NCBI RefSeq assembly: GCF_021531055.1 | Contig: NZ_JADYTL010000001.1 | Coordinates: 372,001 to 436,000 of the forward strand | From: Collinsella tanakaei | GTDB lineage: Bacteria; Actinomycetota; Coriobacteriia; Coriobacteriales; Coriobacteriaceae | DNA length: 64,000 nt | Direction: 5' to 3' | In this document: positions 1 through 64,000 of the stretch, in pieces | Layout of the letters: the number at the start of each line of letters is the position of its first letter | Numbering within the stretch: the stretch's first letter is position 1 | Translations under genes and position numbers: made by a program | Notes under the pieces: generated by a model | The model's database searches: none | Told to the model about the DNA's origin: nothing | What the model saw: the letters and a program-made list of their open reading frames with translations, nothing else

Positions 1-861
1 GGCGCCGATGACGCTACCCACGCCCGCCGCACTCGACAGCCAGCCCATCCACGAGATCTCGACCTGCAGCACGTCACGGTAGTACAGCGACTCGAGCGGA
101 TCGAACGCGCCGTAGCCCGCATACGCGAGCACGCCGACCCAGAACAGCAGCGCAAGCGACGGCACCGAGAACACGGTGCGCGCGGAATCGGCAAACGTGC
201 CGGACGCCACATCGCCAGGCGCCTGGGCCGACACGCCCTCCCCGGCCCCATCGGAAGCCCGACGACGCCCACGCGCGTATTCGGCACGCCGCAGCAAGGC
301 GACCGCCGGAATCGCCGCCGCCACGGCCAGCGCGCCGGCGAACACGAACACGCGCTGCGACGGCAGCACCGCGGCGATGAGACCGCCCACCGCCGGCCCC
401 ACCATGACCGCCGTGTTCGACACGACCGACAGCAGGGCGTTCACGCGATTGAGCACGTCGGCGTCGTCGCTCAGGTAGGCGGGATACGAGCTGAGATACG
501 CAAAGCTCAACCCGGTGGCAAAGCCGAACCCCGCGCTCATGGTGAGCACGTTGGTCACCGTGCAGGCGACGAACTGGAACATGACGCTCGTTGCGGCAGC
601 CACGGTGAGCGTCACGGCCGTATGCACCCGCGGCCCGCGCAGGTCGAGCAACGATCCACCGGCGGCGTTGCCGATGATGATGAACAGGTTGAAAAAGCCG
701 ACCGCGCCCGCGATGGAAAACGTGCTCGCCTGGAGCTGATAGGTCAGCGTTCCGATGATCCCGATGAAATATGCGGCCTGGACACCCAGATAGATCATGA
801 GGCGGACCGCTGCGAGCGCGAACGTCCCGCGCGGCAACCCGCGCAATGCGGAAACGAGCAT
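1..861 (-). CDS. MFS transporter, N-terminal part (runs off the window)
   Basis: The minus-strand frame is open from an ATG at 861 to the window edge (287 codons), so the C-terminus is missing. The translation has alternating hydrophobic stretches typical of major facilitator transporters (for example LMIYLGVQAAYFIGIIGTL near the N-terminus) and a charged central loop around residues 190-220 (rich in R, A and S) between two six-helix halves. AAGGGAGGG lies a few bases before the ATG and supports this start. It is probably an inner-membrane drug or metabolite exporter; the substrate cannot be told from the sequence. A large structured inverted repeat lies upstream. Confidence 0.8.
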   Translation of the reverse strand, partial: MLVSALRGLPRGTFALAAVRLMIYLGVQAAYFIGIIGTLTYQLQASTFSIAGAVGFFNLFIIIGNAAGGSLLDLRGPRVHTAVTLTVAAATSVMFQFVACTVTNVLTMSAGFGFATGLSFAYLSSYPAYLSDDADVLNRVNALLSVVSNTAVMVGPAVGGLIAAVLPSQRVFVFAGALAVAAAIPAVALLRRAEYARGRRRASDGAGEGVSAQAPGDVASGTFADSARTVFSVPSLALLFWVGVLAYAGYGAFDPLESLYYRDVLQVEISWMGWLSSAAGVGSVIGA

Positions 862-930
862 ACGACAGCCCTCCCTTCTGCCTCAAGATCGGTGTTGGCG
901 TGACAACATGATAGATCGCTGCGCATCGAC

Positions 931-1059
931 GCGTTTACGGTTCGGTTTTGGCGGCACCCGCCGAGTAGCCCGAAAAGCGGCAACCTTGCTACCTGCTGCT
1001 TTTCTGCAAGAGAGCAACCGTCTACTCGGACACCCCTCGCAAAACCGAACCGTAAACGC
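931..1059. repeat. Long nested inverted repeat (structured element)
   Basis: A perfect 20-bp inverted repeat (931-950 and 1040-1059, outer motif TACGGTTCGGTTTTG) encloses a symmetric 10x10 internal loop. Inside that are an 8-bp pair CCGAGTAG/CTACTCGG (961-968, 1022-1029) and a 7-bp pair GAAAAGC/GCTTTTC (972-978, 998-1004). The element lies between the stop of the HAD gene (1120) and the start of the MFS gene (861). No T-run follows either end, so it does not look like an ordinary terminator. The 15-mer CAAAACCGAACCGTA recurs at 51345-51359. It could be a regulatory leader, an operator pair or a MITE-like element. Confidence 0.75.
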
Positions 1060-1119
1060 AATGAGCGGTTCCGGGGGGCGGACCAAGCGGACTTCCGCGC
1101 CCCGATTCCCGGCCCAAAG

Positions 1120-1950
1120 CTAGGAAACGAGCTCGAGCAGCCGGTCGATCACCTGCGCCACGCCACGATCGTTATTGGACGGCGCCAGGAAACGCGCATG
1201 CGAGCGCATATGCTCCTCGGCGTTGGCCACCACGTAGCTGTGGCCCACGGCCTCGAGCATCTGGATGTCGTTGTACGTGTCGCCGAACGCCGCGGCATCG
1301 GCGGTCGGCACGCCCAGATGCGCGCACAGCCGCGTGATACCCGCCCCCTTGTCGACATCCTTGTTCATGAAGTCGATCCACTCCTTGCCGGCGTTGGTGA
1401 CCGAGAACCGGTCGGACCACGCGGCGTCGTACGTGCTCGCGAAGACCTCCTCGGCCGTGCGATCGGGGAAGTACACCGTGTACTTGTTGACGTCGGCATC
1501 GAGCTCGTCGAGCGAATCGAGGTAGACGATCTTGGTGAAGAAGCGACGGAAGAAATCGTCGTACACAGCATCGCAGCGGCGCAGGTAGCCGGCCTCGATG
1601 CCGCAGACGACCGGGCAGCCGCGACCGTCGGCCAAGGTGTAGTCGATCAGCTCGTGGTAGGTCGGCACGTCGATGAGGTCCTTGTAGATGAGCTCACCGC
1701 GGCAGCTGATCGCCGCGCCGTTGTCGGACAGCAGCGCCATGTGCTCGGCGACCTCGTGGAACATATCGGTGAGCGTGTAGAGCGGACGGCCGCTCGCCGC
1801 GCAAAACGTGATGCCCGCCTCGTCGAGCGCGCGGATGCGATCGAGCATGTTCGGCGGCATGCTGCCGTCGTCCGCCAGCAGCGTGCAGTCCATATCCGCG
1901 GCGACGAGCCTGACGCGCGCCAGCTCGGTATCGCCCTCAAAGCCCACCAT
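1120..1950 (-). CDS. Cof-type HAD-superfamily hydrolase
   Basis: This 276-residue cytosolic phosphatase of the Cof/YbiV type probably acts on small sugar phosphates or FMN-like substrates. HAD motif I is DMDCTLL (the more usual Gly is Cys here), motif II is the AASGR region, and motif IV is GDTYNDIQML. The C2-type cap domain lies between them, and the length fits the family. A GTG nine bases further upstream is also in frame, but GGGGGAG directly abuts it. ATG at 1950 has that Shine-Dalgarno at normal spacing and is chosen. The gene stands alone between polA and the MFS gene; the substrate is unknown. Confidence 0.85.
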   Translation of the reverse strand: MVGFEGDTELARVRLVAADMDCTLLADDGSMPPNMLDRIRALDEAGITFCAASGRPLYTLTDMFHEVAEHMALLSDNGAAISCRGELIYKDLIDVPTYHELIDYTLADGRGCPVVCGIEAGYLRRCDAVYDDFFRRFFTKIVYLDSLDELDADVNKYTVYFPDRTAEEVFASTYDAAWSDRFSVTNAGKEWIDFMNKDVDKGAGITRLCAHLGVPTADAAAFGDTYNDIQMLEAVGHSYVVANAEEHMRSHARFLAPSNNDRGVAQVIDRLLELVS

Positions 1951-2174
1951 CACGTGCACTCCCCCATTCCACGACGGACCACCTGTCCGCCGGCTTGTCT
2001 TCCGGTGGTATTCTAGCCAAGCTACGGCGACGGGGCCAGCCGTACGAGCGAGACGGTCCCGTCATCCATCGGGTCGACACCGCAGCCGCAGCAACCCGAC
2101 CAGCAGCTCGGCGGCGGCAACCGAGTCCGGGCATCGAGCACGCCGGCCGCCCGGCCCCATGTCTCGGGACCCGC

Positions 2175-4952
2175 TTACTTGGCGTCCGCCCAGGTGATGC
2201 CCGTGGACGCCTCGGCGATCAGCGGCACGCGCAGCTCGACCACGCCTTCCATCTCCTGCCGGACCATCTCGGTCAGGCGCTCGACCTCGGCCTCGGGGCA
2301 TTCGAAATCCAACTCGTCGTGCACCTGCAGGATCATGCGGGCGGCAAAACCCTCGTCACTCAGGCGGCGCGCCACGCGGACCATGGCGATCTTGATGATG
2401 TCGGCGGCGCTACCCTGCATGGGATGGTTCATGGCGGTGCGCTCGCCGAACGCGCGCTGCGCGGGGTTGCGCATCTTGAACTCGGGGATGGGGCGACGCC
2501 GCCCGAACATCGTCTCCGCATAGCCGCGGGCCTTCGCCTCGGCCACGGTGCGGTCCAGGTAGGCGCGCACGCCGGGATACGCCCGGAAGTACGCCTCGAT
2601 CATCTCGCGGGCCTCGGCCATGGGGATATCGAGCGACTGCGACAGGCCGTAGGCCTGCTGGCCGTACACGATGCCGAAGTTCACCGCCTTGGCGCGGCTG
2701 CGCAGCTCGCGCGTGACCTCGGACACGGGCACGCCGAACACGCGCGCCGCCGTCTCGGCATGGAAGTCCTCACCTTCATTGAAGGCAGCAACCAGATGCT
2801 CGTCAGCCGAGAGGTGCGCGAGCAGACGCAGCTCGATCTGGGAGTAGTCGACCGCCAAGAACACCTTGCCCTCGCCCGCCGAGAACGCCGTCTTGACGGT
2901 GTGCCCCAGCTCGGAGCGGGTGGGGATGTTCTGCAGGTTGGGGTTGGACGAGGACAGGCGCCCGGTGGCGGTGATGGTCTGGTTGTAGGTGGTGTGCACG
3001 CGATGGTCGCCGTACTGGCCGGCAAGCGGTCCCAGCGTGTCCAGATACGTGGACTTGATCTTGCTCTTCTCGCGCCACTCGAGGATCAGTCGGACGATCT
3101 CGTGGTCGCGGGCCAGATCCTCCAGGACCTTGGCGTTGGTGGAGTAGTAGCCGCGCTGGGTCTTCTTGAGGCCCTTGGTGGGCAGGCCCATCACGTCGAA
3201 CAAGATGTGCGACAGCTGCATGGGGCTGCCGATGTTGAACGTATCGTCGCCCGCGAGCGCCCGGATGCGCCCGGCGAGCTCGTCGATCTGCCCGGTGAGC
3301 TTGTCGGACATGGCGCGCAGGCGCTCGGGGTCCACGAGCATGCCGGTGCGCTCCATATCCACGAGCACGGGCACGAGCGGCATCTCGATCTGCGTGAACA
3401 CGGCAACCGCGCCGCCGGCATCGAGCGCGGTGGCAAGCGGCTCGAGTGCCGTCAGGGCCACAATGGCCGAGCGCGCCGCGGCAGGCAGCGCGTCGTCGGC
3501 GGCACCGTCCTCGCCCGATGCGGGCGGCAAGGGCTTGCCCAGATAGGTATCGGCGATGTACGCGTCGTCGAACGACGAGCGGGCCGAATCGAGCAGGTAC
3601 GCCGCGACCACGGTGTCAAAGATACGCGACGCGTCGACGTCGAGCGCGTCCATACGAGCGGGCGCCGCGGAGTCGGCGGGCACGAGCTCGTGGATGAGCG
3701 CCTTCACGTCGGGCGAGACCACCTTGCCCTCGGCGAACAAGCGCATGAGCACCCCGGCGATGAGTCCCTGCGAAACATCGAAACCGTCCACCGCGGGAAG
3801 CGCGGCGGCCATACCGCCATCGGGCTCCTCGAAGGCGAGCAGTGCATCGGGCACGGCGACCCACAGCGTATGGGTGAGGCCGAACAGCGCGTCGGCCTCA
3901 CGGTCGTCGTCGAGCACGGCGGCAACCCACTCCCCCGCCTCGAGTGCCGCGGCGAGCGCGGCGATGGCATCGGCCACGCCCTCACCGGTCTCCGCACGAG
4001 CATACGTCACCTCGGGCAGCTCCAGGCACGCGGCGGCCTGCGCCGAGCCATCCGCCTCGCCGTCGATGAGGGCCAAGAAGCGATTCTGCATGGCATTGAT
4101 GCCCAGCTCACCCAAGGCGGCGGATACCGCGGCGGCGTCGTAGGCCGGAAACGCCGTATGGTCGAAGTCGAGCTCCACGGGGGCGTTCGTCTGGATGGTC
4201 GCCACGCGGCGCGAGAGCAGCGCGTCGTCGATATGGGCGCGCAGGTTCTCGCCCATCTTGCCCTTGACCTCGTCGGCATGGGCGATGACCTCGTCGAGCG
4301 AGCCGTACTGGGCGATCAGGGCGCTGGCCTTCTTGGGGCCGATGCCCGGCACGCCGGGGATGTTGTCGGACGAATCGCCCTTGAGGCCGTAGAAGTCCGG
4401 CACGAGCTCGGGCGTGATGCCATGATAGAGGTCCTCGACCGACTCGGGCGTCATGATCTGCACGTCGGACAGGCCCTTCTTGGTGCCCACGATGCGCACG
4501 TGCTCGGTGGACAGCTGGTACATGTCGCGGTCGCCGGTGATGAGGTACATATCGCACCCGGCGGCCTCGCCGGCGCGCGCGAGGGTGCCCAGGATGTCGT
4601 CGCCCTCCCAGCCCTCGGCCTCGAGGATGGGCACGGACAGCTCGCCGAGCAGCTTTTTGATCATGGGGAACTGCTCGCGCAGGTCGGGGTCCATGGGCGG
4701 ACGCTGCGCCTTGTACTGCGGCAGCATCTCCATGCGCACACGCGGCTTGCCCTTATCGAACGCCACGGCGACGCCATCGGGATGGAAGGCGTCGACCATC
4801 TTGAGGAACATGTTGAGGAAGCCGAAGATGGCATTGGTGGGCCGACCGTCCGGCGCGTTCATGGTGGGAGGCACGGCGTGGAAGGCGCGGTGCATGAGCG
4901 AGTTGCCGTCGATGACGGCGAAGGTACGACGGGTGCCGGCGATATCTGACAT
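2175..4952 (-). CDS. polA: DNA polymerase I
   Basis: This 925-residue protein carries out repair and Okazaki-fragment processing synthesis. The N-terminal 5' nuclease domain (about residues 10-290) has VIDGNSLMHRAF, GDRDMYQL and the helix-hairpin-helix region GVPGIGPKKA. The middle domain (about 300-520) has the 3'-5' exonuclease fold region but lacks recognisable DxE/DxxD proofreading acidic residues, as in many Gram-positive Pol I enzymes. The polymerase domain carries motif A DYSQIELRLLAHLS near 701, motif B RSRAKAVNFGIVYG near 751, and motif C QVHDELDF near 876. Start ATG 4952 has AGAGGA upstream and a likely -10 box at 4983-4988. The 984-codon plus-strand frame over this gene is its shadow. 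Confidence 0.97.
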   Translation of the reverse strand: MSDIAGTRRTFAVIDGNSLMHRAFHAVPPTMNAPDGRPTNAIFGFLNMFLKMVDAFHPDGVAVAFDKGKPRVRMEMLPQYKAQRPPMDPDLREQFPMIKKLLGELSVPILEAEGWEGDDILGTLARAGEAAGCDMYLITGDRDMYQLSTEHVRIVGTKKGLSDVQIMTPESVEDLYHGITPELVPDFYGLKGDSSDNIPGVPGIGPKKASALIAQYGSLDEVIAHADEVKGKMGENLRAHIDDALLSRRVATIQTNAPVELDFDHTAFPAYDAAAVSAALGELGINAMQNRFLALIDGEADGSAQAAACLELPEVTYARAETGEGVADAIAALAAALEAGEWVAAVLDDDREADALFGLTHTLWVAVPDALLAFEEPDGGMAAALPAVDGFDVSQGLIAGVLMRLFAEGKVVSPDVKALIHELVPADSAAPARMDALDVDASRIFDTVVAAYLLDSARSSFDDAYIADTYLGKPLPPASGEDGAADDALPAAARSAIVALTALEPLATALDAGGAVAVFTQIEMPLVPVLVDMERTGMLVDPERLRAMSDKLTGQIDELAGRIRALAGDDTFNIGSPMQLSHILFDVMGLPTKGLKKTQRGYYSTNAKVLEDLARDHEIVRLILEWREKSKIKSTYLDTLGPLAGQYGDHRVHTTYNQTITATGRLSSSNPNLQNIPTRSELGHTVKTAFSAGEGKVFLAVDYSQIELRLLAHLSADEHLVAAFNEGEDFHAETAARVFGVPVSEVTRELRSRAKAVNFGIVYGQQAYGLSQSLDIPMAEAREMIEAYFRAYPGVRAYLDRTVAEAKARGYAETMFGRRRPIPEFKMRNPAQRAFGERTAMNHPMQGSAADIIKIAMVRVARRLSDEGFAARMILQVHDELDFECPEAEVERLTEMVRQEMEGVVELRVPLIAEASTGITWADAK

Positions 4953-4982
4953 GGAGACGTCCTCTCGTTGGTTGCTCCCACC

Positions 4983-4988
4983 AGTCTA
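4983..4988 (-). promoter_or_regulatory. Putative -10 box of polA
   Basis: The minus strand reads GGGTAGACTGG about 31 bases before the polA ATG, giving a TAGACT -10 hexamer. The same decamer GGGTAGACTG lies at the same distance before pgeF (59221-59226). No clear -35 hexamer is seen, so this rests on position and the match between the two sites. Confidence 0.4.
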
Positions 4989-5116
4989 CCCGCCCGCACC
5001 GACGCGCGCGAGCGCGGAAGCGATCGGCGACATTTTTTGCAGCGGATCACAAGACACCCGCCGAACAAGACTGGTCGGTTTGAGCATGCGACATCGATCG
5101 CCCTGTCGCTCGCGCG

Positions 5117-5231
5117 CTACGGCCTGCCCTACTGATGCTCACCGCGATGGTGGTCGGCAAGCCAGCGATAGTAGGCAACACGCCGCATGGCGACCTGGCC
5201 GAGGTTGAAGTCGACGAACAGCAGGCTGTTG
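5117..5231 (-). pseudogene. Fragment: duplicate 3' end of the YheC-type ATP-grasp gene
   Basis: These 115 bases match 6364-6478 with 8 differences by my hand alignment. On the minus strand they encode only the last part of the ATP-grasp protein, ending LADHHRGEHQ and a stop. The match stops abruptly at the conserved NSL codons, after which unrelated sequence leads into the Abi gene. It is a truncated remnant, and with the second copy it flanks the Abi gene as direct repeats. The rest of 4953-5281 holds nothing else I can recognise. Confidence 0.85.
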
Positions 5232-5281
5232 TTGCAAATAATCGGACCCCAGTCATTTTCTTATAGGCAAGATCGCTTCAA

Positions 5282-6244
5282 TCACCGCTGTTCAACCGGC
5301 ATTTCGCATCGAATGACGGTTTCCCAATCTTCCGGAAAACCCATCGGTTTCAAGGAGACCGATGGGTGGGCTCTCACGACCTCAACGATCTGACCGGTCA
5401 AACACCCCCATTTTGCCGGCCAAGATTTCTCGTACATGCGCTTAAGCACGAGAAGCGTCGGGAATTCTTTCTCCCCGTCGTATCGAGCATCCGCCCTAAG
5501 AAGATTGGGCCGTACGGTCACAACGCGGTTGTACAGACGGCTGTGATGTCCACAGATATTTCGGATGTACGTTAGATGTCTGAGCCAGCTCCTAAGGATG
5601 AACGGCTTCACTCCGAACCCATTGGCAACCAGCTTTGCAACGTTACTTTTGGCGGCATCCAGATTGCCGTAGAGCTGGGAGACGGTTCCCATGCTCATGA
5701 TTTCGACTGCCGCCCATATGGGAAGATCGCCGTATTTATCGATATTATGGACGACACACGGCACCCCATCGCGCAACGCCCTGCTCTTCTCCCTTGTGAG
5801 GGACTCCATGGATTTGGCGTGCGCCATCGTGTTCTTAAAGTAACGGTTATCTTCATGTGCGACCGCGCCGCATTCCATAGCCATATGGTAAGCGAAAAGC
5901 GTGCGCGCCTTGATCTCGATGGGACTGATGACGCGCCAAACCCAATCCCTCAGCTCACCATCGAACTGATAGGTCTCCCATATGTCATCGAACGTGGTAC
6001 CCGGAGTGAAGCGTCCATTCTCCTCGAAGGTAAGCCAGTAACCACGAAGGCGATAATAGTTCGATTCTGCGAGACGCCGAAGCGCGGACAGCTCGTTTTC
6101 GACCGCGAGACCGCGGGACTCCATCAGGGAGAGCTGCTCCCTGAACGAACGCGGAGGTTTCATCGAGATAAAAAACGACCCCGCCTGGTTCGCTCCATTT
6201 CCATGGGTCGCGTGCGGGGTACTGTCATCGAGCATTCTACCCAT
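5282..6244 (-). CDS. Abi family (Abi_2/AbiD-AbiF) abortive infection protein
   Basis: This 320-residue protein resembles the Abi_2 family of anti-phage abortive-infection proteins, which are HEPN-type RNases. Family marks include an N-terminal helical block (SFREQLSLMESRGL, then LRRLAESNYYRLRGYWLTF) and the HEPN catalytic pattern R-x4-H near residue 226 (RNICGHHSRLYNR). The first in-frame start is a TTG at 6262, but GGAGGGG lies inside those codons. ATG 6244 has that Shine-Dalgarno at ideal spacing, so it is chosen. The gene looks less GC-rich than its neighbours and sits between two copies of the 3' end of another gene, which suggests acquisition. Its target is unknown and no partner antitoxin is visible. 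Confidence 0.85.
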   Translation of the reverse strand: MGRMLDDSTPHATHGNGANQAGSFFISMKPPRSFREQLSLMESRGLAVENELSALRRLAESNYYRLRGYWLTFEENGRFTPGTTFDDIWETYQFDGELRDWVWRVISPIEIKARTLFAYHMAMECGAVAHEDNRYFKNTMAHAKSMESLTREKSRALRDGVPCVVHNIDKYGDLPIWAAVEIMSMGTVSQLYGNLDAAKSNVAKLVANGFGVKPFILRSWLRHLTYIRNICGHHSRLYNRVVTVRPNLLRADARYDGEKEFPTLLVLKRMYEKSWPAKWGCLTGQIVEVVRAHPSVSLKPMGFPEDWETVIRCEMPVEQR

Positions 6245-6363
6245 CGTGGCCCCTCCATTCAATACCGCCTATCGATTGCTCGGCATCATACTAAACAACG
6301 GGACGATATGCGCGTTTGCCCAAGTGGGATCCTGCTGGGGCACCGTCGGAAGCTCCGTGCGCC

Positions 6364-6478
6364 CTACGACCTCCCCTACTGATGCTCGCCGCGATGGTGG
6401 TCGGCAAGCCAGCGGTAGTAGGCCACGCGACGCATGGCGACCTGGCCGAGGTTGAAGTCGACGAACGGCAGGCTGTTG
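6364..6478 (-). repeat. Direct repeat partner of 5117-5231
   Basis: This is the 115-bp 3' end of the ATP-grasp pseudogene, about 93% identical to 5117-5231. The two copies lie in the same orientation and bracket the Abi gene. Confidence 0.85.
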
Positions 6479-6893
6479 ATCTCGAAGATGTGCAGGTCGC
6501 CCGCGTCGGTGATCGCCACGTCTATGCCGAGCGTGCACAGCTCGACGCCGCGCTGCTCCTCGAACCACGCGGGGACCGTTGCCGCAAGCTCCCGCAGGCG
6601 CTCCACGATCAACTCCCAGCAGTCGGGACGGTTGGCCTTGAGGAACGGCTCGAGCTCGGCCATGCCGCCACCTTCGTTGATATTCGAGATGATCTTCTGC
6701 CCGATGCCGATGCGCACGAGCATGCTCGCGGGTTCCCACTCGCCCGACCCGTTCTTTTCCATATGCACGCGGCAGTCGAACGGGTCGCCCGCGGCGCTGC
6801 GAGACGAGATGTACTTCTGAGCGATATGGGGCTTTTCGAAAAGCGGGCTTGGGGATCACGAACCGCTTGGCGTTCGCCGTACATGACACTTGC
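6376..6893 (-). pseudogene. YheC/YheD-type ATP-grasp gene, 5'-truncated and frameshifted
   Basis: The open frame 6376-6768 encodes the C-terminal half of an ATP-grasp ligase of the YheC/D type (NINEGGGMAELEPFLK, ELCTLGIDVAITDAGDLHIFEIN, then FVDFNLGQVAMRRVAYYRW). Reading further upstream, homology continues through KYISSRSAAGDPFDCRVHMEK to LFEKPHIAQ. There an in-frame TGA appears, while a +1 frame continues as RFVIPKP. A single extra base near 6850 restores a plausible RFVIPKPLFEKPHIAQKY. About 20 codons further upstream the homology ends at the terminator of the next gene. The gene is therefore broken twice; a functional C-terminal peptide is unlikely. Confidence 0.75.
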
Positions 6894-6898
6894 GACCT

Positions 6899-6935
6899 GA
6901 AAAAACGCCCTGACGTCATTATGACATCAGGGCGC
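6899..6935 (-). terminator. Rho-independent terminator of the NlpC/P60-like gene
   Basis: On the minus strand a hairpin with arms CGCCCTGATGTCA / TGACGTCAGGGCG is followed by TTTTTT. It lies about 30 bases past the stop codon at 6967. Confidence 0.85.
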
Positions 6936-6966
6936 ATGAAATCGGCAGTGCATCTGTCAAGGCATA

Positions 6967-9132
6967 TCAGGCAGTCAGATCAACCTTACCGAACCAGCCG
7001 CACTTGGGCGTGGAGAGAGCACTGTAGTACTCGACCCACTCGTCAAGCGAGATCGTCCGGATAGAACCGATGTTATCCATGACCTTCCCATTGCCGATAT
7101 AGACGGCGACATGACCATAGATGCGACCGGCAGCACTCGCGGGCGAGGAATCGACCGCGATGATCATGCCGGGCTTGATCTTGAACGGAGACGTCTTGCA
7201 ATACGCGAAATACATATCGTCCGCATTGCCGCCCCAGCTTCCAATGCCCGCATTCTGGAACACGTACGTGATCCACGCCGCGCACAAACCACCACCAGGA
7301 GAAGGCGTTGTCTTGCACGCCTCGATAACGCGAAGCTGGGCATCGCTCAGATAGTGAGCGACTTTGCCATCGGTTCCGAAATCGTAATCGACGCCGTCAA
7401 TCACCTGGGATCCGGTTGCCATCACACCGTCGGCGGCAAAATACGACCACCCGGACCCGTCATTCCATTCAATCCAGCCGGTGAACATTGCGCCGGTGGA
7501 ATCAAAGTAATAGTACTGACCGGAAACACTCCACTTACCCTTGAGTGTTTCGCGCGTATCTCGCTTGAAATAGTACTTCTTGCCACCAAGCGTCCACCAG
7601 CCTTGCGCCGCTGCGCAATTCTGACCCTTGGAGAAGTACGAACGCTTTCCATTCGTCCACGTATGCCAGCCGGTAATCGCGCACCTTGTCTCCGGATCGA
7701 AGAAGTAGAGCTTGTTATCGATCGTCCAGCGATTCTTCGCGGCGGCACCCTGATAAGAGGGAGCAAGGTAAGAGCGCTTTCCATTCGACCACGTATGCCA
7801 GCCGATAACCGATTGACGGGTCAGCTCATCAAAGTAATAAATCCTACCGTCGACCGTCCACTTGAATTTGGCAGCAGCACCCCCATGAGAAGGTGAGAAG
7901 TAGCTGAGCGTTCCCTCGTCCCAATCATAAAGGCCGATGAATACGTAACCGTCTTCGGTGACCTTGTAGAAAGAGCCCTCGATGGAATTGAGGCCAGAAG
8001 ACGCCTGCGGCGTGCGCCGAGTCTCCGGATCGAAATAATACCTATGACCGTCAAGGGTCCACCAACGCTTCGCGGCGGCGCCGTCGTTATTATTAGAAAA
8101 ATAGGAGACCGTTCCATCTTTCCAACGGTGCATGCCCATGTACACAGAGCCGCTATCTTGAATAAGATAATACTTGTCGCCAATTTGTGCGTAACCCGGA
8201 AGAAGCGTCTTACGTGTCACCGGATCGAAGTAATACCGGTCGCCCCCGATAATCCACCAAGCCTTTGCCGCAGCTCCGCCTTTATTCTTGGCAAAATACG
8301 AACGGGTGCCATCTTCCCATGTGTAAAGATCGAATATCTGGGCGAAAGTCTGCTCATCGAAGTAGTACACCTTATCGTCGAGCTCGAGAAGACCGCCGAC
8401 GGCGTACCCTTTGGAATTGAAGTAATACGTAACGCCGTCAATAGTGTAGAACTCGTCAGCCAGAATCTCTCCGCTGGAAAGCACGAATGTGTATCCGTCT
8501 TCATCTTCGAACAGAACACCCTTATCGTCTTCCGCGAGAATAACTTTGCTGGAATCTTCGTCTTCAGAATCGGCAGGCAGCTTATTGTCGATATCTTCGG
8601 AGGACGAATCGGAGACGGCGTCAGACTCCGAATCGGAAGCTACTTCAAGCTCTTCGTCATTCTCGAATTCTCCAACGGACTCGAACTCGAAACCATTGTC
8701 GATAGAAGGACTCTCCTCGTTCGAGTCATCGTTTTGCATTTTTTCGGATTCAACGGTAGCGTTCGACTCGCCTTCATCGTTGCAGCCGGCTTCGACATCC
8801 GTGAAGTCCGAACTTCCAGAAACCGGATCGGAAGGCCCTCCGGTCATTCCGTCGGAAAGAGCAGAATCGTTAGGAGCTGACTCGATAACATCAACGACAA
8901 CATCGGAATCGGCGTTATCAGCATGTGCGCTCTGCACCGGAGTCTCATTGAGTTCATTGGAATCGGACAGCTTGGAACCACCATCGATGGCAGCCGAACC
9001 GATCTCTTCCTTAGTGACGATGAGATCTGTGGGACAGTCTTCCGCCACCGCAACGTTAGGCGCACCCACACCGAATACCGATAGACAGCAAGCGAGCGCC
9101 AACGCTATCGAACGCGTTCTCAATCTACGCAT
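6967..9132 (-). CDS. Secreted NlpC/P60-like wall hydrolase with wall-binding repeats
   Basis: This 721-residue exported protein has a signal peptide (MRRLRTRSIALALACC through the AVAED region). Next is a long acidic, Ser/Asp-rich spacer (about residues 35-200), then about five copies of a two-part wall-binding repeat of the GWHTWxNGKRSYF / GAAAKxWWTIDGxxYYFD kind. The C-terminal domain has Cys in GGGLCAAWITYVF (near 617) and His in YGHVAVYIGNGKVM (near 672), the Cys-His arrangement of NlpC/P60-CHAP endopeptidases. It probably cuts peptidoglycan stem peptides at the cell surface. ATG 9132 is chosen over the in-frame start at 9156 because GAGGGG sits six bases before it. It has its own terminator and appears monocistronic. 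Confidence 0.85.
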   Translation of the reverse strand: MRRLRTRSIALALACCLSVFGVGAPNVAVAEDCPTDLIVTKEEIGSAAIDGGSKLSDSNELNETPVQSAHADNADSDVVVDVIESAPNDSALSDGMTGGPSDPVSGSSDFTDVEAGCNDEGESNATVESEKMQNDDSNEESPSIDNGFEFESVGEFENDEELEVASDSESDAVSDSSSEDIDNKLPADSEDEDSSKVILAEDDKGVLFEDEDGYTFVLSSGEILADEFYTIDGVTYYFNSKGYAVGGLLELDDKVYYFDEQTFAQIFDLYTWEDGTRSYFAKNKGGAAAKAWWIIGGDRYYFDPVTRKTLLPGYAQIGDKYYLIQDSGSVYMGMHRWKDGTVSYFSNNNDGAAAKRWWTLDGHRYYFDPETRRTPQASSGLNSIEGSFYKVTEDGYVFIGLYDWDEGTLSYFSPSHGGAAAKFKWTVDGRIYYFDELTRQSVIGWHTWSNGKRSYLAPSYQGAAAKNRWTIDNKLYFFDPETRCAITGWHTWTNGKRSYFSKGQNCAAAQGWWTLGGKKYYFKRDTRETLKGKWSVSGQYYYFDSTGAMFTGWIEWNDGSGWSYFAADGVMATGSQVIDGVDYDFGTDGKVAHYLSDAQLRVIEACKTTPSPGGGLCAAWITYVFQNAGIGSWGGNADDMYFAYCKTSPFKIKPGMIIAVDSSPASAAGRIYGHVAVYIGNGKVMDNIGSIRTISLDEWVEYYSALSTPKCGWFGKVDLTA

Positions 9133-9271
9133 GTAAATCCCCTCAAAACGACACAAGCCTCACCTATGGTAACTGAAAAAGAAATGAATAACCCATCAGG
9201 GTTGGACAACGCGTGTATCTTGACGTCTCTCACATATCCTAATCAGCGACAGCGTGGTTAACCTACATAAG

Positions 9272-9301
9272 AAAAAGGCCGCACCCGTAATGGATGCGGC
9301 C
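9272..9301 (-). terminator. Terminator of the transglutaminase-like gene
   Basis: On the minus strand the hairpin GGCCGCATCC...GGGTGCGGCC is followed by TTTTTC. It lies about 100 bases beyond the stop at 9401. The remaining spacer up to the NlpC/P60-like gene start (9133-9271) presumably holds that gene's promoter, but no convincing boxes were seen. Confidence 0.85.
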
Positions 9302-9400
9302 TGAATCGGAACCCAGTTTCGCAGGAGCTCAACCGTACGATAAACCGGAGACCCGTCAAATGATGTGTCGGACAGACGACACGCGGGTAATCAAGCCCAA

Positions 9401-11413
9401 CTACTTACTTGTTTTCATATAGATCGGGCTGAAGGCACCGCAGGCGCTCGCGGACGGACCGACGGCACGGACCTTGTAGTAATATGCTTTGCCGGATTTT
9501 GCCGAAGTATGATTGAGAACGGTTCCCGACGTCTTGATGAGCTGCGTGTACGTGCCGTTCTTGCTCGTAGAGTAATACACCTGGTACTTGGTGGCACCAG
9601 TGCAAGACGTCCAGGTAAGGCGAGGCTTACCCTTCGATGTCGAGCCGACGGTCACCTTGGGACGCGCGTAGTCACACGCGCGCAGTTTAATCGCACTGAA
9701 GGCACCGCAGGCGCTCGCGGACGGACCGACGGCACGGACCTTGTAGTAGTAGGTTGTCCCGGGCTTAGCAGACGTGTGGTTGAGGACCGTACCGGCAGTC
9801 TTGATGAGCTGCGTGTACGTACCGTTCTTGCTCGTGGAGTAATACACCTGGTACTTGGTAGCGCCGGCGCAAGACGTCCAAGTGAGACGGATTTTACCCG
9901 TCGAGGCGGTATTGGACACCGTCACCTTCGGCTGAGCGTAATCGCATGCACGAAGAACAACCGCGCTAAAATCACTATTGGCACTCGAGGTAGAGCCGAT
10001 GGACTTTGCCTTGTAATAGTACGTCGTGCCAGGCTTGGCGGAGGTGTGGTTGAGAACGGTTCCCGATGTGGAAATCAGACGGGTATACGTTCCATTCTTG
10101 CTCGTGGAATACCAAATCTCGTATTTTTCAGCACCGCTGACAGCACTCCAGGTGAGACGAATCTTTCCAGTGGAAGCCGTGTTCGAAACCTTGAGTGTCG
10201 GGGCCTTGAGCTTAGTCACCGTGGTAGTTCCACCTCCGGTGGTGCCGCTGCTCGAGCCGCCACCAAACACGTTATACGTCACGTACGAAGTTGAGAATTG
10301 ATCGATGGTCGGCATAAACGACACGTAATTCGTCACGCCGGCGTAATCCCAGTCATCAGAACGGCTATTCCAATGATTGCCGCTGCCTGCAGTAGGATCG
10401 ACGATGACCCATTCACCGTCAATGTACAGCTCTGCCCACCAGTGATCGATTTCGGAGACGTTGGGCTCGGTCGACCAGTTTTGATAATCCCCTGCTGCCA
10501 GTCCCATATGGTGACCATTTACCAAACGCGCAGGAATGCCCTCTGCTCGCGCGAGTGCGATAGTAATGCCAGCCTCACCGAGGCAAACGGTGGCAACCTT
10601 ACCGTTCTTGCTGTTAGCACTCGTTTTATTGTTCAGCAGGTTATATACGTTGTCGTAGACATCACAATACTGATTCTTACCAGTTTGGAATGCCACGTCA
10701 TCGTAATAGAAGCGGTCGGCAACAAAGTCATAGATATTTTTCGCGGTCGCATAATCGCTTGCCGCATGCACGCGATTGGTAGCGACACGCTTGATGAAGT
10801 TCGCCTGCGACGTGGACAATGTGCTGATATTCTTGATATCCGCCATCGTCACATCGAGATAACGAGACGGGTCGACATCGCTGTTCGAATCGTACATCTG
10901 CTGATTCTTCTCGATAACGTTGTCCCATTCAAGCAAGACGACCGTGTCGTTGCTCTTCACACGGAAATTGATGTTCTTATTGAACGACGTGCCATTGCGC
11001 TGGATGTTGATAACGTAATCGTCAGCGGGAAGGTATCCGTAGTTATTCGAGCTATTCGGCAGATCGGTTACATCAACCGTAAACGAAAACGAACGGTAAT
11101 CCCCGTGATCCTTGCAGTAGGCGTACCCGATCCAATGAGAAGCCTTTTTGCCGTTAGAATCGACGACCTGAGCATTGAAGCTGAGGCGGCCACCGTTGCT
11201 AGGCATCGCCATCGGAGTTTCGCCTTTGATGGTCATCTTGCTGCCCGAAGTCGTGACTTTAAAATAATTATGATGCGACTGACCAACCTCTGTTGACACG
11301 AGAGAGCTCGTCGCGCTCACCGACCCCGGATCGAATGTTGCCCCGAATGCGGTCGTCGCAAACACACACGACAACAGCATGGAGCAGAGTAGTGCGATGA
11401 ATCTCCTTCTCAT
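9401..11413 (-). CDS. Secreted transglutaminase-like protein with three FN3-type repeats
   Basis: This 670-residue exported protein has a signal peptide (MRRRFIALLCSMLLSCVFA), a beta-rich N-terminal region, a transglutaminase-like core and three C-terminal fibronectin-type-III-like repeats of about 88 residues. The core shows the Cys-His-Asp triad: Cys in KVATVCLGEAGI (near 275), His in EIDHWWAELYI (near 322) and Asp in VIVDPTAG (near 335). Bacterial members act as transamidating enzymes or cysteine proteases on surface proteins or peptidoglycan; which applies here is unknown. The repeats share TYTQLIKTAGTVLNHTSAKP-like strands with the FN3 units of the giant protein next door. AGGAG precedes ATG 11413. 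Confidence 0.85.
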   Translation of the reverse strand: MRRRFIALLCSMLLSCVFATTAFGATFDPGSVSATSSLVSTEVGQSHHNYFKVTTSGSKMTIKGETPMAMPSNGGRLSFNAQVVDSNGKKASHWIGYAYCKDHGDYRSFSFTVDVTDLPNSSNNYGYLPADDYVINIQRNGTSFNKNINFRVKSNDTVVLLEWDNVIEKNQQMYDSNSDVDPSRYLDVTMADIKNISTLSTSQANFIKRVATNRVHAASDYATAKNIYDFVADRFYYDDVAFQTGKNQYCDVYDNVYNLLNNKTSANSKNGKVATVCLGEAGITIALARAEGIPARLVNGHHMGLAAGDYQNWSTEPNVSEIDHWWAELYIDGEWVIVDPTAGSGNHWNSRSDDWDYAGVTNYVSFMPTIDQFSTSYVTYNVFGGGSSSGTTGGGTTTVTKLKAPTLKVSNTASTGKIRLTWSAVSGAEKYEIWYSTSKNGTYTRLISTSGTVLNHTSAKPGTTYYYKAKSIGSTSSANSDFSAVVLRACDYAQPKVTVSNTASTGKIRLTWTSCAGATKYQVYYSTSKNGTYTQLIKTAGTVLNHTSAKPGTTYYYKVRAVGPSASACGAFSAIKLRACDYARPKVTVGSTSKGKPRLTWTSCTGATKYQVYYSTSKNGTYTQLIKTSGTVLNHTSAKSGKAYYYKVRAVGPSASACGAFSPIYMKTSK

Positions 11414-11534
11414 AATTCGACTCCTATTCTTTGAAGCTCCGACACCATAGATGGATTGTACCCTCTAATCAGAGCAAGCGACCTCAAAAGCACCTTCTAC
11501 CGATTACGAGCGTGGGGCGAAACGATGTCGAACA

Positions 11535-11570
11535 GAAAAGGGCGGATCCGATTTCGGACCCGCCCTTTTC
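11535..11570 (-). terminator. Terminator of the giant secreted protein gene
   Basis: On the minus strand GAAAAGGGCGGGTCCG / CGGATCCGCCCTTTTC forms a near-perfect hairpin ending in TTTTC, about 20 bases past the stop at 11591. Confidence 0.85.
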
Positions 11571-11590
11571 AGTCGAATTCAATGAATCGA

Positions 11591-14500
11591 CTACCCTACC
11601 GTGACGTCAACGGTATTACTGTAACCACCAGTGGCTCCATCTGCATCCACAGCGCGCACCTTATAGGTATATGTCACGCCGCGCTCGACGGAAACGTTGG
11701 TAAGCTTAATGCCTACGGTCGAGATCACTTTCTCGAACTTCCCGTCTTCACCGTCCTCAGAACGCCAAACCTCGTACTTCTCGGCGAGGTCGACCTTATT
11801 CCAAGTGAGCACGGGCACCCCGTCGCTCTCGCGGTTCGTCCCCTGGAGTTCGATCTTCACCGGCACGACGGAAGCGGAAACCGAATCGCTCATCGAGCTC
11901 GTCTGACCGTCGGCGAACGTAGCCTGAACCTTGTAGGCGTAATCCACACCCTCTTGCGCAGACGTATGCGAAAGCACCGTACCCTTTCCGGCGAACAGCT
12001 GGGTGAACTCGCCGTCAACGCCTGTGGTGGAAACATATACGACGTACCCCGTGGCACCGCTCATGGCCTTCCACGTCAGCTTGGGCTTGCCATCGCTGAT
12101 GCGATTGGCAATCGCAACGTCCGGCTTCGCCATCGAGGGGTCACGCATCGCGGAGATGTTCTCGCTGAATGCGCCAAGCGTGCCCTTCTTGGAGACAGCA
12201 CGGACCTTGTAGTAATACGTGGTGCCAGGTTTCGCGGAGGTATTGATGAGCTTCTGCCCAGCAGTCGTGATCAAACGGTTGAACGTACCCGTCTTACCGC
12301 TCGTCGAACGATAAACCTGGTACTTCGCAGCACCCGGAACCTTGTTCCACTCGATCACCGGCACGCCGTCGCTCTCACGATAGCTGACTTCAAGCACGAT
12401 CTCGGTGCCCATGAACTTACCGGAGACGATGTTGCTGAAGGTGCCCTTGGTCGTTCCGTTCGAAGCGACAGGACGCACCTTGTAGTAGTACAGCGTACCC
12501 TCATCAATCGAGACGTTCGTGAGCTTGGAGCCGGACGTCGTACTGATGAGACGATAGGACCCAACGCGTTTCGTCGAGCGCCAGACCTCGTAGCGAGCCG
12601 CGCCATCGACCTTGCTCCACGACACGGTCGGGTAGCCGTCGGACGCACGATACGAGAACTCGATCTCGACACGCGCCGCCTCGCCCGTAATGGAAACCGT
12701 ATCGCTGAACGCACCGCGTCGTCCGGCGGCGGTCACACCACGGACCTTGTAGTAATACTTCGTTCCCGCCTTCGCGGAACTGTTGGTCAATACCTGGCCG
12801 CTACCGGTGTACAGGAGATTGAACGTACCATCGACACCGCTCGTGGAGCGATAGACCTCGTACTTGACGGCACCGTCCAGCTTGTTCCAACGAATGACGG
12901 GCTTGCCGTCAAAACGGGAGGTGACGGTTGCAGTGGGCTTAGCGCATCCGCACTCAAACGTGCGGACCTCACTGAACACGCGATCGGAACCCTTGATCGC
13001 CTTGAGCTTATAGCGATACGTCACACCAGCGCGAGCAGACGAATCGACATATCGAGATCCATCAGTCGTATCGATCTTCGTAAAGTTGCCGGAACCGGTC
13101 GCGCGCCAGATCTCATACTCAACACCGTCAATGCCGGTCCAGCTCAAAACGGGTTTTCCATCCTCGTCAAAAGAGGCGGCGATCGTCGGCTTCAGGTAAG
13201 TCGGCACTGCTTGCGTCTTGGAATCGAACGTCTCCCCGTCGACGACGCAACGTGAACCGATGCGGAACTTATAAGAGACGCCAGGCTTCAGGCCGGTAAC
13301 CGTATAGGAATTGGAAGTGGTAGTCCCCTTCTCGTCGAACGTCTTTCCACCATCATCCGAGACGTACACAACGTAGCGATCGGCGACTTCCTTACCGTTT
13401 ACGACGGCGTCGTCCCAACGAAGTGTCGCGCGCGAGGTATCGGACTTGATCAGCACAGCGTTCTCGGGCGCCGGTGGAACGATATCGAAGGTGACGATGC
13501 GCTCGCCGCCACAGTCACCACGCCAATCGTTCACATCGACGTACATACCGTACTTATAAGCCGTCAGCTTGAAGGAAGCCTTACCGATCTTGACAACGTC
13601 ATTGTACATGTACGTGGTGAAGTAATCCTTGCCCTCACCCGTCTGCGTGAGCACGGTACCATCAGGTGCGGTAACCGTAACGATAGGTTTACGAGGGGTA
13701 CCCGTGTACACGCTCACGCCGTCATTGCTCAGCGTGATGTCGCAATCATTCAGGTCGGCGTACTTCCAACCGCAAACCGAGCATACACGGCTGCCGTCTT
13801 CCTGCTTCTCATATTCGTGACCGGAAGCCACGTCGCCTTCAACGCGCTTTTCGGACCCGGATTCAGATTCATACACCGTATAGCCCTGAATGACGCACGT
13901 CGACTTCAGCTCGTCCTTAACCGTGACCTTCTCTTCGACGCCGTTATCGGCGTAGAAGTGGTAGTCCTGACCGATAAGGACCCATCCGGTCTGCATCTTG
14001 CCGCTGAGGAAATAGTAGGAGTTTCCGTCAGCATCCTTGATGGAGCCAGTGTAATTCTCGATGACCTTGCCGCAACGAGAGCAGCTCACGGTGCCGCTCT
14101 CGACATCGAGTTGCGGCTCATGGCACTTCGACCCGATCTCAAAGGAGTCGATAACACCGTTCTGAATGTCGTTGATATCGACCGTCATCGTGTCACCGGA
14201 GATGGACACCGTGAGATAGGTAGCGCTGTAATCGATTGTCGCGAGCGCAAAGATCTTGTCGTAATCGAATTTGCCCTGCGAGGTGATGGAGTACTCCTTG
14301 CCGCCCGTAGAGCCGCAGATGTAGTACACCGTACCCTTCTCGTCCTGCTCCCCCGCCTTCAGAGGATTGGTGCGCGTGGCGCTATGGTCGTGGCCGGAGA
14401 ATACTGCATCGATTCCGGCCTTATCGATGGCGTCAGGGAGAATCTCGTAAACGATGTCGTTGCCGCCAGTCGAATTGGTGAAGTACGGCGGCTGATGCGT

Positions 14501-17500
14501 GAAGAGGACACGCCATTTCGCATTAGATGCATTGGCATCCTGCTCAAGCCAGGCTGCCGCCTCGCGCATCTGCGCGGCGTTATTCGCATAGTTCATCACG
14601 GCGATGTACAGATCACCATACTGAACAGACCAGTAGCTACCCGGAGCAGTCGTGTCGTTGTGATAGATGGCGGATGCGATAGAGCCATCAGCATCGCCCG
14701 TGTACTCATGGTTTCCGAGCGCGCTGATCACTTCGGTGCCCTTAAGACTCGGGTCACCGAAGAGGTTGCCCAAAACGGGCCAATCCTCGTAAAGCGTCGG
14801 ATCGTCGGAAGCGTCACCGGTCTGGGCTCCGAAATCATAGGAACCTGCACCGAGCTGCTCGATGATCGTTTCGATATTCGTGCGATCCTGATCCTGGATA
14901 TCTCCGATCACGAAGAAGCTGTGGCTCGTCGGATCAGACGCGGATGTCGTGAATTCCCGCGTGTCGCTCATCGCGCCTTCGGCACCGACACTGAACTCAT
15001 AGGTGGTCTCCGGGGCGAGACCCTCGAGAACAACGCTGTTCGCGATGGCGGAGGAATTGCCGTTCTTAGAGAAATAGACCTGCTCGCCCTCTGCATCGAC
15101 GGTAGTCCATGCATCGGACCCCTTCACCGCGTAGCGAAGAACCTGTTTGCCTTCGGCAACGGGACTGCTGAGCCATCCGATGCTCTTCTGCGTGGCGGGA
15201 TCTTCGACTACATTGAAGCGGATACCGTCAGGCTTGCCGGTTTCATCGCCCTGGGCACCGTATACGGATACGGTGAATTCGAACGAATACTCTTCGCCCT
15301 TCTTTGCGACGATCACGGTGTTGCCCGCTTCGGCACTGAACGCATCTGTCACGAGTTTGCCTTCAGCATCGGTGGTTCCAACGAGCTCGCCCGTCTCCGT
15401 TTTGCTGATCTCGGCGCCCTCGACGGGATTACCGTCGGTATCGGTTACCTTGATGGTCACCTCTTTGCCCTGCAGAGTGCGATCTGCGCTGATAGTCAAA
15501 GGAGCGACAATCGGCAATTCCTTCTCGGATTCCGCAAACGTTCCGTAGGCACCGTCACTCGTCTCAAAACTCGAGCTTTTCACGGTGTAATTGAAGACGT
15601 CGCCGTCCTTGAGGTTTGTCGGAATATCAACTATGAGCGTCGCGATGAGGTTGTCGTCGGTCACAGCGTCCGGTTGACGTTCTGCCTCAATGGAGACGGT
15701 CCTCGTAAGCTTGCCGTAAGAAGAAGTGCCCTCATATCCCTGAGCAAACGTAACCTCATAGTCGGGGAATCGATTTCCGAGGGAAATGGAGATATCGCTC
15801 TTGTTGATCGTGGCGCCCGATCCGCGGATTTCAAGAGCGACGGTCTTGCCGATCACGGCGTTTTCGCTTGTAGGCTGAACTGACACAGATGCCTGAGAGT
15901 CGGCTGCGCCCGTATCGACGGTGAAGTGACGGGTCATGGAAGCGTCGTTACCGAACGCATCCTTCATAGACACGGTCACGGTATGGGGACCGTCGAGAAG
16001 CTCGCACTCGTAAAGGTACGCACGATTGACGCTCTCATCGTATGCGGCCTCATATTTGTCATTGTCAAGCACGTTCACACCGTCGATCTGAAGACGAACG
16101 GTGGCCGGATCGATGCCAGACGTGAAATCATTCTCGACATCATGGAACGCGGTTGTGATGTTTACAACGTTGGTGTCGATCGTAGCGCCATCTTCAAGCT
16201 CCACATCATTGAGCATGATGGAATCGATAACAGGGCTGTCGACGTCATCGTCATTAGCGCCGTATACAAACTGGAGATTGTCAAAGTAAATCGAATTGGC
16301 GGACTTCGTACCCATCTTGGTACCCGCAACGTACATGAGACGCAGCGTCATGCTCGCCGGAATCTTATACGGTGCCTGCAGATGCGTCAGGTCTGCCTCA
16401 AGATACTTCCAGCCTTCCCAATAGATACCGGGCTGTTCCTCACCACTGGAGACAGCGGCATTCTTGGGTTCGAGCGTAAAGTCGTAAGGTTGGGTGTTAC
16501 CCGCACCGTCAACAACATATCCACGAAGCCAGAAACCTGCCTGGCTACCATCACCTTCATATTCGATACCCACACCCTCGGGGGCATACACCCATACGCC
16601 GATGCCTGTCGGGGTTCCGGGAATCTCGAATTCCTCGCTCGTGCCGATGCAAGCGCCCTCAGTAACCTCGCCGCATTGTGTGAAGTCATAATTGAGCTTC
16701 AGAGACTTCTCGTTAAATCGAACGGGCTCATCATCATCGATGCTCACGATCTCAATGGATTCGTTGCCACCGCGACCGTAGTTGCTGTGGGACAGGATAC
16801 CCGGGTTCTCCTCGGTTCCGATGTAGTAGTCCTCAGCCGAGGTTATCTCACCGGATTCACTTTCAACGTCCTCGAAATCCCAAACGATCGTCGGCTGAAC
16901 ACCGACATTGACTTTTACTTCGCCTCTGACGGAATCGTCCCACTTGGAAACAACCGTCGCTGTACCATGAAGGTCGGAACCGTTAGAGGAAATGAAGAGA
17001 TTGCCCTCGAACGATCCGAGCGCCGGATCGGAAATGGTCCAGATGAGATCACCATCGTTATAGTTGATCTCTCGCTTTTCGGAGCGAACGACGACACCGA
17101 GATCGCTCGTCTCGTTGAAACCGAGATTCACCTCATCGGACGCGAAGTAGATTTCATCGGGCTTGACGATCTCGATGGTGGTACTACCGACTACAGAGCC
17201 ATCGAGCGTGGTTTCCACGGTAACCGTACCCTCTTGGTCTCCAGCCTTGAAAACGCCCGTGGAGGCATCGATGGTGCCGAGCTCCTTCGAACTGTCGGCA
17301 AGCTGGAATGCTATACCCTCGGGCAGATCCGTGGGAGCGCCAGCGGTGTCCACGCCCTTTGCGGTAAACGCAACCTCGGAACCAGGCGTGTATGCCTCAT
17401 TGTTCGGAGAAAGCGAAGCGTGATCGAACTCACCTGTCGGAGTCGAGCTCGAAACAATGAGAATAGAGGACGAGACATAGCGCTCGGCACCGTCGCGCGG

Positions 17501-18343
17501 GGAGTTCTTGACGGTCAAGCCCTCCTCGCCCTCGGCGCGGGAGGCAAACGTAGCGGAACCACCCGCATCGAGCTCGAGCACCTTTACGCACCCGGCGTTT
17601 GCCATCATCTGAGCGATCTCGGTATTCGGACGACCATGGGAGGTCGGAGCGAAGTTACCATGGCTCGTGACCGTCAGGATGCTACCGTCCTCCCTGATGC
17701 CAATCGCGCAACGGGAGTACGTGATGTTTTGGAAGCCGTCTTCGGGCAAAGGAAGCGGCTTTCCGTCCTCGACAAGCAGCGAGTTGCCACCGACCGCCAT
17801 CTGAAGATCGGAAAGGTCGCTCGAATTGCGAATAACCGGCTCTCCGTCTTTCGTAATGCCGAAATACCAGCGACCGTTATTGGGATGGCAGACCTCACCC
17901 TCCATGACGAGAGCACCCATGGGCTCACCGGTGGCCATATTGAAGAAGTCCGCATTGATGGCGGCAACCACGGTCTTCCCCGGATTATCCCGCTCATAGG
18001 CCTTCGCCTGATCGGTAGTGCGAGTCAAAGACCACTCATCGGCGCTGTTTTGACCATAGCCCGCGACGATCTCGATATCGTCTTCAGCCAAATCGACTTC
18101 GGCGAAGTACTCGATATTCTGATGATCTCCGCTTGCCCTGTTCGCAACGACTTCGTGCTGGACAGCGCCGTTAGCAAGCGGCGTGACCGTATCGCTTACC
18201 AACACCTCGTTGTTTGCAATACCCGTCCAGGCATTCGCTCGCTGAGATGCGAACGCTTCATGCAACCCCGCTCCGCCGAGACAGGCCGATAAGCAAGCGA
18301 CCGTCCCGACGAGAAGAGCGGCGAATCGCCTTCTTCTCCGCAT
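11591..18343 (-). CDS. Giant secreted phosphodiester glycosidase / metallophosphatase with FN3 repeats
   Basis: This 2250-residue exported protein begins with a basic signal peptide (MRRRRRFAALLVGTVACL). Residues about 95-300 match the phosphodiester glycosidase (NAGPA, uncovering enzyme) fold: AAINADFFNMATGEPMGALV, GITKDGEP, and LELDAGGSATF. Ig-like/Big-type and carbohydrate-module-like regions follow. A calcineurin-type metallophosphatase with a purple-acid-phosphatase-like N-terminal FN3 unit lies at about 1040-1400 (VIGDIQDQ, QTGDASDD, ALGNHEYTGD, FTHQPPYF, FSGHDHS). After one wall-binding-like repeat come seven FN3-like repeats (about 1610-2250). Start ATG 18343 follows GGAGGG; the in-frame extension to 18481 has no support. 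It likely acts on phosphodiester-capped sugars outside the cell. Two very long plus-strand frames over it are shadows. Confidence 0.85.
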   Translation of the reverse strand: MRRRRRFAALLVGTVACLSACLGGAGLHEAFASQRANAWTGIANNEVLVSDTVTPLANGAVQHEVVANRASGDHQNIEYFAEVDLAEDDIEIVAGYGQNSADEWSLTRTTDQAKAYERDNPGKTVVAAINADFFNMATGEPMGALVMEGEVCHPNNGRWYFGITKDGEPVIRNSSDLSDLQMAVGGNSLLVEDGKPLPLPEDGFQNITYSRCAIGIREDGSILTVTSHGNFAPTSHGRPNTEIAQMMANAGCVKVLELDAGGSATFASRAEGEEGLTVKNSPRDGAERYVSSSILIVSSSTPTGEFDHASLSPNNEAYTPGSEVAFTAKGVDTAGAPTDLPEGIAFQLADSSKELGTIDASTGVFKAGDQEGTVTVETTLDGSVVGSTTIEIVKPDEIYFASDEVNLGFNETSDLGVVVRSEKREINYNDGDLIWTISDPALGSFEGNLFISSNGSDLHGTATVVSKWDDSVRGEVKVNVGVQPTIVWDFEDVESESGEITSAEDYYIGTEENPGILSHSNYGRGGNESIEIVSIDDDEPVRFNEKSLKLNYDFTQCGEVTEGACIGTSEEFEIPGTPTGIGVWVYAPEGVGIEYEGDGSQAGFWLRGYVVDGAGNTQPYDFTLEPKNAAVSSGEEQPGIYWEGWKYLEADLTHLQAPYKIPASMTLRLMYVAGTKMGTKSANSIYFDNLQFVYGANDDDVDSPVIDSIMLNDVELEDGATIDTNVVNITTAFHDVENDFTSGIDPATVRLQIDGVNVLDNDKYEAAYDESVNRAYLYECELLDGPHTVTVSMKDAFGNDASMTRHFTVDTGAADSQASVSVQPTSENAVIGKTVALEIRGSGATINKSDISISLGNRFPDYEVTFAQGYEGTSSYGKLTRTVSIEAERQPDAVTDDNLIATLIVDIPTNLKDGDVFNYTVKSSSFETSDGAYGTFAESEKELPIVAPLTISADRTLQGKEVTIKVTDTDGNPVEGAEISKTETGELVGTTDAEGKLVTDAFSAEAGNTVIVAKKGEEYSFEFTVSVYGAQGDETGKPDGIRFNVVEDPATQKSIGWLSSPVAEGKQVLRYAVKGSDAWTTVDAEGEQVYFSKNGNSSAIANSVVLEGLAPETTYEFSVGAEGAMSDTREFTTSASDPTSHSFFVIGDIQDQDRTNIETIIEQLGAGSYDFGAQTGDASDDPTLYEDWPVLGNLFGDPSLKGTEVISALGNHEYTGDADGSIASAIYHNDTTAPGSYWSVQYGDLYIAVMNYANNAAQMREAAAWLEQDANASNAKWRVLFTHQPPYFTNSTGGNDIVYEILPDAIDKAGIDAVFSGHDHSATRTNPLKAGEQDEKGTVYYICGSTGGKEYSITSQGKFDYDKIFALATIDYSATYLTVSISGDTMTVDINDIQNGVIDSFEIGSKCHEPQLDVESGTVSCSRCGKVIENYTGSIKDADGNSYYFLSGKMQTGWVLIGQDYHFYADNGVEEKVTVKDELKSTCVIQGYTVYESESGSEKRVEGDVASGHEYEKQEDGSRVCSVCGWKYADLNDCDITLSNDGVSVYTGTPRKPIVTVTAPDGTVLTQTGEGKDYFTTYMYNDVVKIGKASFKLTAYKYGMYVDVNDWRGDCGGERIVTFDIVPPAPENAVLIKSDTSRATLRWDDAVVNGKEVADRYVVYVSDDGGKTFDEKGTTTSNSYTVTGLKPGVSYKFRIGSRCVVDGETFDSKTQAVPTYLKPTIAASFDEDGKPVLSWTGIDGVEYEIWRATGSGNFTKIDTTDGSRYVDSSARAGVTYRYKLKAIKGSDRVFSEVRTFECGCAKPTATVTSRFDGKPVIRWNKLDGAVKYEVYRSTSGVDGTFNLLYTGSGQVLTNSSAKAGTKYYYKVRGVTAAGRRGAFSDTVSITGEAARVEIEFSYRASDGYPTVSWSKVDGAARYEVWRSTKRVGSYRLISTTSGSKLTNVSIDEGTLYYYKVRPVASNGTTKGTFSNIVSGKFMGTEIVLEVSYRESDGVPVIEWNKVPGAAKYQVYRSTSGKTGTFNRLITTAGQKLINTSAKPGTTYYYKVRAVSKKGTLGAFSENISAMRDPSMAKPDVAIANRISDGKPKLTWKAMSGATGYVVYVSTTGVDGEFTQLFAGKGTVLSHTSAQEGVDYAYKVQATFADGQTSSMSDSVSASVVPVKIELQGTNRESDGVPVLTWNKVDLAEKYEVWRSEDGEDGKFEKVISTVGIKLTNVSVERGVTYTYKVRAVDADGATGGYSNTVDVTVG

Positions 18344-18513
18344 GAGAAACCCTCCATTGACAACTAACCCAACACGACAGGAGCGAACGATATGGTGCCG
18401 ATTCGTCCACTCTAGTAAAGTGTAGCAGCAATGGTCAAATCGAAAACCGTCATATCGGGCGACGGCCCGAGCCCCATCCATGCCTCAGCGTCAATGTAAC
18501 GGGAGTCAATCCG

Positions 18514-18550
18514 AAAAAAGGCCGTGCCCGCAAACGCGGACACGGCCTTT
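18514..18550 (-). terminator. Terminator at the end of the wall-polymer operon
   Basis: On the minus strand AAAGGCCGTGTCCGCG / CGGGCACGGCCTTTTTT makes a strong GC hairpin followed by a T-run, about 20 bases past the L,D-transpeptidase stop. It closes the operon starting at 30532. Confidence 0.9.
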
Positions 18551-18571
18551 GAGGAACGAATAATCAACAAC

Positions 18572-20590
18572 TTAGAACTTCGACTTGTAAATCTGAACCG
18601 TAGTACCGGGCTTGATATTGTCGTAAATCCACTTTGCATTGTTGATGTTCAAGCGGATGCAACCGTGGGAAATATCGAGACCCAAACGATTATCCATATG
18701 GGAGGTGTTGCTGTACGGATAATACAGCGTAGAGTGGAACAGAACACCCTTGTGGATACGGGTCCACCACCAAGCCGTGTAGCCAGAGGACTCGCCGAAG
18801 TGCTCGCCGTGGTCGCTCGTAGCATAGGTGCCGAAGATCTCCATGCCCGGCATGCCCGTAGAGCAGCGCCAGTAATTGTTGGTCAGGTTCCAGCTGCCGT
18901 CATCATCCCTGGCAAAGACGCCAACGTAATGAGATCCCGTATCGACGAGGATAACGTAGTTCGTATCGCTGGTAAGCTTCTGAGCCTTCACGACCATATT
19001 GACGCGGGCGTCAAGCTCACCCAGTCCGTTGCTGCCGAAATCAACGCGAACGCCATCGACAATATGCGAACCGGTATACAGAATGCCATTGGAACCGGAA
19101 TAAGAGACCTTATCGTTCTTCCAAGTCAGCCAACCGGTGTGATAGGTGCCATCGGAGTTGAAGAAATAAAAGTTTCCGTCAACTTTCCATTTGCCGGAAA
19201 GGGTCTTGCGGGTGGTAGTACGGAAGTAATAACGTTTCCCACCGATGGACCACCAGCCCTTTGCCGCAGCACGATCCGTGCTCGTCGCAAAATAAGAACG
19301 GCTGTTGTCGTCCCAGATATACCAGCCCTTGATTGCCAGACGGCCGTCGTTGAAGAAATAGACCTTGCCGTCGATAGTCCAACGACCCTTAGCTGCTGCG
19401 AAACTCGTGTTGTCAGCAAAATAGGACTTCGTTCCGTTATCCCAATTCTTCCAGCCGGAAATGGCAAGACGATCGCCATCGAAGAAATACAGCCTGTCGT
19501 CGATCCACCACTTGCCGAGCGCCGCAGCACCCTTGTTGTTCTTAGCATAGTACGTGCGATGATCCGCCGACCAACCGATCTGCGCACTACCATCGCCAAG
19601 GAAGTTGTACAGCTTGTTCGAAATCCACTGGCTGCCCTGCAGAGTCAGACCGGTATTCACATCAAAGTAGTAATACTTACCGTCGAGAATCCACCAGTTC
19701 TTGGCAGCAGCGCCATTCCTGTCAGCGGAGAAATAATACCGAGTTCCATCAGCGAGAGGATCGGACCAACCGGTAACCTTGTTGTAGGTCTCCTCATCGA
19801 TGAAATACAGAGAGCCGTTGGACTCGACAAGTCCGGTCTGGGCATAGCCGTCGGCACCGAGATAATATTGGACCCCATTGATCTCGACGACGGTATTTTG
19901 AAGGGGGGTACCGTCGTTCTTGACGAACTTGACGCCGTTCTCGTCCTTGACCAGCTTACCGTCGGAGTTGGAGCCGATCTCCTCTTCGACAACCTCATTG
20001 ACCGTGGACTCATTAACAGTCTCGGCGGTAGTCGAATCGTCCTGAACGTTCGTGTCACCGGAAAGAGCGTTATCTCCTGCAGGCTCACTCGGAACAGTCG
20101 TCAGGGAATCATCGTCCGCCGGAATCGTCGGAACGGATTCCGACCCTTCCTCCACCGGCAGACCATCCTCTACCGGGGTGCCGTCGGAAACTCCACCGTC
20201 TCCCTCAAGCTCATTGCCGTCGGCCAGCGAACCGCCTTGAGACGGGGTCCCAGGACCTTTGTCCCCCGCAAGATTGTCAGAGGTCTCATCATTTTGCGGC
20301 GTCGACGGAACGGAGTTGATCTCGGAATCCTCGTTGCCACCGCCAGATTCGACAGTGCTCTCGACCACAACACTGGAGCCAGTGGACTCCTGCGGCTGCG
20401 ATTCCGTCCCATTGATGACATTGTTGTCAGAGTCGGAAAGCTCCTGAATCTCAACAGGTGTGTCCTGCTGTCCCGACAACCCGGCGTTTACCGCCGAAGG
20501 GGTCGCCAATGCCACCCCCGGTGCAAAGCAAGTCGCAGCAATCAACGCAGCTGTACAGCTCAGCACCCCCCGCTTATACAAACGAACCAT
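18572..20590 (-). CDS. Secreted L,D-transpeptidase with wall-binding repeats
   Basis: This 672-residue protein has a signal peptide (MVRLYKRGVLSCTAALIAATC), then an acidic Ser/Thr/Glu-rich linker of about 180 residues. Several wall-binding repeats (GAAAKNWWILDGKYYYFD type) follow. The C-terminal YkuD domain ends with the catalytic SHGCIRLNI motif near residue 643, with HKGVLFHSTLYY shortly before it. Such enzymes make 3-3 cross-links in peptidoglycan or attach proteins to it. The gene starts 32 bases after the stop of an ATP-grasp gene, and GGAGGG precedes ATG 20590, so it is probably the last gene of the wall-polymer operon; a strong terminator follows. Confidence 0.9.
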   Translation of the reverse strand: MVRLYKRGVLSCTAALIAATCFAPGVALATPSAVNAGLSGQQDTPVEIQELSDSDNNVINGTESQPQESTGSSVVVESTVESGGGNEDSEINSVPSTPQNDETSDNLAGDKGPGTPSQGGSLADGNELEGDGGVSDGTPVEDGLPVEEGSESVPTIPADDDSLTTVPSEPAGDNALSGDTNVQDDSTTAETVNESTVNEVVEEEIGSNSDGKLVKDENGVKFVKNDGTPLQNTVVEINGVQYYLGADGYAQTGLVESNGSLYFIDEETYNKVTGWSDPLADGTRYYFSADRNGAAAKNWWILDGKYYYFDVNTGLTLQGSQWISNKLYNFLGDGSAQIGWSADHRTYYAKNNKGAAALGKWWIDDRLYFFDGDRLAISGWKNWDNGTKSYFADNTSFAAAKGRWTIDGKVYFFNDGRLAIKGWYIWDDNSRSYFATSTDRAAAKGWWSIGGKRYYFRTTTRKTLSGKWKVDGNFYFFNSDGTYHTGWLTWKNDKVSYSGSNGILYTGSHIVDGVRVDFGSNGLGELDARVNMVVKAQKLTSDTNYVILVDTGSHYVGVFARDDDGSWNLTNNYWRCSTGMPGMEIFGTYATSDHGEHFGESSGYTAWWWTRIHKGVLFHSTLYYPYSNTSHMDNRLGLDISHGCIRLNINNAKWIYDNIKPGTTVQIYKSKF

Positions 20591-20622
20591 CTCTCATCCC
20601 TCCAAGGATTTATAAAATGCAC

Positions 20623-21939
20623 CTACTGTGCATTTTTCAACGAATCCCATTTCTTCTGCAGGCCACCATGGGCGAGTTGCGCCATGCGGGTGCACGGCTT
20701 GGAATTGATCTCGAGGATAACCGGACCGTTTTCGGTCAACGCGATATCCCAACCGATAATGACCATGCCGCGGAAATACTCATGGAGCTCGACGACCATC
20801 TTCATGATCTGGTCCCAATACGGAATCTCATAACCCTCGTAGACGGTTCCGGTAACAGGATGGGCGGTCTCTCCCTCTCCACGATAGAAGTAGTGTCCGT
20901 ACTTCATAAGTTTACCGGTATTCTCGTCGATACCGACAAACGTACCGCCCTGCGTCGCGTTGTCCACCGACGAGTCCGCGCGCGATGCCATGCGCAGCAG
21001 CGCATAGAACACGTGCGCCTTTTTGTGATAACGAAGCGTGACGATGCGAACGGTATTAACGCTGTTGGGACAAAGATTCGAAATGGCCGGATGCTGATGA
21101 ACGAAATCCTGCAAAATATACGAACCATGATTCATGTCATTGATGAAGTCCTCAATGGAGTCATGCCCATTGTTAAGAAGAACCTCATCCCCCGGACCAC
21201 GGTCGACACGATAAAAGCCTTTTCCGAACGCTCCGTTGAGCTGCTTGCACGCATACGTACCCTCAGGCAACTTACAAAGAGCGTCCTCGATCGACATCCC
21301 GGACTCATACGGCAAAATGACATCTCCGTCACGGAAAACGTAGATCATCTTGGGGGTAAGACCCGGACAAATCGCCTGCATGTAGGAATAGAACCACATC
21401 TTGTTGATAGCCATCATCCGATAACGCTCGGGAATGACATTTCCATGATGGGGCGCACTGTTATACCGCACGTACTCATAGCGCTCGATGTAATCATCCT
21501 GATTACGGAAGTTGGCGACATCGAGTCCGAACTCGTTATAAAGCTTGTTGTAAAACCCATGCTTCTTGCGCCAGAGCATGTTGTCGAGCATACGCTCGTT
21601 GCGAGGCTTACGAGGCCTATCTGGGAAATAGGAATCCGCGTCGACGATTCCAAGGAGAATCTTGCTATCCCGCAATGCCTTGCGATACCACGAAGGGGAA
21701 AGATTCTCTTTGAGATAAGCGGCTTCTTCAGAGGAAATGCCTTCGGGGATAACGAGCTGCTTAGGCTGAGACTTCGGATCGTAAAGGCGCTTTTTCACAT
21801 AATCGCGAGATCCGATGCCCTTTTCGCGCTTGGCGCGACGAATCTCACCCAGAGCATGGAAGTAACTCCAGCCCGTTTCCTTTGCGACGTACGACGCCCT
21901 ATCGTGAATTCTCCTTGCTTTAGTCAAGACTGAAGACAT
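20623..21939 (-). CDS. Sugar-transfer-associated ATP-grasp family ligase
   Basis: This 438-residue cytosolic protein resembles the ATP-grasp enzymes linked with surface-sugar transfer (PF14397-like). ATP-grasp marks include ACKQLNGAFGKGFYRV, the NSVNTVRIVTL strand, GGTFVGIDENTGKL, and the C-terminal metal-binding segment GWDIALTENGPVILEINSKP. It is expected to form an amide or similar bond using ATP, possibly adding an amino acid to a wall sugar, but the substrate is not known. ATG 21939 has AAGGAG at good spacing; the track-like extension upstream has none. It lies between the GH25 and L,D-transpeptidase genes with gaps of 62 and 32 bases, so it is likely co-transcribed with them. Confidence 0.8.
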   Translation of the reverse strand: MSSVLTKARRIHDRASYVAKETGWSYFHALGEIRRAKREKGIGSRDYVKKRLYDPKSQPKQLVIPEGISSEEAAYLKENLSPSWYRKALRDSKILLGIVDADSYFPDRPRKPRNERMLDNMLWRKKHGFYNKLYNEFGLDVANFRNQDDYIERYEYVRYNSAPHHGNVIPERYRMMAINKMWFYSYMQAICPGLTPKMIYVFRDGDVILPYESGMSIEDALCKLPEGTYACKQLNGAFGKGFYRVDRGPGDEVLLNNGHDSIEDFINDMNHGSYILQDFVHQHPAISNLCPNSVNTVRIVTLRYHKKAHVFYALLRMASRADSSVDNATQGGTFVGIDENTGKLMKYGHYFYRGEGETAHPVTGTVYEGYEIPYWDQIMKMVVELHEYFRGMVIIGWDIALTENGPVILEINSKPCTRMAQLAHGGLQKKWDSLKNAQ

Positions 21940-22001
21940 CAGCACTTGCTCCTTTCGACATGGCGAACAATGAGTCCAATCGAACCGCAATCTCATTCAT
22001 C

Positions 22002-23546
22002 CTATAGCTCACGAGAGCTTATGAGAACCCCCGTATCCGAGAACGTGTATTCAATCGTACCAATAATATGAACACCCGTATATGCGCGGAAGGTCTCTGT
22101 ATCGAAATAATAACGTGAGCCCGACAGCTTCCACCAGCCCTTGGACGCGGCGCCCTTGTAGTCGGAGGAGAAGTAGGACCTGGTGCCGTCGGCCCACTCG
22201 TGCCAGCCGACCGTGGCGGCGCCGTCGTCGCCGAACAGGTAGAGCCTGCCGGCGATCTCCTGCTCGCCGGTGAGCGTGCGGAAGGTCTCGGGGTCGAAGT
22301 AGTAGTACTTGCCCGACAGCTTCCACCAGCCCTTGGACGCGGCGCCCTTGTAGTCGGAGGAGAAGTAGGACCTGGTGCCGTCGGCCCACTCGTGCCAGCC
22401 GACCGCGGCCGCCCCGTCGTCGCCGAACAGGTAGAGCCTGCCGTCGATCTCCTGCTCGCCGGTGAGCGCATATCCGTCAGAGCCGAAATAATAGAAACGT
22501 CCCTTATGCTCGAGCATCTCATCGGCAGCAAACTCACCAGAGGGATATTGGTATCGAATGCCGGCATCAGTAACGACAAGCTTCCCGTCCCCGTAGCTCA
22601 GATTCATATCCACCGGGCCGGAGATGCCGGCAACCTTGCCGTTGCTCATGCACTGCCACATGGAGTAATCGCCCTTGTAGTCGCACTCGGTATAGTACTG
22701 GGCGACCCACCGATCCCACTGGTCGTACGCGGGGTCGGTCAGGTAGGTGTTCCACCAGTTAAGGCTGGCGTAGATACCGGGCTCATACCCTGCGTCCTCG
22801 ATGGCCTCGCAAAAGATCTTGGCCATCTTGAGCAGCGTGGCGTTCGAGGGGCGCGACGGCTCGTCCTCCAAGTCGTAATATACCGGGAACGCCAGGTCGT
22901 CGGGCGTGAGGCCGGCCTCCTTGAGCAGACGCAGGACGTGCTTGGCCTCGCTTTTGGCATGGGTCGTGTTCTCGCCGTACGAATACAGGTACACGCCGAA
23001 CGGGATGCCGTACTTTTGGCATCCGCGCACGTTGTCGATGAACTTCGAGTCGTCCTGATCGGGGTCATCCAAACCATACCCGCAGCGCAGGATCGCATAG
23101 TCCACACCTGCGTTTTTAACCTTGCTCCAGTTGATGTCGTCCTGCCATTCAGAGACATCGATACCGATCGCCGTGGCGCGCGAGTCCACGATGCCGTTGC
23201 TAAAACGGTAGGCGCCGTCCTTGTAGGACCAGGTGATCAGGCTGTCCGCGCGCGACGACAAAAGCGAGATGCCGTCCTCGTCTCCCCCGTTCGTGACGGG
23301 CGCACCGTCTTTGAACCTGAAGCTGTTGGCGTACTTGCCGGTCGCGGCATCGTACTCGGCACCGGGAACAGGGGCGCTGTTGTCATCTGTTCCGTCGGAC
23401 TCGTCCTCCGCAACGTCGACTTCCGCCTCCTGGGCCTCGGTCCCCTGGGGCTCCTCTTCCGCCCACACGGGAGCGGCGGTCGCACACGGTACCGCACACG
23501 CGACGGCGAGCATCGCCACCGCGATCGTCCTGTTCAAACGCTTCAT
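22002..23546 (-). CDS. Secreted GH25 lysozyme with wall-binding repeats
   Basis: This 514-residue exported muramidase has a signal peptide (MKRLNRTIAVAMLAVACAV), an acidic linker, a GH25 domain (about 120-325) and C-terminal wall-binding repeats. GH25 marks are GIDVSEWQDDINW near 127, the acidic pair in VYYDLEDEPS near 222, and the closing VDMNLSYGD. It cuts the glycan backbone of peptidoglycan. The repeat region contains an almost exact 157-bp DNA duplication at a 192-bp period. GGAGCG precedes ATG 23546. The gene lies 60 bases after the exporter ATPase in the wall-polymer operon, a sign that wall turnover is coordinated with polymer export. Confidence 0.92.
   Translation of the reverse strand: MKRLNRTIAVAMLAVACAVPCATAAPVWAEEEPQGTEAQEAEVDVAEDESDGTDDNSAPVPGAEYDAATGKYANSFRFKDGAPVTNGGDEDGISLLSSRADSLITWSYKDGAYRFSNGIVDSRATAIGIDVSEWQDDINWSKVKNAGVDYAILRCGYGLDDPDQDDSKFIDNVRGCQKYGIPFGVYLYSYGENTTHAKSEAKHVLRLLKEAGLTPDDLAFPVYYDLEDEPSRPSNATLLKMAKIFCEAIEDAGYEPGIYASLNWWNTYLTDPAYDQWDRWVAQYYTECDYKGDYSMWQCMSNGKVAGISGPVDMNLSYGDGKLVVTDAGIRYQYPSGEFAADEMLEHKGRFYYFGSDGYALTGEQEIDGRLYLFGDDGAAAVGWHEWADGTRSYFSSDYKGAASKGWWKLSGKYYYFDPETFRTLTGEQEIAGRLYLFGDDGAATVGWHEWADGTRSYFSSDYKGAASKGWWKLSGSRYYFDTETFRAYTGVHIIGTIEYTFSDTGVLISSREL
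22120..22468. repeat. 157-bp near-identical tandem duplication, 192-bp period
   Basis: Bases 22120-22276 and 22312-22468 differ at only 4 of 157 positions by hand alignment. They encode the GEQEI-GRLYLFGDDGAA-VGWHEWADGTRSYF part of two adjacent 64-residue wall-binding repeats. The flanking outer repeats are much more diverged and use less GC-rich codons. Confidence 0.9.
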
Positions 23547-23606
23547 AAGCTTACGCTCCAATCCCCGACCGAAAGGCGCCGACCATGCGCATACGCGCAC
23601 TCGACC

Positions 23607-24395
23607 CTACTCGACGCCCTCGTCGTCGCCAGCATAGAATTTCATGGCTTCCTCGATCGTGCCGCTAAAGACGGCGTGACCGTGCTCCAGCACGATGCCC
23701 TTTTCGCAGAACACCTCGGCCATCTTGAGGGAGTGGGTCACAAACAGCACGGTCACATGCCCCTCCTCCATGATGGAACGCACGCGGCGGCGGCACTTGA
23801 GCGAGAACTTGCGGTCGCCCACGGCCAGCGCCTCGTCCACCACGAGGATGTCGGGCTTCATGGACGAGGTCACGGCAAAGCCCAGGCGGGCGCGCATGCC
23901 GCTCGAGTAAGTGCGCATCGGCTGATCGATGTACTTGCCCAGCTCGGAGAACTCGATAACCTCGGGCTCCATGGCGTCGATCTCGTCGTTTTCCAAGCCC
24001 CAGATCTGTCCGCGCAGCCGGATGTTCTCGCGGCCGGTCAGGCGCATGTCAAAGCCGGCGGAAAGCTCCAGCAAGGCCGACACGCGACCATGGACCTCGA
24101 TCGAGCCCTTGGTGGGAAAGCACACGCCGGTGATCATCTTGAGCGCCGTGGACTTGCCGGCGCCGTTGTCGCCCAGAAGCGCGACCGACTCGCCGCGGTT
24201 CACGGTGAACGTCAGATCGTCGCTCGCGTTGATGGTGTCGCACTTGACCTTGCCGGTGATGGCGTGGGCCAGACGGTGCCGATCGCTGCGGAACAGCTTG
24301 TAGGTCTTGGTCACATGCTCGAAGCGCACCGCGATGGGGTTGTCCACATCGCGGTCGCGGATCACCGAGGTGACGGGGGCCGCCTTAGAGAACAT
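23607..24395 (-). CDS. ABC transporter ATPase, teichoic-acid/polysaccharide export (TagH-like)
   Basis: This 262-residue ATPase subunit has Walker A GDNGAGKST near 70, the YSSGMRARLGFA signature and Walker B DILVVDEALAVGD. That wording (SSGM, ALAVGD) is typical of TagH/RfbB/Wzt exporters of wall polysaccharide rather than uptake systems. It lacks the long C-terminal carbohydrate-binding extension found in some Wzt proteins. ATG 24395 has GAGGAGG upstream and overlaps the permease stop by 11 bases, so the two are translationally coupled. It powers export of the polymer made by the upstream genes of the same operon. Confidence 0.92.
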   Translation of the reverse strand: MFSKAAPVTSVIRDRDVDNPIAVRFEHVTKTYKLFRSDRHRLAHAITGKVKCDTINASDDLTFTVNRGESVALLGDNGAGKSTALKMITGVCFPTKGSIEVHGRVSALLELSAGFDMRLTGRENIRLRGQIWGLENDEIDAMEPEVIEFSELGKYIDQPMRTYSSGMRARLGFAVTSSMKPDILVVDEALAVGDRKFSLKCRRRVRSIMEEGHVTVLFVTHSLKMAEVFCEKGIVLEHGHAVFSGTIEEAMKFYAGDDEGVE

Positions 24396-25191
24396 CGGGT
24401 ACCTCCTCGCGCAGACGGCGGTAATTGCGCACGGCCAGCAGGATGACCGCCACGAACACCACGGCGAACACGACGGTCTCGCCATGGTTGCACCAGATCC
24501 AGTCGTCGTAGACGAAGCAGTCGCGGAACGCCTGGACGAACCACGCCACGGGGTTGATCCACATGACGCGCTGGATCTCGATGGGCAGCGTGTCCAGGTG
24601 GAAGATGATGCCCGAGATCCAGAACAGCGGCGTGGACAGCGTGCGCAGCAGGTTGGCGAAGTCCTTGGACATGGCCGAGAGCGGCGAGCACGCGATGGAA
24701 AACGCCGTCCAGAACACGAACATGATGAGCAGCAGCAACGGCCACTGCAGCACCTTGATCGTCAGCGGGATCTGGAACACCACGCACGCGCCGGTGATGA
24801 TCAGGAGTTCTGCGGTCAGGATGATCATCAATGACAGCACGTAGAACGTCGAGATCACCGAGAGCGGAAAGCGGATGCGGTTGACCAGGTACGAATAGCG
24901 CCGGTACACGTCGCCGCCCGTGCTGATCATGGACTGCATCAAAAACCACGGCAGCACGCCCGAGGCGAGCCACAAAAGATAAGGCTTGCCGTCGACCGGC
25001 TTACCCGAACGCATGCCGAGTGACAGCGTGAACCAGAACACGAAGATGTACATCGCCGGGCGCGCGAACAGCCAAAACCAGCCGAGTGCGGCGCCGCGAT
25101 ACGTCTTGACCAGGTCGGTGAGCGCCAGATGCCAGGTCTGACGGCGCATCTCCCAGTTCTCACGAAGGATCTGAACAAACGTTGACAGCAT
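24385..25191 (-). CDS. ABC-2 type permease, wall-polymer exporter (TagG-like)
   Basis: This 268-residue integral membrane protein has about six hydrophobic segments and the ABC-2 signature layout: an N-terminal cytosolic helix (LTDLVKTYRGAALGWFW), VLPWFLMQSMISTGGDVYRRYSYLVNRIRFPL, and a late LFWISGIIFHLDTLP segment before the last membrane helix. It pairs with the overlapping TagH-like ATPase downstream. AGTAGGAACGT precedes ATG 25191. A second, divergently placed TagG/TagH pair occurs at 31443-33069. Confidence 0.92.
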   Translation of the reverse strand: MLSTFVQILRENWEMRRQTWHLALTDLVKTYRGAALGWFWLFARPAMYIFVFWFTLSLGMRSGKPVDGKPYLLWLASGVLPWFLMQSMISTGGDVYRRYSYLVNRIRFPLSVISTFYVLSLMIILTAELLIITGACVVFQIPLTIKVLQWPLLLLIMFVFWTAFSIACSPLSAMSKDFANLLRTLSTPLFWISGIIFHLDTLPIEIQRVMWINPVAWFVQAFRDCFVYDDWIWCNHGETVVFAVVFVAVILLAVRNYRRLREEVPDVL

Positions 25192-25197
25192 ACGTTC

Positions 25198-25800
25198 CTA
25201 CTTCCTGTTGCGGATAAAGGAGAGGTATTCGTCGGGTGTGTTGAAGTCGGTGGTCGCGTCCTCGATGAACACGAAATCGTCGGCGATCGCCTTGCCCGCG
25301 AGCTCCATCCCCAGATACCGGTGGTAGAGCTGCCAGCCCTTGCAATCGTCGATCTTGCCGGCCACGATATTGCGTCGCAGCTCGTCCAGCAGCTGGCGCA
25401 CATACCCGGGATTGAGCATCTTGACCGCGAAGATACGGCCGGCGTTACCGAAGAACAGCATGTCGTGCGAGGTCGACGTGCGGCAGATCGTGCGGATGGA
25501 CTCCTCGGTGTAATAAGCGTCGCCGTACAGGTAGCAGCACGGACGGTCGAGCAGCTCGGGCACGAAGCGGTCGATCTCGAGGTCGCGCACGGGAGGCGTG
25601 TACAGCTGCGCGCCCTCGACGGCGTAGCGCTCGTCATGCGCCGAGATGATCACCTCGGCATGCGGGTCTTGCGCATGCACGAGGCGCACCGTGCGCGCCA
25701 GCAGCGACTCGCCCTCGGTAATCTCGACCAGGTGCTTGGGCTTGCCGAGGTAATTGCCCCATCGGCGCGCCTCACCGTTAGCCATAATCACATATCGCAC
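25198..25800 (-). CDS. Nucleotidyltransferase-like protein (NTP_transferase family)
   Basis: This 200-residue cytosolic protein begins VIMANGEARRWGNYLGKPKHLVEI, close to the G-x-G-x-R...K-P-K signature of sugar-nucleotide and CDP-alcohol nucleotidyltransferases. It carries a later YLYGDAYYTEESI segment where the family binds metal. In this operon it may make the activated precursor (a CDP- or NDP-linked unit) used by the glycerophosphotransferase-family enzyme; that role is inference. The likely start is GTG 25800 behind GGTAGG. Gaps of six bases on both sides show operon membership. It is shorter than full sugar nucleotidyltransferases. Confidence 0.7.
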   Translation of the reverse strand: MRYVIMANGEARRWGNYLGKPKHLVEITEGESLLARTVRLVHAQDPHAEVIISAHDERYAVEGAQLYTPPVRDLEIDRFVPELLDRPCCYLYGDAYYTEESIRTICRTSTSHDMLFFGNAGRIFAVKMLNPGYVRQLLDELRRNIVAGKIDDCKGWQLYHRYLGMELAGKAIADDFVFIEDATTDFNTPDEYLSFIRNRK

Positions 25801-25806
25801 GTGAAC

Positions 25807-26859
25807 CTACCGTATAACATCATGCGCGCGGTAGAAGTCTCCCAACTCCCCCTGGCGCTGTCCACCCCATATCTGGATGATGTTAACACCCGAGGACGCG
25901 TTGGCCTCAATTACCGTAAAACCCTCATCGGTGATCAGGATGTCCCATGCCACGAACTCCAAGAACGGGAAATGCGTGGCGAGTTCCACCACCCCGTCGC
26001 GGACCGCGGCCCAGTTGGGGATCCGCGCGCCCTCGATGGCGGCACCGGTATCGGGGTGCACCGACAGGTGGACGTCGGCCTGGATGCTGCGGGCCTCGGA
26101 CAGCTCGCCGGTCGCGAGGTCGATCTTGGCCACAAGGCCGCCCTTGCTGCCGTTGTCCACCGGGATCGTGGACTCGGTGCCGATGCGCAGCACCGCGAAG
26201 AACATGCGGTAGGTCCCGGTCGCGCGGTCGCGCATGGTGATGGCGCGCACCGTGTTGCTCGCATGCGGGAAGATGCCGTTCAAAAACGTCCCCTGCTGCG
26301 CGAAGGCGCAGATGTGCCAGTCGTCGCCCGACAGCTGCTCGAGCATGTCCTGCTGCGAGACGGGCTCGTAATCGACCGTATAGCTCGTGCCGTCATGGCC
26401 GAGCAGGTGCACACCTTTGCCCTTGCCCGACGAGATGGGCTTGATGAACACACGGCCGCGCCGGCGGATCTCGGCGAGCACGTCGTCGTGGGTCGCCCAA
26501 CGCTGCGGCGCGGCGGGGCACGCGATGTGGCCCTTCTGGGTAAAGAACAGCACCTCGGGCACGGTGGTGTGGGGCGTGAGCATCTGCGCGCACATGACCT
26601 TGTTGTTGAGCATCACGTCGTAGGGCTCGTTGATAACGCGGGAGCGGTACCAATCGAACTCGGACAGGTATTGATCGCGCGTGCCCTCGTCCAACTTGTA
26701 GAGGACCACCTGATCGCACATGTAGCCACCGCACACGGCCCACTTGATGCGCTCGAACAGGCTGATCTTGAAGTGGTTCGGCGCAAAGAGGATGCGAAAC
26801 ACCCACAGGTAGGCGAACTTGAGGTGTTTGATGACAAAGCGGTAGATCTTCCTGATCAT
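25807..26859 (-). CDS. Sugar-transfer-associated ATP-grasp family ligase
   Basis: This 350-residue cytosolic protein has an ATP-grasp core: RRGRVFIKPISSGKGKGVHLL (nucleotide loop), FPHASNTVRAITM, GSKGGLVAKIDLATGELSEA, the TGAAIEGARIPNW segment, and the metal-binding end FVAWDILITDEGFTVIEAN. It is a relative of the products at 20623 and 27983. ATG 26859 overlaps the upstream glycerophosphotransferase stop by four bases (ATGA), so the genes are translationally coupled. It probably ligates an amino acid or peptide-like group to a precursor or polymer in this pathway; no substrate can be read from the sequence. Confidence 0.8.
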   Translation of the reverse strand: MIRKIYRFVIKHLKFAYLWVFRILFAPNHFKISLFERIKWAVCGGYMCDQVVLYKLDEGTRDQYLSEFDWYRSRVINEPYDVMLNNKVMCAQMLTPHTTVPEVLFFTQKGHIACPAAPQRWATHDDVLAEIRRRGRVFIKPISSGKGKGVHLLGHDGTSYTVDYEPVSQQDMLEQLSGDDWHICAFAQQGTFLNGIFPHASNTVRAITMRDRATGTYRMFFAVLRIGTESTIPVDNGSKGGLVAKIDLATGELSEARSIQADVHLSVHPDTGAAIEGARIPNWAAVRDGVVELATHFPFLEFVAWDILITDEGFTVIEANASSGVNIIQIWGGQRQGELGDFYRAHDVIR

Positions 26860-27986
26860 GCGATATCAAGCCTCTCACGAATCATGGAAACGATGCGCTC
26901 GGTGGAATGGCCGAGATCCTCGGGCGGCAGCACGTACTTGGCGCGATACGCCTCGAACTCGGCTTCGGGATAGGGCTCGTCGAGCGAGCGGGCGAGCTGC
27001 TCGGCGTCGGTATACACGCACGACGGCATGGATGTGCGCGGATCGACGTTCAGGCCGTTTTTTGCGATGTAGCTTTCGATGTCAAAGCAGTAGTACAGCG
27101 TCTTGACGGGCACCGAGGCGGCCTCGACCGCCACGGCGGAATAGTCGGTGACCACATAGTCGCTCACAAGGAGCAGCTCGAGCGTGGAAAAATCGGGCGC
27201 GAGGTACACCATGCGGTCGTTTAAGGCGATGGGCTTTTGGTTGGGGTGCCGACGGAAGATCACGGCGTTGCGCGCATCGTCGGACAGCGCCCGCACGAGC
27301 GCGGCGGCGCCCTCGTTCAGGCCCGCACGGAACGTGGGCACGTACAGGACGATGCGACGGCCGCGCAACTCGGGATAGGCGGCAAAGAACCGCTCGCGGA
27401 CCCGCTCGCCCTCGGTCTGCAAAAAGTCGAAGCGAGGCAGGCCCACGTTGGCGATCGTGTCCTCCGAGATGCCGAACGACGCGCAGTAGAACGGGTTCCA
27501 CGCCTTGGCGCCGGCGATCACGATGTCGTAGCCCTTGTGCATCCTGAGTTCGCGCGCAACGAACGCCGAATGGCCCATATCGCGGTCGAGCGTCTGATAC
27601 CCGGACTGCTTGATCTTGCCCGCGGCATGCCAGATCTGGATCACGAGGAGGCCGTCGCGATGATGCAGGATCGAGGTCGCGGGCCAGTAGCTGTTGAGTA
27701 CGCAGACGCGCGAGGTGGCCAAATAGTACATGCTGCGCACGAACGCCCACGAATAGCGGAAGCGCGAGGCGAGGTCCTTGTCCGAGCGGCAGCAGATGAC
27801 CACGCACTCGGGCGCATGCGGCAGCTTTTCCAGCTCATCGATGATGAGCTGGAAATCGAACTGCATCGAGTTGCCCTGACGGCTCAAGAACAGCACGCGG
27901 TCGCCATGCTCGCGTGTCACGGCCTTCATGACCGCGTACACCGCGTTGAGCACCGCGCGCATGAGCCTCAGCGCGAGGACTTTCAT
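26856..27986 (-). CDS. CDP-glycerol glycerophosphotransferase family protein
   Basis: This 376-residue membrane-associated enzyme belongs to the TagB/TagF family that transfers glycerol-phosphate (or ribitol-phosphate) units to teichoic-acid chains. It has the family motifs VIQIWHAAGKIKQSGY (catalytic His), VLYVPTFRAG, RRHPNQ and VSDYVVTDYSAVAVEA. It is shorter than full TagF polymerases, so it may be a primase-like or side-chain enzyme. ATGA overlaps link it to both neighbours. It is the best evidence that the locus makes a teichoic-acid-like phosphopolymer. Confidence 0.9.
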   Translation of the reverse strand: MKVLALRLMRAVLNAVYAVMKAVTREHGDRVLFLSRQGNSMQFDFQLIIDELEKLPHAPECVVICCRSDKDLASRFRYSWAFVRSMYYLATSRVCVLNSYWPATSILHHRDGLLVIQIWHAAGKIKQSGYQTLDRDMGHSAFVARELRMHKGYDIVIAGAKAWNPFYCASFGISEDTIANVGLPRFDFLQTEGERVRERFFAAYPELRGRRIVLYVPTFRAGLNEGAAALVRALSDDARNAVIFRRHPNQKPIALNDRMVYLAPDFSTLELLLVSDYVVTDYSAVAVEAASVPVKTLYYCFDIESYIAKNGLNVDPRTSMPSCVYTDAEQLARSLDEPYPEAEFEAYRAKYVLPPEDLGHSTERIVSMIRERLDIA

Positions 27987-30532
27987 GCGTCTCGCCTCGG
28001 GAGCTTGAACAGGCTGTGATTGTGCTCGATGTCGCAGAAGCGCTTCTTGTCGGCGATCTTCATGAGCAGGTAGTCGATGGTCTCGGGCGTCAGGCGTGAG
28101 ATGCGCGGGTAATCCGGGTAGCGATTGACCTCGAGCAGCTTGAAGCCCTGCTCGGTGATGGCCACATCGAAACCCATGTACTCGAGCTGCGGGACGGACG
28201 CCGCGATCTTGAGCACGCGCTCACGGATGTAGTCCCAATGCGGCAAGGTGCCCTCGATGAGCACGCCGGTGTCGGGATGGTTGCTCTCGAACACGATGCG
28301 GTTGTCCACGAGCGTACGGGCGTTGCCGTAGTGCCCGGTCGTGACGTCCACCTCCGCCACGAGGCCGCCGGCGACCACGTTGTCGACCGCGCCGGTGCGC
28401 GTGGAGCCGATGCGGAAGTAGGCGTTGCCGATCTGCGGATGCACGCCGTCCTTCTTGAACACCGTGACGCGCACGCTGTTGACCGCACCCGGGTAGATCT
28501 CCTTGAGCTGCGGGTGCAGCTCAAGGTACTCGGTCACGAGGTACTGGTTGTTGGGATCGCGCAGGATGGAGACGACGTGGTCCTCGGTCGTGGGCTCGCC
28601 GTTGAGCTTGTAGGCACCGTCTTCGTAGCTCAACTTGTAGAAGCCCTCGCCGTGCGAGCCCTCGTCGGGCTTGAGGGCGAGCACGCCGAGCTCGCGCGTG
28701 AGCCGCAAGATGTCCTCGATCGTGTTGCCGTAGCCCTCGGGGCAGTCCATCATGGGCACGATGCGGTTCTCGCCGGCGCGGCAACTGGTGAAGTAATAGT
28801 ACGCGGGCAGATTTTCGCCGAACTCGGACAGCACGTACTTGATGGTGATCTTGTCTTCCATCCACGCACGGTACTTGGGGTTGATGTGGCGCAGCCAGCG
28901 GTACTCGAAGTCGGTCACGAACGACTGCCAGTTGTCCTCCCCCAACTCGGGATATAGATCGAGGCGATACGAGAGGAAGCCGTGGCGATAGCCCCACAGC
29001 TTGCGCGACAGCTTGATGCCGTTGCTCGAGAACAAGTCCTCGATGACGTCATGGGGGTAGCGCAGGCCCTGGTAGTACACCATGCCCGCCGGGAACAGAA
29101 GCTTGGTGAACGAGCGGCGCCACCGGAGGAACGCCGCATGGCTCACGCGCTGGCGCGCCTCGGAGCGGCCGAGCTCGCGCTTGTCGGCGGCCTTCTGCTT
29201 GAGGAAGGCCTGGACATCTGCAGGCAGTGGGAACGCGCGGTTGAACGACGGGAACGAGTTCAGGCGCACGACCGCGAAGCCGTCCTCGAAGCTGCGGATC
29301 GACATCTCCAAAAACTCCACCTGCGGCATGCGCTTCATGTACGCGACCACGTAGGCCATGATCTCGTCCCAATGCGCGACCGTGCCGCGGATCTTGAGGT
29401 CCGTGCCGTCGAAGGTCTCGACATCGCGGTAGTTGCCGTAGGGCAGCATGGCACGGGCACCGTCGAAGGCGCCGTCCTCAAGCGAGATCGGGGCCGCATA
29501 GTAGCGGATGGGGTCTTGCTGCTCCTGCTCCTCGGACTCGGCGTCCTGGAGCTCCTCGGCATCGAGCATCTGCTCGCCCACGCGCTCGACCTGATCCTCA
29601 TCCATATCGGAGGCCTCGCGGGCAAGGATGCGCATGTAGGCGTCGGCGACGAACGGATCGTTGCCGAGGGAGTTGCACAGCGTGAGGCGGATACTGCCGA
29701 ACAGGTTCTTGTCGCATCCCTCCTGCAGGGCGGCAAGTGAGGCGTCCTTGGGCGCGACCTCGTAGACCACGAGCGGCACGCTGGCGGCGCGAAGGGAGAT
29801 GCGCTCGAGCAGCTCGTCGGCCGTGATCGTATCCTCCCCGCGCACGAAGCGCTTGCCGTCAGGCTCGATGCGCAGCGAGTAGCGCGACGACCAGGCGGAG
29901 CCGGTCACGCTCAGGTTGCACTCGGGACGCGCGCCCAGATCGCGGCAGAAGGCCAGAAAGCCGTCGCGGTCCACGGCGCCGTCGTGTGCGTAGGCGCGCG
30001 CCTCGTCGGACAGCGGGATAAACAGCAGCTCACCGTTGCGCGAGATGATGTTGAAGTGCATGGTCTCGAAACGCTCGGCGAGCGGACCTGCGACCAAACG
30101 CGACGTCACGCGGTCGTCGACCCACTTACCGTAGCGACCGCTCATGGGAAACAGCAGATCGTACTCGCGCTCGGACAGACACGTCGAGGCGTCGAGCGCA
30201 TCGACGTCGAAGCGACGAACCTGGTTGACGGAAAAACCGCGCTTGTGGGCGCTGCGAACGTCGGATGACGGAACGGTGCGATGGCGCCAGTCGGAGCGCG
30301 TACGACGGATCCAGGTGCGCGCACCCCTGAGCGAAAAGCCCTCGGAGCACATGGACAGCAGACGGACGCGGTTGACCTGGCGCTTGACGAAGCGGACAGG
30401 CGAAGGGCCGGACTTCTTGTCTTCGTCCTCGAGCCCGAGCTCCTCTACGGAAGCATCGTCGGCGGCAGCGATATCGGCGCGATTGACGTCGTCTTCACGC
30501 TCGTCAATCGAGGAATTGTTCCCGGTTTCCAA
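27983..30532 (-). CDS. Large double-module ATP-grasp protein, first gene of the wall-polymer operon
   Basis: This 849-residue cytosolic protein is much larger than its two ATP-grasp neighbours. The C-terminal module (about 480-830) has a full ATP-grasp layout: YRAWMEDKITIKYVL, LALKPDEGSHGEGFYKL, GAVNSVRVTVF, GGLVAEVDVTTGHYGNA, GTLPHWDYIRERVL, and YMGFDVAITEQGFKLLEVN. The N-terminal module (about 120-450) repeats the outline (YGKWVDDRVTSRLV, GTVAHWDEIMAYVV, FLEMSIRSFEDGFAVVRLN) but lacks the glycine-rich nucleotide loop, so it looks like a decayed duplicate. No ATG fits; TTG 30532 has GAGGGGGG just upstream and is chosen. Substrate unknown. Confidence 0.75.
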   Translation of the reverse strand: METGNNSSIDEREDDVNRADIAAADDASVEELGLEDEDKKSGPSPVRFVKRQVNRVRLLSMCSEGFSLRGARTWIRRTRSDWRHRTVPSSDVRSAHKRGFSVNQVRRFDVDALDASTCLSEREYDLLFPMSGRYGKWVDDRVTSRLVAGPLAERFETMHFNIISRNGELLFIPLSDEARAYAHDGAVDRDGFLAFCRDLGARPECNLSVTGSAWSSRYSLRIEPDGKRFVRGEDTITADELLERISLRAASVPLVVYEVAPKDASLAALQEGCDKNLFGSIRLTLCNSLGNDPFVADAYMRILAREASDMDEDQVERVGEQMLDAEELQDAESEEQEQQDPIRYYAAPISLEDGAFDGARAMLPYGNYRDVETFDGTDLKIRGTVAHWDEIMAYVVAYMKRMPQVEFLEMSIRSFEDGFAVVRLNSFPSFNRAFPLPADVQAFLKQKAADKRELGRSEARQRVSHAAFLRWRRSFTKLLFPAGMVYYQGLRYPHDVIEDLFSSNGIKLSRKLWGYRHGFLSYRLDLYPELGEDNWQSFVTDFEYRWLRHINPKYRAWMEDKITIKYVLSEFGENLPAYYYFTSCRAGENRIVPMMDCPEGYGNTIEDILRLTRELGVLALKPDEGSHGEGFYKLSYEDGAYKLNGEPTTEDHVVSILRDPNNQYLVTEYLELHPQLKEIYPGAVNSVRVTVFKKDGVHPQIGNAYFRIGSTRTGAVDNVVAGGLVAEVDVTTGHYGNARTLVDNRIVFESNHPDTGVLIEGTLPHWDYIRERVLKIAASVPQLEYMGFDVAITEQGFKLLEVNRYPDYPRISRLTPETIDYLLMKIADKKRFCDIEHNHSLFKLPRRDA

Positions 30533-30715
30533 GCCGAGTCCCCCCTCGGTAACACAATGGACACAGAGCAAACAGGCCCATGGTATCACACGGCATGAAC
30601 AGCCCTCGAGCCAGCGCAGATAGACAAATAATTGCCATGCCGTCACATGTTCCGCAGGCGCGCATGTAAAGCGCGGTCGACACCCGTTCGCGCAGATGCG
30701 GTCAAACTCGAATCC

Positions 30716-30925
30716 ATGGAGATGCTATTGCGCGAAAAGCTCGCATATAACATGCGTATGGCGCGCGAACGGTCGGGGATCTCTCAAAGGCGCTTCGGTA
30801 TGATGGTCGGACTCAGCCGAAGCCACGTCATGGATATCGAATCCGCTCGCGTCAACATCACACTCGACACGCTCGAGCGGGTGGCGCACGGCCTAGGCGT
30901 GGAACCGTGGGAGCTGCTTATCTAG
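30716..30925 (+). CDS. Small HTH (XRE/Cro-C1 type) regulator
   Basis: This protein of about 69 residues is essentially one helix-turn-helix domain: MRMARERSGISQRRFGMMVG followed by LSRSHVMDIESARVNITLDT and ending VEPWELLI. ATG 30716 gives a length matching its tandem neighbour; an in-frame ATG at 30632 would add 28 poorly conserved residues, and neither start has a clear Shine-Dalgarno. It lies in the divergent gap between the wall-polymer operon and the second exporter, a good position for a regulator of either. Targets are not known. Confidence 0.7.
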   Translation: MEMLLREKLAYNMRMARERSGISQRRFGMMVGLSRSHVMDIESARVNITLDTLERVAHGLGVEPWELLI

Positions 30926-31030
30926 GCATTTCCCTGCGGATTTATCGTCGCTCATGGAAATGATGCGGACTTATCCCGAACGTAAAGCGCGATTTACACG
31001 CTCGTTTTCGCGGTTCGCGACACTCGTCGT

Positions 31031-31240
31031 ATGAAGACGACGATCCAGCAGACACTCGCCAAAAACGTGCGCCGAGCACGCGTTGAGCACGGCCTCTCGA
31101 AGGTCGATTTCTGCCTGATCGCCAACATCAGCCGCCCATCGCTCGATGCGATCGAAGACGGCGAGGGTAACATCAAGCTCGACACGCTCTGCCGACTTGC
31201 CGACGCCCTCCAAAAGCAGCCCTGGGAACTCCTCAAGTAG
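31031..31240 (+). CDS. Small HTH (XRE/Cro-C1 type) regulator, paralogue of the preceding gene
   Basis: This 69-residue single-domain HTH protein has KNVRRARVEHGLSKVDFCLI, then ANISRPSLDAIEDGEGNIKL and ends KQPWELLK. It lines up along its whole length with the protein 105 bases upstream (shared R-RAR-E-GLS, IE--x-NI-LDTL-R-A, PWELL), so the two arose by tandem duplication. The gap to the exporter permease is 202 bases, so it may not be in the same transcript. Confidence 0.75.
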   Translation: MKTTIQQTLAKNVRRARVEHGLSKVDFCLIANISRPSLDAIEDGEGNIKLDTLCRLADALQKQPWELLK

Positions 31241-31442
31241 CCCGCGTGAGATCGGGTCGGACCGACTCTCTTCCGGGCAGGAGCGTGCGCCGAACGAGCA
31301 GGTTTCACGCGTCCGCCTCGGTTATTCACTGATGGCGGCTATTCCGTAATTACTTCACGTACGTGCAGATACCATGCCGTAGACAACGCTGTGCTAGGAT
31401 GCGGCCGCAAGAACACCAGTACTTGCACGAGGGAGTTGGCAC

Positions 31443-32273
31443 ATGGCGATCACCTCGATCACGCGCACGGCGACCCATGCCAAAAGCGACATGGAAAAAG
31501 ACCTGTTCATCCTGCAGCAGCTCGTCACCCGCGACTTCAAACGCAAATACCGTCGCAGCGTCCTCGGCATCGTATGGAGCGTCCTCAATCCCCTGCTCAT
31601 GATGGCCGTCATGGCGCTGGTGTTCTCGACGATCTTCGCTCAGGGGCGCAACGGCTCCGTCCCGCCCGAGCTCTACCCGCTCTACCTCATCGTGGGCTCC
31701 GTCACGTTCTCGGTCATGAGCGACTCCACCTCGCAGGCCCTGATGTCCATCATCGACAACGCCTCGCTGCTCAAGAAGGTCAAGGTCCACCGCTACGTGT
31801 TCCCCGTGCAAAAGACCTTGTTCTCGCTCGTGAACTTCGGCTTCTCGCTCGTCGCGGTCGCCCTCGTCATGCTGTGGTTCCACATCCTGCCCACATGGCA
31901 TCTCATCTGGCTTCCGGTCGGGCTCGCACTGCTCATGCTGTTCTGCATGGGCCTGGGCCTGCTGCTCGCCGCGCTCACGGTGTTCTTCCGCGACATCATG
32001 CATCTGTGGAGCGTCGTGATCACGGCGTGGACCTACTTCACGCCCATCTTCTGGACCGACGACTACATCAAGGCCATGCCGAACGTCCTGCAGGCCCTCA
32101 TGTACGGCAACCCCATGTACAACTACCTGACCTTCATGCGTCAGATCTTCTTATGGCAGGCGAACCCCGAGCCGGTCACCGTCGCGCTGTGCGCCGGATG
32201 GGCGGCGCTCATGCTCATCGTCGGAGCCGCCGTGTTCCACCGGCTCGAGCACAAGTTCATCCTCTACATCTGA
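31443..32273 (+). CDS. ABC-2 type permease, second polysaccharide exporter (TagG/RfbA-like)
   Basis: This 276-residue membrane protein has the ABC-2 plan: FILQQLVTRDFKRKYRRSVLGIVWSVLNPLLMM at the N-terminus, then SVTFSVMSDSTSQALMSIIDNASLLKKVKVHRYVFPV, and several later membrane helices with FWTDDYIKAMPNVLQ between the last two. It matches exporters of O-antigen/teichoic-type polymers. GAGGGAG sits before ATG 31443. It is followed 28 bases later by its ATPase. Sequence and orientation differ from the TagG-like gene at 24385, so this is a separate export system, possibly for a different polymer. Confidence 0.9.
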   Translation: MAITSITRTATHAKSDMEKDLFILQQLVTRDFKRKYRRSVLGIVWSVLNPLLMMAVMALVFSTIFAQGRNGSVPPELYPLYLIVGSVTFSVMSDSTSQALMSIIDNASLLKKVKVHRYVFPVQKTLFSLVNFGFSLVAVALVMLWFHILPTWHLIWLPVGLALLMLFCMGLGLLLAALTVFFRDIMHLWSVVITAWTYFTPIFWTDDYIKAMPNVLQALMYGNPMYNYLTFMRQIFLWQANPEPVTVALCAGWAALMLIVGAAVFHRLEHKFILYI

Positions 32274-32301
32274 TCCCCTAAGACAGCGAACGGAAGCTCT
32301 G

Positions 32302-33069
32302 ATGCCAGACATGACGACAACCAGCGACAATCCCCCCTACGCCATCGACGTCGACCACGTGACCATGGTGTTCAACATGGCGTCGGAATCCCTGACCAAC
32401 CTCAAGGAGTACGCCATCAAACTCGTCCGACGCGAGCTGTTCTTCAAGGAGTTCCGTGCCCTCAAGGACATCTCGTTCCGCATCCGTCGCGGCGAGATCG
32501 TGGGACTGGTGGGCACGAACGGCTCGGGTAAGTCGACCATGCTCAAGATCATCGCCGGCGTGCTGGAACCCAGCCGCGGCAGCTGCACGGTGCGCGGCAA
32601 CATCGCACCGCTGATCGAGCTCGGCGCGGGCTTCGACCCCGAGCTCACCGCGCGCGAGAACATCTACCTCAACGGCGCGCTGCTGGGCTACACGCGGCAG
32701 TTCATCGACGACAACCTGCAGGACATCATCGACTTCGCCGAACTGCACGACTTCATGGACATGCCGCTCAAGAACTTCTCCTCGGGCATGGTGGCGCGCA
32801 TCGCCTTCGCCATCGCCACCGTCACCGAGCCCGATATCCTCATCGTGGACGAGACGCTGTCGGTGGGCGACGTGTTCTTCCAGGAAAAATGCGAGCGACG
32901 CATCCGCCAGCTCATCGATTCTGGCGACGTCACGGTGCTGTTCGTGTCGCACGACATCGAGCAGGTGGAGCGCATCTGCCAGCGCGCCATCTGGATCGAG
33001 AAGGGCGACCTGCGCATGGACGGGCCGGTCGCCGAGGTCTGCGAGGCATACCGCGCCCAGTCCCGCTAA
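32302..33069 (+). CDS. ABC transporter ATPase, second polysaccharide exporter (TagH-like)
   Basis: This 255-residue ATPase has Walker A GTNGSGKSTMLK, signature NFSSGMVARIAFAIA and Walker B DILIVDETLSVGD, all typical of TagH/RfbB exporters. The N-terminus includes the VTMVFNMASESLTNLKEYAIKL helix that contacts the permease in this family. There is no C-terminal carbohydrate-binding extension. It pairs with the permease just upstream. The Shine-Dalgarno is weak (ACGGAAG before ATG 32302). Confidence 0.92.
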   Translation: MPDMTTTSDNPPYAIDVDHVTMVFNMASESLTNLKEYAIKLVRRELFFKEFRALKDISFRIRRGEIVGLVGTNGSGKSTMLKIIAGVLEPSRGSCTVRGNIAPLIELGAGFDPELTARENIYLNGALLGYTRQFIDDNLQDIIDFAELHDFMDMPLKNFSSGMVARIAFAIATVTEPDILIVDETLSVGDVFFQEKCERRIRQLIDSGDVTVLFVSHDIEQVERICQRAIWIEKGDLRMDGPVAEVCEAYRAQSR

Positions 33070-33220
33070 GGGACCGCGCGTGAAATCGGGTCGGGCGGTT
33101 GCGCGTGACAAGACGTCCGACTTCATTGCACCCGCACTCGTCCACAGCGCGGCCGATTGGGCCGTTTGCCGAAGAGGAACCGAAAAGTTCACGCGACGCG
33201 GGCGCCATTCCGCCATACTG

Positions 33221-33237
33221 GAACCGATCATCGGTTC
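33221..33237. promoter_or_regulatory. Perfect 17-bp palindrome upstream of fbp, possible operator
   Basis: GAACCGAT-C-ATCGGTTC forms an 8-bp perfect inverted repeat about 48 bases before the fbp ATG, in an otherwise gene-free spacer (33070-33284). Its place near the expected promoter suggests a repressor site; no regulator is identified. Confidence 0.4.
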
Positions 33238-33284
33238 ATATATGCCGCCGCAGGGGACGGGACGGCGCGGCAAGGAGGCAGAGC

Positions 33285-35198
33285 ATGTTGGCTCCGGAAC
33301 GTTCAGAACAAACGCTTAAGTACCTTGAACTTCTCTCCGAAAAATTCCCGAACCAGCAGTCGGTCTTCACGGAGATCATCAACCTGCAGGCCATCCTCAA
33401 CCTGCCCAAGGGCACCGAGCACTTCATGAGCGACCTGCACGGCGAATACGAGGCGTTCCTGCATATCCTCAACAACTGCTCCGGCGTCATCCGCGAGCAC
33501 GTGGACGAGGACTTCGGCGATACCCTCACCGATCGGGAAAAAGCCGACCTGTGCACCCTCATCTACTACCCGCGCGAGAAGATCGCGCTCGTGCGTCGCG
33601 CCCGCCAGGACTCCCCTAGCTGGTACAAGCGCATGCTCGACCAGCTCATCACCGTCGCTCGCCGCCTTTCGAGCCGCTACACCCGTTCCAAGGTGCGCAA
33701 GGCGATTCCGCACGACTTCGCCTACATCATCGACGAGCTGCTCCACACGCACCCGGACGAGAACAACTACCGCGTCCGCTACCATGAGCGCATCATCGAT
33801 TCGATCCTCGAGACCGATTCGACCGAGGACTTCATCTACTCGCTCGCCGAACTCATCAAGGTGCTCGCCGTGGACCACATCCATCTCGTCGGCGACATCT
33901 TCGACCGCGGCGGCGGAGCGGCCAAGATCCTCGACCGCCTGCTTCGCTGCGTCCATCAGCGCACCGACATCCAATGGGGCAACCACGACCTGTTGTGGAT
34001 GGGTGCCGCTGCCGGGCAACCCGCCTGCATCGTCACCGTGCTGCGCAACAACCTGCGCTACAACAACTACGAGATCCTCGAGAACGACTACGGTATCTCG
34101 CTGCGCGAGCTCGTGTCGTTCGCCGAGCGCACCTACAAGGCGGGCGATAGCATCACGCCGCTCGTCAAGGCCATCAACGTGATGCTCTTCAAGCTCGAGG
34201 GGCAGATCATCGCGCGTCATCCCGAGTTCGACATGGAGGACCGCCTGCTGCTCGACAAGATCGACCTCGACGCCGGCACGGTCACGATCGACGGAACCTC
34301 GTACCCGCTCATCACCACCGACTTCCCCACGCTCGACCTTGATCACCCCTACGAGCTCAGCGAGGGCGAGCGGCGCATCATGGACAAGCTCGTCTACGAG
34401 TTCACCCACACCGATCACCTGCGCAGCCATATCGACTACCTCTACCGACACGGCTCAATGTACCTCGTGCGCAACGGCAACCTGCTGTTCCACGGCTGCA
34501 TCCCCATGAACGCCGACGGCACCTTCGCCAGCATGAACTGCGAGGGAACCTGGCGCGCGGGTCGCGACTACATGGACTTCTGCGACGCCATCGCCCGCCG
34601 CGCCTGGCGCGACCACGATCAGGAAGCGCTCGACTGGATGTGGTACCTGTGGGTGGGCTACAAATCCCCCGCCTCGGGTCGCATCGTCAAGACGTTCGAG
34701 CGTTCCTATATCGCCGACGAGGCGACGTGGGAGGAGCCCATGGACCCCTATTTCGAGGTCACCAAGGAGATCCCCGCGTGCGACGCTATCCTGCGCGAGT
34801 TCGGCCTCGCTCCGGGCACCGGGCACATCGTCAACGGGCACACGCCCGTCAAGACCATCAAGGGCGAGTCCCCCATCCGCGCCGACGGTCGCCTGCTCGT
34901 GATCGACGGCGGGTTCTGCCAGGCCTACCATCCCAAGACCGGCATCGCCGGCTACACGCTCATCGCGAGCTCGCGCGGCATGCGCCTGAAAGCCCACGAG
35001 GCGTTCAAGAGCGTCGACGAGGCACTGACCCGCAACGCCGACATCCAGAGCGAGACGACGCGCTTCGACGTGCCCAAGCGCCGCCTCATGGTGTCCGACA
35101 CCGACACCGGCGAGGATATCCGCAACCAGATCAACGATTTGCGTCAGCTTCTTGAAGCTTACCGGAGCGGGATCATTCCCGAGCATGAGAGCGCGTAG
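33285..35198 (+). CDS. fbp: Fructose-1,6-bisphosphatase class III
   Basis: This 637-residue cytosolic enzyme of gluconeogenesis removes the 1-phosphate of fructose-1,6-bisphosphate. Class III marks are FMSDLHGEYEAFLHIL near the N-terminus, HLVGDIFDRGGGAAKILD, IQWGNHDLLWMGAAAGQ, the HGSMYLVRNGNLLFHGCIPM region, and VNGHTPVKTIKGESP. These metallophosphatase motifs (D-H, GD, GNHD, H, GHTP) are complete. ATG 33285 has AAGGAGG at good spacing; the open frame extends 62 codons further upstream without support. It is monocistronic and preceded by a perfect palindrome. Confidence 0.95.
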   Translation: MLAPERSEQTLKYLELLSEKFPNQQSVFTEIINLQAILNLPKGTEHFMSDLHGEYEAFLHILNNCSGVIREHVDEDFGDTLTDREKADLCTLIYYPREKIALVRRARQDSPSWYKRMLDQLITVARRLSSRYTRSKVRKAIPHDFAYIIDELLHTHPDENNYRVRYHERIIDSILETDSTEDFIYSLAELIKVLAVDHIHLVGDIFDRGGGAAKILDRLLRCVHQRTDIQWGNHDLLWMGAAAGQPACIVTVLRNNLRYNNYEILENDYGISLRELVSFAERTYKAGDSITPLVKAINVMLFKLEGQIIARHPEFDMEDRLLLDKIDLDAGTVTIDGTSYPLITTDFPTLDLDHPYELSEGERRIMDKLVYEFTHTDHLRSHIDYLYRHGSMYLVRNGNLLFHGCIPMNADGTFASMNCEGTWRAGRDYMDFCDAIARRAWRDHDQEALDWMWYLWVGYKSPASGRIVKTFERSYIADEATWEEPMDPYFEVTKEIPACDAILREFGLAPGTGHIVNGHTPVKTIKGESPIRADGRLLVIDGGFCQAYHPKTGIAGYTLIASSRGMRLKAHEAFKSVDEALTRNADIQSETTRFDVPKRRLMVSDTDTGEDIRNQINDLRQLLEAYRSGIIPEHESA

Positions 35199-35333
35199 GG
35201 CGGGTACCCCATAGGACACGCGTCCGCTTCCCACGAGGGGCAGGTGCGATACGCCATGTGCGTGTCCCCTGCCCCGATTCGTGCGCGCAGGCGGCGTCGT
35301 CATATCGTGCCGTCGGAAGGGGCCTAAAACACC

Positions 35334-35744
35334 ATGAGGGAACTGATCGCCCAGGTTGCGCGATTCGGTGCGGTGGGCGTCGCCGCATTCGTCGTCGATT
35401 ACGGGCTCATGGTCGCGCTCACCGAGCTCGCGGGGATGGATCCGGTCGTCTCCGCCACGATATCGTTTACGGCCTCCGTCGTGTTCAACTACGTGGCGAG
35501 CATGCGCTACGTGTTCCGCCATCGGCAGGGCATGAGCCGACGCCGCGAGTTCGCGATCTTCGTCGCGCTGTCCGTCGCCGGTTTAGGCATCAACGACGTG
35601 CTCATGTGGGGCGGTACCACGCTGGCGGGAATCGACTACCGCATCGTCAAGATCGGCGCCACCGCCGTCGTCATGGTCTGGAACTTCGTGACGCGCAAAG
35701 TGATGCTGGACGGCGGAAGCTCTGCCGGCAACCGTGCGGTGTGA
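35334..35744 (+). CDS. GtrA family membrane protein
   Basis: This 136-residue protein has four hydrophobic segments and the GtrA signatures FGAVGVAAFVVDYGLM at the N-terminus and FNYVASMRYVFRH in the middle. GtrA proteins are thought to help flip lipid-linked sugars during surface glycan glycosylation. GGAAGGGG precedes ATG 35334. A second GtrA gene follows 186 bases later, with clear similarity (VDY, NY--SMR-VF, RREF-IF, G-G-ND), so this is a tandem pair. Confidence 0.88.
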   Translation: MRELIAQVARFGAVGVAAFVVDYGLMVALTELAGMDPVVSATISFTASVVFNYVASMRYVFRHRQGMSRRREFAIFVALSVAGLGINDVLMWGGTTLAGIDYRIVKIGATAVVMVWNFVTRKVMLDGGSSAGNRAV

Positions 35745-35930
35745 CCGGAGCGGCACCGTCTGCGCATGGGCAGTCCGCCCGTGGCCGTCTGCCCGCAGGT
35801 CCAAATGTGTGCAAGGTCTGCTGAGTTCACTATGTTTTCGACCACGCCCTTACCTTTTGGGGGCGTTTGCCCTAGAGTATCCACACGCACTACCGGTACG
35901 TACCAGTTCGCCATCAGCAAAGGAGTTGCC

Positions 35931-36338
35931 GTGCGCAACGCGCTGAACAAACCCACCGCCAAGCAGTTCACCAAGTTCGCCTTGGTGGGCTTCACCTCCC
36001 TTGCGGTGGATTACCTGCTGCTGATCGCGCTCGTCGAGCTGCTGCACGTCGACTATCTGGTCGGCACCACGCTGGCGTTCATCGCCTCGGTCGTCGTGAA
36101 TTACTTTTTGAGCATGCGCTTCGTCTTCGAGCGCCGCGACGACCTGTCGCGCAAGCGCGAGTTCACCATCTTCGCGCTGCTCTCCGCGATCGGCCTGGGG
36201 CTCAACGACCTCTTCATGTTCGTGGGCGTCGCGTTTCTGAGCGTCGGCTATCAGGCCATGAAGCTCATCTCGACCTTCATGGTCACCTGGTACAACTACT
36301 TCAGTCGTCGCCGCTTTTTGGATGGCGGCCACGCCTGA
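35931..36338 (+). CDS. GtrA family membrane protein, second copy
   Basis: This 135-residue four-helix membrane protein has GtrA hallmarks (FTKFALVGFTSLAVDYLLL, VVVNYFLSMRFVFERRDD). The open frame starts at 35766, but GTG 35931 has AAAGGAG five bases upstream and gives the normal GtrA length and N-terminus, so it is chosen. It is a tandem paralogue of the gene at 35334 and probably takes part in moving lipid-linked sugars across the membrane; the partner glycosyltransferase is not in this window. Confidence 0.87.
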   Translation: MRNALNKPTAKQFTKFALVGFTSLAVDYLLLIALVELLHVDYLVGTTLAFIASVVVNYFLSMRFVFERRDDLSRKREFTIFALLSAIGLGLNDLFMFVGVAFLSVGYQAMKLISTFMVTWYNYFSRRRFLDGGHA

Positions 36339-36365
36339 TAGCGCACGGCTGCAGTTCCCCTCAAG

Positions 36366-36530
36366 CCTTCAAGTTAAACTTTAAAGGTGTCCGGTTCATC
36401 CGTTTTACAACCTTCAAGTTGCACTTGCAAGTTCGCTCTTTTCGCAGGTATTCAATGCTATCCGTTGCATAGGCAACCTTCAAGTACTCCTTTAAGGTAT
36501 GTAAGGTTTACGTTAAGGTTGAACTTGAGC
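36366..36530. repeat. Cluster of CCTTCAAGT-led imperfect palindromes
   Basis: In the AT-rich gap between the convergent GtrA and kinase genes, CCTTCAAGT occurs at 36366, 36411 and 36477. Each starts an imperfect palindrome: CCTTCAAGTTAAACTTTAAAGG, then the perfect decamer ACTTGCAAGT at 36423, then CCTTCAAGTACTCCTTTAAGG. A fourth, weaker block with AAGGTTGAACTTGAG follows. The shape resembles MerR-family (SoxR-like) operators, but no MerR gene is near. Confidence 0.6.
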
Positions 36531-36536
36531 GCAGGT

Positions 36537-38003
36537 CTAGATGCCCGCGATTATCCCCGCCACGACCGTCGACGCAAAGCACCAGACCACAATCCCCACG
36601 CACACGGCGACCTCGATACGGCGAGGAACCGAAGCCAGCGGTTTGATCCATTTACGCAGCCGTCGCTTGTCCAGCATGAGGTACGTGATCGCTCCGTACC
36701 CTATGAAGAACAGCTGCACATGCTCGAGCACCAAAAACCATAACGGATAATCCGCCATATCGGGTGGGGGCGCCATGATGTTTTCGGTGCTGACGATGAT
36801 GCACATCACATACATCAGCACCATGAACAGGTTCCAGAAGTCACCGGCGATCAACGGAATACGTAGGCGCGAGAACGCCTGACGGAAAGCCTCGTCAAGA
36901 TCCCGAGGATCTTCGGCATTCGTTGACGCTGGATCGGTGTTGGCGCGTTCCGCGGAAGGCACCCTGTCCGAAGTGCCATCGGTCCTCGAACGCCCCCGCT
37001 CCCCCGTCGCCTTGGATGAGTCCGTCGAATGCCTGGAAGCGGCACCGAGACCAGGGCTTCGGACCTCGACATCGCAGAGCGCATCCATCAGCTCGCGAGC
37101 GCTTCGGTAGCGATCCGCCGGGTCGAACGCCGTCGCACGAGCCGCGATTGCGGCAAGGGAAGGGTCGAGCCCCGCCTCCATCAGCGAGCCGTTATCGGTC
37201 GCTGTGCGCATCTCGTCGCCGGTGGCGCAAAAGATCAACAGCTTGCCCAAAGCGTACACGTCGCTGCGCACGTCGGTCTGACCGAACCCGTACTGCTCGG
37301 GCGACGCATACGGTCGCGTCCCGAAGTACGCGGTGTCCGTCTGCGCGGACTTGCTCCACGTCCGCGCGATGCCGAAATCGATGACCACCGGATACCCGTT
37401 GCTCACGATGATATTGCTCGGCTTTAGGTCACGGTGGATGAGCGGCGTGGTGAAGCCCTCGTGGAACTCGGCCACGGCATCGCATAGCAGGATGCCCATA
37501 TCTCGCGCCAATGTGGATGAGGGCCCACGCTCGCACACGAATTCATCGAGTGTGGAGCCGTCGACGTACTCCGTCACGACGGTCAAAATCTCGCCCGTCC
37601 GCGCGCACTCGACGATTCGGGGCACGGACATGATGCGACGCCCCTGCCGCTGCGCCGCCCACAGCGTCTCGTACGCCGACCCGACACCCGCCGAGCAATC
37701 GATCCGCTTGCGCACGAACGGGCCGAGCGCACCACCACCCGCGCCGACGAAGCTCACAAGCTCCGTCGTCTCGAACGGCGAGCACTTGAGGGTGCGCTCG
37801 ACACGCCAGCTATCCGCACGATCCACGGCCGCCAGAAACGCATCGAGCTCGTCGTCTTCGAAAGACGACGAGTCTCGATGACCTGACGTTCCGGTCGTCG
37901 CCGTGGTGTCGGCGGTATGTTTCGAGCTATCGGTATCCATGTCGGCTATCTTACCAGCTCGCGCGGACACGGAGGGCGCGCCATACGCGTCCGCGGCGTA
38001 CAT
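36537..38003 (-). CDS. Membrane-anchored Ser/Thr protein kinase
   Basis: This protein of about 488 residues has a kinase domain (about 80-320) with a glycine-rich FVGAGGGALG, VRKRI (probable ATP-binding Lys), HRDLKPSN, IDFGIA and ASPEQYG. A disordered, charged linker follows, and then three hydrophobic segments at the C-terminus, so the kinase domain is cytosolic and anchored from its C-terminal side. Extracellular PASTA repeats are absent, unlike PknB/PrkC. Start is uncertain: ATG 38003 is coupled to the upstream HTH gene (stop at 38007) with GAGGAG somewhat far away, while ATG 37940 (MDTDSS) gives a 467-residue form with a weak site. Confidence 0.88.
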   Translation of the reverse strand: MYAADAYGAPSVSARAGKIADMDTDSSKHTADTTATTGTSGHRDSSSFEDDELDAFLAAVDRADSWRVERTLKCSPFETTELVSFVGAGGGALGPFVRKRIDCSAGVGSAYETLWAAQRQGRRIMSVPRIVECARTGEILTVVTEYVDGSTLDEFVCERGPSSTLARDMGILLCDAVAEFHEGFTTPLIHRDLKPSNIIVSNGYPVVIDFGIARTWSKSAQTDTAYFGTRPYASPEQYGFGQTDVRSDVYALGKLLIFCATGDEMRTATDNGSLMEAGLDPSLAAIAARATAFDPADRYRSARELMDALCDVEVRSPGLGAASRHSTDSSKATGERGRSRTDGTSDRVPSAERANTDPASTNAEDPRDLDEAFRQAFSRLRIPLIAGDFWNLFMVLMYVMCIIVSTENIMAPPPDMADYPLWFLVLEHVQLFFIGYGAITYLMLDKRRLRKWIKPLASVPRRIEVAVCVGIVVWCFASTVVAGIIAGI

Positions 38004-38006
38004 CGG

Positions 38007-38426
38007 CTAACAGATCGTCTCCTCGCCCAGCCGATAGAGCTCCTCGTTCACCTTCTGCAGCGAGCACCCATGGTCGATGCAGAAGATGATGATGGCGTCA
38101 CGACGGTTTTTGCAGGTGAGCGTGCTCGACCCTGCCGCCGAAAGCGCCCGATTGGTCTCGCGAAGCGTCAGCGCCATGGCAAAGGCGATCTGCAGGACCT
38201 TGTTGCGAGACGGGTTGCGCGCGCCGGTGAAGATCTGGTATCCGAACGTCTCGTTGAGATCGGCCATGCGCACGACGCGCGCCCGCTCGAGATGCTTCTT
38301 CTCGAGCATCTGCTGCAGATAATCGGACAGCGAACAGGACGGGAACTCGTGCTTGTCGATAAACGAGTCGATGCTCGGCGCCTCAAGCAGCTCCTTGAGC
38401 ACTTCCTCGGTCAGGCGTTCGGTCAT
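38007..38426 (-). CDS. HTH-type protein coupled to the Ser/Thr kinase
   Basis: This 139-residue protein has an XRE-like helical region: ERARVVRMADLNETFGYQIFTGARNPSRNKVLQ followed by AFAMALTLRETNRALSAAG. It ends with a helical segment (CIDHGCSLQKVNEELYRL). The kinase gene starts right at its stop codon, so the pair is translationally coupled. It may be a DNA-binding regulator or an adaptor phosphorylated by the kinase; no experimental role is known to me. The 117-base spacer upstream shows no other gene. Confidence 0.65.
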   Translation of the reverse strand: MTERLTEEVLKELLEAPSIDSFIDKHEFPSCSLSDYLQQMLEKKHLERARVVRMADLNETFGYQIFTGARNPSRNKVLQIAFAMALTLRETNRALSAAGSSTLTCKNRRDAIIIFCIDHGCSLQKVNEELYRLGEETIC

Positions 38427-38543
38427 TTGTTCATACCCATCTCTTTACATCGAGCGACGATTCGGTATTGCGCCCGGTTCCTCCGCCGAAATACATCACC
38501 GGATCGTCCATTCCGTTATAACGCCTCAATACAAACGGCGTCT

Positions 38544-39185
38544 CTAGAATCCCGTGACGTCTGCAAGCTCCCAAGAATCCACTTCGCTTGGGCTCACCGT
38601 CGAATACGCTTCGTACTTCCACGTTCCGCCTGCCTTCAGATTGTTGGTGTTGGCAAGGGCGGTTCCGATCTGTGCGCCTTCAGCGTCATAGATAACATAT
38701 TCGACCTGGATATAGTTCTTCTCCTCATCCGTGTTGTTGGTCAGCGTGCCCGTGATAACGGCAGCATATTCGTTTGACGCATCGAGTCCCTCATCGGAAA
38801 TGGAGTAGCCCGCCTCCTGCTTGGCCGAATCGGCGGGATCATCGCCATCTTGGGCAACCTGTTCATCGGATTGCACGTCGACAGTGGCAGGCGAAGCGGC
38901 GTCATCAAGCACCGCGCTGTAAACGCTCTGGCTTCCCAGGACGAGCGCGACGGCAGCGATGTTGACGATGAGTGCGGCGATAGCCAATCCCTTACCGGAG
39001 CGTTTTCCGCGCATGCAGCCCACAAGACCGACCACCGCGAAGATGAGGCCGAGCGCCGCCAGGAGGAACGAGAGGTTGTTGATAATCGGAAGCAGCGAGG
39101 TCAACAGGGCGATAATTCCCAAGACGAGCGATGCGACCGCCATCGCGGAGCGAACCGGCTTGCCCGATGCGTTCTGAGTTTCCAT
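38544..39185 (-). CDS. DUF4190/FxLYD-type membrane protein
   Basis: This 213-residue protein has two to three N-terminal membrane segments (MAVASLVLGIIALLTSLLPII, FLLAALGLIFAVVGLVGCM, AIAALIVNIAAVALVLG), as in DUF4190 proteins. A short acidic linker follows, then an exported C-terminal FxLYD-like beta domain (YAAVITGTLTNNTDEEKNYIQVEYVIYDAEG). Such domains are common on Gram-positive surfaces and have no settled function. AAAGGAC precedes ATG 39185. It is monocistronic. Confidence 0.75.
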   Translation of the reverse strand: METQNASGKPVRSAMAVASLVLGIIALLTSLLPIINNLSFLLAALGLIFAVVGLVGCMRGKRSGKGLAIAALIVNIAAVALVLGSQSVYSAVLDDAASPATVDVQSDEQVAQDGDDPADSAKQEAGYSISDEGLDASNEYAAVITGTLTNNTDEEKNYIQVEYVIYDAEGAQIGTALANTNNLKAGGTWKYEAYSTVSPSEVDSWELADVTGF

Positions 39186-39355
39186 GGAACTGTCCTTTCC
39201 CTCTATACAGACACGGACGACGCGCCCGCGCCGCCCGCCATCGAATATAGGGAAAGGGCCAGGGGATTACATTAGCTCGCAGCTAATGCCGGAAAGCTTG
39301 CAAACGGTCCCAGTGGCGCTTTCATCTGCACACGGTTAATCTCGACTCTATTCCT

Positions 39356-39436
39356 ACAAGATTGAGCCCGGCACCATCTTGTCAAAATCCGGCACAATCT
39401 TGTCGCGACAAGATTGAACCTGGCACCTTCTTGTCG
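39356..39436. repeat. REP-like array of ATCTTGT/ACAAGAT heptamers
   Basis: Five alternating copies of ATCTTGT or its complement are spaced by GGCAC-containing units, with the perfect 20-bp palindrome AATCTTGTCGCGACAAGATT in the centre (39395-39414). The array directly abuts the stop codon of the M20 peptidase gene. It resembles short palindromic intergenic repeats and might form a 3' hairpin for that gene. Confidence 0.7.
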
Positions 39437-40636
<1,200 letters not shown>

Positions 40637-40763
40637 GGCGCCTCCGAATCGTCGTGTGCGGGGTACCTCAGTATACGCCCGCCCCGCCGTACGTTTCCAA
40701 CCCGTGTCATCGCAGGGCTTACTCTTGTTGGGCAAAGTGATCCATGGTAGGGTTGCTCCATTC

Positions 40764-40922
40764 GATAGAGGCGCGGGTGCGATGGCGCGCGGGCGAGCCG
40801 GCAGGCGACGACCCCATGCAAAGGCAATCCCGCCGAACTCGACGGCCGGGCGCGGCTCCGCCGAGTGGGCCTGCGGGGAATACCCGCAGGACTGTCTGCA
40901 TCGATCGTGCAGGAGCGCTATC
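40764..40922 (+). ncRNA. Lysine riboswitch (L box) of lysA-dap operon
   Basis: The leader starts GATAGAGGCGCGG and ends GGAGCGCTATC, so P1 is GATAG/CTATC. Inside are the lysine-aptamer core pieces CCGCCGAA, TGGGCCTGCGGGG...CCCGCAGG and ACTGTC, matching the L-box order known from lysC leaders. P1 ends one base before the AAGGAGG Shine-Dalgarno of lysA (40923-40929). The CTCC at 40756-40759 can pair with GGAG there. No terminator hairpin with T-run is present, so control is probably at translation. High lysine would stabilise P1 and lower expression. Confidence 0.85.
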
Positions 40923-40933
40923 AAGGAGGCATG

Positions 40934-42235
40934 ATGCCAAAGATCCCTTTTGTGACAAAAGACCAGCTCGTCGCTATTGCCGACCAGTTCCCCACCCCGT
41001 TTCACCTCTACGATGAGGCGGGCATACGCCAGCGCGCGCAGGAGGTGCGCGAGGCGTTCGCCTGGAACCCCGGCTTTACCGAGTACTTCGCCGTCAAGGC
41101 CAACCCCAATCCACGGCTCATCTCGATCCTCGCGGAGTACGGGTGCGGCTGCGACTGCTCGAGCGCCACGGAGCTCATGCTGAGCGACGCCATGGGCATC
41201 CGCGGCACGCAGATCATGTTCTCGTCGAACGATACCCCCGCCGAGGATTTCCGCATGGCCGCCGAGCTCGGCGCGATCGTCAACTTCGACGACATCACGC
41301 ACATCGACTTTTTCGAGCGTGCGGTCGGCTCCATTCCCAAGACGGCATGCTGCCGGTTCAATCCGGGTGGGCTGTTCCGGCTTGCCAACGGCATCATGGA
41401 CAACCCCGGGGACTCCAAGTACGGCATGACCGCCGAGCAGCTCGAACAGGCGTTCCGCATGCTCTCCGCGCGCGGCACCGAGACGTTCGGCATCCACGCC
41501 TTCCTGGCGAGCAACACGCACGGCGACGATTACTATCCCGCCCTCGCGCGCATCCTGTTCGAGCTCGCCGTCCGCCTCGCGCAGACCATGGGCGTGCATA
41601 TCGGCTTCATCAACCTGTCGGGCGGCGTGGGCATCCCCTACCGCCCCGACGAGGCGGCCTGTGACATCCGCGCGATCGGCGAGGGAGTCCGTCGCGCCTA
41701 CGAGGATATCCTCGTGCCAGCCGGCATGGGCGACGTCGCGATCTTCACCGAGATGGGTCGCTTCATGATGGGACCGTTCGGCTGTCTGGTCACCCGCGCC
41801 ATCCACGAGAAGCGCATCTACAAGGACTACATCGGGGTCGATGCCAACGCCTGCGACCTCATCCGTCCGGCGATGTACGGCGCCTACCATCACATCACGG
41901 TGATGGGCCAAGCGGACGGCCCGGACAAGAGCGCGGCCGAGGCCACCTGCGTCTACGACGTGGCGGGCAACCTGTGCGAGAACAACGACAAGTTCGCGCA
42001 CGATCGCGCCCTGCCGAAGATCGAGATGGGCGACCTGCTCGTGATCCACGACACCGGTGCGCACGGCCATGCGATGGGCTACAACTACAACGGGCGCCTG
42101 CGCCACGCCGAGGTGCTCTTGCGCGAGGACGGCACCTGCGAGCTCATCCGCCGCGCCGAGACGCCGGCCGACTACTTTTCCACACTCGATGTGACCGATA
42201 CCGGACGCGCCCTGCTCGCGCGTCTGCGGCAGTAA
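40934..42235 (+). CDS. lysA: Diaminopimelate decarboxylase
   Basis: This 433-residue PLP enzyme makes L-lysine from meso-DAP. It has the PLP lysine in EYFAVKANPNP, the barrel motif CCRFNPGG, the GGVGIPYRP phosphate-binding stretch, and the C-terminal ANACDLIRPAMYGAYHH and HDTGAHGHAMGYNYNG motifs. Two adjacent ATGs (40931, 40934) follow AAGGAGG; the second has better spacing and is taken. It is the first gene after the lysine riboswitch and is followed by dapA 11 bases later, so lysine feeds back on the whole operon. Confidence 0.95.
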   Translation: MPKIPFVTKDQLVAIADQFPTPFHLYDEAGIRQRAQEVREAFAWNPGFTEYFAVKANPNPRLISILAEYGCGCDCSSATELMLSDAMGIRGTQIMFSSNDTPAEDFRMAAELGAIVNFDDITHIDFFERAVGSIPKTACCRFNPGGLFRLANGIMDNPGDSKYGMTAEQLEQAFRMLSARGTETFGIHAFLASNTHGDDYYPALARILFELAVRLAQTMGVHIGFINLSGGVGIPYRPDEAACDIRAIGEGVRRAYEDILVPAGMGDVAIFTEMGRFMMGPFGCLVTRAIHEKRIYKDYIGVDANACDLIRPAMYGAYHHITVMGQADGPDKSAAEATCVYDVAGNLCENNDKFAHDRALPKIEMGDLLVIHDTGAHGHAMGYNYNGRLRHAEVLLREDGTCELIRRAETPADYFSTLDVTDTGRALLARLRQ

Positions 42236-42246
42236 GGAGATACGCT

Positions 42247-43137
42247 ATGGATATCCGTGGGCTCGAGGGTTCGATCGTCGCCCTCATCACCCCGTTTCGC
42301 ACCGACGGCAGCGTGGATTTCGATGCGCTCGGACGCCTGATCGACTTCCACCTGGACGCCGGCACCGACGCGCTGCTGCCGCTCGGCACCACCGGCGAGA
42401 GCTCCACGATGACGCACGAGGAGGACGAGGAGGTCGTGTCGTTCGTGGTCGAGCGCGTGGCGGGTCGTATCCCCGTCATCGCCGGCTCGGGCTCCAACAG
42501 CACGCAGACCATGCTCGAAAAGAGCCTCGCCTTCGAGCGCCTGGGCGCCGACGGTCTGCTGCTCATCACGCCCTACTACAACAAGAGCAACGAGGAGGGC
42601 ATCTACCGCCACTTCGCCACGGTGCTCGACGCCGTGAATATCCCCTGCGTCCTGTACAACGTGCCCGGGCGCACCGGTTGCTCCATCAGCGTGGCGAATG
42701 TCGAGCGCCTGAGCGCGCACCCCAACGCGCTGGGCATCAAGGAGGCGAGCGGGTCGATCGCCTACGCGAGCGATATCGCGCACCTGATCGGGCCCGATTT
42801 CAAGATGTTCTCGGGCAACGACGACATGGTCGTGCCGCTCATGAGCCTGGGCGCCTCCGGCGTGATCTCGGTGTGGGCCAACGTCCAGCCGGCGCTCGTG
42901 CACGAGATGGTGCGGGCGTTTTTGGACGGTGATGTGGCGCGTGCCCGCGACATCCAGGTACGGAGCCTGCCGCTCATCCACAAGCTGTTCTGCGAGGTCA
43001 ACCCGATCCCCGTCAAGGAGGCGTGCGCCCAGATGGGTCTGTGCGAGGCCATCTACCGCCTGCCGCTCGTGCCGATGGCCGATGCCAACCGCGAGGCGCT
43101 CGTCGCTGCCATGAAAGGGGCTGGTCTGCTTGCTTAG
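42247..43137 (+). CDS. dapA: 4-hydroxy-tetrahydrodipicolinate synthase
   Basis: This 296-residue cytosolic aldolase condenses pyruvate with aspartate semialdehyde. Marks are VALITPF, LLPLGTTGESSTMT (GTTGE motif), GADGLLLITPYYNK, VLYNVPGRTGC (Tyr of the catalytic triad), and the Schiff-base Lys in ALGIKEASGS. AAGGAGATACGCT precedes ATG 42247. Its stop overlaps the dapB start by eight bases. Confidence 0.96.
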   Translation: MDIRGLEGSIVALITPFRTDGSVDFDALGRLIDFHLDAGTDALLPLGTTGESSTMTHEEDEEVVSFVVERVAGRIPVIAGSGSNSTQTMLEKSLAFERLGADGLLLITPYYNKSNEEGIYRHFATVLDAVNIPCVLYNVPGRTGCSISVANVERLSAHPNALGIKEASGSIAYASDIAHLIGPDFKMFSGNDDMVVPLMSLGASGVISVWANVQPALVHEMVRAFLDGDVARARDIQVRSLPLIHKLFCEVNPIPVKEACAQMGLCEAIYRLPLVPMADANREALVAAMKGAGLLA

Positions 43138-43867
43138 GATCGCGATCATGGGAGCCGGACGCATGGGCTCCCTCATCCGCACGACCGCCGAGGCGATGCG
43201 CGATGCCGCGGGCGGCGCGGCGTTCACGGTGGTGGCGCAGTTCGGGTTCGACCTCGCCGAAGCCGCGGAGGCTCCGGCTGCGGACGTGCTCATCGACTTT
43301 TCCAACGTGGCGACGCTGCCCGCCACGCTCGCCTATGCGCGCCGTTGCGGCTGCGCGGTGGTGAGCGGGACGACCGGCTATACCGACGAGCAGCTCGCAC
43401 AGCTGCGCGAGCTGGGGTCCGAGGTACCCGTGGTGTGGTCGGGCAACTACTCCATCGGCGTCGCGGCGCTGCGGCATCTGACCGCGCAGGCCACGCGCGA
43501 GCTGCCCGGGTTCGACGTCGAGATCGTCGAGTGCCATCACAACCAGAAGGCCGACGCGCCGAGCGGCACCGCCAAGATGCTGCTCGACGAGGTGATCGCC
43601 GCGCGTGATGACGCCGAGGCGCACCCCGTGTTCGGGCGCGAGGGCATGTGCGGCGCGCGCGATGCGCACGAGATCGGCGTGCACGCCCTGCGCGGCGGCA
43701 CGGTCGCCGGGGTGCACACGGTGTCGTTTTTCGGCACCGACGAGGAGGTCTCGCTCACCCATCGCGCGACGAGCCGGCAGATCTTCGTCAACGGCGCCCT
43801 CGCCGCGGCCACGAAACTCGCTGCGCGCGAGCCGGGCTTTTACACCTTTGACGAGCTGATGTTCTGA
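43130..43867 (+). CDS. dapB: 4-hydroxy-tetrahydrodipicolinate reductase
   Basis: This 245-residue NAD(P)H reductase of the DAP pathway has IAIMGAGRMGSLI (dinucleotide-binding), SGTTGYTDEQ, WSGNYSIGVAALRHL and the substrate motif ECHHNQKADAPSGTA. The start is TTG 43130 with AAAGGGG upstream, overlapping the end of dapA. It acts directly on the DapA product and is coupled to it in translation. Confidence 0.96.
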   Translation: MLRIAIMGAGRMGSLIRTTAEAMRDAAGGAAFTVVAQFGFDLAEAAEAPAADVLIDFSNVATLPATLAYARRCGCAVVSGTTGYTDEQLAQLRELGSEVPVVWSGNYSIGVAALRHLTAQATRELPGFDVEIVECHHNQKADAPSGTAKMLLDEVIAARDDAEAHPVFGREGMCGARDAHEIGVHALRGGTVAGVHTVSFFGTDEEVSLTHRATSRQIFVNGALAAATKLAAREPGFYTFDELMF

Positions 43868-43916
43868 ATGGGTTGAAACGAACACGTCCCCAACCAACCC
43901 GTGGGAGGATTGAGAT

Positions 43917-44618
43917 ATGAACGCACAGGAGATCATCGATTTCATCGCGTCGGCGAAGAAAAAGACGCCGGTCAAGCTGTATGTCCGTGAACGCGCCGGC
44001 GCCGATATCGACTGGGGCGCCGCGCACGTCTACGGCGGACCCGAAGGCCGCACCGTGTTCGGCGAGTGGGCCGAGCTCGCCGCCGTGATCGACGCCAACG
44101 CCGACGACATCGTCTACGCCGACATCGAATGCGACCGCCGCAACTCCGCCGTGCCGCTGCTCGACCTCAAGGGCGTCAACGCGCGCATCGAGCCGGGCGC
44201 GATCATCCGCGACCGCGTGGAGATCGGCGACAACGCCGTGATCATGATGGGCGCCGTCATCAACATCGGCGCCGTCATCGGTGCGGGCACGATGATCGAC
44301 ATGGGCGCGGTGCTGGGCGGTCGCGCCACCGTGGGCAAGAACTGCCACATCGGTGCCGGCACCGTGCTCGCGGGCGTCGTGGAGCCGGCGAGCGCCACCC
44401 CCGTCATCATCGAGGACAACGTCATGATCGGCGCCAACGCCGTGGTGCTCGAGGGCGTCCATGTGGGCGAGAACGCCGTGATCGCAGCCGGTGCTGTATG
44501 CGTCGAGGACGTGCCCGCGGGCGCCGTGGTGGCCGGCGTGCCCGCTCGCGTGATCAAGCAGCGCGACGCGCAAACCGACAGCAAGACCGGCCTGGAGGAA
44601 AGCCTGCGCCAGCTGTAA
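43917..44618 (+). CDS. dapH: Tetrahydrodipicolinate N-acetyltransferase
   Basis: This 233-residue acetyltransferase commits the pathway to N-acetylated intermediates. The N-terminus ([19 protein letters not shown]) matches DapH, and the body is a left-handed beta helix of hexapeptide repeats ([13 protein letters not shown] onwards, [36 protein letters not shown]), ending [18 protein letters not shown] precedes ATG 43917. Together with the M20 deacetylase it defines the acetylase variant; the matching aminotransferase is not in this window. Confidence 0.95.
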
Positions 44619-44684
44619 TGGGAAAATGGGGACAGTCCCCAATTTCCCAGCTGTGGGAAAAAGGGACAGTCCCTATTTTCCCAC
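44619..44684. repeat. REP-like palindromic repeat GGGACAGTCCC
   Basis: Two hairpin units read TGGGAAAATGGGGACAGTCCCC and GGGAAAAAGGGACAGTCCCTATTTTCCCA, separated by AATTTCCCAGCTGT. The element starts at the dapH stop codon. GGGACAGTCCC is nearly self-complementary in each. From memory, similar GGGACAGTCCC intergenic repeats are frequent in Coriobacteriia. It may also end the dap transcript. Confidence 0.7.
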
Positions 44685-44835
44685 CCGCATGCGGTCCTTC
44701 TTTTCCCAGTACGCTTCGGCGACCAAGAATCCGCGCGTTCGGCAGCAGATTCGTGGTTCGCGTAACAATCACAACGAAACCCGCGCTCCGTACGATTGAA
44801 TCATCACTATCCGCCGCGAATCAGGAGGGATTCGT

Positions 44836-46335
44836 ATGGAGCAATGGGACGTAGTCGTCATCGGCGCGGGCGTGGTCGGCTCCGCGGTGGCGCGTGAGCT
44901 CGCGCGCTATCGCCTGCGGGTCGCCGTGCTCGAAAAAGAGCTCGACGTGGCCTGCGGCAACAGCAGCCGCAACACCGGAATGCTGCACGCCGGCTTCACC
45001 TACAAGCCGGGCTCCCTCAAGGCCGAATGCGCCGTCGAGGGCAACAAGGAGTTCGATCAGGTCGCCGCCGAGCTCGGCGTGCCGTTCAAGCGCACCGGCA
45101 AGCTCGTCGTGGGCTTTACCGACCATGACATGGAGAACATCCTCAAGTTCAAGGCGATCGGCGAGCAGAACGGCGTCGAGGGCATGCGCATCATCGACAA
45201 GGAGGAAGTCGAGCGCATCGAGCCGCACGCGGGCGGCGAGTTCGCCATGTACGTGCCGTCGTCGGGCATCCTCGACCCCATGGCCTACACCATCGCGCTG
45301 GCCGACAACGCCGCGCAAAACGGCGTGAAGTTCTTCTTCGACCGCAAGGTCACGGCCATCGAGCGCTACATCGCCAACGACTGCTACCTCATCCACACCC
45401 CTGCCGGCGCGTTCCGCACCAAGTGGGTCATCAACTGCGCGGGCGCCTACGCCAGCCAGATCTCCGAGATGCTCGGCTATCCCAACTACCCGGTCCGCGG
45501 CTTCAAGGGCGAGTACTTCGTGCTCGACAAGAAGGCCGGCGAGTTCCTCAAGATCCCGGTCTACCCCGCCCCCAACGATAAGGGCGGCTTCTCCACGCAC
45601 GCAACCCCCACCGTCGACGGCAACATCCTCGTGGGTCCCGACTCCTACGTCACCGAGGACTGGGAGGACTACAAGTGCACGAAGGATCATCTTGACGGCC
45701 TCATCCGCGACGGCTCCAAGATGTTCAAGCAGATGCGCCGCGAGTACTTTATCCGCAATTTCGCCGGCATCCGCTGGAAACGCGTCGACGAGGACGGCAA
45801 CGTGCTCGACTTCAAGCTCGAGAGCGACCAGCAGCACAACCCCAACACCGTCAACCTCGTGGGCATCGAGTCGCCGGGCGTCACCTGCGCCCTGCCGCTG
45901 GCGCGTCGCGCCGTCGCCCGCCTGGTCGAGGTCGAGAAGCCCCAGGTCAACGAGGACTTCGATCCGGTGCGCCCGGCGCCCAAGCGCTTCTACGACATGA
46001 CGCGCGAGGAGCAGGCCGCCGCCATCGCCGAAGATCCCGAGTACGGCGAGATCGTGTGCCGTTGCGAGACGGTGACGCGCGCCGAGATCCGTCGCGCCAT
46101 CAACAACCCGCTCGGCGTCCACACGGTCACGGGCATCAAGAACCGCACGCGCGCCACGATGGGCCGCTGCCAGGGTGGATACTGCGAGACCCGCATCACC
46201 GAGATGATCGAGCAGGAGCTCGGCATCAAACCGACCGACGTGCGCTTCAACCACGCCGGATCCTATATGTTCACCGGTCCCGTCAGGGGCGCACAGGCTT
46301 CCGATGAGGCCGCCGAAGGGAGCGTGAGCGCATAA
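44836..46335 (+). CDS. FAD-dependent oxidoreductase with BFD [2Fe-2S] domain (GlpA-like)
   Basis: This 499-residue flavoprotein starts with the FAD-binding VVVIGAGVVGSAVARELARY and has a DAO-type glycine/glycerol-3-phosphate oxidase fold (NSSRNTGMLHAGFTYKPGS, VINCAGAYASQISEMLGY, GIESPGVTCALPLARR). The C-terminal domain (about 405-465) has CRCETVTRAEI and GRCQGGYCETRI, four Cys for a bacterioferritin-associated-ferredoxin [2Fe-2S] cluster. Together with the next two genes it forms an anaerobic GlpA-GlpB-like dehydrogenase module; glycerol-3-phosphate is the likely but unproven substrate. AGGAGGG precedes ATG 44836. Confidence 0.9.
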   Translation: MEQWDVVVIGAGVVGSAVARELARYRLRVAVLEKELDVACGNSSRNTGMLHAGFTYKPGSLKAECAVEGNKEFDQVAAELGVPFKRTGKLVVGFTDHDMENILKFKAIGEQNGVEGMRIIDKEEVERIEPHAGGEFAMYVPSSGILDPMAYTIALADNAAQNGVKFFFDRKVTAIERYIANDCYLIHTPAGAFRTKWVINCAGAYASQISEMLGYPNYPVRGFKGEYFVLDKKAGEFLKIPVYPAPNDKGGFSTHATPTVDGNILVGPDSYVTEDWEDYKCTKDHLDGLIRDGSKMFKQMRREYFIRNFAGIRWKRVDEDGNVLDFKLESDQQHNPNTVNLVGIESPGVTCALPLARRAVARLVEVEKPQVNEDFDPVRPAPKRFYDMTREEQAAAIAEDPEYGEIVCRCETVTRAEIRRAINNPLGVHTVTGIKNRTRATMGRCQGGYCETRITEMIEQELGIKPTDVRFNHAGSYMFTGPVRGAQASDEAAEGSVSA

Positions 46336-47573
46336 TGAAGCACGTAGACGCCGTGATCGTCGGCGGCGGTCCCGCCGGACTCGCCGCGGCCATCGAGCTG
46401 CGCCGCAAGGGCATCGACGACATCTTGATCCTCGAACGCGAAAAGAAACCCGGCGGCATCCTGCGCCAGTGCATCCATGACGGCTTCGGCCTGACGCGCT
46501 TCGGCGAGACGCTCTCGGGCCCCGAGTACGCCGCGCGCTTCGTCCGCGAGGCCGAGGCGCTCGACATCCCCTGCCTCACCGACACCACCGTGCTCGAGAT
46601 AACGCCCGACCGCCACGTGTACGCCTCCTCCTCCGAGCACGGCATGATGGAGTTCGAGGCCGGCGCGATTATCCTCGCCATGGGTTGCCGTGAGCGCACC
46701 CGCGGCGCGATCAGCATCCCCGGCACCCGTCCGGCAGGCGTGTACACGGCCGGCGTGGCGCAGGCCTACATCAATCTCAAGAACAAGATGGTGGGTCGCC
46801 GCGTGGTCATCTTGGGTTCCGGCGACATCGGCATGATCATGGCACGCCGCATGACGCTCGAGGGCGCCAAGGTGCTGGGCGTGTTCGAGGTGCAGCCGTA
46901 CGCGAGCGGCCTGCCCCGCAACGTCGAGCAGTGCCTGAACGACTACGGCATCCCCCTGTCGCTGTCGCACACCGTCACCGACATCCGTGGCACCGACCGC
47001 CTGGAGAGCGTCGTGATCTCGCAGGTCGACGACCACATGCAGCCCATCCCCGGCACCGAGCAGGAGTATGAGTGCGACACGTTGATCCTGTCGGTCGGCC
47101 TTATCCCCGAAAACGAGCTTACCTGGATGGCCGGCGCCGAAAAGGACCCCGGCACGAGCGGAGCGGCGGTCGATGAGAACTACCAGACCACCGTCCCGGG
47201 CATCTTCGCCGCCGGCAACGTGCTGCACGTGCACGACCTGGTGGACTTCGTCTCGCTCGAGGCCGAGGCGCTGGCGGACGGCGCCGCTCGGTTCATCCGT
47301 GAGGGCGCGCTTCCCGCCTGCAACCTCGCCGTCCGCGGCAACGAACTGGTCGGCGGTCTCACGCCGTCGCGCATCAGCGGAACCGGCGACGTCACCGTAT
47401 CGTTCCGCGTGCGCCGGCCGCTGCGCAACTGCACCGTGGAGCTTATGCAGGGCGACACCGTCGTCAAGCGTCGCCGCATGCCCAAGGCACTGCCCGCCGA
47501 GATGATCCAGATCAAGCTCAAGGCGGACGACCTCAACCAAACCGACGATCTGGAGGTGAAAGTGACATGCTAA
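46335..47573 (+). CDS. NAD(P)/FAD-dependent oxidoreductase, second subunit
   Basis: This 412-residue flavoprotein has two dinucleotide-binding folds: AVIVGGGPAGLAAAIELRRKG at the N-terminus and GRRVVILGSGDIGMIMARRM near 155. It also has AIILAMGCRERTRGA and the late FAD motif IPGIFAAGNVLHVHDLVDFVS (here TVPGIFAAGN). The start overlaps the upstream stop (TAATG), so the subunits are co-translated. It probably passes electrons from the GlpA-like partner to a carrier. Confidence 0.9.
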   Translation: MKHVDAVIVGGGPAGLAAAIELRRKGIDDILILEREKKPGGILRQCIHDGFGLTRFGETLSGPEYAARFVREAEALDIPCLTDTTVLEITPDRHVYASSSEHGMMEFEAGAIILAMGCRERTRGAISIPGTRPAGVYTAGVAQAYINLKNKMVGRRVVILGSGDIGMIMARRMTLEGAKVLGVFEVQPYASGLPRNVEQCLNDYGIPLSLSHTVTDIRGTDRLESVVISQVDDHMQPIPGTEQEYECDTLILSVGLIPENELTWMAGAEKDPGTSGAAVDENYQTTVPGIFAAGNVLHVHDLVDFVSLEAEALADGAARFIREGALPACNLAVRGNELVGGLTPSRISGTGDVTVSFRVRRPLRNCTVELMQGDTVVKRRRMPKALPAEMIQIKLKADDLNQTDDLEVKVTC

Positions 47574-47929
47574 GGGAGTTCACCTGCATCATGTGCCCGC
47601 AGGGGTGCGATATCACCGTCGAGCTCGACGGCACGACCATCACCGGCATCACCGGCAACAAATGCGCCAAGGGTGAGGCGTACGTCACGCAGGAGATCGA
47701 GAACCCCATGCGCAACATCGCGACCTCGGTCCTCATCGACGGCGGCGAGCTGCCGCTTGCGAGCGTGCGCCTGTCGAACGTAATCCCCAAGGACCGCATC
47801 TTCGACGTCATGGCCGAAATCCGCCGCGTCGAGCTGCCCGCCCCGGTCCACGAGGGCGACGTCGCGATCCACGACGTGCTCGGCTTGGGCGTGGACGTGA
47901 TCATCACGAAGGATGTCGACGCCGCATAG
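47567..47929 (+). CDS. DUF1667 protein, third subunit of the flavoprotein operon
   Basis: This 120-residue protein begins FTCIMCPQGCDITVEL and continues ITGNKCAKGEAYVTQEIENP. The CxxC...C pattern, typical of DUF1667, suggests a bound iron-sulfur or metal centre. It overlaps the preceding gene by seven bases and is followed by a strong terminator. DUF1667 proteins regularly accompany this flavoprotein pair and are likely a small electron-transfer or assembly subunit; that role is inference. Confidence 0.88.
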   Translation: MLREFTCIMCPQGCDITVELDGTTITGITGNKCAKGEAYVTQEIENPMRNIATSVLIDGGELPLASVRLSNVIPKDRIFDVMAEIRRVELPAPVHEGDVAIHDVLGLGVDVIITKDVDAA

Positions 47930-47963
47930 CGTGCGATCTAGGCCAAAAGCCCGATCGATGCGT

Positions 47964-48005
47964 CCCGTGCTCGAGCCGAACGAGCGGCTCGAGCACGGGG
48001 CTTTT
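47964..48005 (+). terminator. Terminator of the flavoprotein operon
   Basis: CCCGTGCTCGAGCCG and CGGCTCGAGCACGGG form a perfect 15-bp stem with an AACGAG loop, followed by GCTTTT. It lies about 35 bases past the DUF1667 stop. Confidence 0.92.
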
Positions 48006-48550
48006 CCATGTCACCGGTGCGGCAGGACCGCAATCCCCTCCTCGGGTGGCATCCGCAGTAGGCTTCGCGCGCCAGGCGCATGCGGCATGCCTCATGGCGA
48101 GCAGTGCAGCATGCATGGATTCGCCCGAGAATGCCTTTAATTCACATGTACAACCGATCATGCCGCTTTTATGCAATGGTTGTGACCGCTTTCCATCACG
48201 AAAATGTTCATCTCGGCGCTCGGTTACAAAATGGGGCAGTTTCTAGTTGAAATGGGGCCCTCATGACAGGACAAGCTACGGCCACGCTCATCGGAAATAA
48301 TCGTGATCTGCAATTACTTCATATGGGCTATTGCGCCGCCACCGACCTCGTATCGCGAGGTCCGACCTAATAATGTTTTCTATTGTGTATCAAGGTTTAC
48401 CAATCGCAGGAAAACTAGAAAGTGTTGATTTTTGTAACCGCTCATCAAGATGAACGAAATCGACGGCGTCAAAGAGCCCGTCAGACACTTTCAGACCCGC
48501 ACGGACGCCGCAAAGCGACCGTGGCGGCCACCCACACGCTCGCAGCGATG
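48006..48550. other. AT-rich gene-free region between two terminators
   Basis: No convincing coding frame is present on either strand across about 540 bases, and the region is clearly more AT-rich than its flanks from about 48120 to 48460. It holds the hairpin GACCTCG-TATCG-CGAGGTC (48344-48362), a direct repeat AAATGGGGC (near 48226 and 48250) and an inverted pair GTTCATCT/AGATGAAC. It could be a decayed gene, a small-RNA locus or a lost mobile element; nothing specific is recognised. Confidence 0.5.
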
Positions 48551-48590
48551 AAAAACACGGGGGACGCGCCGTAGGCGCGCCCCCCGTGTT
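48551..48590 (-). terminator. Terminator of metY
   Basis: On the minus strand ACACGGGGGGCGCGCC / GGCGCGTCCCCCGTGT forms a strong stem followed by TTTTT, 36 bases past the metY stop. Confidence 0.92.
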
Positions 48591-48625
48591 CGTGGCTATA
48601 GACCGCTATGCGACAGACGGAACGG

Positions 48626-49906
48626 CTAAATCGTCGCCAGCGCCTGCTCGACGTCGGCGATGAGGTCCTCCGTGCTCTCGATGCCGCAGGACAGGCGCAC
48701 CATATCGGGCGCGATGCCGGCAGCCTCGAGCTCGGCGTCGTTCATCTGACGATGCGTCGCGTTTGCCGGATGCAGCACGCAGGTGCGCGCATCGGCCACA
48801 TGCGTGGCGATCTGAGCCAGTTTGAGGCTCTTCATGAACTGCTCGGCCGCCGCACGACCGCCGGTAAAGCCGAAACTCACCACACCGCACGACCCGTTGG
48901 GCAGGTACTTCTGGGCGAGCTCGTAATACGGGTCGGTGGGAAGCCCGGGATACTTCACGAAACGGACCTTCGGGTGCTCGGACAGGAACTCGGCCATGGC
49001 CTGACCGTTCTTGCAGTGCTGCGGCATGCGGACATGCAGGCTCTCGAGACCCATGTTGAGCAAGAACGCGTTCATGGGCGACTGGATGGAACCGAAGTCG
49101 CGCATGAGCTGCGCGGTCGCCTTGGTGATGAAGGCACCGCCCAAGCCGAACTTCTCGGCGTACACCACACCGTGGTAGCTCTCGTCGGGCGTCGTGAGCC
49201 CGGGGAACTTGTCGGCGTGCGCCATCCAGTCGAACTTGCCCGAGTCCACGATGGCTCCACCCACGGTCGCTCCGTGGCCGTCCATGTACTTGGTCGTGGA
49301 ATGCGTCACGATGTCGGCGCCCCACTCGATGGGACGGCACATAACCGGCGTCGGGAACGTGTTGTCCACGATCAGGGGCACGCCGTGCGCGTGAGCGGCC
49401 GCCGCGAAGCGCTCGATATCGAGCACGTCGAGCGCGGGATTGGCGATCGTCTCGCCGAAGACGCACTTGGTGTTGGGACGGAACGCCGCCTCGAGCTCCT
49501 CGTCGGTGCAGTCCGGGGACACGAACGTGCACTCAAGGCCCATGCGCGCCATGGTGTGCACGAACAGGTTATACGTACCGCCGTAGATCGCGGAGCTCGC
49601 CACGACATGGTCGCCGCAGCCCGCGATGTTGAACACCGCGAAGAAGTTCGCCGCCTGGCCGGAGCTCGTGAGCATCGCGGCGCTCCCGCCCTCGAGCTCA
49701 CAGATCTTCGCCGCCACGTAGTCGTTGGTGGGGTTCTGCAGACGGGTGTAGAAGTAGCCGCTCTCCTCGAGGTCGAACAGCTTGCCCATATGCTCGGACG
49801 TGTCGTACTTCCACGTCGTGGACTGGTAGATGGGGATCTGTCGAGGCTCCGCGTCGCCGGGGCGATAACCGCCCTGCACGCAGGTCGTTCCGATGCGTTC
49901 AGCCAT
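48626..49906 (-). CDS. metY: O-acetylhomoserine aminocarboxypropyltransferase / sulfhydrylase
   Basis: This 426-residue PLP enzyme of the Cys/Met metabolism family makes homocysteine (or methionine) from O-acetylhomoserine and sulfide or methanethiol. It has YTRLQNPTNDYVAAKI, LTSSGQAANFFAVFNIAG, VDNTFPTPVMCRPIEWGADIV, the PLP-lysine motif HSTTKYMDGHG and the C-terminal RLSCGIESTEDLI. ATG 49906 has AAGGAG nine bases upstream; the longer frame is unsupported. No SAM riboswitch is recognisable in the 197-base leader. Confidence 0.93.
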   Translation of the reverse strand: MAERIGTTCVQGGYRPGDAEPRQIPIYQSTTWKYDTSEHMGKLFDLEESGYFYTRLQNPTNDYVAAKICELEGGSAAMLTSSGQAANFFAVFNIAGCGDHVVASSAIYGGTYNLFVHTMARMGLECTFVSPDCTDEELEAAFRPNTKCVFGETIANPALDVLDIERFAAAAHAHGVPLIVDNTFPTPVMCRPIEWGADIVTHSTTKYMDGHGATVGGAIVDSGKFDWMAHADKFPGLTTPDESYHGVVYAEKFGLGGAFITKATAQLMRDFGSIQSPMNAFLLNMGLESLHVRMPQHCKNGQAMAEFLSEHPKVRFVKYPGLPTDPYYELAQKYLPNGSCGVVSFGFTGGRAAAEQFMKSLKLAQIATHVADARTCVLHPANATHRQMNDAELEAAGIAPDMVRLSCGIESTEDLIADVEQALATI

Positions 49907-50103
49907 TGGTGGTCTCCTTGTCTTTCGAGCGATGACGTATGACAGGATACTGCACCGCGCGAAAGTTCGCACGCCGCGACGGCAATGTAACAAAAGCCAT
50001 GCACCGGGCGGAACGGCACCGCGTGCCACACATCCAAGGGGCAACCGGTGTATGATGCTCGAAAGCATCGCAGGTACCGCCACCATATCCCGAAAGGCAC
50101 ACC

Positions 50104-50559
50104 ATGAACGAATCCGCAACCCTCACCGAACGCGCACCGGAGCTCGCGCAGCACGCCGTCGCCCTGCGCGCCGAGCTCAAGTACAACTGCGCCCAGGCGG
50201 TCGCCTGCGCCCTTGCCGACGAGGTCGGAGCCGACACCGCGACGATGTATGCGCTCTCGGAGGGATTCGGCGGCGGCATGGGCGGCCACACCGAGACCTG
50301 CGGCGCGATCTCGGGTGCCATCATGGTCCTCAGCCAGGAGGCGAGCGCCGGCATCGACGAGCCCGGCACCACGAAGGGCAAGACCTACCAGCTCGTCCGC
50401 GACCTTCTCGAGCGATTCCGTGTGCAAAACGGCTCGACGATCTGCCGCGAGCTCAAAGGCATCGAAACCGACACCGGCATGCTTCGCACCTGCGAGGGCT
50501 GCATCGAGGATGCGGTCGAACTCGCCTGCGCGATCATCGACCAGCGTCGCGGAGCATAG
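50104..50559 (+). CDS. C_GCAxxG_C_C family redox-type protein
   Basis: This 151-residue cytosolic protein has the family Cys pattern: KYNCAQAVACAL, GGGMGGHTETCGAISGAIMVL, and CRELKG...LRTCEGCIEDAVELACAII. These conserved cysteines and the GCA-x-x-G motif (here TCGAISG) suggest a small redox or metal-binding protein. GAAAGG precedes ATG 50104. It is divergent from metY, so sulfur or redox metabolism is a plausible context. Confidence 0.87.
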   Translation: MNESATLTERAPELAQHAVALRAELKYNCAQAVACALADEVGADTATMYALSEGFGGGMGGHTETCGAISGAIMVLSQEASAGIDEPGTTKGKTYQLVRDLLERFRVQNGSTICRELKGIETDTGMLRTCEGCIEDAVELACAIIDQRRGA

Positions 50560-50638
50560 CGCGCAAGCCCCGTTTCATCCTCACGGACGCCGGCGCCCGC
50601 CTGCGGTCGGCCGACGTCCGCGCCCGAAGCCCGTCCGC

Positions 50639-51274
50639 CTAGAACTCATCAAAGCGCACGGCGCCCACGCTCACGCGCTCCTTGCCTGCCATACGCTCGG
50701 TCAACGCCGCCAAAAACGCCTGCTGCTCCCCCGCTCGGAACACGAGGTGCATGCAGACCGAATCGGTGTAGTCGGTGCCCGCGACATGCGCGCCCGCGCC
50801 CTGCGCCATATGGAGCACCTGCTCGTATTGGGCGTATTCCATCTGCACGTCGACAGGGACCACCTGCGTCATCTCGACAAGATCGCCCGCATCGCGCGCC
50901 GCCTCGATCGCAGCCTGCGCGGCGGCGGTGTACGCCCGCACCAACCCGCCCGGGCCCAGCAGCGTACCGCCGAAATAGCGCGTCGTCACGCAGCACACAT
51001 CGCGAAGACCGGCACCGCGCAGCACCTCGAGCGTCGGCATGCCGCTCGTGCGCTGCGGCTCGCCGTCGTCGCTCGCGCGCTCGCGGCCGTCGGCCAAAAT
51101 CCACGCGGGCACGTTATGGCGGGCATCGTAGTGCCTCGCGCGAACCGCGGCGATATGCTCGGCGGCAGCCTGCTCGCTCTCGACATGCACCAGCTGGGCG
51201 ATGAACCGGCTCTTGCGGTCCACGAACTCACCGATGGCCTCCACCCCTGTCCGCATCGTGATATAGCTCTCCAT
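50639..51274 (-). CDS. YigZ/IMPACT (UPF0029) family protein
   Basis: This 211-residue cytosolic protein has the UPF0029 signature region: FVDRKSRFIAQL, ARHNVPAWIL, ASDDGEPQRTSGMP, VCCVTTRYFGGTLLGPGGLVRAY. A C-terminal DUF1949-type domain follows (VDVQMEYAQYEQVLHMAQ). The family is linked with translation/IMPACT-like functions but its bacterial role is unclear. ATG 51274 has GAAGGG upstream, and a TAGAAT box is at 51321-51326. Confidence 0.92.
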   Translation of the reverse strand: MESYITMRTGVEAIGEFVDRKSRFIAQLVHVESEQAAAEHIAAVRARHYDARHNVPAWILADGRERASDDGEPQRTSGMPTLEVLRGAGLRDVCCVTTRYFGGTLLGPGGLVRAYTAAAQAAIEAARDAGDLVEMTQVVPVDVQMEYAQYEQVLHMAQGAGAHVAGTDYTDSVCMHLVFRAGEQQAFLAALTERMAGKERVSVGAVRFDEF

Positions 51275-51320
51275 ACCAGCCCTTCAAACGAGATGACGCC
51301 GGCATGCGCCGACGTCATCC

Positions 51321-51359
51321 ATTCTACCTATGTCGAGGCCCGCACAAAACCGAACCGTA
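51321..51359 (-). promoter_or_regulatory. Putative yigZ promoter with the TACGGTTCGGTTTTG motif
   Basis: On the minus strand TACGGTTCGGTTTTG (51359-51345) is followed 18 bases later by TAGAAT (51326-51321), about 47 bases before the yigZ ATG. The motif is the same 15-mer that forms both arms of the inverted repeat at 931-1059. The GTTTTG end would occupy the -35 position. Confidence 0.4.
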
Positions 51360-51399
51360 CCGCACGGGCAAGCGGGACGGCATCGCCGCGCGCGAAAGG

Positions 51400-52023
51400 C
51401 TAGCTGTTCTTCATGACGATGCTGCTGACGGTGTCGGCTACATGCTCGACGCTGTCGACGCAGTACTCGAGGAACGTGTAGACCTCATGCCACGTGAAGA
51501 CCTCCATCGGGTCGTCGCAGCTCGTGTGAAGCGTGCGCATGGCCTCGATGTAGAGCGAATCGGCCTCCTCCTCGATGGAGTTGATGGCGATCACGTGCTC
51601 GCGCAGGGTCTTGGAGCGCTTGAACTGCGCCAGCTCGGCGAGCAGCGTGCCCATCTCGTCGCAGGAACGCTCGATCTTCTCGACGAGCGGCAGCGCGTCG
51701 GGACGGATCGTGCGGATGTTGTCGAAGTACAGCCGAAGCAGCACGCCCTCGATGCGGTCGACGACCGTGTCGAGGTAATCGCTCAGCGCGGCGATGTCCT
51801 CGCGCTCGATCGGCGTCACGAACGCCGTGACGAGCGCGTCGAGCACCTCGTGCTTGTGCTCGTCGGCGGCCTGCTCGATCGCGTGCATCTCGTCGATGCG
51901 CTGGCCGATCGTGTCGGGGTCGTACGAGCGCATGACCTCGGCGAGCAGGCGCGCGGCCTGGCTCGAGAGCTTGGCGCACGCAACGAACGAATCAAAGTAG
52001 AACGAATCCTTTTTCCTTGCCAC
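51400..52023 (-). CDS. DUF47 (PhoU-like) accessory protein of the phosphate transporter
   Basis: This 207-residue all-helical cytosolic protein matches DUF47/PhoU-like Pit accessory proteins: FYFDSFVACAKLSSQAARLLAEV at the N-terminus, HAIEQAADEHKHEVLDAL, TPIEREDIAALSDYLDTVVDRIEGVL, and WHEVYTFLEYCVDSVEHVADTVSSIVMKNS at the end. The E-x3-D-x3 helices chelate metal clusters in relatives. Start GTG 52023 has GGAAGGAAG upstream. It follows pit by 81 bases and likely tunes phosphate uptake. Confidence 0.92.
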   Translation of the reverse strand: MARKKDSFYFDSFVACAKLSSQAARLLAEVMRSYDPDTIGQRIDEMHAIEQAADEHKHEVLDALVTAFVTPIEREDIAALSDYLDTVVDRIEGVLLRLYFDNIRTIRPDALPLVEKIERSCDEMGTLLAELAQFKRSKTLREHVIAINSIEEEADSLYIEAMRTLHTSCDDPMEVFTWHEVYTFLEYCVDSVEHVADTVSSIVMKNS

Positions 52024-52104
52024 GAGTTCTTCCTTCCTGTACCAGAAAACCGCTTCGGCAACAAAAAGCCGGCGCGCGGGAGCGCGTCGGCTTGCATTTA
52101 ATTC

Positions 52105-53157
52105 CTAGAACAACATCATGAAAAGCTTGGCCATCACGAAGCTGATGAGGCCACAGCCCGGGAACGTGAACACCCAGGTGAGCATCATGTCCTTGACGAC
52201 CGAGAAGTTGATGGCGGACAGGCGCTTGACCGCACCGACGCCCATGATGGCGCTCGTCTTGGTGTGGGTGGTCGAGACGGGGATGCCGAACACGGTCGAC
52301 AGCAGGATGCAGAAGGCACCGGCGAGGTCGGCCGAGAAGCCCTGGAACTTCTCGAGCTTGACCATATCCATGCCGACGGACTTGATGATCTTCTCGCCGC
52401 CCACGCTCGTGCCGACGCCCATGACGAAGCTGCACAGCACCATGAGCCACACCGGGATCACCGCGTCGGTCAGGTCGGGCTGACCGTTGCAGAACGCCAC
52501 GCCGAGCAGCAACACGCCGATGAACTTCTGGCCGTCCTGGGCACCGTGCATGAAGCTCATGGCGGCGGCACCGAAGATCTGCAGGTACTTGAAAGCACCG
52601 TTGGCTTTTCGTCGGTCTATGCCGGCGCAGACGATGGTGAGCAGCTTGCATATGCCCCAGCCGATGGCGAAACCGAGCGCCAGGCTCAGCACCAAGCCGT
52701 AGATGACCTTGATCCACTCGTCCATGTTGACGCCGCTCGTACCGCCCTGGATGGCGATGGCGGCACCGGTGAGGCCGGCGATCAGGCTGTGACTCTCACT
52801 CGTGGGAATGCCGAAGACGGAGGCGCCGACGCTGTAGACGACGATCGAGAACATCGCCGCGCACAGGGCCACGAGCGCCTCGTGGGTATCGCCGCCGAAA
52901 TCGACCATGTTGCTGATGGTAGAGGCGACGGAGCTGTTGATGGAGGTCATGATGAGTACGCCGAGGAAGTTGAACACCGCGCTCATGATGATCGCCGGAC
53001 GCACGTTCATGCAGCGCGTCGAGATGCAGGTGGCGATGGCATTGGGGGCATCGGTCCACCCGTTGACGAAGATGACGCCCAGCGTGAGCAGCACCGAGAT
53101 CGCGAGAATCGGATTGCTGACCACCTGCTCGGCAAACTGAATCAGAGAAACATCCAA
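52105..53157 (-). CDS. pit: PiT family inorganic phosphate transporter
   Basis: This 350-residue membrane protein has about ten hydrophobic segments and both PiT signature repeats: VNGWTDAPNAIATCISTRCM near the N-terminus and VFGIPVSTTHTKTSAIMGVGAV near the C-terminus, with FGIPTSESHSLIAGLTGAAIA in the middle. It imports metal-phosphate using an ion gradient. Two TTGs are possible: 53166 touches GGAGGAG directly, while 53157 lies nine bases after it and is chosen. A possible Pho box lies about 200 bases upstream; DUF47 is next in the operon. Confidence 0.93.
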   Translation of the reverse strand: MDVSLIQFAEQVVSNPILAISVLLTLGVIFVNGWTDAPNAIATCISTRCMNVRPAIIMSAVFNFLGVLIMTSINSSVASTISNMVDFGGDTHEALVALCAAMFSIVVYSVGASVFGIPTSESHSLIAGLTGAAIAIQGGTSGVNMDEWIKVIYGLVLSLALGFAIGWGICKLLTIVCAGIDRRKANGAFKYLQIFGAAAMSFMHGAQDGQKFIGVLLLGVAFCNGQPDLTDAVIPVWLMVLCSFVMGVGTSVGGEKIIKSVGMDMVKLEKFQGFSADLAGAFCILLSTVFGIPVSTTHTKTSAIMGVGAVKRLSAINFSVVKDMMLTWVFTFPGCGLISFVMAKLFMMLF

Positions 53158-53351
53158 AACGCCCAACTCCTCCGTCGTGACGTGTGCAGACCCCCGGCCC
53201 GCATGACCGCCGACGCGGTTGAATACATCGTGCCGGGGCGCAACGTGTGGCGGGCGTCGACGAGCGATCAGCCCGAATTCCTGCGCGTATGCGCCGTAGG
53301 AATCGTATCACTTTACCGATTCTTAGCCAACAGGTAACATTGCGCGCGTTT

Positions 53352-53368
53352 TGTAAGGGTTCTGTAAG
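53352..53368. promoter_or_regulatory. Possible Pho-type box upstream of pit
   Basis: TTGTAAG-GGTT-CTGTAAG is a direct repeat of TGTAAG at an 11-base period, the spacing of PhoB/PhoP boxes. It lies in the 373-base gap (53158-53530) between pit and rnpB. The rest of that gap shows no gene. Confidence 0.4.
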
Positions 53369-53511
53369 GTACAAGCGGGATAAACCCCCTGTCGCAGCGG
53401 TGCCCGCATCGATGCCGGACCGCTCCCCCGCAGCGCCGCCCGCCCCGCGCATCGCGCATCCGGATATCCCGTAGCGCAACCCCGTCCTCGCGCGCCGCAC
53501 GGCCCCGACGT

Positions 53512-53519
53512 GCTACAAT
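53512..53519 (+). promoter_or_regulatory. Extended -10 promoter element of rnpB
   Basis: TGCTACAAT (TGN-TACAAT) ends 12 bases before the first base of the RNase P helix P1, as expected for transcription of rnpB. The -35 region (around 53491) is GC-rich and does not fit consensus. Confidence 0.6.
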
Positions 53520-53530
53520 GGCTCCTCGCA

Positions 53531-53882
<352 letters not shown>

Positions 53883-54035
53883 TGCATCTTCGACCACCTA
53901 CGGACAACCGAATCGGATTCCCGCACGCCGCCACCGACGCACCTCGGCACATGTGAGACGTTCATGCGCGGTCGAAATGGGAACAAACCCAATAGCGCAA
54001 CAGCAGCTGCACCGACGAAGCGAAAGAGGTGGCCC

Positions 54036-54566
54036 ATGTCCTTCCAAGATCTGACCCGCGCCCGCTATTCCTGCCGATCCTACGAGCAGCGACCCGTGGA
54101 GCCCGCGAAGCTCGAAGCCATCATCGAGGCGGGTCGCATCGCGCCCTCCGCGCACAACAACCACCCCACGCGCCTGATCGTCTGCGACACGCCGGAGACG
54201 CTCGAGCGCGCCGCACGCGCAGCATACCGGTTCGCCCGCGACGGCAGCGTGTTCGGTGCGCCGGTCGTCCTGGTCGTCTGCGCCGTGGAGAACGACGCCT
54301 GGGTCCGCCGCCCCGACGGCATGAACTCCTCGCTCATCGACACCTCGATCGTGTGCGACCAGATGATGATGCAAGCGACCGACCTCGGCCTGGGGACATG
54401 CTGGGTCTGCATGTTCGATCCGGATATCGCCCGTTCGGAGTTCGACCTGCCCGAGGGCGTGGAGCCGATCTCGATGCTTACCGTCGGCTACGCCGCCGAC
54501 CATATCGCCGACGCGGATGCGCGCGAGGCACGCTGCATCCCGCACGAGGACTTCGTACTCCCCTAG
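54036..54566 (+). CDS. Nitroreductase family protein
   Basis: This 176-residue flavin enzyme has the FMN-binding start RYSCRSYEQRPV, EAGRIAPSAHNNHPTRLIV, IVCDQMMMQATDLGLGTCWV, and the C-terminal MLTVGYAADH. Members reduce nitro or quinone compounds with NAD(P)H; the exact substrate is unknown. AAAGAGGTGG precedes ATG 54036; the upstream open frame overlaps rnpB and is discarded. Confidence 0.92.
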   Translation: MSFQDLTRARYSCRSYEQRPVEPAKLEAIIEAGRIAPSAHNNHPTRLIVCDTPETLERAARAAYRFARDGSVFGAPVVLVVCAVENDAWVRRPDGMNSSLIDTSIVCDQMMMQATDLGLGTCWVCMFDPDIARSEFDLPEGVEPISMLTVGYAADHIADADAREARCIPHEDFVLP

Positions 54567-54596
54567 TACGCGTCCGTCCGCATACCTCGCAAACCA

Positions 54597-54632
54597 CACG
54601 GGCCCGAACCGCATGTGCGGTTCGGGCCCGTG
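54597..54632. terminator. Bidirectional hairpin between nitroreductase and divIVA
   Basis: CACGGGCCCGAACCGCA and its complement form a perfect 17-bp stem with a TG loop between two convergent genes. T-runs are weak on both sides, so its strength as a terminator is uncertain. Confidence 0.65.
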
Positions 54633-54658
54633 GTCATCAACGGATGTCGTATGCGCGA

Positions 54659-55318
54659 CTAGTCGAGATCGTCCATACCGAAGTTATCGATCGGCGCGAA
54701 CGGATCGGCGACCGGCGCGGGCGTCGGCGCGGGAGCGGCGACGGGCGCAGGCTCGGCAGCGACCGGCGCAGCGGCGGAACCGCTCGGCGTGGAGCTCAGC
54801 AGGTCGTTGGGGAACGAGTTCTGCGCGTCGTCCATGAAGTGCTGGATGAGCTTGAGGTACTCGCTCTTGAACTCCTCGCGGGAAGCCTTGAGACGGTCGA
54901 TCTCCTCGATCTCGGTCTGCTTCTCGGCGAGCGCCTGACGGATGACCTCGCGGGCCTTGGCGTCGGCCTCGTTGCGGATGCGGTCGGCGTTCTCGCGGGC
55001 CTCGGCGATGATGCTGTCGGCGGTCTGCTGGGCGGCGATGAGGGCGGCCGAGATCTGGCGCTCGGTCGCGCCGTAGTCGTTCGCGGGCGCGGGCGCCGGA
55101 GCGGGCGTCGCGGCAGGAGCGGCGGCGAGCTGGGCCTGGGTGTCGGCGAGCTGCTGCTCGGTCGCGGTCAGGCGGTTCTTCAGATCGACGATCTTGTTGA
55201 GCATCGCATCGACCTCGGCGGAAACCTGCTCGAGGAAGACATCGACCTCACCGGGATCGTAGCCGCGCTTGGCCTCGGAGAAGGTCTGCGCCTGGATGTC
55301 GGCCGGGGTGATAGCCAT
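54659..55318 (-). CDS. divIVA: DivIVA domain protein
   Basis: This 219-residue coiled-coil protein has the membrane-binding N-terminus ITPADIQAQTFSEAKRGYDPGEVDVFLEQVSAEVDAML, an Ala/Pro-rich break, a second long coiled coil (ATERQISAALIAAQQTADSII...) and a Pro/Ala-rich tail ending NFGMDDLD. DivIVA/Wag31 proteins mark curved membrane and direct septum or pole growth in Gram-positives. AAAAGGAG precedes ATG 55318. It follows sepF and yggT, the usual order. Confidence 0.95.
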   Translation of the reverse strand: MAITPADIQAQTFSEAKRGYDPGEVDVFLEQVSAEVDAMLNKIVDLKNRLTATEQQLADTQAQLAAAPAATPAPAPAPANDYGATERQISAALIAAQQTADSIIAEARENADRIRNEADAKAREVIRQALAEKQTEIEEIDRLKASREEFKSEYLKLIQHFMDDAQNSFPNDLLSSTPSGSAAAPVAAEPAPVAAPAPTPAPVADPFAPIDNFGMDDLD

Positions 55319-55376
55319 GTTCGTTCTCCTTTTCGTCACGCAGGCGCGACCGCTCAGTCGGCCCACCTATGCTATC

Positions 55377-55649
55377 TTACAAAATTATATTGAAGAGCAG
55401 TCGTTCTGCCAGATTCAACGCAATAAGCGCAATTACCGGCGAGAAATCGATGCCGCCGAACGGCGGGATGATGCGCCGGAACAGATTGAGATACGGACCG
55501 CACAGCCTGTCGAGGACCACCGCGACATCATAGGCGAAACCGCCCTGACGGATGGGGAACCAGCTGAACAGGCAGTAGACGACGATGAGGATCTGGTAGA
55601 AATCGACCAGCGTCGTGATGACTTGATAGACGGTGTATATGGGGATCAG
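55377..55649 (-). CDS. YggT family membrane protein with a non-standard start codon
   Basis: Immediately after the sepF stop the minus strand encodes about 89 residues of a YggT protein: IPIYTVYQVITTLVDFYQIL, IVVYCLFSWFPIRQGG, then LCGPYLNLFRRIIPPFGGID and FSPVIALIALNLAERLLF. It has two membrane segments. The frame is closed by the sepF TAA upstream and contains no ATG, GTG or TTG before the conserved start, only CTG (55649), ATC (55646) or ATA. GAGGAG lies just before these. The function is osmotic or division related and poorly known. Confidence 0.85.
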   Translation of the reverse strand: MIPIYTVYQVITTLVDFYQILIVVYCLFSWFPIRQGGFAYDVAVVLDRLCGPYLNLFRRIIPPFGGIDFSPVIALIALNLAERLLFNIIL

Positions 55650-55658
55650 TCTCCTCGG

Positions 55659-56378
55659 TTACTTGAGATAGCCGTCGGCGCGAAGCTTGGCCAGATCGGA
55701 ATCCTTGACCTCGCAGCCCTGCGGCAGCACGATGAACACGCGGTCGCCGAGCTCCTTGACCGAAGCGCCCAGACCGCAGGCGAAGCCGTAGCTGAAGTCG
55801 AGGACGCGCTTGGCGATCTCGGTCCGGACACCCACGAAGATCAGGGCGACGGGCTGACGGGTGCGCACGCGGCGCACGACCGTCTCGACGTCGTCGTAGC
55901 TCTCGGGGCGCAGCACGTACATGGGCAGCTGCGGCGTGCCGTTCACGACCGAGCTGATATGTGAGACGGCCTCCGACGTGGTGGGTGCCGGCTGAGCCGC
56001 GGCATGACGACGGGACTCGGCATACGAGGAAGGCGTGTCATAGGCACCCGGGCGGTATGAGGGCGCATCGGCGCTGCGAGCGGGCGGATTGAAGGTCGTG
56101 GCATGTCGGTCGGCATCCCCCACCAGCTGACCGCTGCGGGTGTAGACGGCGACGGACTCGGCCTCGCCGCGGTGCGTCTGGCCGAGCACGCCATGACCGG
56201 AATCCTGCTGGTCGAACCCGTAGGAATCCGAACCGTACCCGCCGTGGGCGCCGTAATCGCCTGCGGGCTCGTCCTCGTAGTACTCGTCCTCGTAGCCCTC
56301 GTCGCCCTCATAGCCGTCCTGGTCGTACCCAGCTTGGCGCGCAGCGAACCTGTTTTTGATCTCTTCTAGGAAGTTCAC
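55659..56378 (-). CDS. sepF: Cell division protein SepF
   Basis: This 239-residue cytosolic division protein has the SepF membrane-targeting N-terminus (MNFLEEIKNRFAAR), a long Tyr/Asp/Gly-rich variable linker and the SepF core (about 150-239): YVLRPESYDDVETVVRRVRT, VALIFVGVRTEIAKRVLDFSYGFACG and DRVFIVLPQG. SepF tethers FtsZ to the membrane and aligns the ring; actinobacteria lacking FtsA depend on it. The start is GTG 56378 behind AGAGAGG. It is followed directly by yggT. Confidence 0.96.
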   Translation of the reverse strand: MNFLEEIKNRFAARQAGYDQDGYEGDEGYEDEYYEDEPAGDYGAHGGYGSDSYGFDQQDSGHGVLGQTHRGEAESVAVYTRSGQLVGDADRHATTFNPPARSADAPSYRPGAYDTPSSYAESRRHAAAQPAPTTSEAVSHISSVVNGTPQLPMYVLRPESYDDVETVVRRVRTRQPVALIFVGVRTEIAKRVLDFSYGFACGLGASVKELGDRVFIVLPQGCEVKDSDLAKLRADGYLK

Positions 56379-56447
56379 GATCGTAACCTCTCTGCCCGTG
56401 GTGCGTGTAACGTGTGATTGGCGCAGGTCGGATAAGACCCGACGTAG

Positions 56448-57182
56448 CTATTGTAGTGCAAAAGCGGGGTCGAATACCACCCTGCCCAGCCGAACGATCG
56501 TCGAGCCCTCCTCGCACGCGACCTCGAAATCCTCGCTCATGCCGCACGACAGCTCACGAAGGCGCGCTCCCGTGCGCACCTCGAGCTCGTCGCGTAGATC
56601 GCGCAGGTCCGAGAACACCCGTCGGGCGACGTCCTTATCCCCCTGCGGAGCCATGGTCATAAGGCCCTTGATCGAAATGCCGGAAAGCTCCATAAGCTCC
56701 TCGACGCACGAGCGGACCTCGTCGGGCGCGAAGCCCGACTTGGACTCCTCCCCGCTCACGTTGACCTCGAGCAGCACGTCGACGGGACCGGCGAGCTCGC
56801 CGGTATCAATGCGTCGTTGAGCACGCGACGATACCGCCTGCGCCAGATGCAGCGAGCGGATGGAGTGGATGAGCGACGCGCGGCCCAAAACGGCGTTGAT
56901 CTTATTGGTCTGCAGGTTGCCGATCATGTCGAACCTGACCGGTGCGACGTCGGGGCGCGCATTCAACTCGGCGAGCTTGCGCACAAGCTCCTGGGGCCTG
57001 TTCTCGCCGAAGGTGTCATAGCCCGCGCGAATCGCCGCGACCACCTCGTCGGTGCCCACGGTCTTGGAGACGGCGACGAGCGTCACGTCGTCCACGGTGC
57101 GGTCCGCGCGTGCGAGGGCGCGCGTGATGCGCTCGAGGATCTCCTCGCGACGGGCGGCGATCATATCTGCGTTGGTTTCCAT
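56448..57182 (-). CDS. yggS: YggS family pyridoxal-phosphate homeostasis protein
   Basis: This 244-residue cytosolic TIM-barrel PLP-binding protein has LVAVSKTVGTDEVVAAI (PLP lysine), FGENRPQELVRKL, FDMIGNLQTNKINAVL, LLEVNVSGEESKSGF and the late LSCGMSEDFEVA. It controls free PLP and amino-acid balance and commonly neighbours sepF in Gram-positives. ATG 57182 has AAGAGC upstream; the 51-codon extension is unsupported. Confidence 0.95.
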   Translation of the reverse strand: METNADMIAARREEILERITRALARADRTVDDVTLVAVSKTVGTDEVVAAIRAGYDTFGENRPQELVRKLAELNARPDVAPVRFDMIGNLQTNKINAVLGRASLIHSIRSLHLAQAVSSRAQRRIDTGELAGPVDVLLEVNVSGEESKSGFAPDEVRSCVEELMELSGISIKGLMTMAPQGDKDVARRVFSDLRDLRDELEVRTGARLRELSCGMSEDFEVACEEGSTIVRLGRVVFDPAFALQ

Positions 57183-57306
57183 CGGTGCTCTTTTCGACGT
57201 CGGTTCGAGCACCATGGTACCGCGAAAGCGCGACCCCGCGCATGCGGGACCGCGCTTTCGAAACAGGCGCTCCATAAAGCGCCGAAAGGCATGTGTTGCG
57301 AGCCGG

Positions 57307-58170
57307 CTACTCGGCGTCCTCCGCGGCCTCCTCATCGTCCTCGCCTGCCGCGGCGCGGGCGATAAGCGACCTCAGCTCCTCGCTCATCTCCTCGGCGGGG
57401 ATGTCGGCGACATAGCGGGCATCGGACAGCGGCTGCAAGATCACGCCCTCACCGGAGGGGATGCGCAGGGCCTCGAGCTCGTCCTCATCGATCTCGGCGA
57501 TATCGGCGATGCTCATGCGCTGGCCGGTGAGCAAAAACGTCAGCGTGCTCGTCGCGTCGATGGAGATCGAGGCGATACGGTCGAGATAGCGCGATACCAT
57601 GATGGCGCGGCGCAGGTCGTCGTAGGACTCGTCGTCGGACAGCTCCACGGAGGACATGCGGTTGTACGCGCGGAAGAATTCCTCGTACAGCTCGTGCACG
57701 GTATCGTCCTGCACGAGCAGGTTGCGCATGACGCCCAGATCGTTGCACACGAGCACCGAGATGCACGTGCCCAGGATCCGGTAGACGTAGGACGCCTCCT
57801 GGTCGATGATCTCCACGAGCTCGGCGGGCAACTCGATATCGGAGTTGACCTTGTGCTTGGCGGCGCGGGCAAGGCGGCGCACCTTGTCGCACATGCGCTG
57901 GAGGTTGAACTCGATGTTGATGATCGTCTGCAGCAGACGGAAGTCGGAGGCGACCGGACCCTGGGTGGCGATCAGGTTGTAGCACACCGCCTCGAGGTTC
58001 GCGCAGCGGGCGTCGATCTGCAGGGTGCGGTTCTGTGCCTTGCTGGCGAGCTTCTTGTCGTCGGTCACGAACGCGCGGACGGCGTCGTGCAACGTCGTGT
58101 CGACCGCCGCGTAGATGGAGAGCATCTCGTGGCGTGCCTCGATAAGCTGACGTGTGAACATCTTGCGCAT
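57307..58170 (-). CDS. PhoU domain protein
   Basis: This 287-residue helical protein has two PhoU repeats: FTRQLIEARHEMLSIYAAVDTTLHDAVRAF and the later YVYRILGTCISVLVCNDLGVMRNLLVQDDTVHELYEEFFRAYNRM. A C-terminal acidic tail follows (GEDDEEAAEDAE). PhoU proteins repress the Pho response and modulate phosphate transport. Its place inside the division cluster between yggS and pgeF is unusual. GGAGAACCA precedes ATG 58170. Confidence 0.88.
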   Translation of the reverse strand: MRKMFTRQLIEARHEMLSIYAAVDTTLHDAVRAFVTDDKKLASKAQNRTLQIDARCANLEAVCYNLIATQGPVASDFRLLQTIINIEFNLQRMCDKVRRLARAAKHKVNSDIELPAELVEIIDQEASYVYRILGTCISVLVCNDLGVMRNLLVQDDTVHELYEEFFRAYNRMSSVELSDDESYDDLRRAIMVSRYLDRIASISIDATSTLTFLLTGQRMSIADIAEIDEDELEALRIPSGEGVILQPLSDARYVADIPAEEMSEELRSLIARAAAGEDDEEAAEDAE

Positions 58171-58407
58171 TGGTTCTCCAATCGTCGTCGCGGGCGGCAT
58201 GCCCGTGCGCAGGGACATCCGGCAGCGGGTGCGCACGCGGCGCACCGGGACCCGGCGCGGACGGATAGCCCGCGACCATGGCCTCACCTAGTGTACCGAC
58301 GCGATGTCAAGCGCTTGTAAAGGTTGCGCAGGAATCTGATTACATAGGCCCCGGTGCATGCCGGGTCGCACACGCGGTCGCCCACCGGGCCGTACGCGCG
58401 GACCGCG

Positions 58408-59187
58408 TCACCGCATGATGGCGACGGCGGCATGGCGCCCGCACGTACCGTGCTCGGCGCGGTAGGAGAAGAAGCGGTCGTTCATACGTATGGTCGACAG
58501 GCCGGCGTCGTCGATGGCCTCCTCGGGCACACCGACCTTTGCGAGCGCCTGCCGGATGCACGACGCCAGGTCGAGCAGCGAACCCGCGGCGTCGATTCCC
58601 GGGAAGCGCTCGGCGAAGCGCTGCATCAGGTCGCTCGACACCTCGTACTCATCACCCCGGATATGCGGCCCGATGTAGGCGCGGATCGACGACGCATCGG
58701 CTCCCGTGGTCTGCATCAGGATGCGGGCCGCCTTTGCCGAAATGCGCGCATACGTGCCCTTCCAACCCGAGTGGATCACGGCGAAGCCCTCGGGGCTCGC
58801 GAGCACGACCGGAACGCAGTCGGCATAGCACAGCATGACGGGAACGTCCGTCGCCGTGCACACGATGGCATCGGCCCCGCGGGCGATCTCGTCGCGGACC
58901 GCATCGAGCTGAGCGGGCTCGGACGACGTCACGACGGCGACATGGTCGCCGTGCACCTGGTTGGGCACGAGCAGGCGGCAGGCGACATCCTCGGCATCGA
59001 GGGCGGCAAGCACGCGCCGCCGGTTCTCCGCGACCGCCTGCGCGTCATCGCCCACGTGCGTGCCCAGGTTGAGCGAGGCGAACGGGGGCTGCGACACGCC
59101 ACCGGTGCGCTCCGTGAAGGCGATCGTCACCGGCCCGCACGCATCTTGCACCAAGGTGACCGGCCCGTGCGATTTCCTCTCGAGCAT
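58408..59187 (-). CDS. pgeF: Purine nucleoside phosphorylase-like / polyphenol oxidase family protein
   Basis: This 259-residue cytosolic protein of the YfiH/PgeF (laccase-domain) family has FTERTGGVSQPPFASLNLGTHVGDDAQAV, NQVHGDHVAVV (metal His), ADAIVCTATDVPVMLCYADCVPVVL and VIHSGWKGTYARI, which carry the Cys/His metal site. Relatives remove mis-incorporated residues from peptidoglycan precursors or act on nucleosides. AAAGGAG precedes ATG 59187. A TAGACT -10 box lies at 59221-59226. It sits between ftsZ and the PhoU gene. Confidence 0.93.
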   Translation of the reverse strand: MLERKSHGPVTLVQDACGPVTIAFTERTGGVSQPPFASLNLGTHVGDDAQAVAENRRRVLAALDAEDVACRLLVPNQVHGDHVAVVTSSEPAQLDAVRDEIARGADAIVCTATDVPVMLCYADCVPVVLASPEGFAVIHSGWKGTYARISAKAARILMQTTGADASSIRAYIGPHIRGDEYEVSSDLMQRFAERFPGIDAAGSLLDLASCIRQALAKVGVPEEAIDDAGLSTIRMNDRFFSYRAEHGTCGRHAAVAIMR

Positions 59188-59220
59188 ACCCGCTCCTTTC
59201 CGTAAGGCCATACGCCCCTC

Positions 59221-59226
59221 AGTCTA
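59221..59226 (-). promoter_or_regulatory. Putative -10 box of pgeF
   Basis: The minus strand reads GGGTAGACTG here, the same decamer and distance as before polA. TAGACT would be the -10 hexamer, about 33 bases before the ATG. Confidence 0.4.
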
Positions 59227-59335
59227 CCCACCGTGCGCTAATGTGCGTCAGACGTTTTTCACATACATACGCGAGCAATACGTCGGACACCATTTCACGC
59301 AAAACCGGTCGGCCTTGGCGGCGGAACGTCTTCAA

Positions 59336-59366
59336 ACGAAAAAGGCGCCCCGGTCGTCGGGGCGCC
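59336..59366 (-). terminator. Terminator of ftsZ
   Basis: On the minus strand GGCGCCCCGACGACCGGGGCGCC forms a perfect stem followed by TTTTTCG, about 30 bases past the ftsZ stop. Confidence 0.92.
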
Positions 59367-59395
59367 TCCAAAGTCGTATCCGGTGCGCGGTCGCG

Positions 59396-60520
59396 TTAGA
59401 AGTTGCCGCGCTTGAGGAAGTCGGGCAGCTCGAACTGGTCGTTGCCGAAGTTGGGAACCTCGGTGCCGCCGATGTTGCGCGTCGGGGCACTCTGCTGCGC
59501 GGGCGCGGCGGGCTTGGGCTCGCTCTTGGAGGGCTGGCCGAACAGCTGGTCCTGACGGTTGACGTTGGCATCGGAGAAGCCGGTCGCGATGACGGTGATG
59601 CGCACCTGGTCGCCCAGGGACTCGTCGACGACGGTACCGAAGATGATGTTGGCCTCGGGATCGACGGCGTTGGCGACGAGGTCGGCAGCGTCGTTGATCT
59701 CCTGGATACCCAGGTCCTTGGAGCCGGCGATGGAGAGCAGGACGCGCGTGGCACCGTCGATGGAGCTCTCGAGCAGCGGGCTGGAGATGGCCTGCTGGGC
59801 GGCGTCGACCGCGCGGGTGTCGCCCGAAGCGGTGCCGATGCCCATCATGGCGGTACCGGCCTGCTTCATGATGGTCTTGACGTCCGCGAAGTCCAGGTTG
59901 ATGATGCCCGGAACGGTGATGAGGTCGGTGATGCCCTGGGTGCCCTGGGACAGGACGGCGTCGGCCATGGCGAAGGCCTCGAGCATGGTCGTCTTCTTCT
60001 CGGCGATGTCGAGCAGCTTGTCGTTGGGGATGACGATCATGGTGTCGACGCACTCGGACAGGGTGTGGATACCCTCCTCGGCGGAAGCCTTGCGCTTGCG
60101 GCCCTCGAAGGTGAAGGGCTTGGTCACGACGGCGACCGTGAGCGCGCCCACGTCGTTCATGGCGATGTCGGCGACGATCGGAGCGGCGCCCGTACCGGTG
60201 CCGCCACCCTCGCCCGCGGTGATGAAGACCATGTCGGCACCGGCGAGCGCCTCGGCGATGTCGTCACGCGACTCGTCGGCGGCCTTGCGGCCGACCTCGG
60301 GGTTGGCGCCGGCGCCGAGGCCGCGCGTGAGGTCGGTGCCGATGTGCACCTTGATGTCCGCGTCGGAGATGGCGAGCGCCTGCGCATCGGTGTTGATGGC
60401 GACGAACTCGACGCCGCGGATGCCCTCCTCGATCATGCGGTTGACAGCGTTGGTGCCGCCACCGCCGACACCTACCACCTTGATGACGGCAAGGTAGTTG
60501 TTGATCTCGTTCTCGTGCAT
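59396..60520 (-). CDS. ftsZ: Cell division GTPase FtsZ
   Basis: This 374-residue tubulin-like protein forms the division ring. It has [38 protein letters not shown] (the tubulin signature GGGTGTG), TAVVTKPF-type strand, [14 protein letters not shown], and a linker ending in the conserved DIPDFL-like tail, here [12 protein letters not shown], that binds SepF/other partners. GGACCGAGAG precedes ATG 60520. A 230-base upstream gap likely holds its own promoter. Confidence 0.98.
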
Positions 60521-60611
60521 CTCTCGGTCCTCCGAACATCAGATGAGTCGCTTGACGGTTTTTCGACCATAACCCTCAAGTTGAGATTAAATGTCGAGGT
60601 AAACCGCGTTA

Positions 60612-60641
60612 TCTTTGCACAATTCCGAGGTAGAAGTCAAC
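60612..60641 (-). promoter_or_regulatory. Candidate ftsZ promoter
   Basis: The minus strand has TTGACT (60641-60636) and AAAGAT (60617-60612) at 18-base spacing, about 92 bases before the ftsZ ATG. Downstream is the palindrome CTCAAGTTGAG (60575-60585), reminiscent of the motifs at 36366-36530. Confidence 0.3.
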
Positions 60642-60750
60642 TTTGGCATCTACTAATTGTGGAATTCGCAGGTAAAGCACCAAACCGTTCGCCGACCGTC
60701 AAGCGGTCGGATGCGAACACCCCCGACACCGCCCGCCGCCACGACACACG

Positions 60751-62256
60751 CTACGAGATGTCGGCGCTCCTGAACGAATAGGCGTCGGCCACGCGGACGT
60801 TGATGTAGGTCACCCCGGACTCCTGCTCGATCAGGCGACGGATGACCTGCTCTTTTTGCTGGATATCCTCGGGCTCGCCCAACGAGACCTCGACGCCCGA
60901 CGTCAGGTTCGCCGAAATCGCCTCGACCGACGGCAGCGAGAGATCCTTGATCATCGCCAGGAACTCGGGCGTGAAGCCATGGATGTACTCGAGTCCCGCG
61001 CGGATGACCTCGTCGTCGACCGGCTTGCCCGCCGAGGGCGAGACGTCGGCGTTCACATCGGTGAGCAGCACGGCATCGTTGTCGAGCGCGACCTGATAGG
61101 CGGCCTCGAGACCGGAGCTCGTCGCGACATCCTGCGCGTCGTCCCCTTCCCCATCGCCGTCTTCGCCCGTGCCGTCGTCCGTGCCGTCGGTGATTTCCCC
61201 ATCGACCGAATCCTCGTCCGAGGTCCCGTCGCCATCGGTGCCATCAGCCTCGTCATCGGCCGCGGAATCCTGCTGGACGGCGACGGACAGCGGGGCGATC
61301 CAGGCATCATCGTCACCGATCGCCCACGCGACGTCATCGGCGACGATATAGGCGATGGCGGCCACGTCGCGCTCGACGGGCTTGACGGTGATGGTATGCG
61401 GGAATTCCCGTTCGATCGAGACGCTTTCGACCCATGGATTCTCCAACAGGCGCGAGGCGATCTGGTCCTCGTCGACGTTGAGCAGGGTGGCGCCCTCGGG
61501 GAGGTCGACGAGCTGCTCGGCGGTTTGCTGGGGAATATGGTCGCTGCCCTCGACCACGACGTCGACCACGGCGAACAGGCTGGAGTTCACGACGACCACG
61601 GCGGAGATGCCCACCAACACCGCCACGGAGATCACGGAGATGAGGATCAGCCGCACGATGCCGAACGCCTGGATCCGTTCGCGCAGGCTCGCGGTCGCGC
61701 GGATGCGCGACGGCGCCTGCGGATGCGGCGTGGTCTTGGGAGCCTGGGCGTCTGATCTCGAGCGCGTGGGCAACGCGAAGCGGAATGCACCGGAAGCCGC
61801 TTTCCGCGAGGGCGCGCTCGCCTTGGCTCGCCCGATCGAGGAAAGATTCGGCGCGGCGGACTTCTGCGCGGAACGCGTCGGCTTGGCGGCGGGCGCCTGC
61901 GAGCGAACCTGCTTGGCAACCTGCTTGGTCGACACCGAGGACGCCTTGCGCGCCGTCGGGGTCACGCGGGGTTTGCCCACGGCACGCGTCGCCGTCGAGG
62001 CGGTCGTGCGCTTGGCGGCACGGCTCGTCGATTTGGCGGATTTCGCCGAGGAGGCCCGCAGGGAGGCGGCCTTCTTGGTGGGCGCGGTATACGTGCGGAC
62101 GCGCGAGGCCGACGGCGCCGCGGCACGCGACGGCGCCGATGCCGAAGCCACGCGGGGCGCGGGAGTGGCAGCGCGCTTGGCGCCGGTAGAGCGGCGGAAG
62201 GTCGGCTTCCGGTTAGAAGCCGAGGAATTTGACTTCCGGCTGGAGCTCGACGCCAT
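60751..62256 (-). CDS. ftsQ: FtsQ-type division protein (POTRA) with basic head and acidic insert
   Basis: This 501-residue single-pass membrane protein has about 195 residues of basic, Ala/Ser/Lys-rich cytosolic head, one membrane helix (RLILISVISVAVLVGISAVV, about 202-225), then a POTRA domain (FAVVDVVVEGSDHIPQQTAEQL, LLNVDEDQIASRLLENPWVESVSIEREFPHTITVKPVER) and the FtsQ C-terminal part. An Asp/Gly/Glu-rich insert of about 45 residues interrupts the latter (about 330-373). It scaffolds the divisome. ATG 62256 has AAGGAAACGT upstream and overlaps the murB end by 44 bases. Confidence 0.87.
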   Translation of the reverse strand: MASSSSRKSNSSASNRKPTFRRSTGAKRAATPAPRVASASAPSRAAAPSASRVRTYTAPTKKAASLRASSAKSAKSTSRAAKRTTASTATRAVGKPRVTPTARKASSVSTKQVAKQVRSQAPAAKPTRSAQKSAAPNLSSIGRAKASAPSRKAASGAFRFALPTRSRSDAQAPKTTPHPQAPSRIRATASLRERIQAFGIVRLILISVISVAVLVGISAVVVVNSSLFAVVDVVVEGSDHIPQQTAEQLVDLPEGATLLNVDEDQIASRLLENPWVESVSIEREFPHTITVKPVERDVAAIAYIVADDVAWAIGDDDAWIAPLSVAVQQDSAADDEADGTDGDGTSDEDSVDGEITDGTDDGTGEDGDGEGDDAQDVATSSGLEAAYQVALDNDAVLLTDVNADVSPSAGKPVDDEVIRAGLEYIHGFTPEFLAMIKDLSLPSVEAISANLTSGVEVSLGEPEDIQQKEQVIRRLIEQESGVTYINVRVADAYSFRSADIS

Positions 62257-63124
62257 ACGTTTCCTTAACCTGCTCGTATACGTGTTGGATGACTGAAACC
62301 ACATCCTGCGCGGACGCGGTACCGTTGTTCACGATAAAGTTAGCGTGAATCGGGGAGACTTCCGCCCCGCCGACCGAAAAACCCTTCAATCCGCATTCCT
62401 CGACCATAGCTCCCACACTTCTTCCTGCGGGATTGCGGAACACCGAGCCGCAGCACGCCGAACCGACCGGCTGGGTCCTGCGACGTCGGACGAGGTAGCG
62501 TTCCATCTTGGCGCGGATATCGGTCTTCTCGGCCGGACGCAGGCGAAGGGTCGCCTCGAGGATGATCTCGTCTTTGGGAATGCCGCTTTCGCGGTACGCC
62601 CACAGCAGCTCATCGTGGCGATAGTGCCGCATCCCCCCGCCGGGCTTGAGCGTCACGACATCCTCGATAAGCTCGCCGATCCACTCCGTGCGCGTCCCCG
62701 CGTTCATGGAGACCGCGCCGCCCACCGTACCGGGGATACCCACGGCGAACTCGAGACCAGACAGGCCGCGGGACAGGGCGTCGTTGACGAGCCGCGCCAG
62801 GATGACACCCGCCCCGACGGTCATGGTCACGCCGTCCTCGGCGAGTACCGAACGTTGGAACTCGCGCCCGAGCGTGATCACGGCACCACGGTAGCCCTCG
62901 TCCGCGACGAGGAGGTTCGACCCCTTTCCGATGATGACCCAGGGAACCTGCTCGCGCGTGAGCACATCGATCGCGCGGCGCAGCGCATGATAGCTATGGC
63001 AGATCAAGAACAGCGAGGCACGACCGCCGATACGGTAGCTCGTATGGCGCGCCAGCCGCTCGTCCTCGATCAACTCGGTGTCGATGGCGCCCGAAAGGGA
63101 CATCACCGCGTTGAACAGACCCAT
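62213..63124 (-). CDS. murB: UDP-N-acetylenolpyruvoylglucosamine reductase
   Basis: This 303-residue cytosolic FAD enzyme makes UDP-MurNAc. It has HTSYRIGGRA, VIIGKGSNLLVADEGYRGAVI, GLEFAVGIPGTVGGAVSMNAG (FAD binding) and CCGSVFRNPAGRSVG with the catalytic Ser, plus IHANFIVN. It is a type II-like short MurB. It follows murC closely (15 bases) and precedes ftsQ, the classic dcw order. Confidence 0.96.
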   Translation of the reverse strand: MGLFNAVMSLSGAIDTELIEDERLARHTSYRIGGRASLFLICHSYHALRRAIDVLTREQVPWVIIGKGSNLLVADEGYRGAVITLGREFQRSVLAEDGVTMTVGAGVILARLVNDALSRGLSGLEFAVGIPGTVGGAVSMNAGTRTEWIGELIEDVVTLKPGGGMRHYRHDELLWAYRESGIPKDEIILEATLRLRPAEKTDIRAKMERYLVRRRRTQPVGSACCGSVFRNPAGRSVGAMVEECGLKGFSVGGAEVSPIHANFIVNNGTASAQDVVSVIQHVYEQVKETYGVELQPEVKFLGF

Positions 63125-63139
63125 CGTGCAGCCAGCCCG

Positions 63140-64000
63140 TCAGCGAGCCTCGGCGACGTGCTCGAGGTACTCGGGACCGACCTGCGTGATGTCGCCGGCA
63201 CCCATGGTGATCAGCAGGTCGCCGGCGGACGCCTCGGCGTCGAGGCGCTGCATCAGCGACGCGCGATCGGGCGCGTAGAAGACGCGGACCTCGGGATGGC
63301 GGCTTTTGACCAGGTCGGCGAGCATCTTGCTCGTGACACCCGGGATCGGCATCTCGCCGGCGGGGAACACGTCGATCAGCACGAGCACGTCGGCCATCGA
63401 CAGCGAATCGGCGAAATCGTCGGCGAGCGCCTGCAGGCGCGAATAACGGTGAGGCTGGAAGACGACGATCAGCTTGTCGAAATCGAGCGTGCGGGCGGCA
63501 GAGAGCGTCGCCGCGATCTCGGTCGGATGATGGCCGTAATCGTCGACGAGCGTCACGCCGCGGGCATCGCCCACGTGCGTGAAGCGACGACGGACGCCCT
63601 CGAAGGTCGACAGCGCGCGGGCGGCATCCTCGGTGTCGAGACCCTCGACCCATGCGACCGCCAGCGACGCCGCGGCGTTGAGCATGTTGTGGCGGCCCGG
63701 GTTGCTCTGCAGGGTGACGCGGCGCACCTGGCCGTCGGGAAGCTTGGCATCGAAGACCGTCGAGACCGAGCGGCTCATCGCGACCGGCGTGCAGACGACG
63801 TCGCAGCGCTCGTCGAATCCGTAGGTGATAACGCGGCGGCCGGTGGAGCGGGCGAGCTCGACGAGATGCTCGGACTCGCCGCACACGATGACCGCGCCGG
63901 CATCGCCGACGAGATCCATGAACTTGGCGAAGGTCTCCTCGATCTCCTCGATACCCGAATAGTGATCGAGATGGTCGGCCTCGACGTTGGTGACGACGGC
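63140..64000 (-). CDS. murC: UDP-N-acetylmuramate--L-alanine ligase, C-terminal part (runs off the window)
   Basis: The frame is open to the window edge; about 287 residues are present. They start within the Mur central domain (TNVEADHLDHYSGIEEIEE), then have the NPGRHNMLNAAASLAVAW region and the C-terminal ligase domain with RRFTHVGDARGVTLVDDYGHHPTEI and FQPHRYSRLQAL. DYGHHPTE and PHRYSR are diagnostic of MurC. It adds L-Ala to UDP-MurNAc. The ATP-binding loop lies outside the window. Confidence 0.95.
   Translation of the reverse strand, partial: AVVTNVEADHLDHYSGIEEIEETFAKFMDLVGDAGAVIVCGESEHLVELARSTGRRVITYGFDERCDVVCTPVAMSRSVSTVFDAKLPDGQVRRVTLQSNPGRHNMLNAAASLAVAWVEGLDTEDAARALSTFEGVRRRFTHVGDARGVTLVDDYGHHPTEIAATLSAARTLDFDKLIVVFQPHRYSRLQALADDFADSLSMADVLVLIDVFPAGEMPIPGVTSKMLADLVKSRHPEVRVFYAPDRASLMQRLDAEASAGDLLITMGAGDITQVGPEYLEHVAEAR

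Follow-up and report, generated by a model that had tools for sequence, protein, structure and literature searches.

A candidate gene core for a surface phosphopolymer with amide-linked groups in Collinsella tanakaei

Introduction

Teichuronopeptide (TupA) of alkaliphilic Bacillus is a wall polymer with peptide. The Collinsella tanakaei operon described here differs from that system in having a phosphotransferase-based core. It shares with the teichoic acid (Tag/Tar) systems a TarL/TagF-type phosphotransferase (P2) and a TagH-like exporter ATPase (P6), but it encodes one PF04464 protein instead of a primase and a polymerase, it carries four ATP-grasp domains, and TagD was not found. An amide is formed in the capsule of C. 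jejuni by the TupA-like ATP-grasp domain of Cj1438 (PMC11800379). Like the C domain of Cj1438 (PMC11800379), the ATP-grasp proteins considered here are encoded among surface-polymer genes. The families nevertheless differ, TupA-like PF14305 there and PF14397 in the operon, and no glucuronate pathway was recognized in the operon. A search for PF14305 at E 0.01 gave no match in the nine operon proteins, while the family is present beside the core in one related genome (G230). Archaeal pseudomurein clusters combine ATP-grasp and Mur-type ligases for a wall polymer (PMC11915815). The operon differs from them in its TarL/TagF-type transferase and ABC exporter, and the MurF-like gene is unlinked to it in this genome.

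Our literature search found no paper with PF14397, ATPgrasp_ST, or the full name of the family, and none of the papers listed first for coriobacterial cell walls reports the structure of a wall polymer. We know of no characterized PF14397 protein. Neither Collinsella nor Coriobacter is mentioned in the main text of a 2025 review on gut surface polysaccharides, and, at the level of titles and listings, the gene combination of the operon was not found described. Passages of PMC12419801 (lipocone) gave no lead on the operon.

Results

A nine-gene operon in the window

We analyzed a 64-kb stretch of DNA (the window) from genome G000 (2.23 Mb; completeness, 98.45%). A minus-strand run of nine genes, P1 to P9, extends from 30532 to 18572 (Table 1). 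The preliminary description had counted ten genes in an operon reaching from 30532 to a terminator; the run, the short gaps, the overlaps, and the terminator all hold, and the number of genes is nine. P1 starts with a TTG at 30532, with GAGGGGGG upstream. The pairs P1/P2 and P2/P3 overlap by 4 bases each, and the gaps downstream of P3 are, in order, 6, 6, -11, 60, 62, and 32 bases. Better starts were chosen for P6 (24395, by its ribosome-binding site), P7 (23546), and P8 (21939).

Table 1. Genes of the operon, its terminator, and the next gene downstream (window positions)
Feature	Positions	Strand	Evidence or remark
P1, tandem ATP-grasp protein, 849 aa, TTG start	27983..30532	-	PF14397 E 7.6e-34 on C half
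P2, Glyphos_transf (TarL/TagF-type) phosphotransferase	26856..27986	-	PF04464 E 7.2e-40
P3, core ATPgrasp_ST protein, predicted amide ligase	25807..26859	-	PF14397 E 1.1e-36
P4, small nucleotidyltransferase, perhaps cytidylyltransferase	25198..25800	-	PF12804 26.6 bits, cutoff 27
P5, ABC-2 exporter permease	24385..25191	-	PF01061 E 1.3e-13
P6, exporter ATPase, TagH-like	23607..24395	-	PF00005 E 3e-20
P7, GH25 lysozyme-type hydrolase, PF19127 repeats	22002..23546	-	PF01183 E 2.5e-26; PF19127 E 2.3e-14
P8, third ATPgrasp_ST protein, accessory	20623..21939	-	PF14397 E 5.4e-48; lower G+C than P1-P7
P9, L,D-transpeptidase (YkuD), PF19127 repeats	18572..20590	-	PF03734 E 3.1e-11; PF19127 E 1.1e-16
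Intrinsic terminator of the operon	18514..18547	-	GC-rich hairpin then T6; -20.8 kcal/mol for the folded stretch
P10, phosphodiester glycosidase (NAGPA) + metallophosphatase + fn3	11591..18343	-	PF09992 E 2.3e-27, PF16656, PF00149

A simple terminator scan of the window listed 15 other sites (11.2 expected), and the hairpin at 18547-18514 was absent from its list. Within P1 to P9 it placed nine minus-strand sites, each inside a gene and none in a gap. The promoter scan of the window found 8 candidates (5.2 expected), with none listed upstream of P1, and a tRNA scan of the window gave nothing informative for the operon. Two small Cro/C1-type helix-turn-helix proteins are encoded divergently upstream of P1 (30632-30925 and 31031-31240, plus strand; HTH_3 E 2.8e-10 and 1.8e-08) and could be regulators of the operon.

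The domain content previously listed was recovered with Pfam: ATPgrasp_ST in P1, P3, and P8, Glyphos_transf in P2, ABC2_membrane in P5, ABC_tran in P6, GH25 in P7, and YkuD in P9. Overall, what the preliminary description observed is partly confirmed, and its interpretation is partly supported by the comparisons that follow. The operon is a conserved core (P1 to P6) followed by a variable, genome-specific tail (P7 to P9).

Three intact ATP-grasp sites and a degenerate copy

P1, P3, and P8 are the sole PF14397 matches in G000, and all three lie above the gathering cutoff of 31.4 bits (117.6, 127, and 164 bits, respectively). In the genus, 42 other genomes were searched, and none has three PF14397 matches over the cutoff; G014 has two and a third, weak match. 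The N and C halves of P1 are homologous (hhalign probability, 100; E 2.2e-44). In the C half, K621, R688, D789, E801, and N803 are invariant in 8/8 rows of an alignment of seven genomes (the fragment in G803 was left out, and G230 is without P1). In P3, K140, R205, D306, E318, and N320 are invariant in 7/7 rows, from the nine genomes with G272 and G803 left out. We take these residues of P1 and P3 to have catalytic roles, after RimK/Ddl-type enzymes. At the aligned positions of the N half of P1, the Glu is present in 1/8 rows, the Asp in 1/8, the Asn in 2/8, and the Arg in 4/8. The N half has thus lost most catalytic residues, so that three of the four ATP-grasp domains in the operon would be intact and one degenerate; the sites of P8 were judged intact by eye only. 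The earlier designation of P1 as a double ATP-grasp protein is therefore right as to tandem homology, with the qualification that the N-terminal copy is degenerate.

The predicted structure of P3 is of low confidence (pLDDT 64.9). RimK and Ddl-type ligases lead its match list, and biotin carboxylases and inositol pyrophosphate kinases (PPIP5K2 and Vip1) stand further down the list of the same poor model, suggesting that ATP-grasp chemistry other than amide formation is possible. No solved structure in the PDB was a convincing match to the profile of P3 or of P1, and an NCBIfam search of P1 returned no family. We predict that P3 and the C domain of P1 are amide ligases of the polymer.

Donor supply, transfer, and export

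The nearest solved structure to P2 is TarL (8va1; E 1.2e-22). In the eight genomes searched for PF04464 and TagD (G803 left out), PF04464 has a single match, P2, in each of G000, G044, and G230, and 2 to 6 matches in each of the other five. This single match implies that there is no primase-plus-polymerase pair in those three genomes; in G000, which is 98.45% complete, a separate PF04464 primase and polymerase were not found. TagD (TIGR01518, a model that covers the CDP-glycerol route only) had no match in G000 at E 0.001. Across the eight genomes, it was over the cutoff in G110 and G186, weak in G351, and not found in the other five. CDP-glycerol, which had been put forward as the substrate of P2, is thus doubtful as the monomer donor, because a TagD-type enzyme was not found in five of the eight genomes, G000 among them.

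The nucleotidyltransferase claimed for the operon is borne out by P4. Its PF12804 score is 0.4 bits under the Pfam cutoff, an NCBIfam search gave no family, and its predicted structure (pLDDT 90.2) has a nucleotidyltransferase fold. The fold matches, by Z, are PntC (17.8), LicC (16.9), GlmU (16.9), and IspD (16.8), with CTP and UTP enzymes within about 1 of each other. P4 is thus alike in fold to LicC and PntC, but the identity is 12-14%, and the scores of GlmU and IspD are close to theirs. The lone PF04464 protein in G000, G044, and G230, together with the five genomes where TagD was not found, suggests that P4 is the likely source of the nucleotide donor of P2.

The exporter had been described as TagG/TagH-like. 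The ABC2_membrane and ABC_tran domains agree with an ABC exporter. The best NCBIfam matches of P6 are teichoic-acid-export ATPase models (TagH E 8.7e-60, below the curated cutoff), and P5 is a generic ABC-2 permease matching the Wzm and KpsM models below cutoff.

P1 to P4 are linked across genera

We compared open reading frames around P3 in the nine genomes of the neighborhood set (G000, G044, G110, G186, G230, G251, G272, G351, and G803). The stretches were the window for G000, the whole contigs for G230 (19.6 kb) and G803 (7 kb), and at least 20 kb for the others; the genes of the relatives were taken as open reading frames picked by script. G044 belongs to another genus of the same family as G000. 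Relatives of P2 and P4 stand beside P3 in all nine genomes having P3, although the P2 relative of G351 is more distant (32%) and on the opposite strand. P1 is at the locus in 8/9 genomes, cut by the contig end in G803, and was not seen on the 19.6-kb contig of G230. Homologs of P1 to P4 are therefore kept together across genera and not scattered without linkage. P5 and P6 are at the locus in 5/9 genomes (G000, G044, G110, G230, and G272), and the run of G044 ends at P6; no exporter was seen near the core in the stretches examined of G186, G251, and G351.

P4 and P1 are in part fused. The only P4 of G186 forms the N-terminus of P1 in one 1050-residue frame (L067:10951-14103), with its motif intact. 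In G272 and G351, a second P4-like domain is fused to P1 with its motif partly lost, and an intact P4 stands alone. The P4 alignment comprised 9 rows from seven genomes, with G044 and G803 left out. In G110, an alanine-dehydrogenase-like protein is encoded between P4 and P1 (L063:12685-13695); we considered this AlaDH/PNT-like protein as an opine-type synthase and dropped the idea since it matched alanine dehydrogenases.

A tree of 29 ATP-grasp domains unites the nine P3 rows in one clade (support, 100/99) and the eight rows of the P1 C domain in another (84/95; 97/98 for the six closest). The sister pairs G000 plus G044 and G272 plus G351 recur in both clades. P8 lies apart from them on a long branch whose placement is unsure, and it has no ortholog at the other core loci, so we rejected it as a core gene. 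The three ATP-grasp families had been taken as one set; they separate into P1 and P3, which belong to the core, and P8, which does not.

Further amide ligases recur near the core

At least one further candidate amide ligase is encoded near the core in 8/9 genomes, and in 5/9 a MurF-like protein is among them. G000 has P8; G044 and G351 each have a CapA-LRR-ATPgrasp_ST protein; G272 has an LRR-ATPgrasp_ST protein and a MurF-like protein; and G110, G230, G251, and G803 have MurF-like-LRR proteins. G230, the genome without P1, also has two TupA-like ATP-grasps and a Ddl. No extra ligase was found in the stretches examined of G186. CapA-LRR proteins without ATP-grasp (G272 and G351) were excluded from this count. 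Across these loci, the MurF-like, CapA, and ATP-grasp enzymes carry fused leucine-rich repeats of a single type (BspA).

MurF itself scored over the model cutoff in all eight genomes searched (G803 left out). A second MurF-like gene, below the cutoff and outside the housekeeping cluster, occurs in 6/8 genomes and is linked to the core in four of the eight (G110, G230, G251, and G272), against 0.07 linked genomes expected (P = 2e-7, post hoc). It is unlinked in G000, and in G186 it lies on a 3.5-kb contig that is too short to show linkage either way; G044 and G351 (the latter 83% complete) gave no such second gene. Weaker murF matches beside the housekeeping gene (E 1e-20 to 1e-36) were set aside as presumed other Mur ligases. 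Ddl matches number 1 to 3 per genome (eight genomes, G803 left out), one of them within the G230 locus. In G000, a MurF-like ligase fused to BspA-type leucine-rich repeats is encoded on contig C9, away from the operon contig (L117:9461-11623), and is 43% identical to the core-side MurF-LRR protein of G251.

The linkage of P1 to P4 and the extra ligases in 8/9 genomes are what one would expect if the polymer carried amino acids or peptides in amide linkage. The earlier proposal of a phosphopolymer with amide-linked groups thus gains support from the comparison.

The tail and the genes beyond it

P7 and P9 have signal-like N-termini (by eye), suggesting secretion, and both carry PF19127 choline-binding-type repeats, which the preliminary description did not mention. 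P9 contains SHGCIRLN, which includes the SHGC-type catalytic motif of YkuD L,D-transpeptidases. GC3 is 0.81-0.89 in P1 to P7, 0.62 in P8, 0.65 in P9, and 0.68 in P10; the overall GC of P8 and P9 is 0.51 and 0.54. P9-type transpeptidase domains (E 1e-8) occur in 19/43 genomes of the genus, G000 included, and 18 of these genomes carry one without a close P3; five of the 19 domain matches contain one in-frame stop. In the eight genomes searched (G803 left out), YkuD matches total 18, with 2 to 3 per genome. Four of the 18 are about 10 kb or less from the core, and these come from 3/8 genomes (G000, G044, and G251; P = 0.0009, post hoc), and the nearest transpeptidase in G272 is about 21 kb from the core. 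We rejected a link between P9 and the core as decisive, given this distance in G272 and the P9-type domains in 18/42 other genomes of the genus. A dedicated coupling of the polymer to wall remodeling had also been proposed. It rests on P7 to P9 and loses ground here, since P8 and P9 have lower G+C and P9-like domains occur without the core.

P10 is the next gene past the terminator and lies outside the operon. It follows P9 in G000, and a relative 64% identical to it stands directly before P1 in G044, so that a glycosidase/phosphatase protein is found near the core in both genomes of the family having the core. Further along the minus strand, the window encodes a transglutaminase-like protein with fn3-type repeats (9401-11413), of low G+C like P8 to P10, and an additional PF19127-repeat protein (6967-9156), downstream of which is an Abi_2 family protein (5282-6262, minus strand; PF07751 E 3.4e-47).

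The core is rare and patchy

Whole-genome searches were made within the genus, order, class, and phylum. A close P3 was found in 1/43 genomes of the genus (G000), ten others giving only partial matches (24-33%). The P3 profile matched 9/395 genomes of the order at E 1e-50 (7/123 genera, G000 included), the P3 query matched 8/396 class-drawn genomes at E 1e-30, and 3/396 genomes of the phylum matched at E 1e-60. The third of the latter, G493, was rejected as a core carrier because its P3 relative is lone and distant. The core is thus rare and patchy, which suggests that it was spread by transfer or lost repeatedly.

Flanks were examined for 8/11 PF14397 genes of the genus that are over the cutoff outside G000. 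They are mostly lone, some lie within sugar-polymer clusters, and one adjoins a TupA-like gene (L126); the PF14397 protein of G020 resembles the C half of P1 (29%). They were rejected as relatives of the operon, since no P2, P4, P5, or P6 relative stood alongside at E 1e-6. A well-conserved ATPgrasp_ST gene is found amid apparent housekeeping genes in five genomes of the genus (L120:7196-8239, L121:7630-8643, L122:8004-9017, L123:7457-8515, and L127:7541-8554), with no P2, P4, P5, or P6 relatives around it.

Discussion

We consider it somewhat probable (roughly 0.55) that P1 to P6 form a core that makes and exports a surface phosphopolymer bearing amino acids or peptides in amide linkage, P7 to P9 being a genome-specific tail. 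We infer the monomer (X), the nucleotide, the amide chemistry, and the order of every step in the following route. From the phosphorylated monomer, X-P, P4 would make an activated nucleotide donor, which is probably CDP-X, and P2 would move X-P from this donor to a lipid-linked acceptor, once or repeatedly, like TarL/TagF-type enzymes. With ATP, P3 and the C domain of P1 would convert a carboxylate to its acyl phosphate and couple this to an amine, by which an amino acid or amino alcohol would be added to X or to the chain; the degenerate N half of P1 may be a scaffold or a binding domain. Strain-specific ligases would then extend or vary the substituent, P8 in G000 and MurF-like, TupA-like, Ddl, or fused ATP-grasp proteins elsewhere. 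The product would be exported by P5 and P6, and the putatively secreted P7 and P9 may trim and cross-link peptidoglycan at the site of deposition.

The core of this reading is compatible with a second one, in which two units are merely adjacent, P1 to P6 making a polymer and P7 to P9 being a separate, uncoupled wall module. The drop in GC3 from 0.81-0.89 (P1 to P7) to 0.62-0.65 (P8 and P9) fits such a division, as do the lack of P8 orthologs at the other core loci, the end of the G044 run at P6, and the P9-type domains of 18 further genomes in the genus that lack a close P3. Against it, the gaps from P6 to P9 are at most 62 bases, none of the terminator-like sites of the scan falls in a gap, and transpeptidases lie about 10 kb or nearer in 3/8 genomes despite only 2 to 3 in each (P = 0.0009, post hoc). 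Adjacency without coupling is a tentative possibility that we take seriously, if below even odds.

Two other accounts give the ATP-grasp proteins another part. Their task may be to produce or activate the monomer, as kinases, say, or in building an amino acid or a peptide for P4 to couple to a nucleotide, and they would then not be amide ligases of the polymer. The fusion of a nucleotidyltransferase to P1 puts an ATP-grasp beside nucleotide activation, the kinases PPIP5K2 and Vip1 are among the matches of the P3 model, and PMC11915815 proposes that L-Glu is phosphorylated by an ATP-grasp enzyme from pseudomurein clusters en route to a UDP-activated form. We nevertheless regard a role in monomer activation as unlikely, as RimK and Ddl-type ligases top the list of P3 matches (from a poor model) and other amide-ligase families recur at the locus. 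The locus could also be an ordinary teichoic acid or capsule cluster working on CDP-glycerol or CDP-ribitol, to which the ATP-grasp proteins add a minor decoration. P2 does match TarL and P6 the TagH models; G186 and G351 encode DltA-like proteins (under the cutoffs of the DltA models) no more than about 30 kb away from the core, as does G272, judging by a similar start; and LCP genes are near the core in G110 and G230, with an LCP-like frame in G272. Such a cluster seems improbable to us when TagD was not found in 5/8 genomes, PF04464 is single in 3/8, and P3 and P1 are nearly as constant at the locus as P2. An extension of the preferred reading, an amide-bearing phosphopolymer, would be a second murein-like peptide system, in which parallel peptidoglycan-type ligases (the ATP-grasp proteins, a MurF-like-LRR ligase, and, in one relative, also Ddl) would build a peptide on the phosphopolymer, possibly on a nucleotide carrier through the nucleotidyltransferase-ATP-grasp pair; through this peptide, L,D-transpeptidases would join the polymer to peptidoglycan by a peptide bond, replacing or adding to the usual LCP phosphodiester. 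This we hold to be a long shot.

On sequence grounds, the operon contains a real, uncharacterized, patchily spread biosynthetic core with changing amide-ligase partners. The conserved set of phosphotransferase, ATP-grasp, double ATP-grasp, and nucleotidyltransferase would provide an entry to phosphopolymers bearing amino acids or peptides, and a function for PF14397 members would follow. If the peptide serves attachment, it would be a new way of anchoring a polymer to peptidoglycan.
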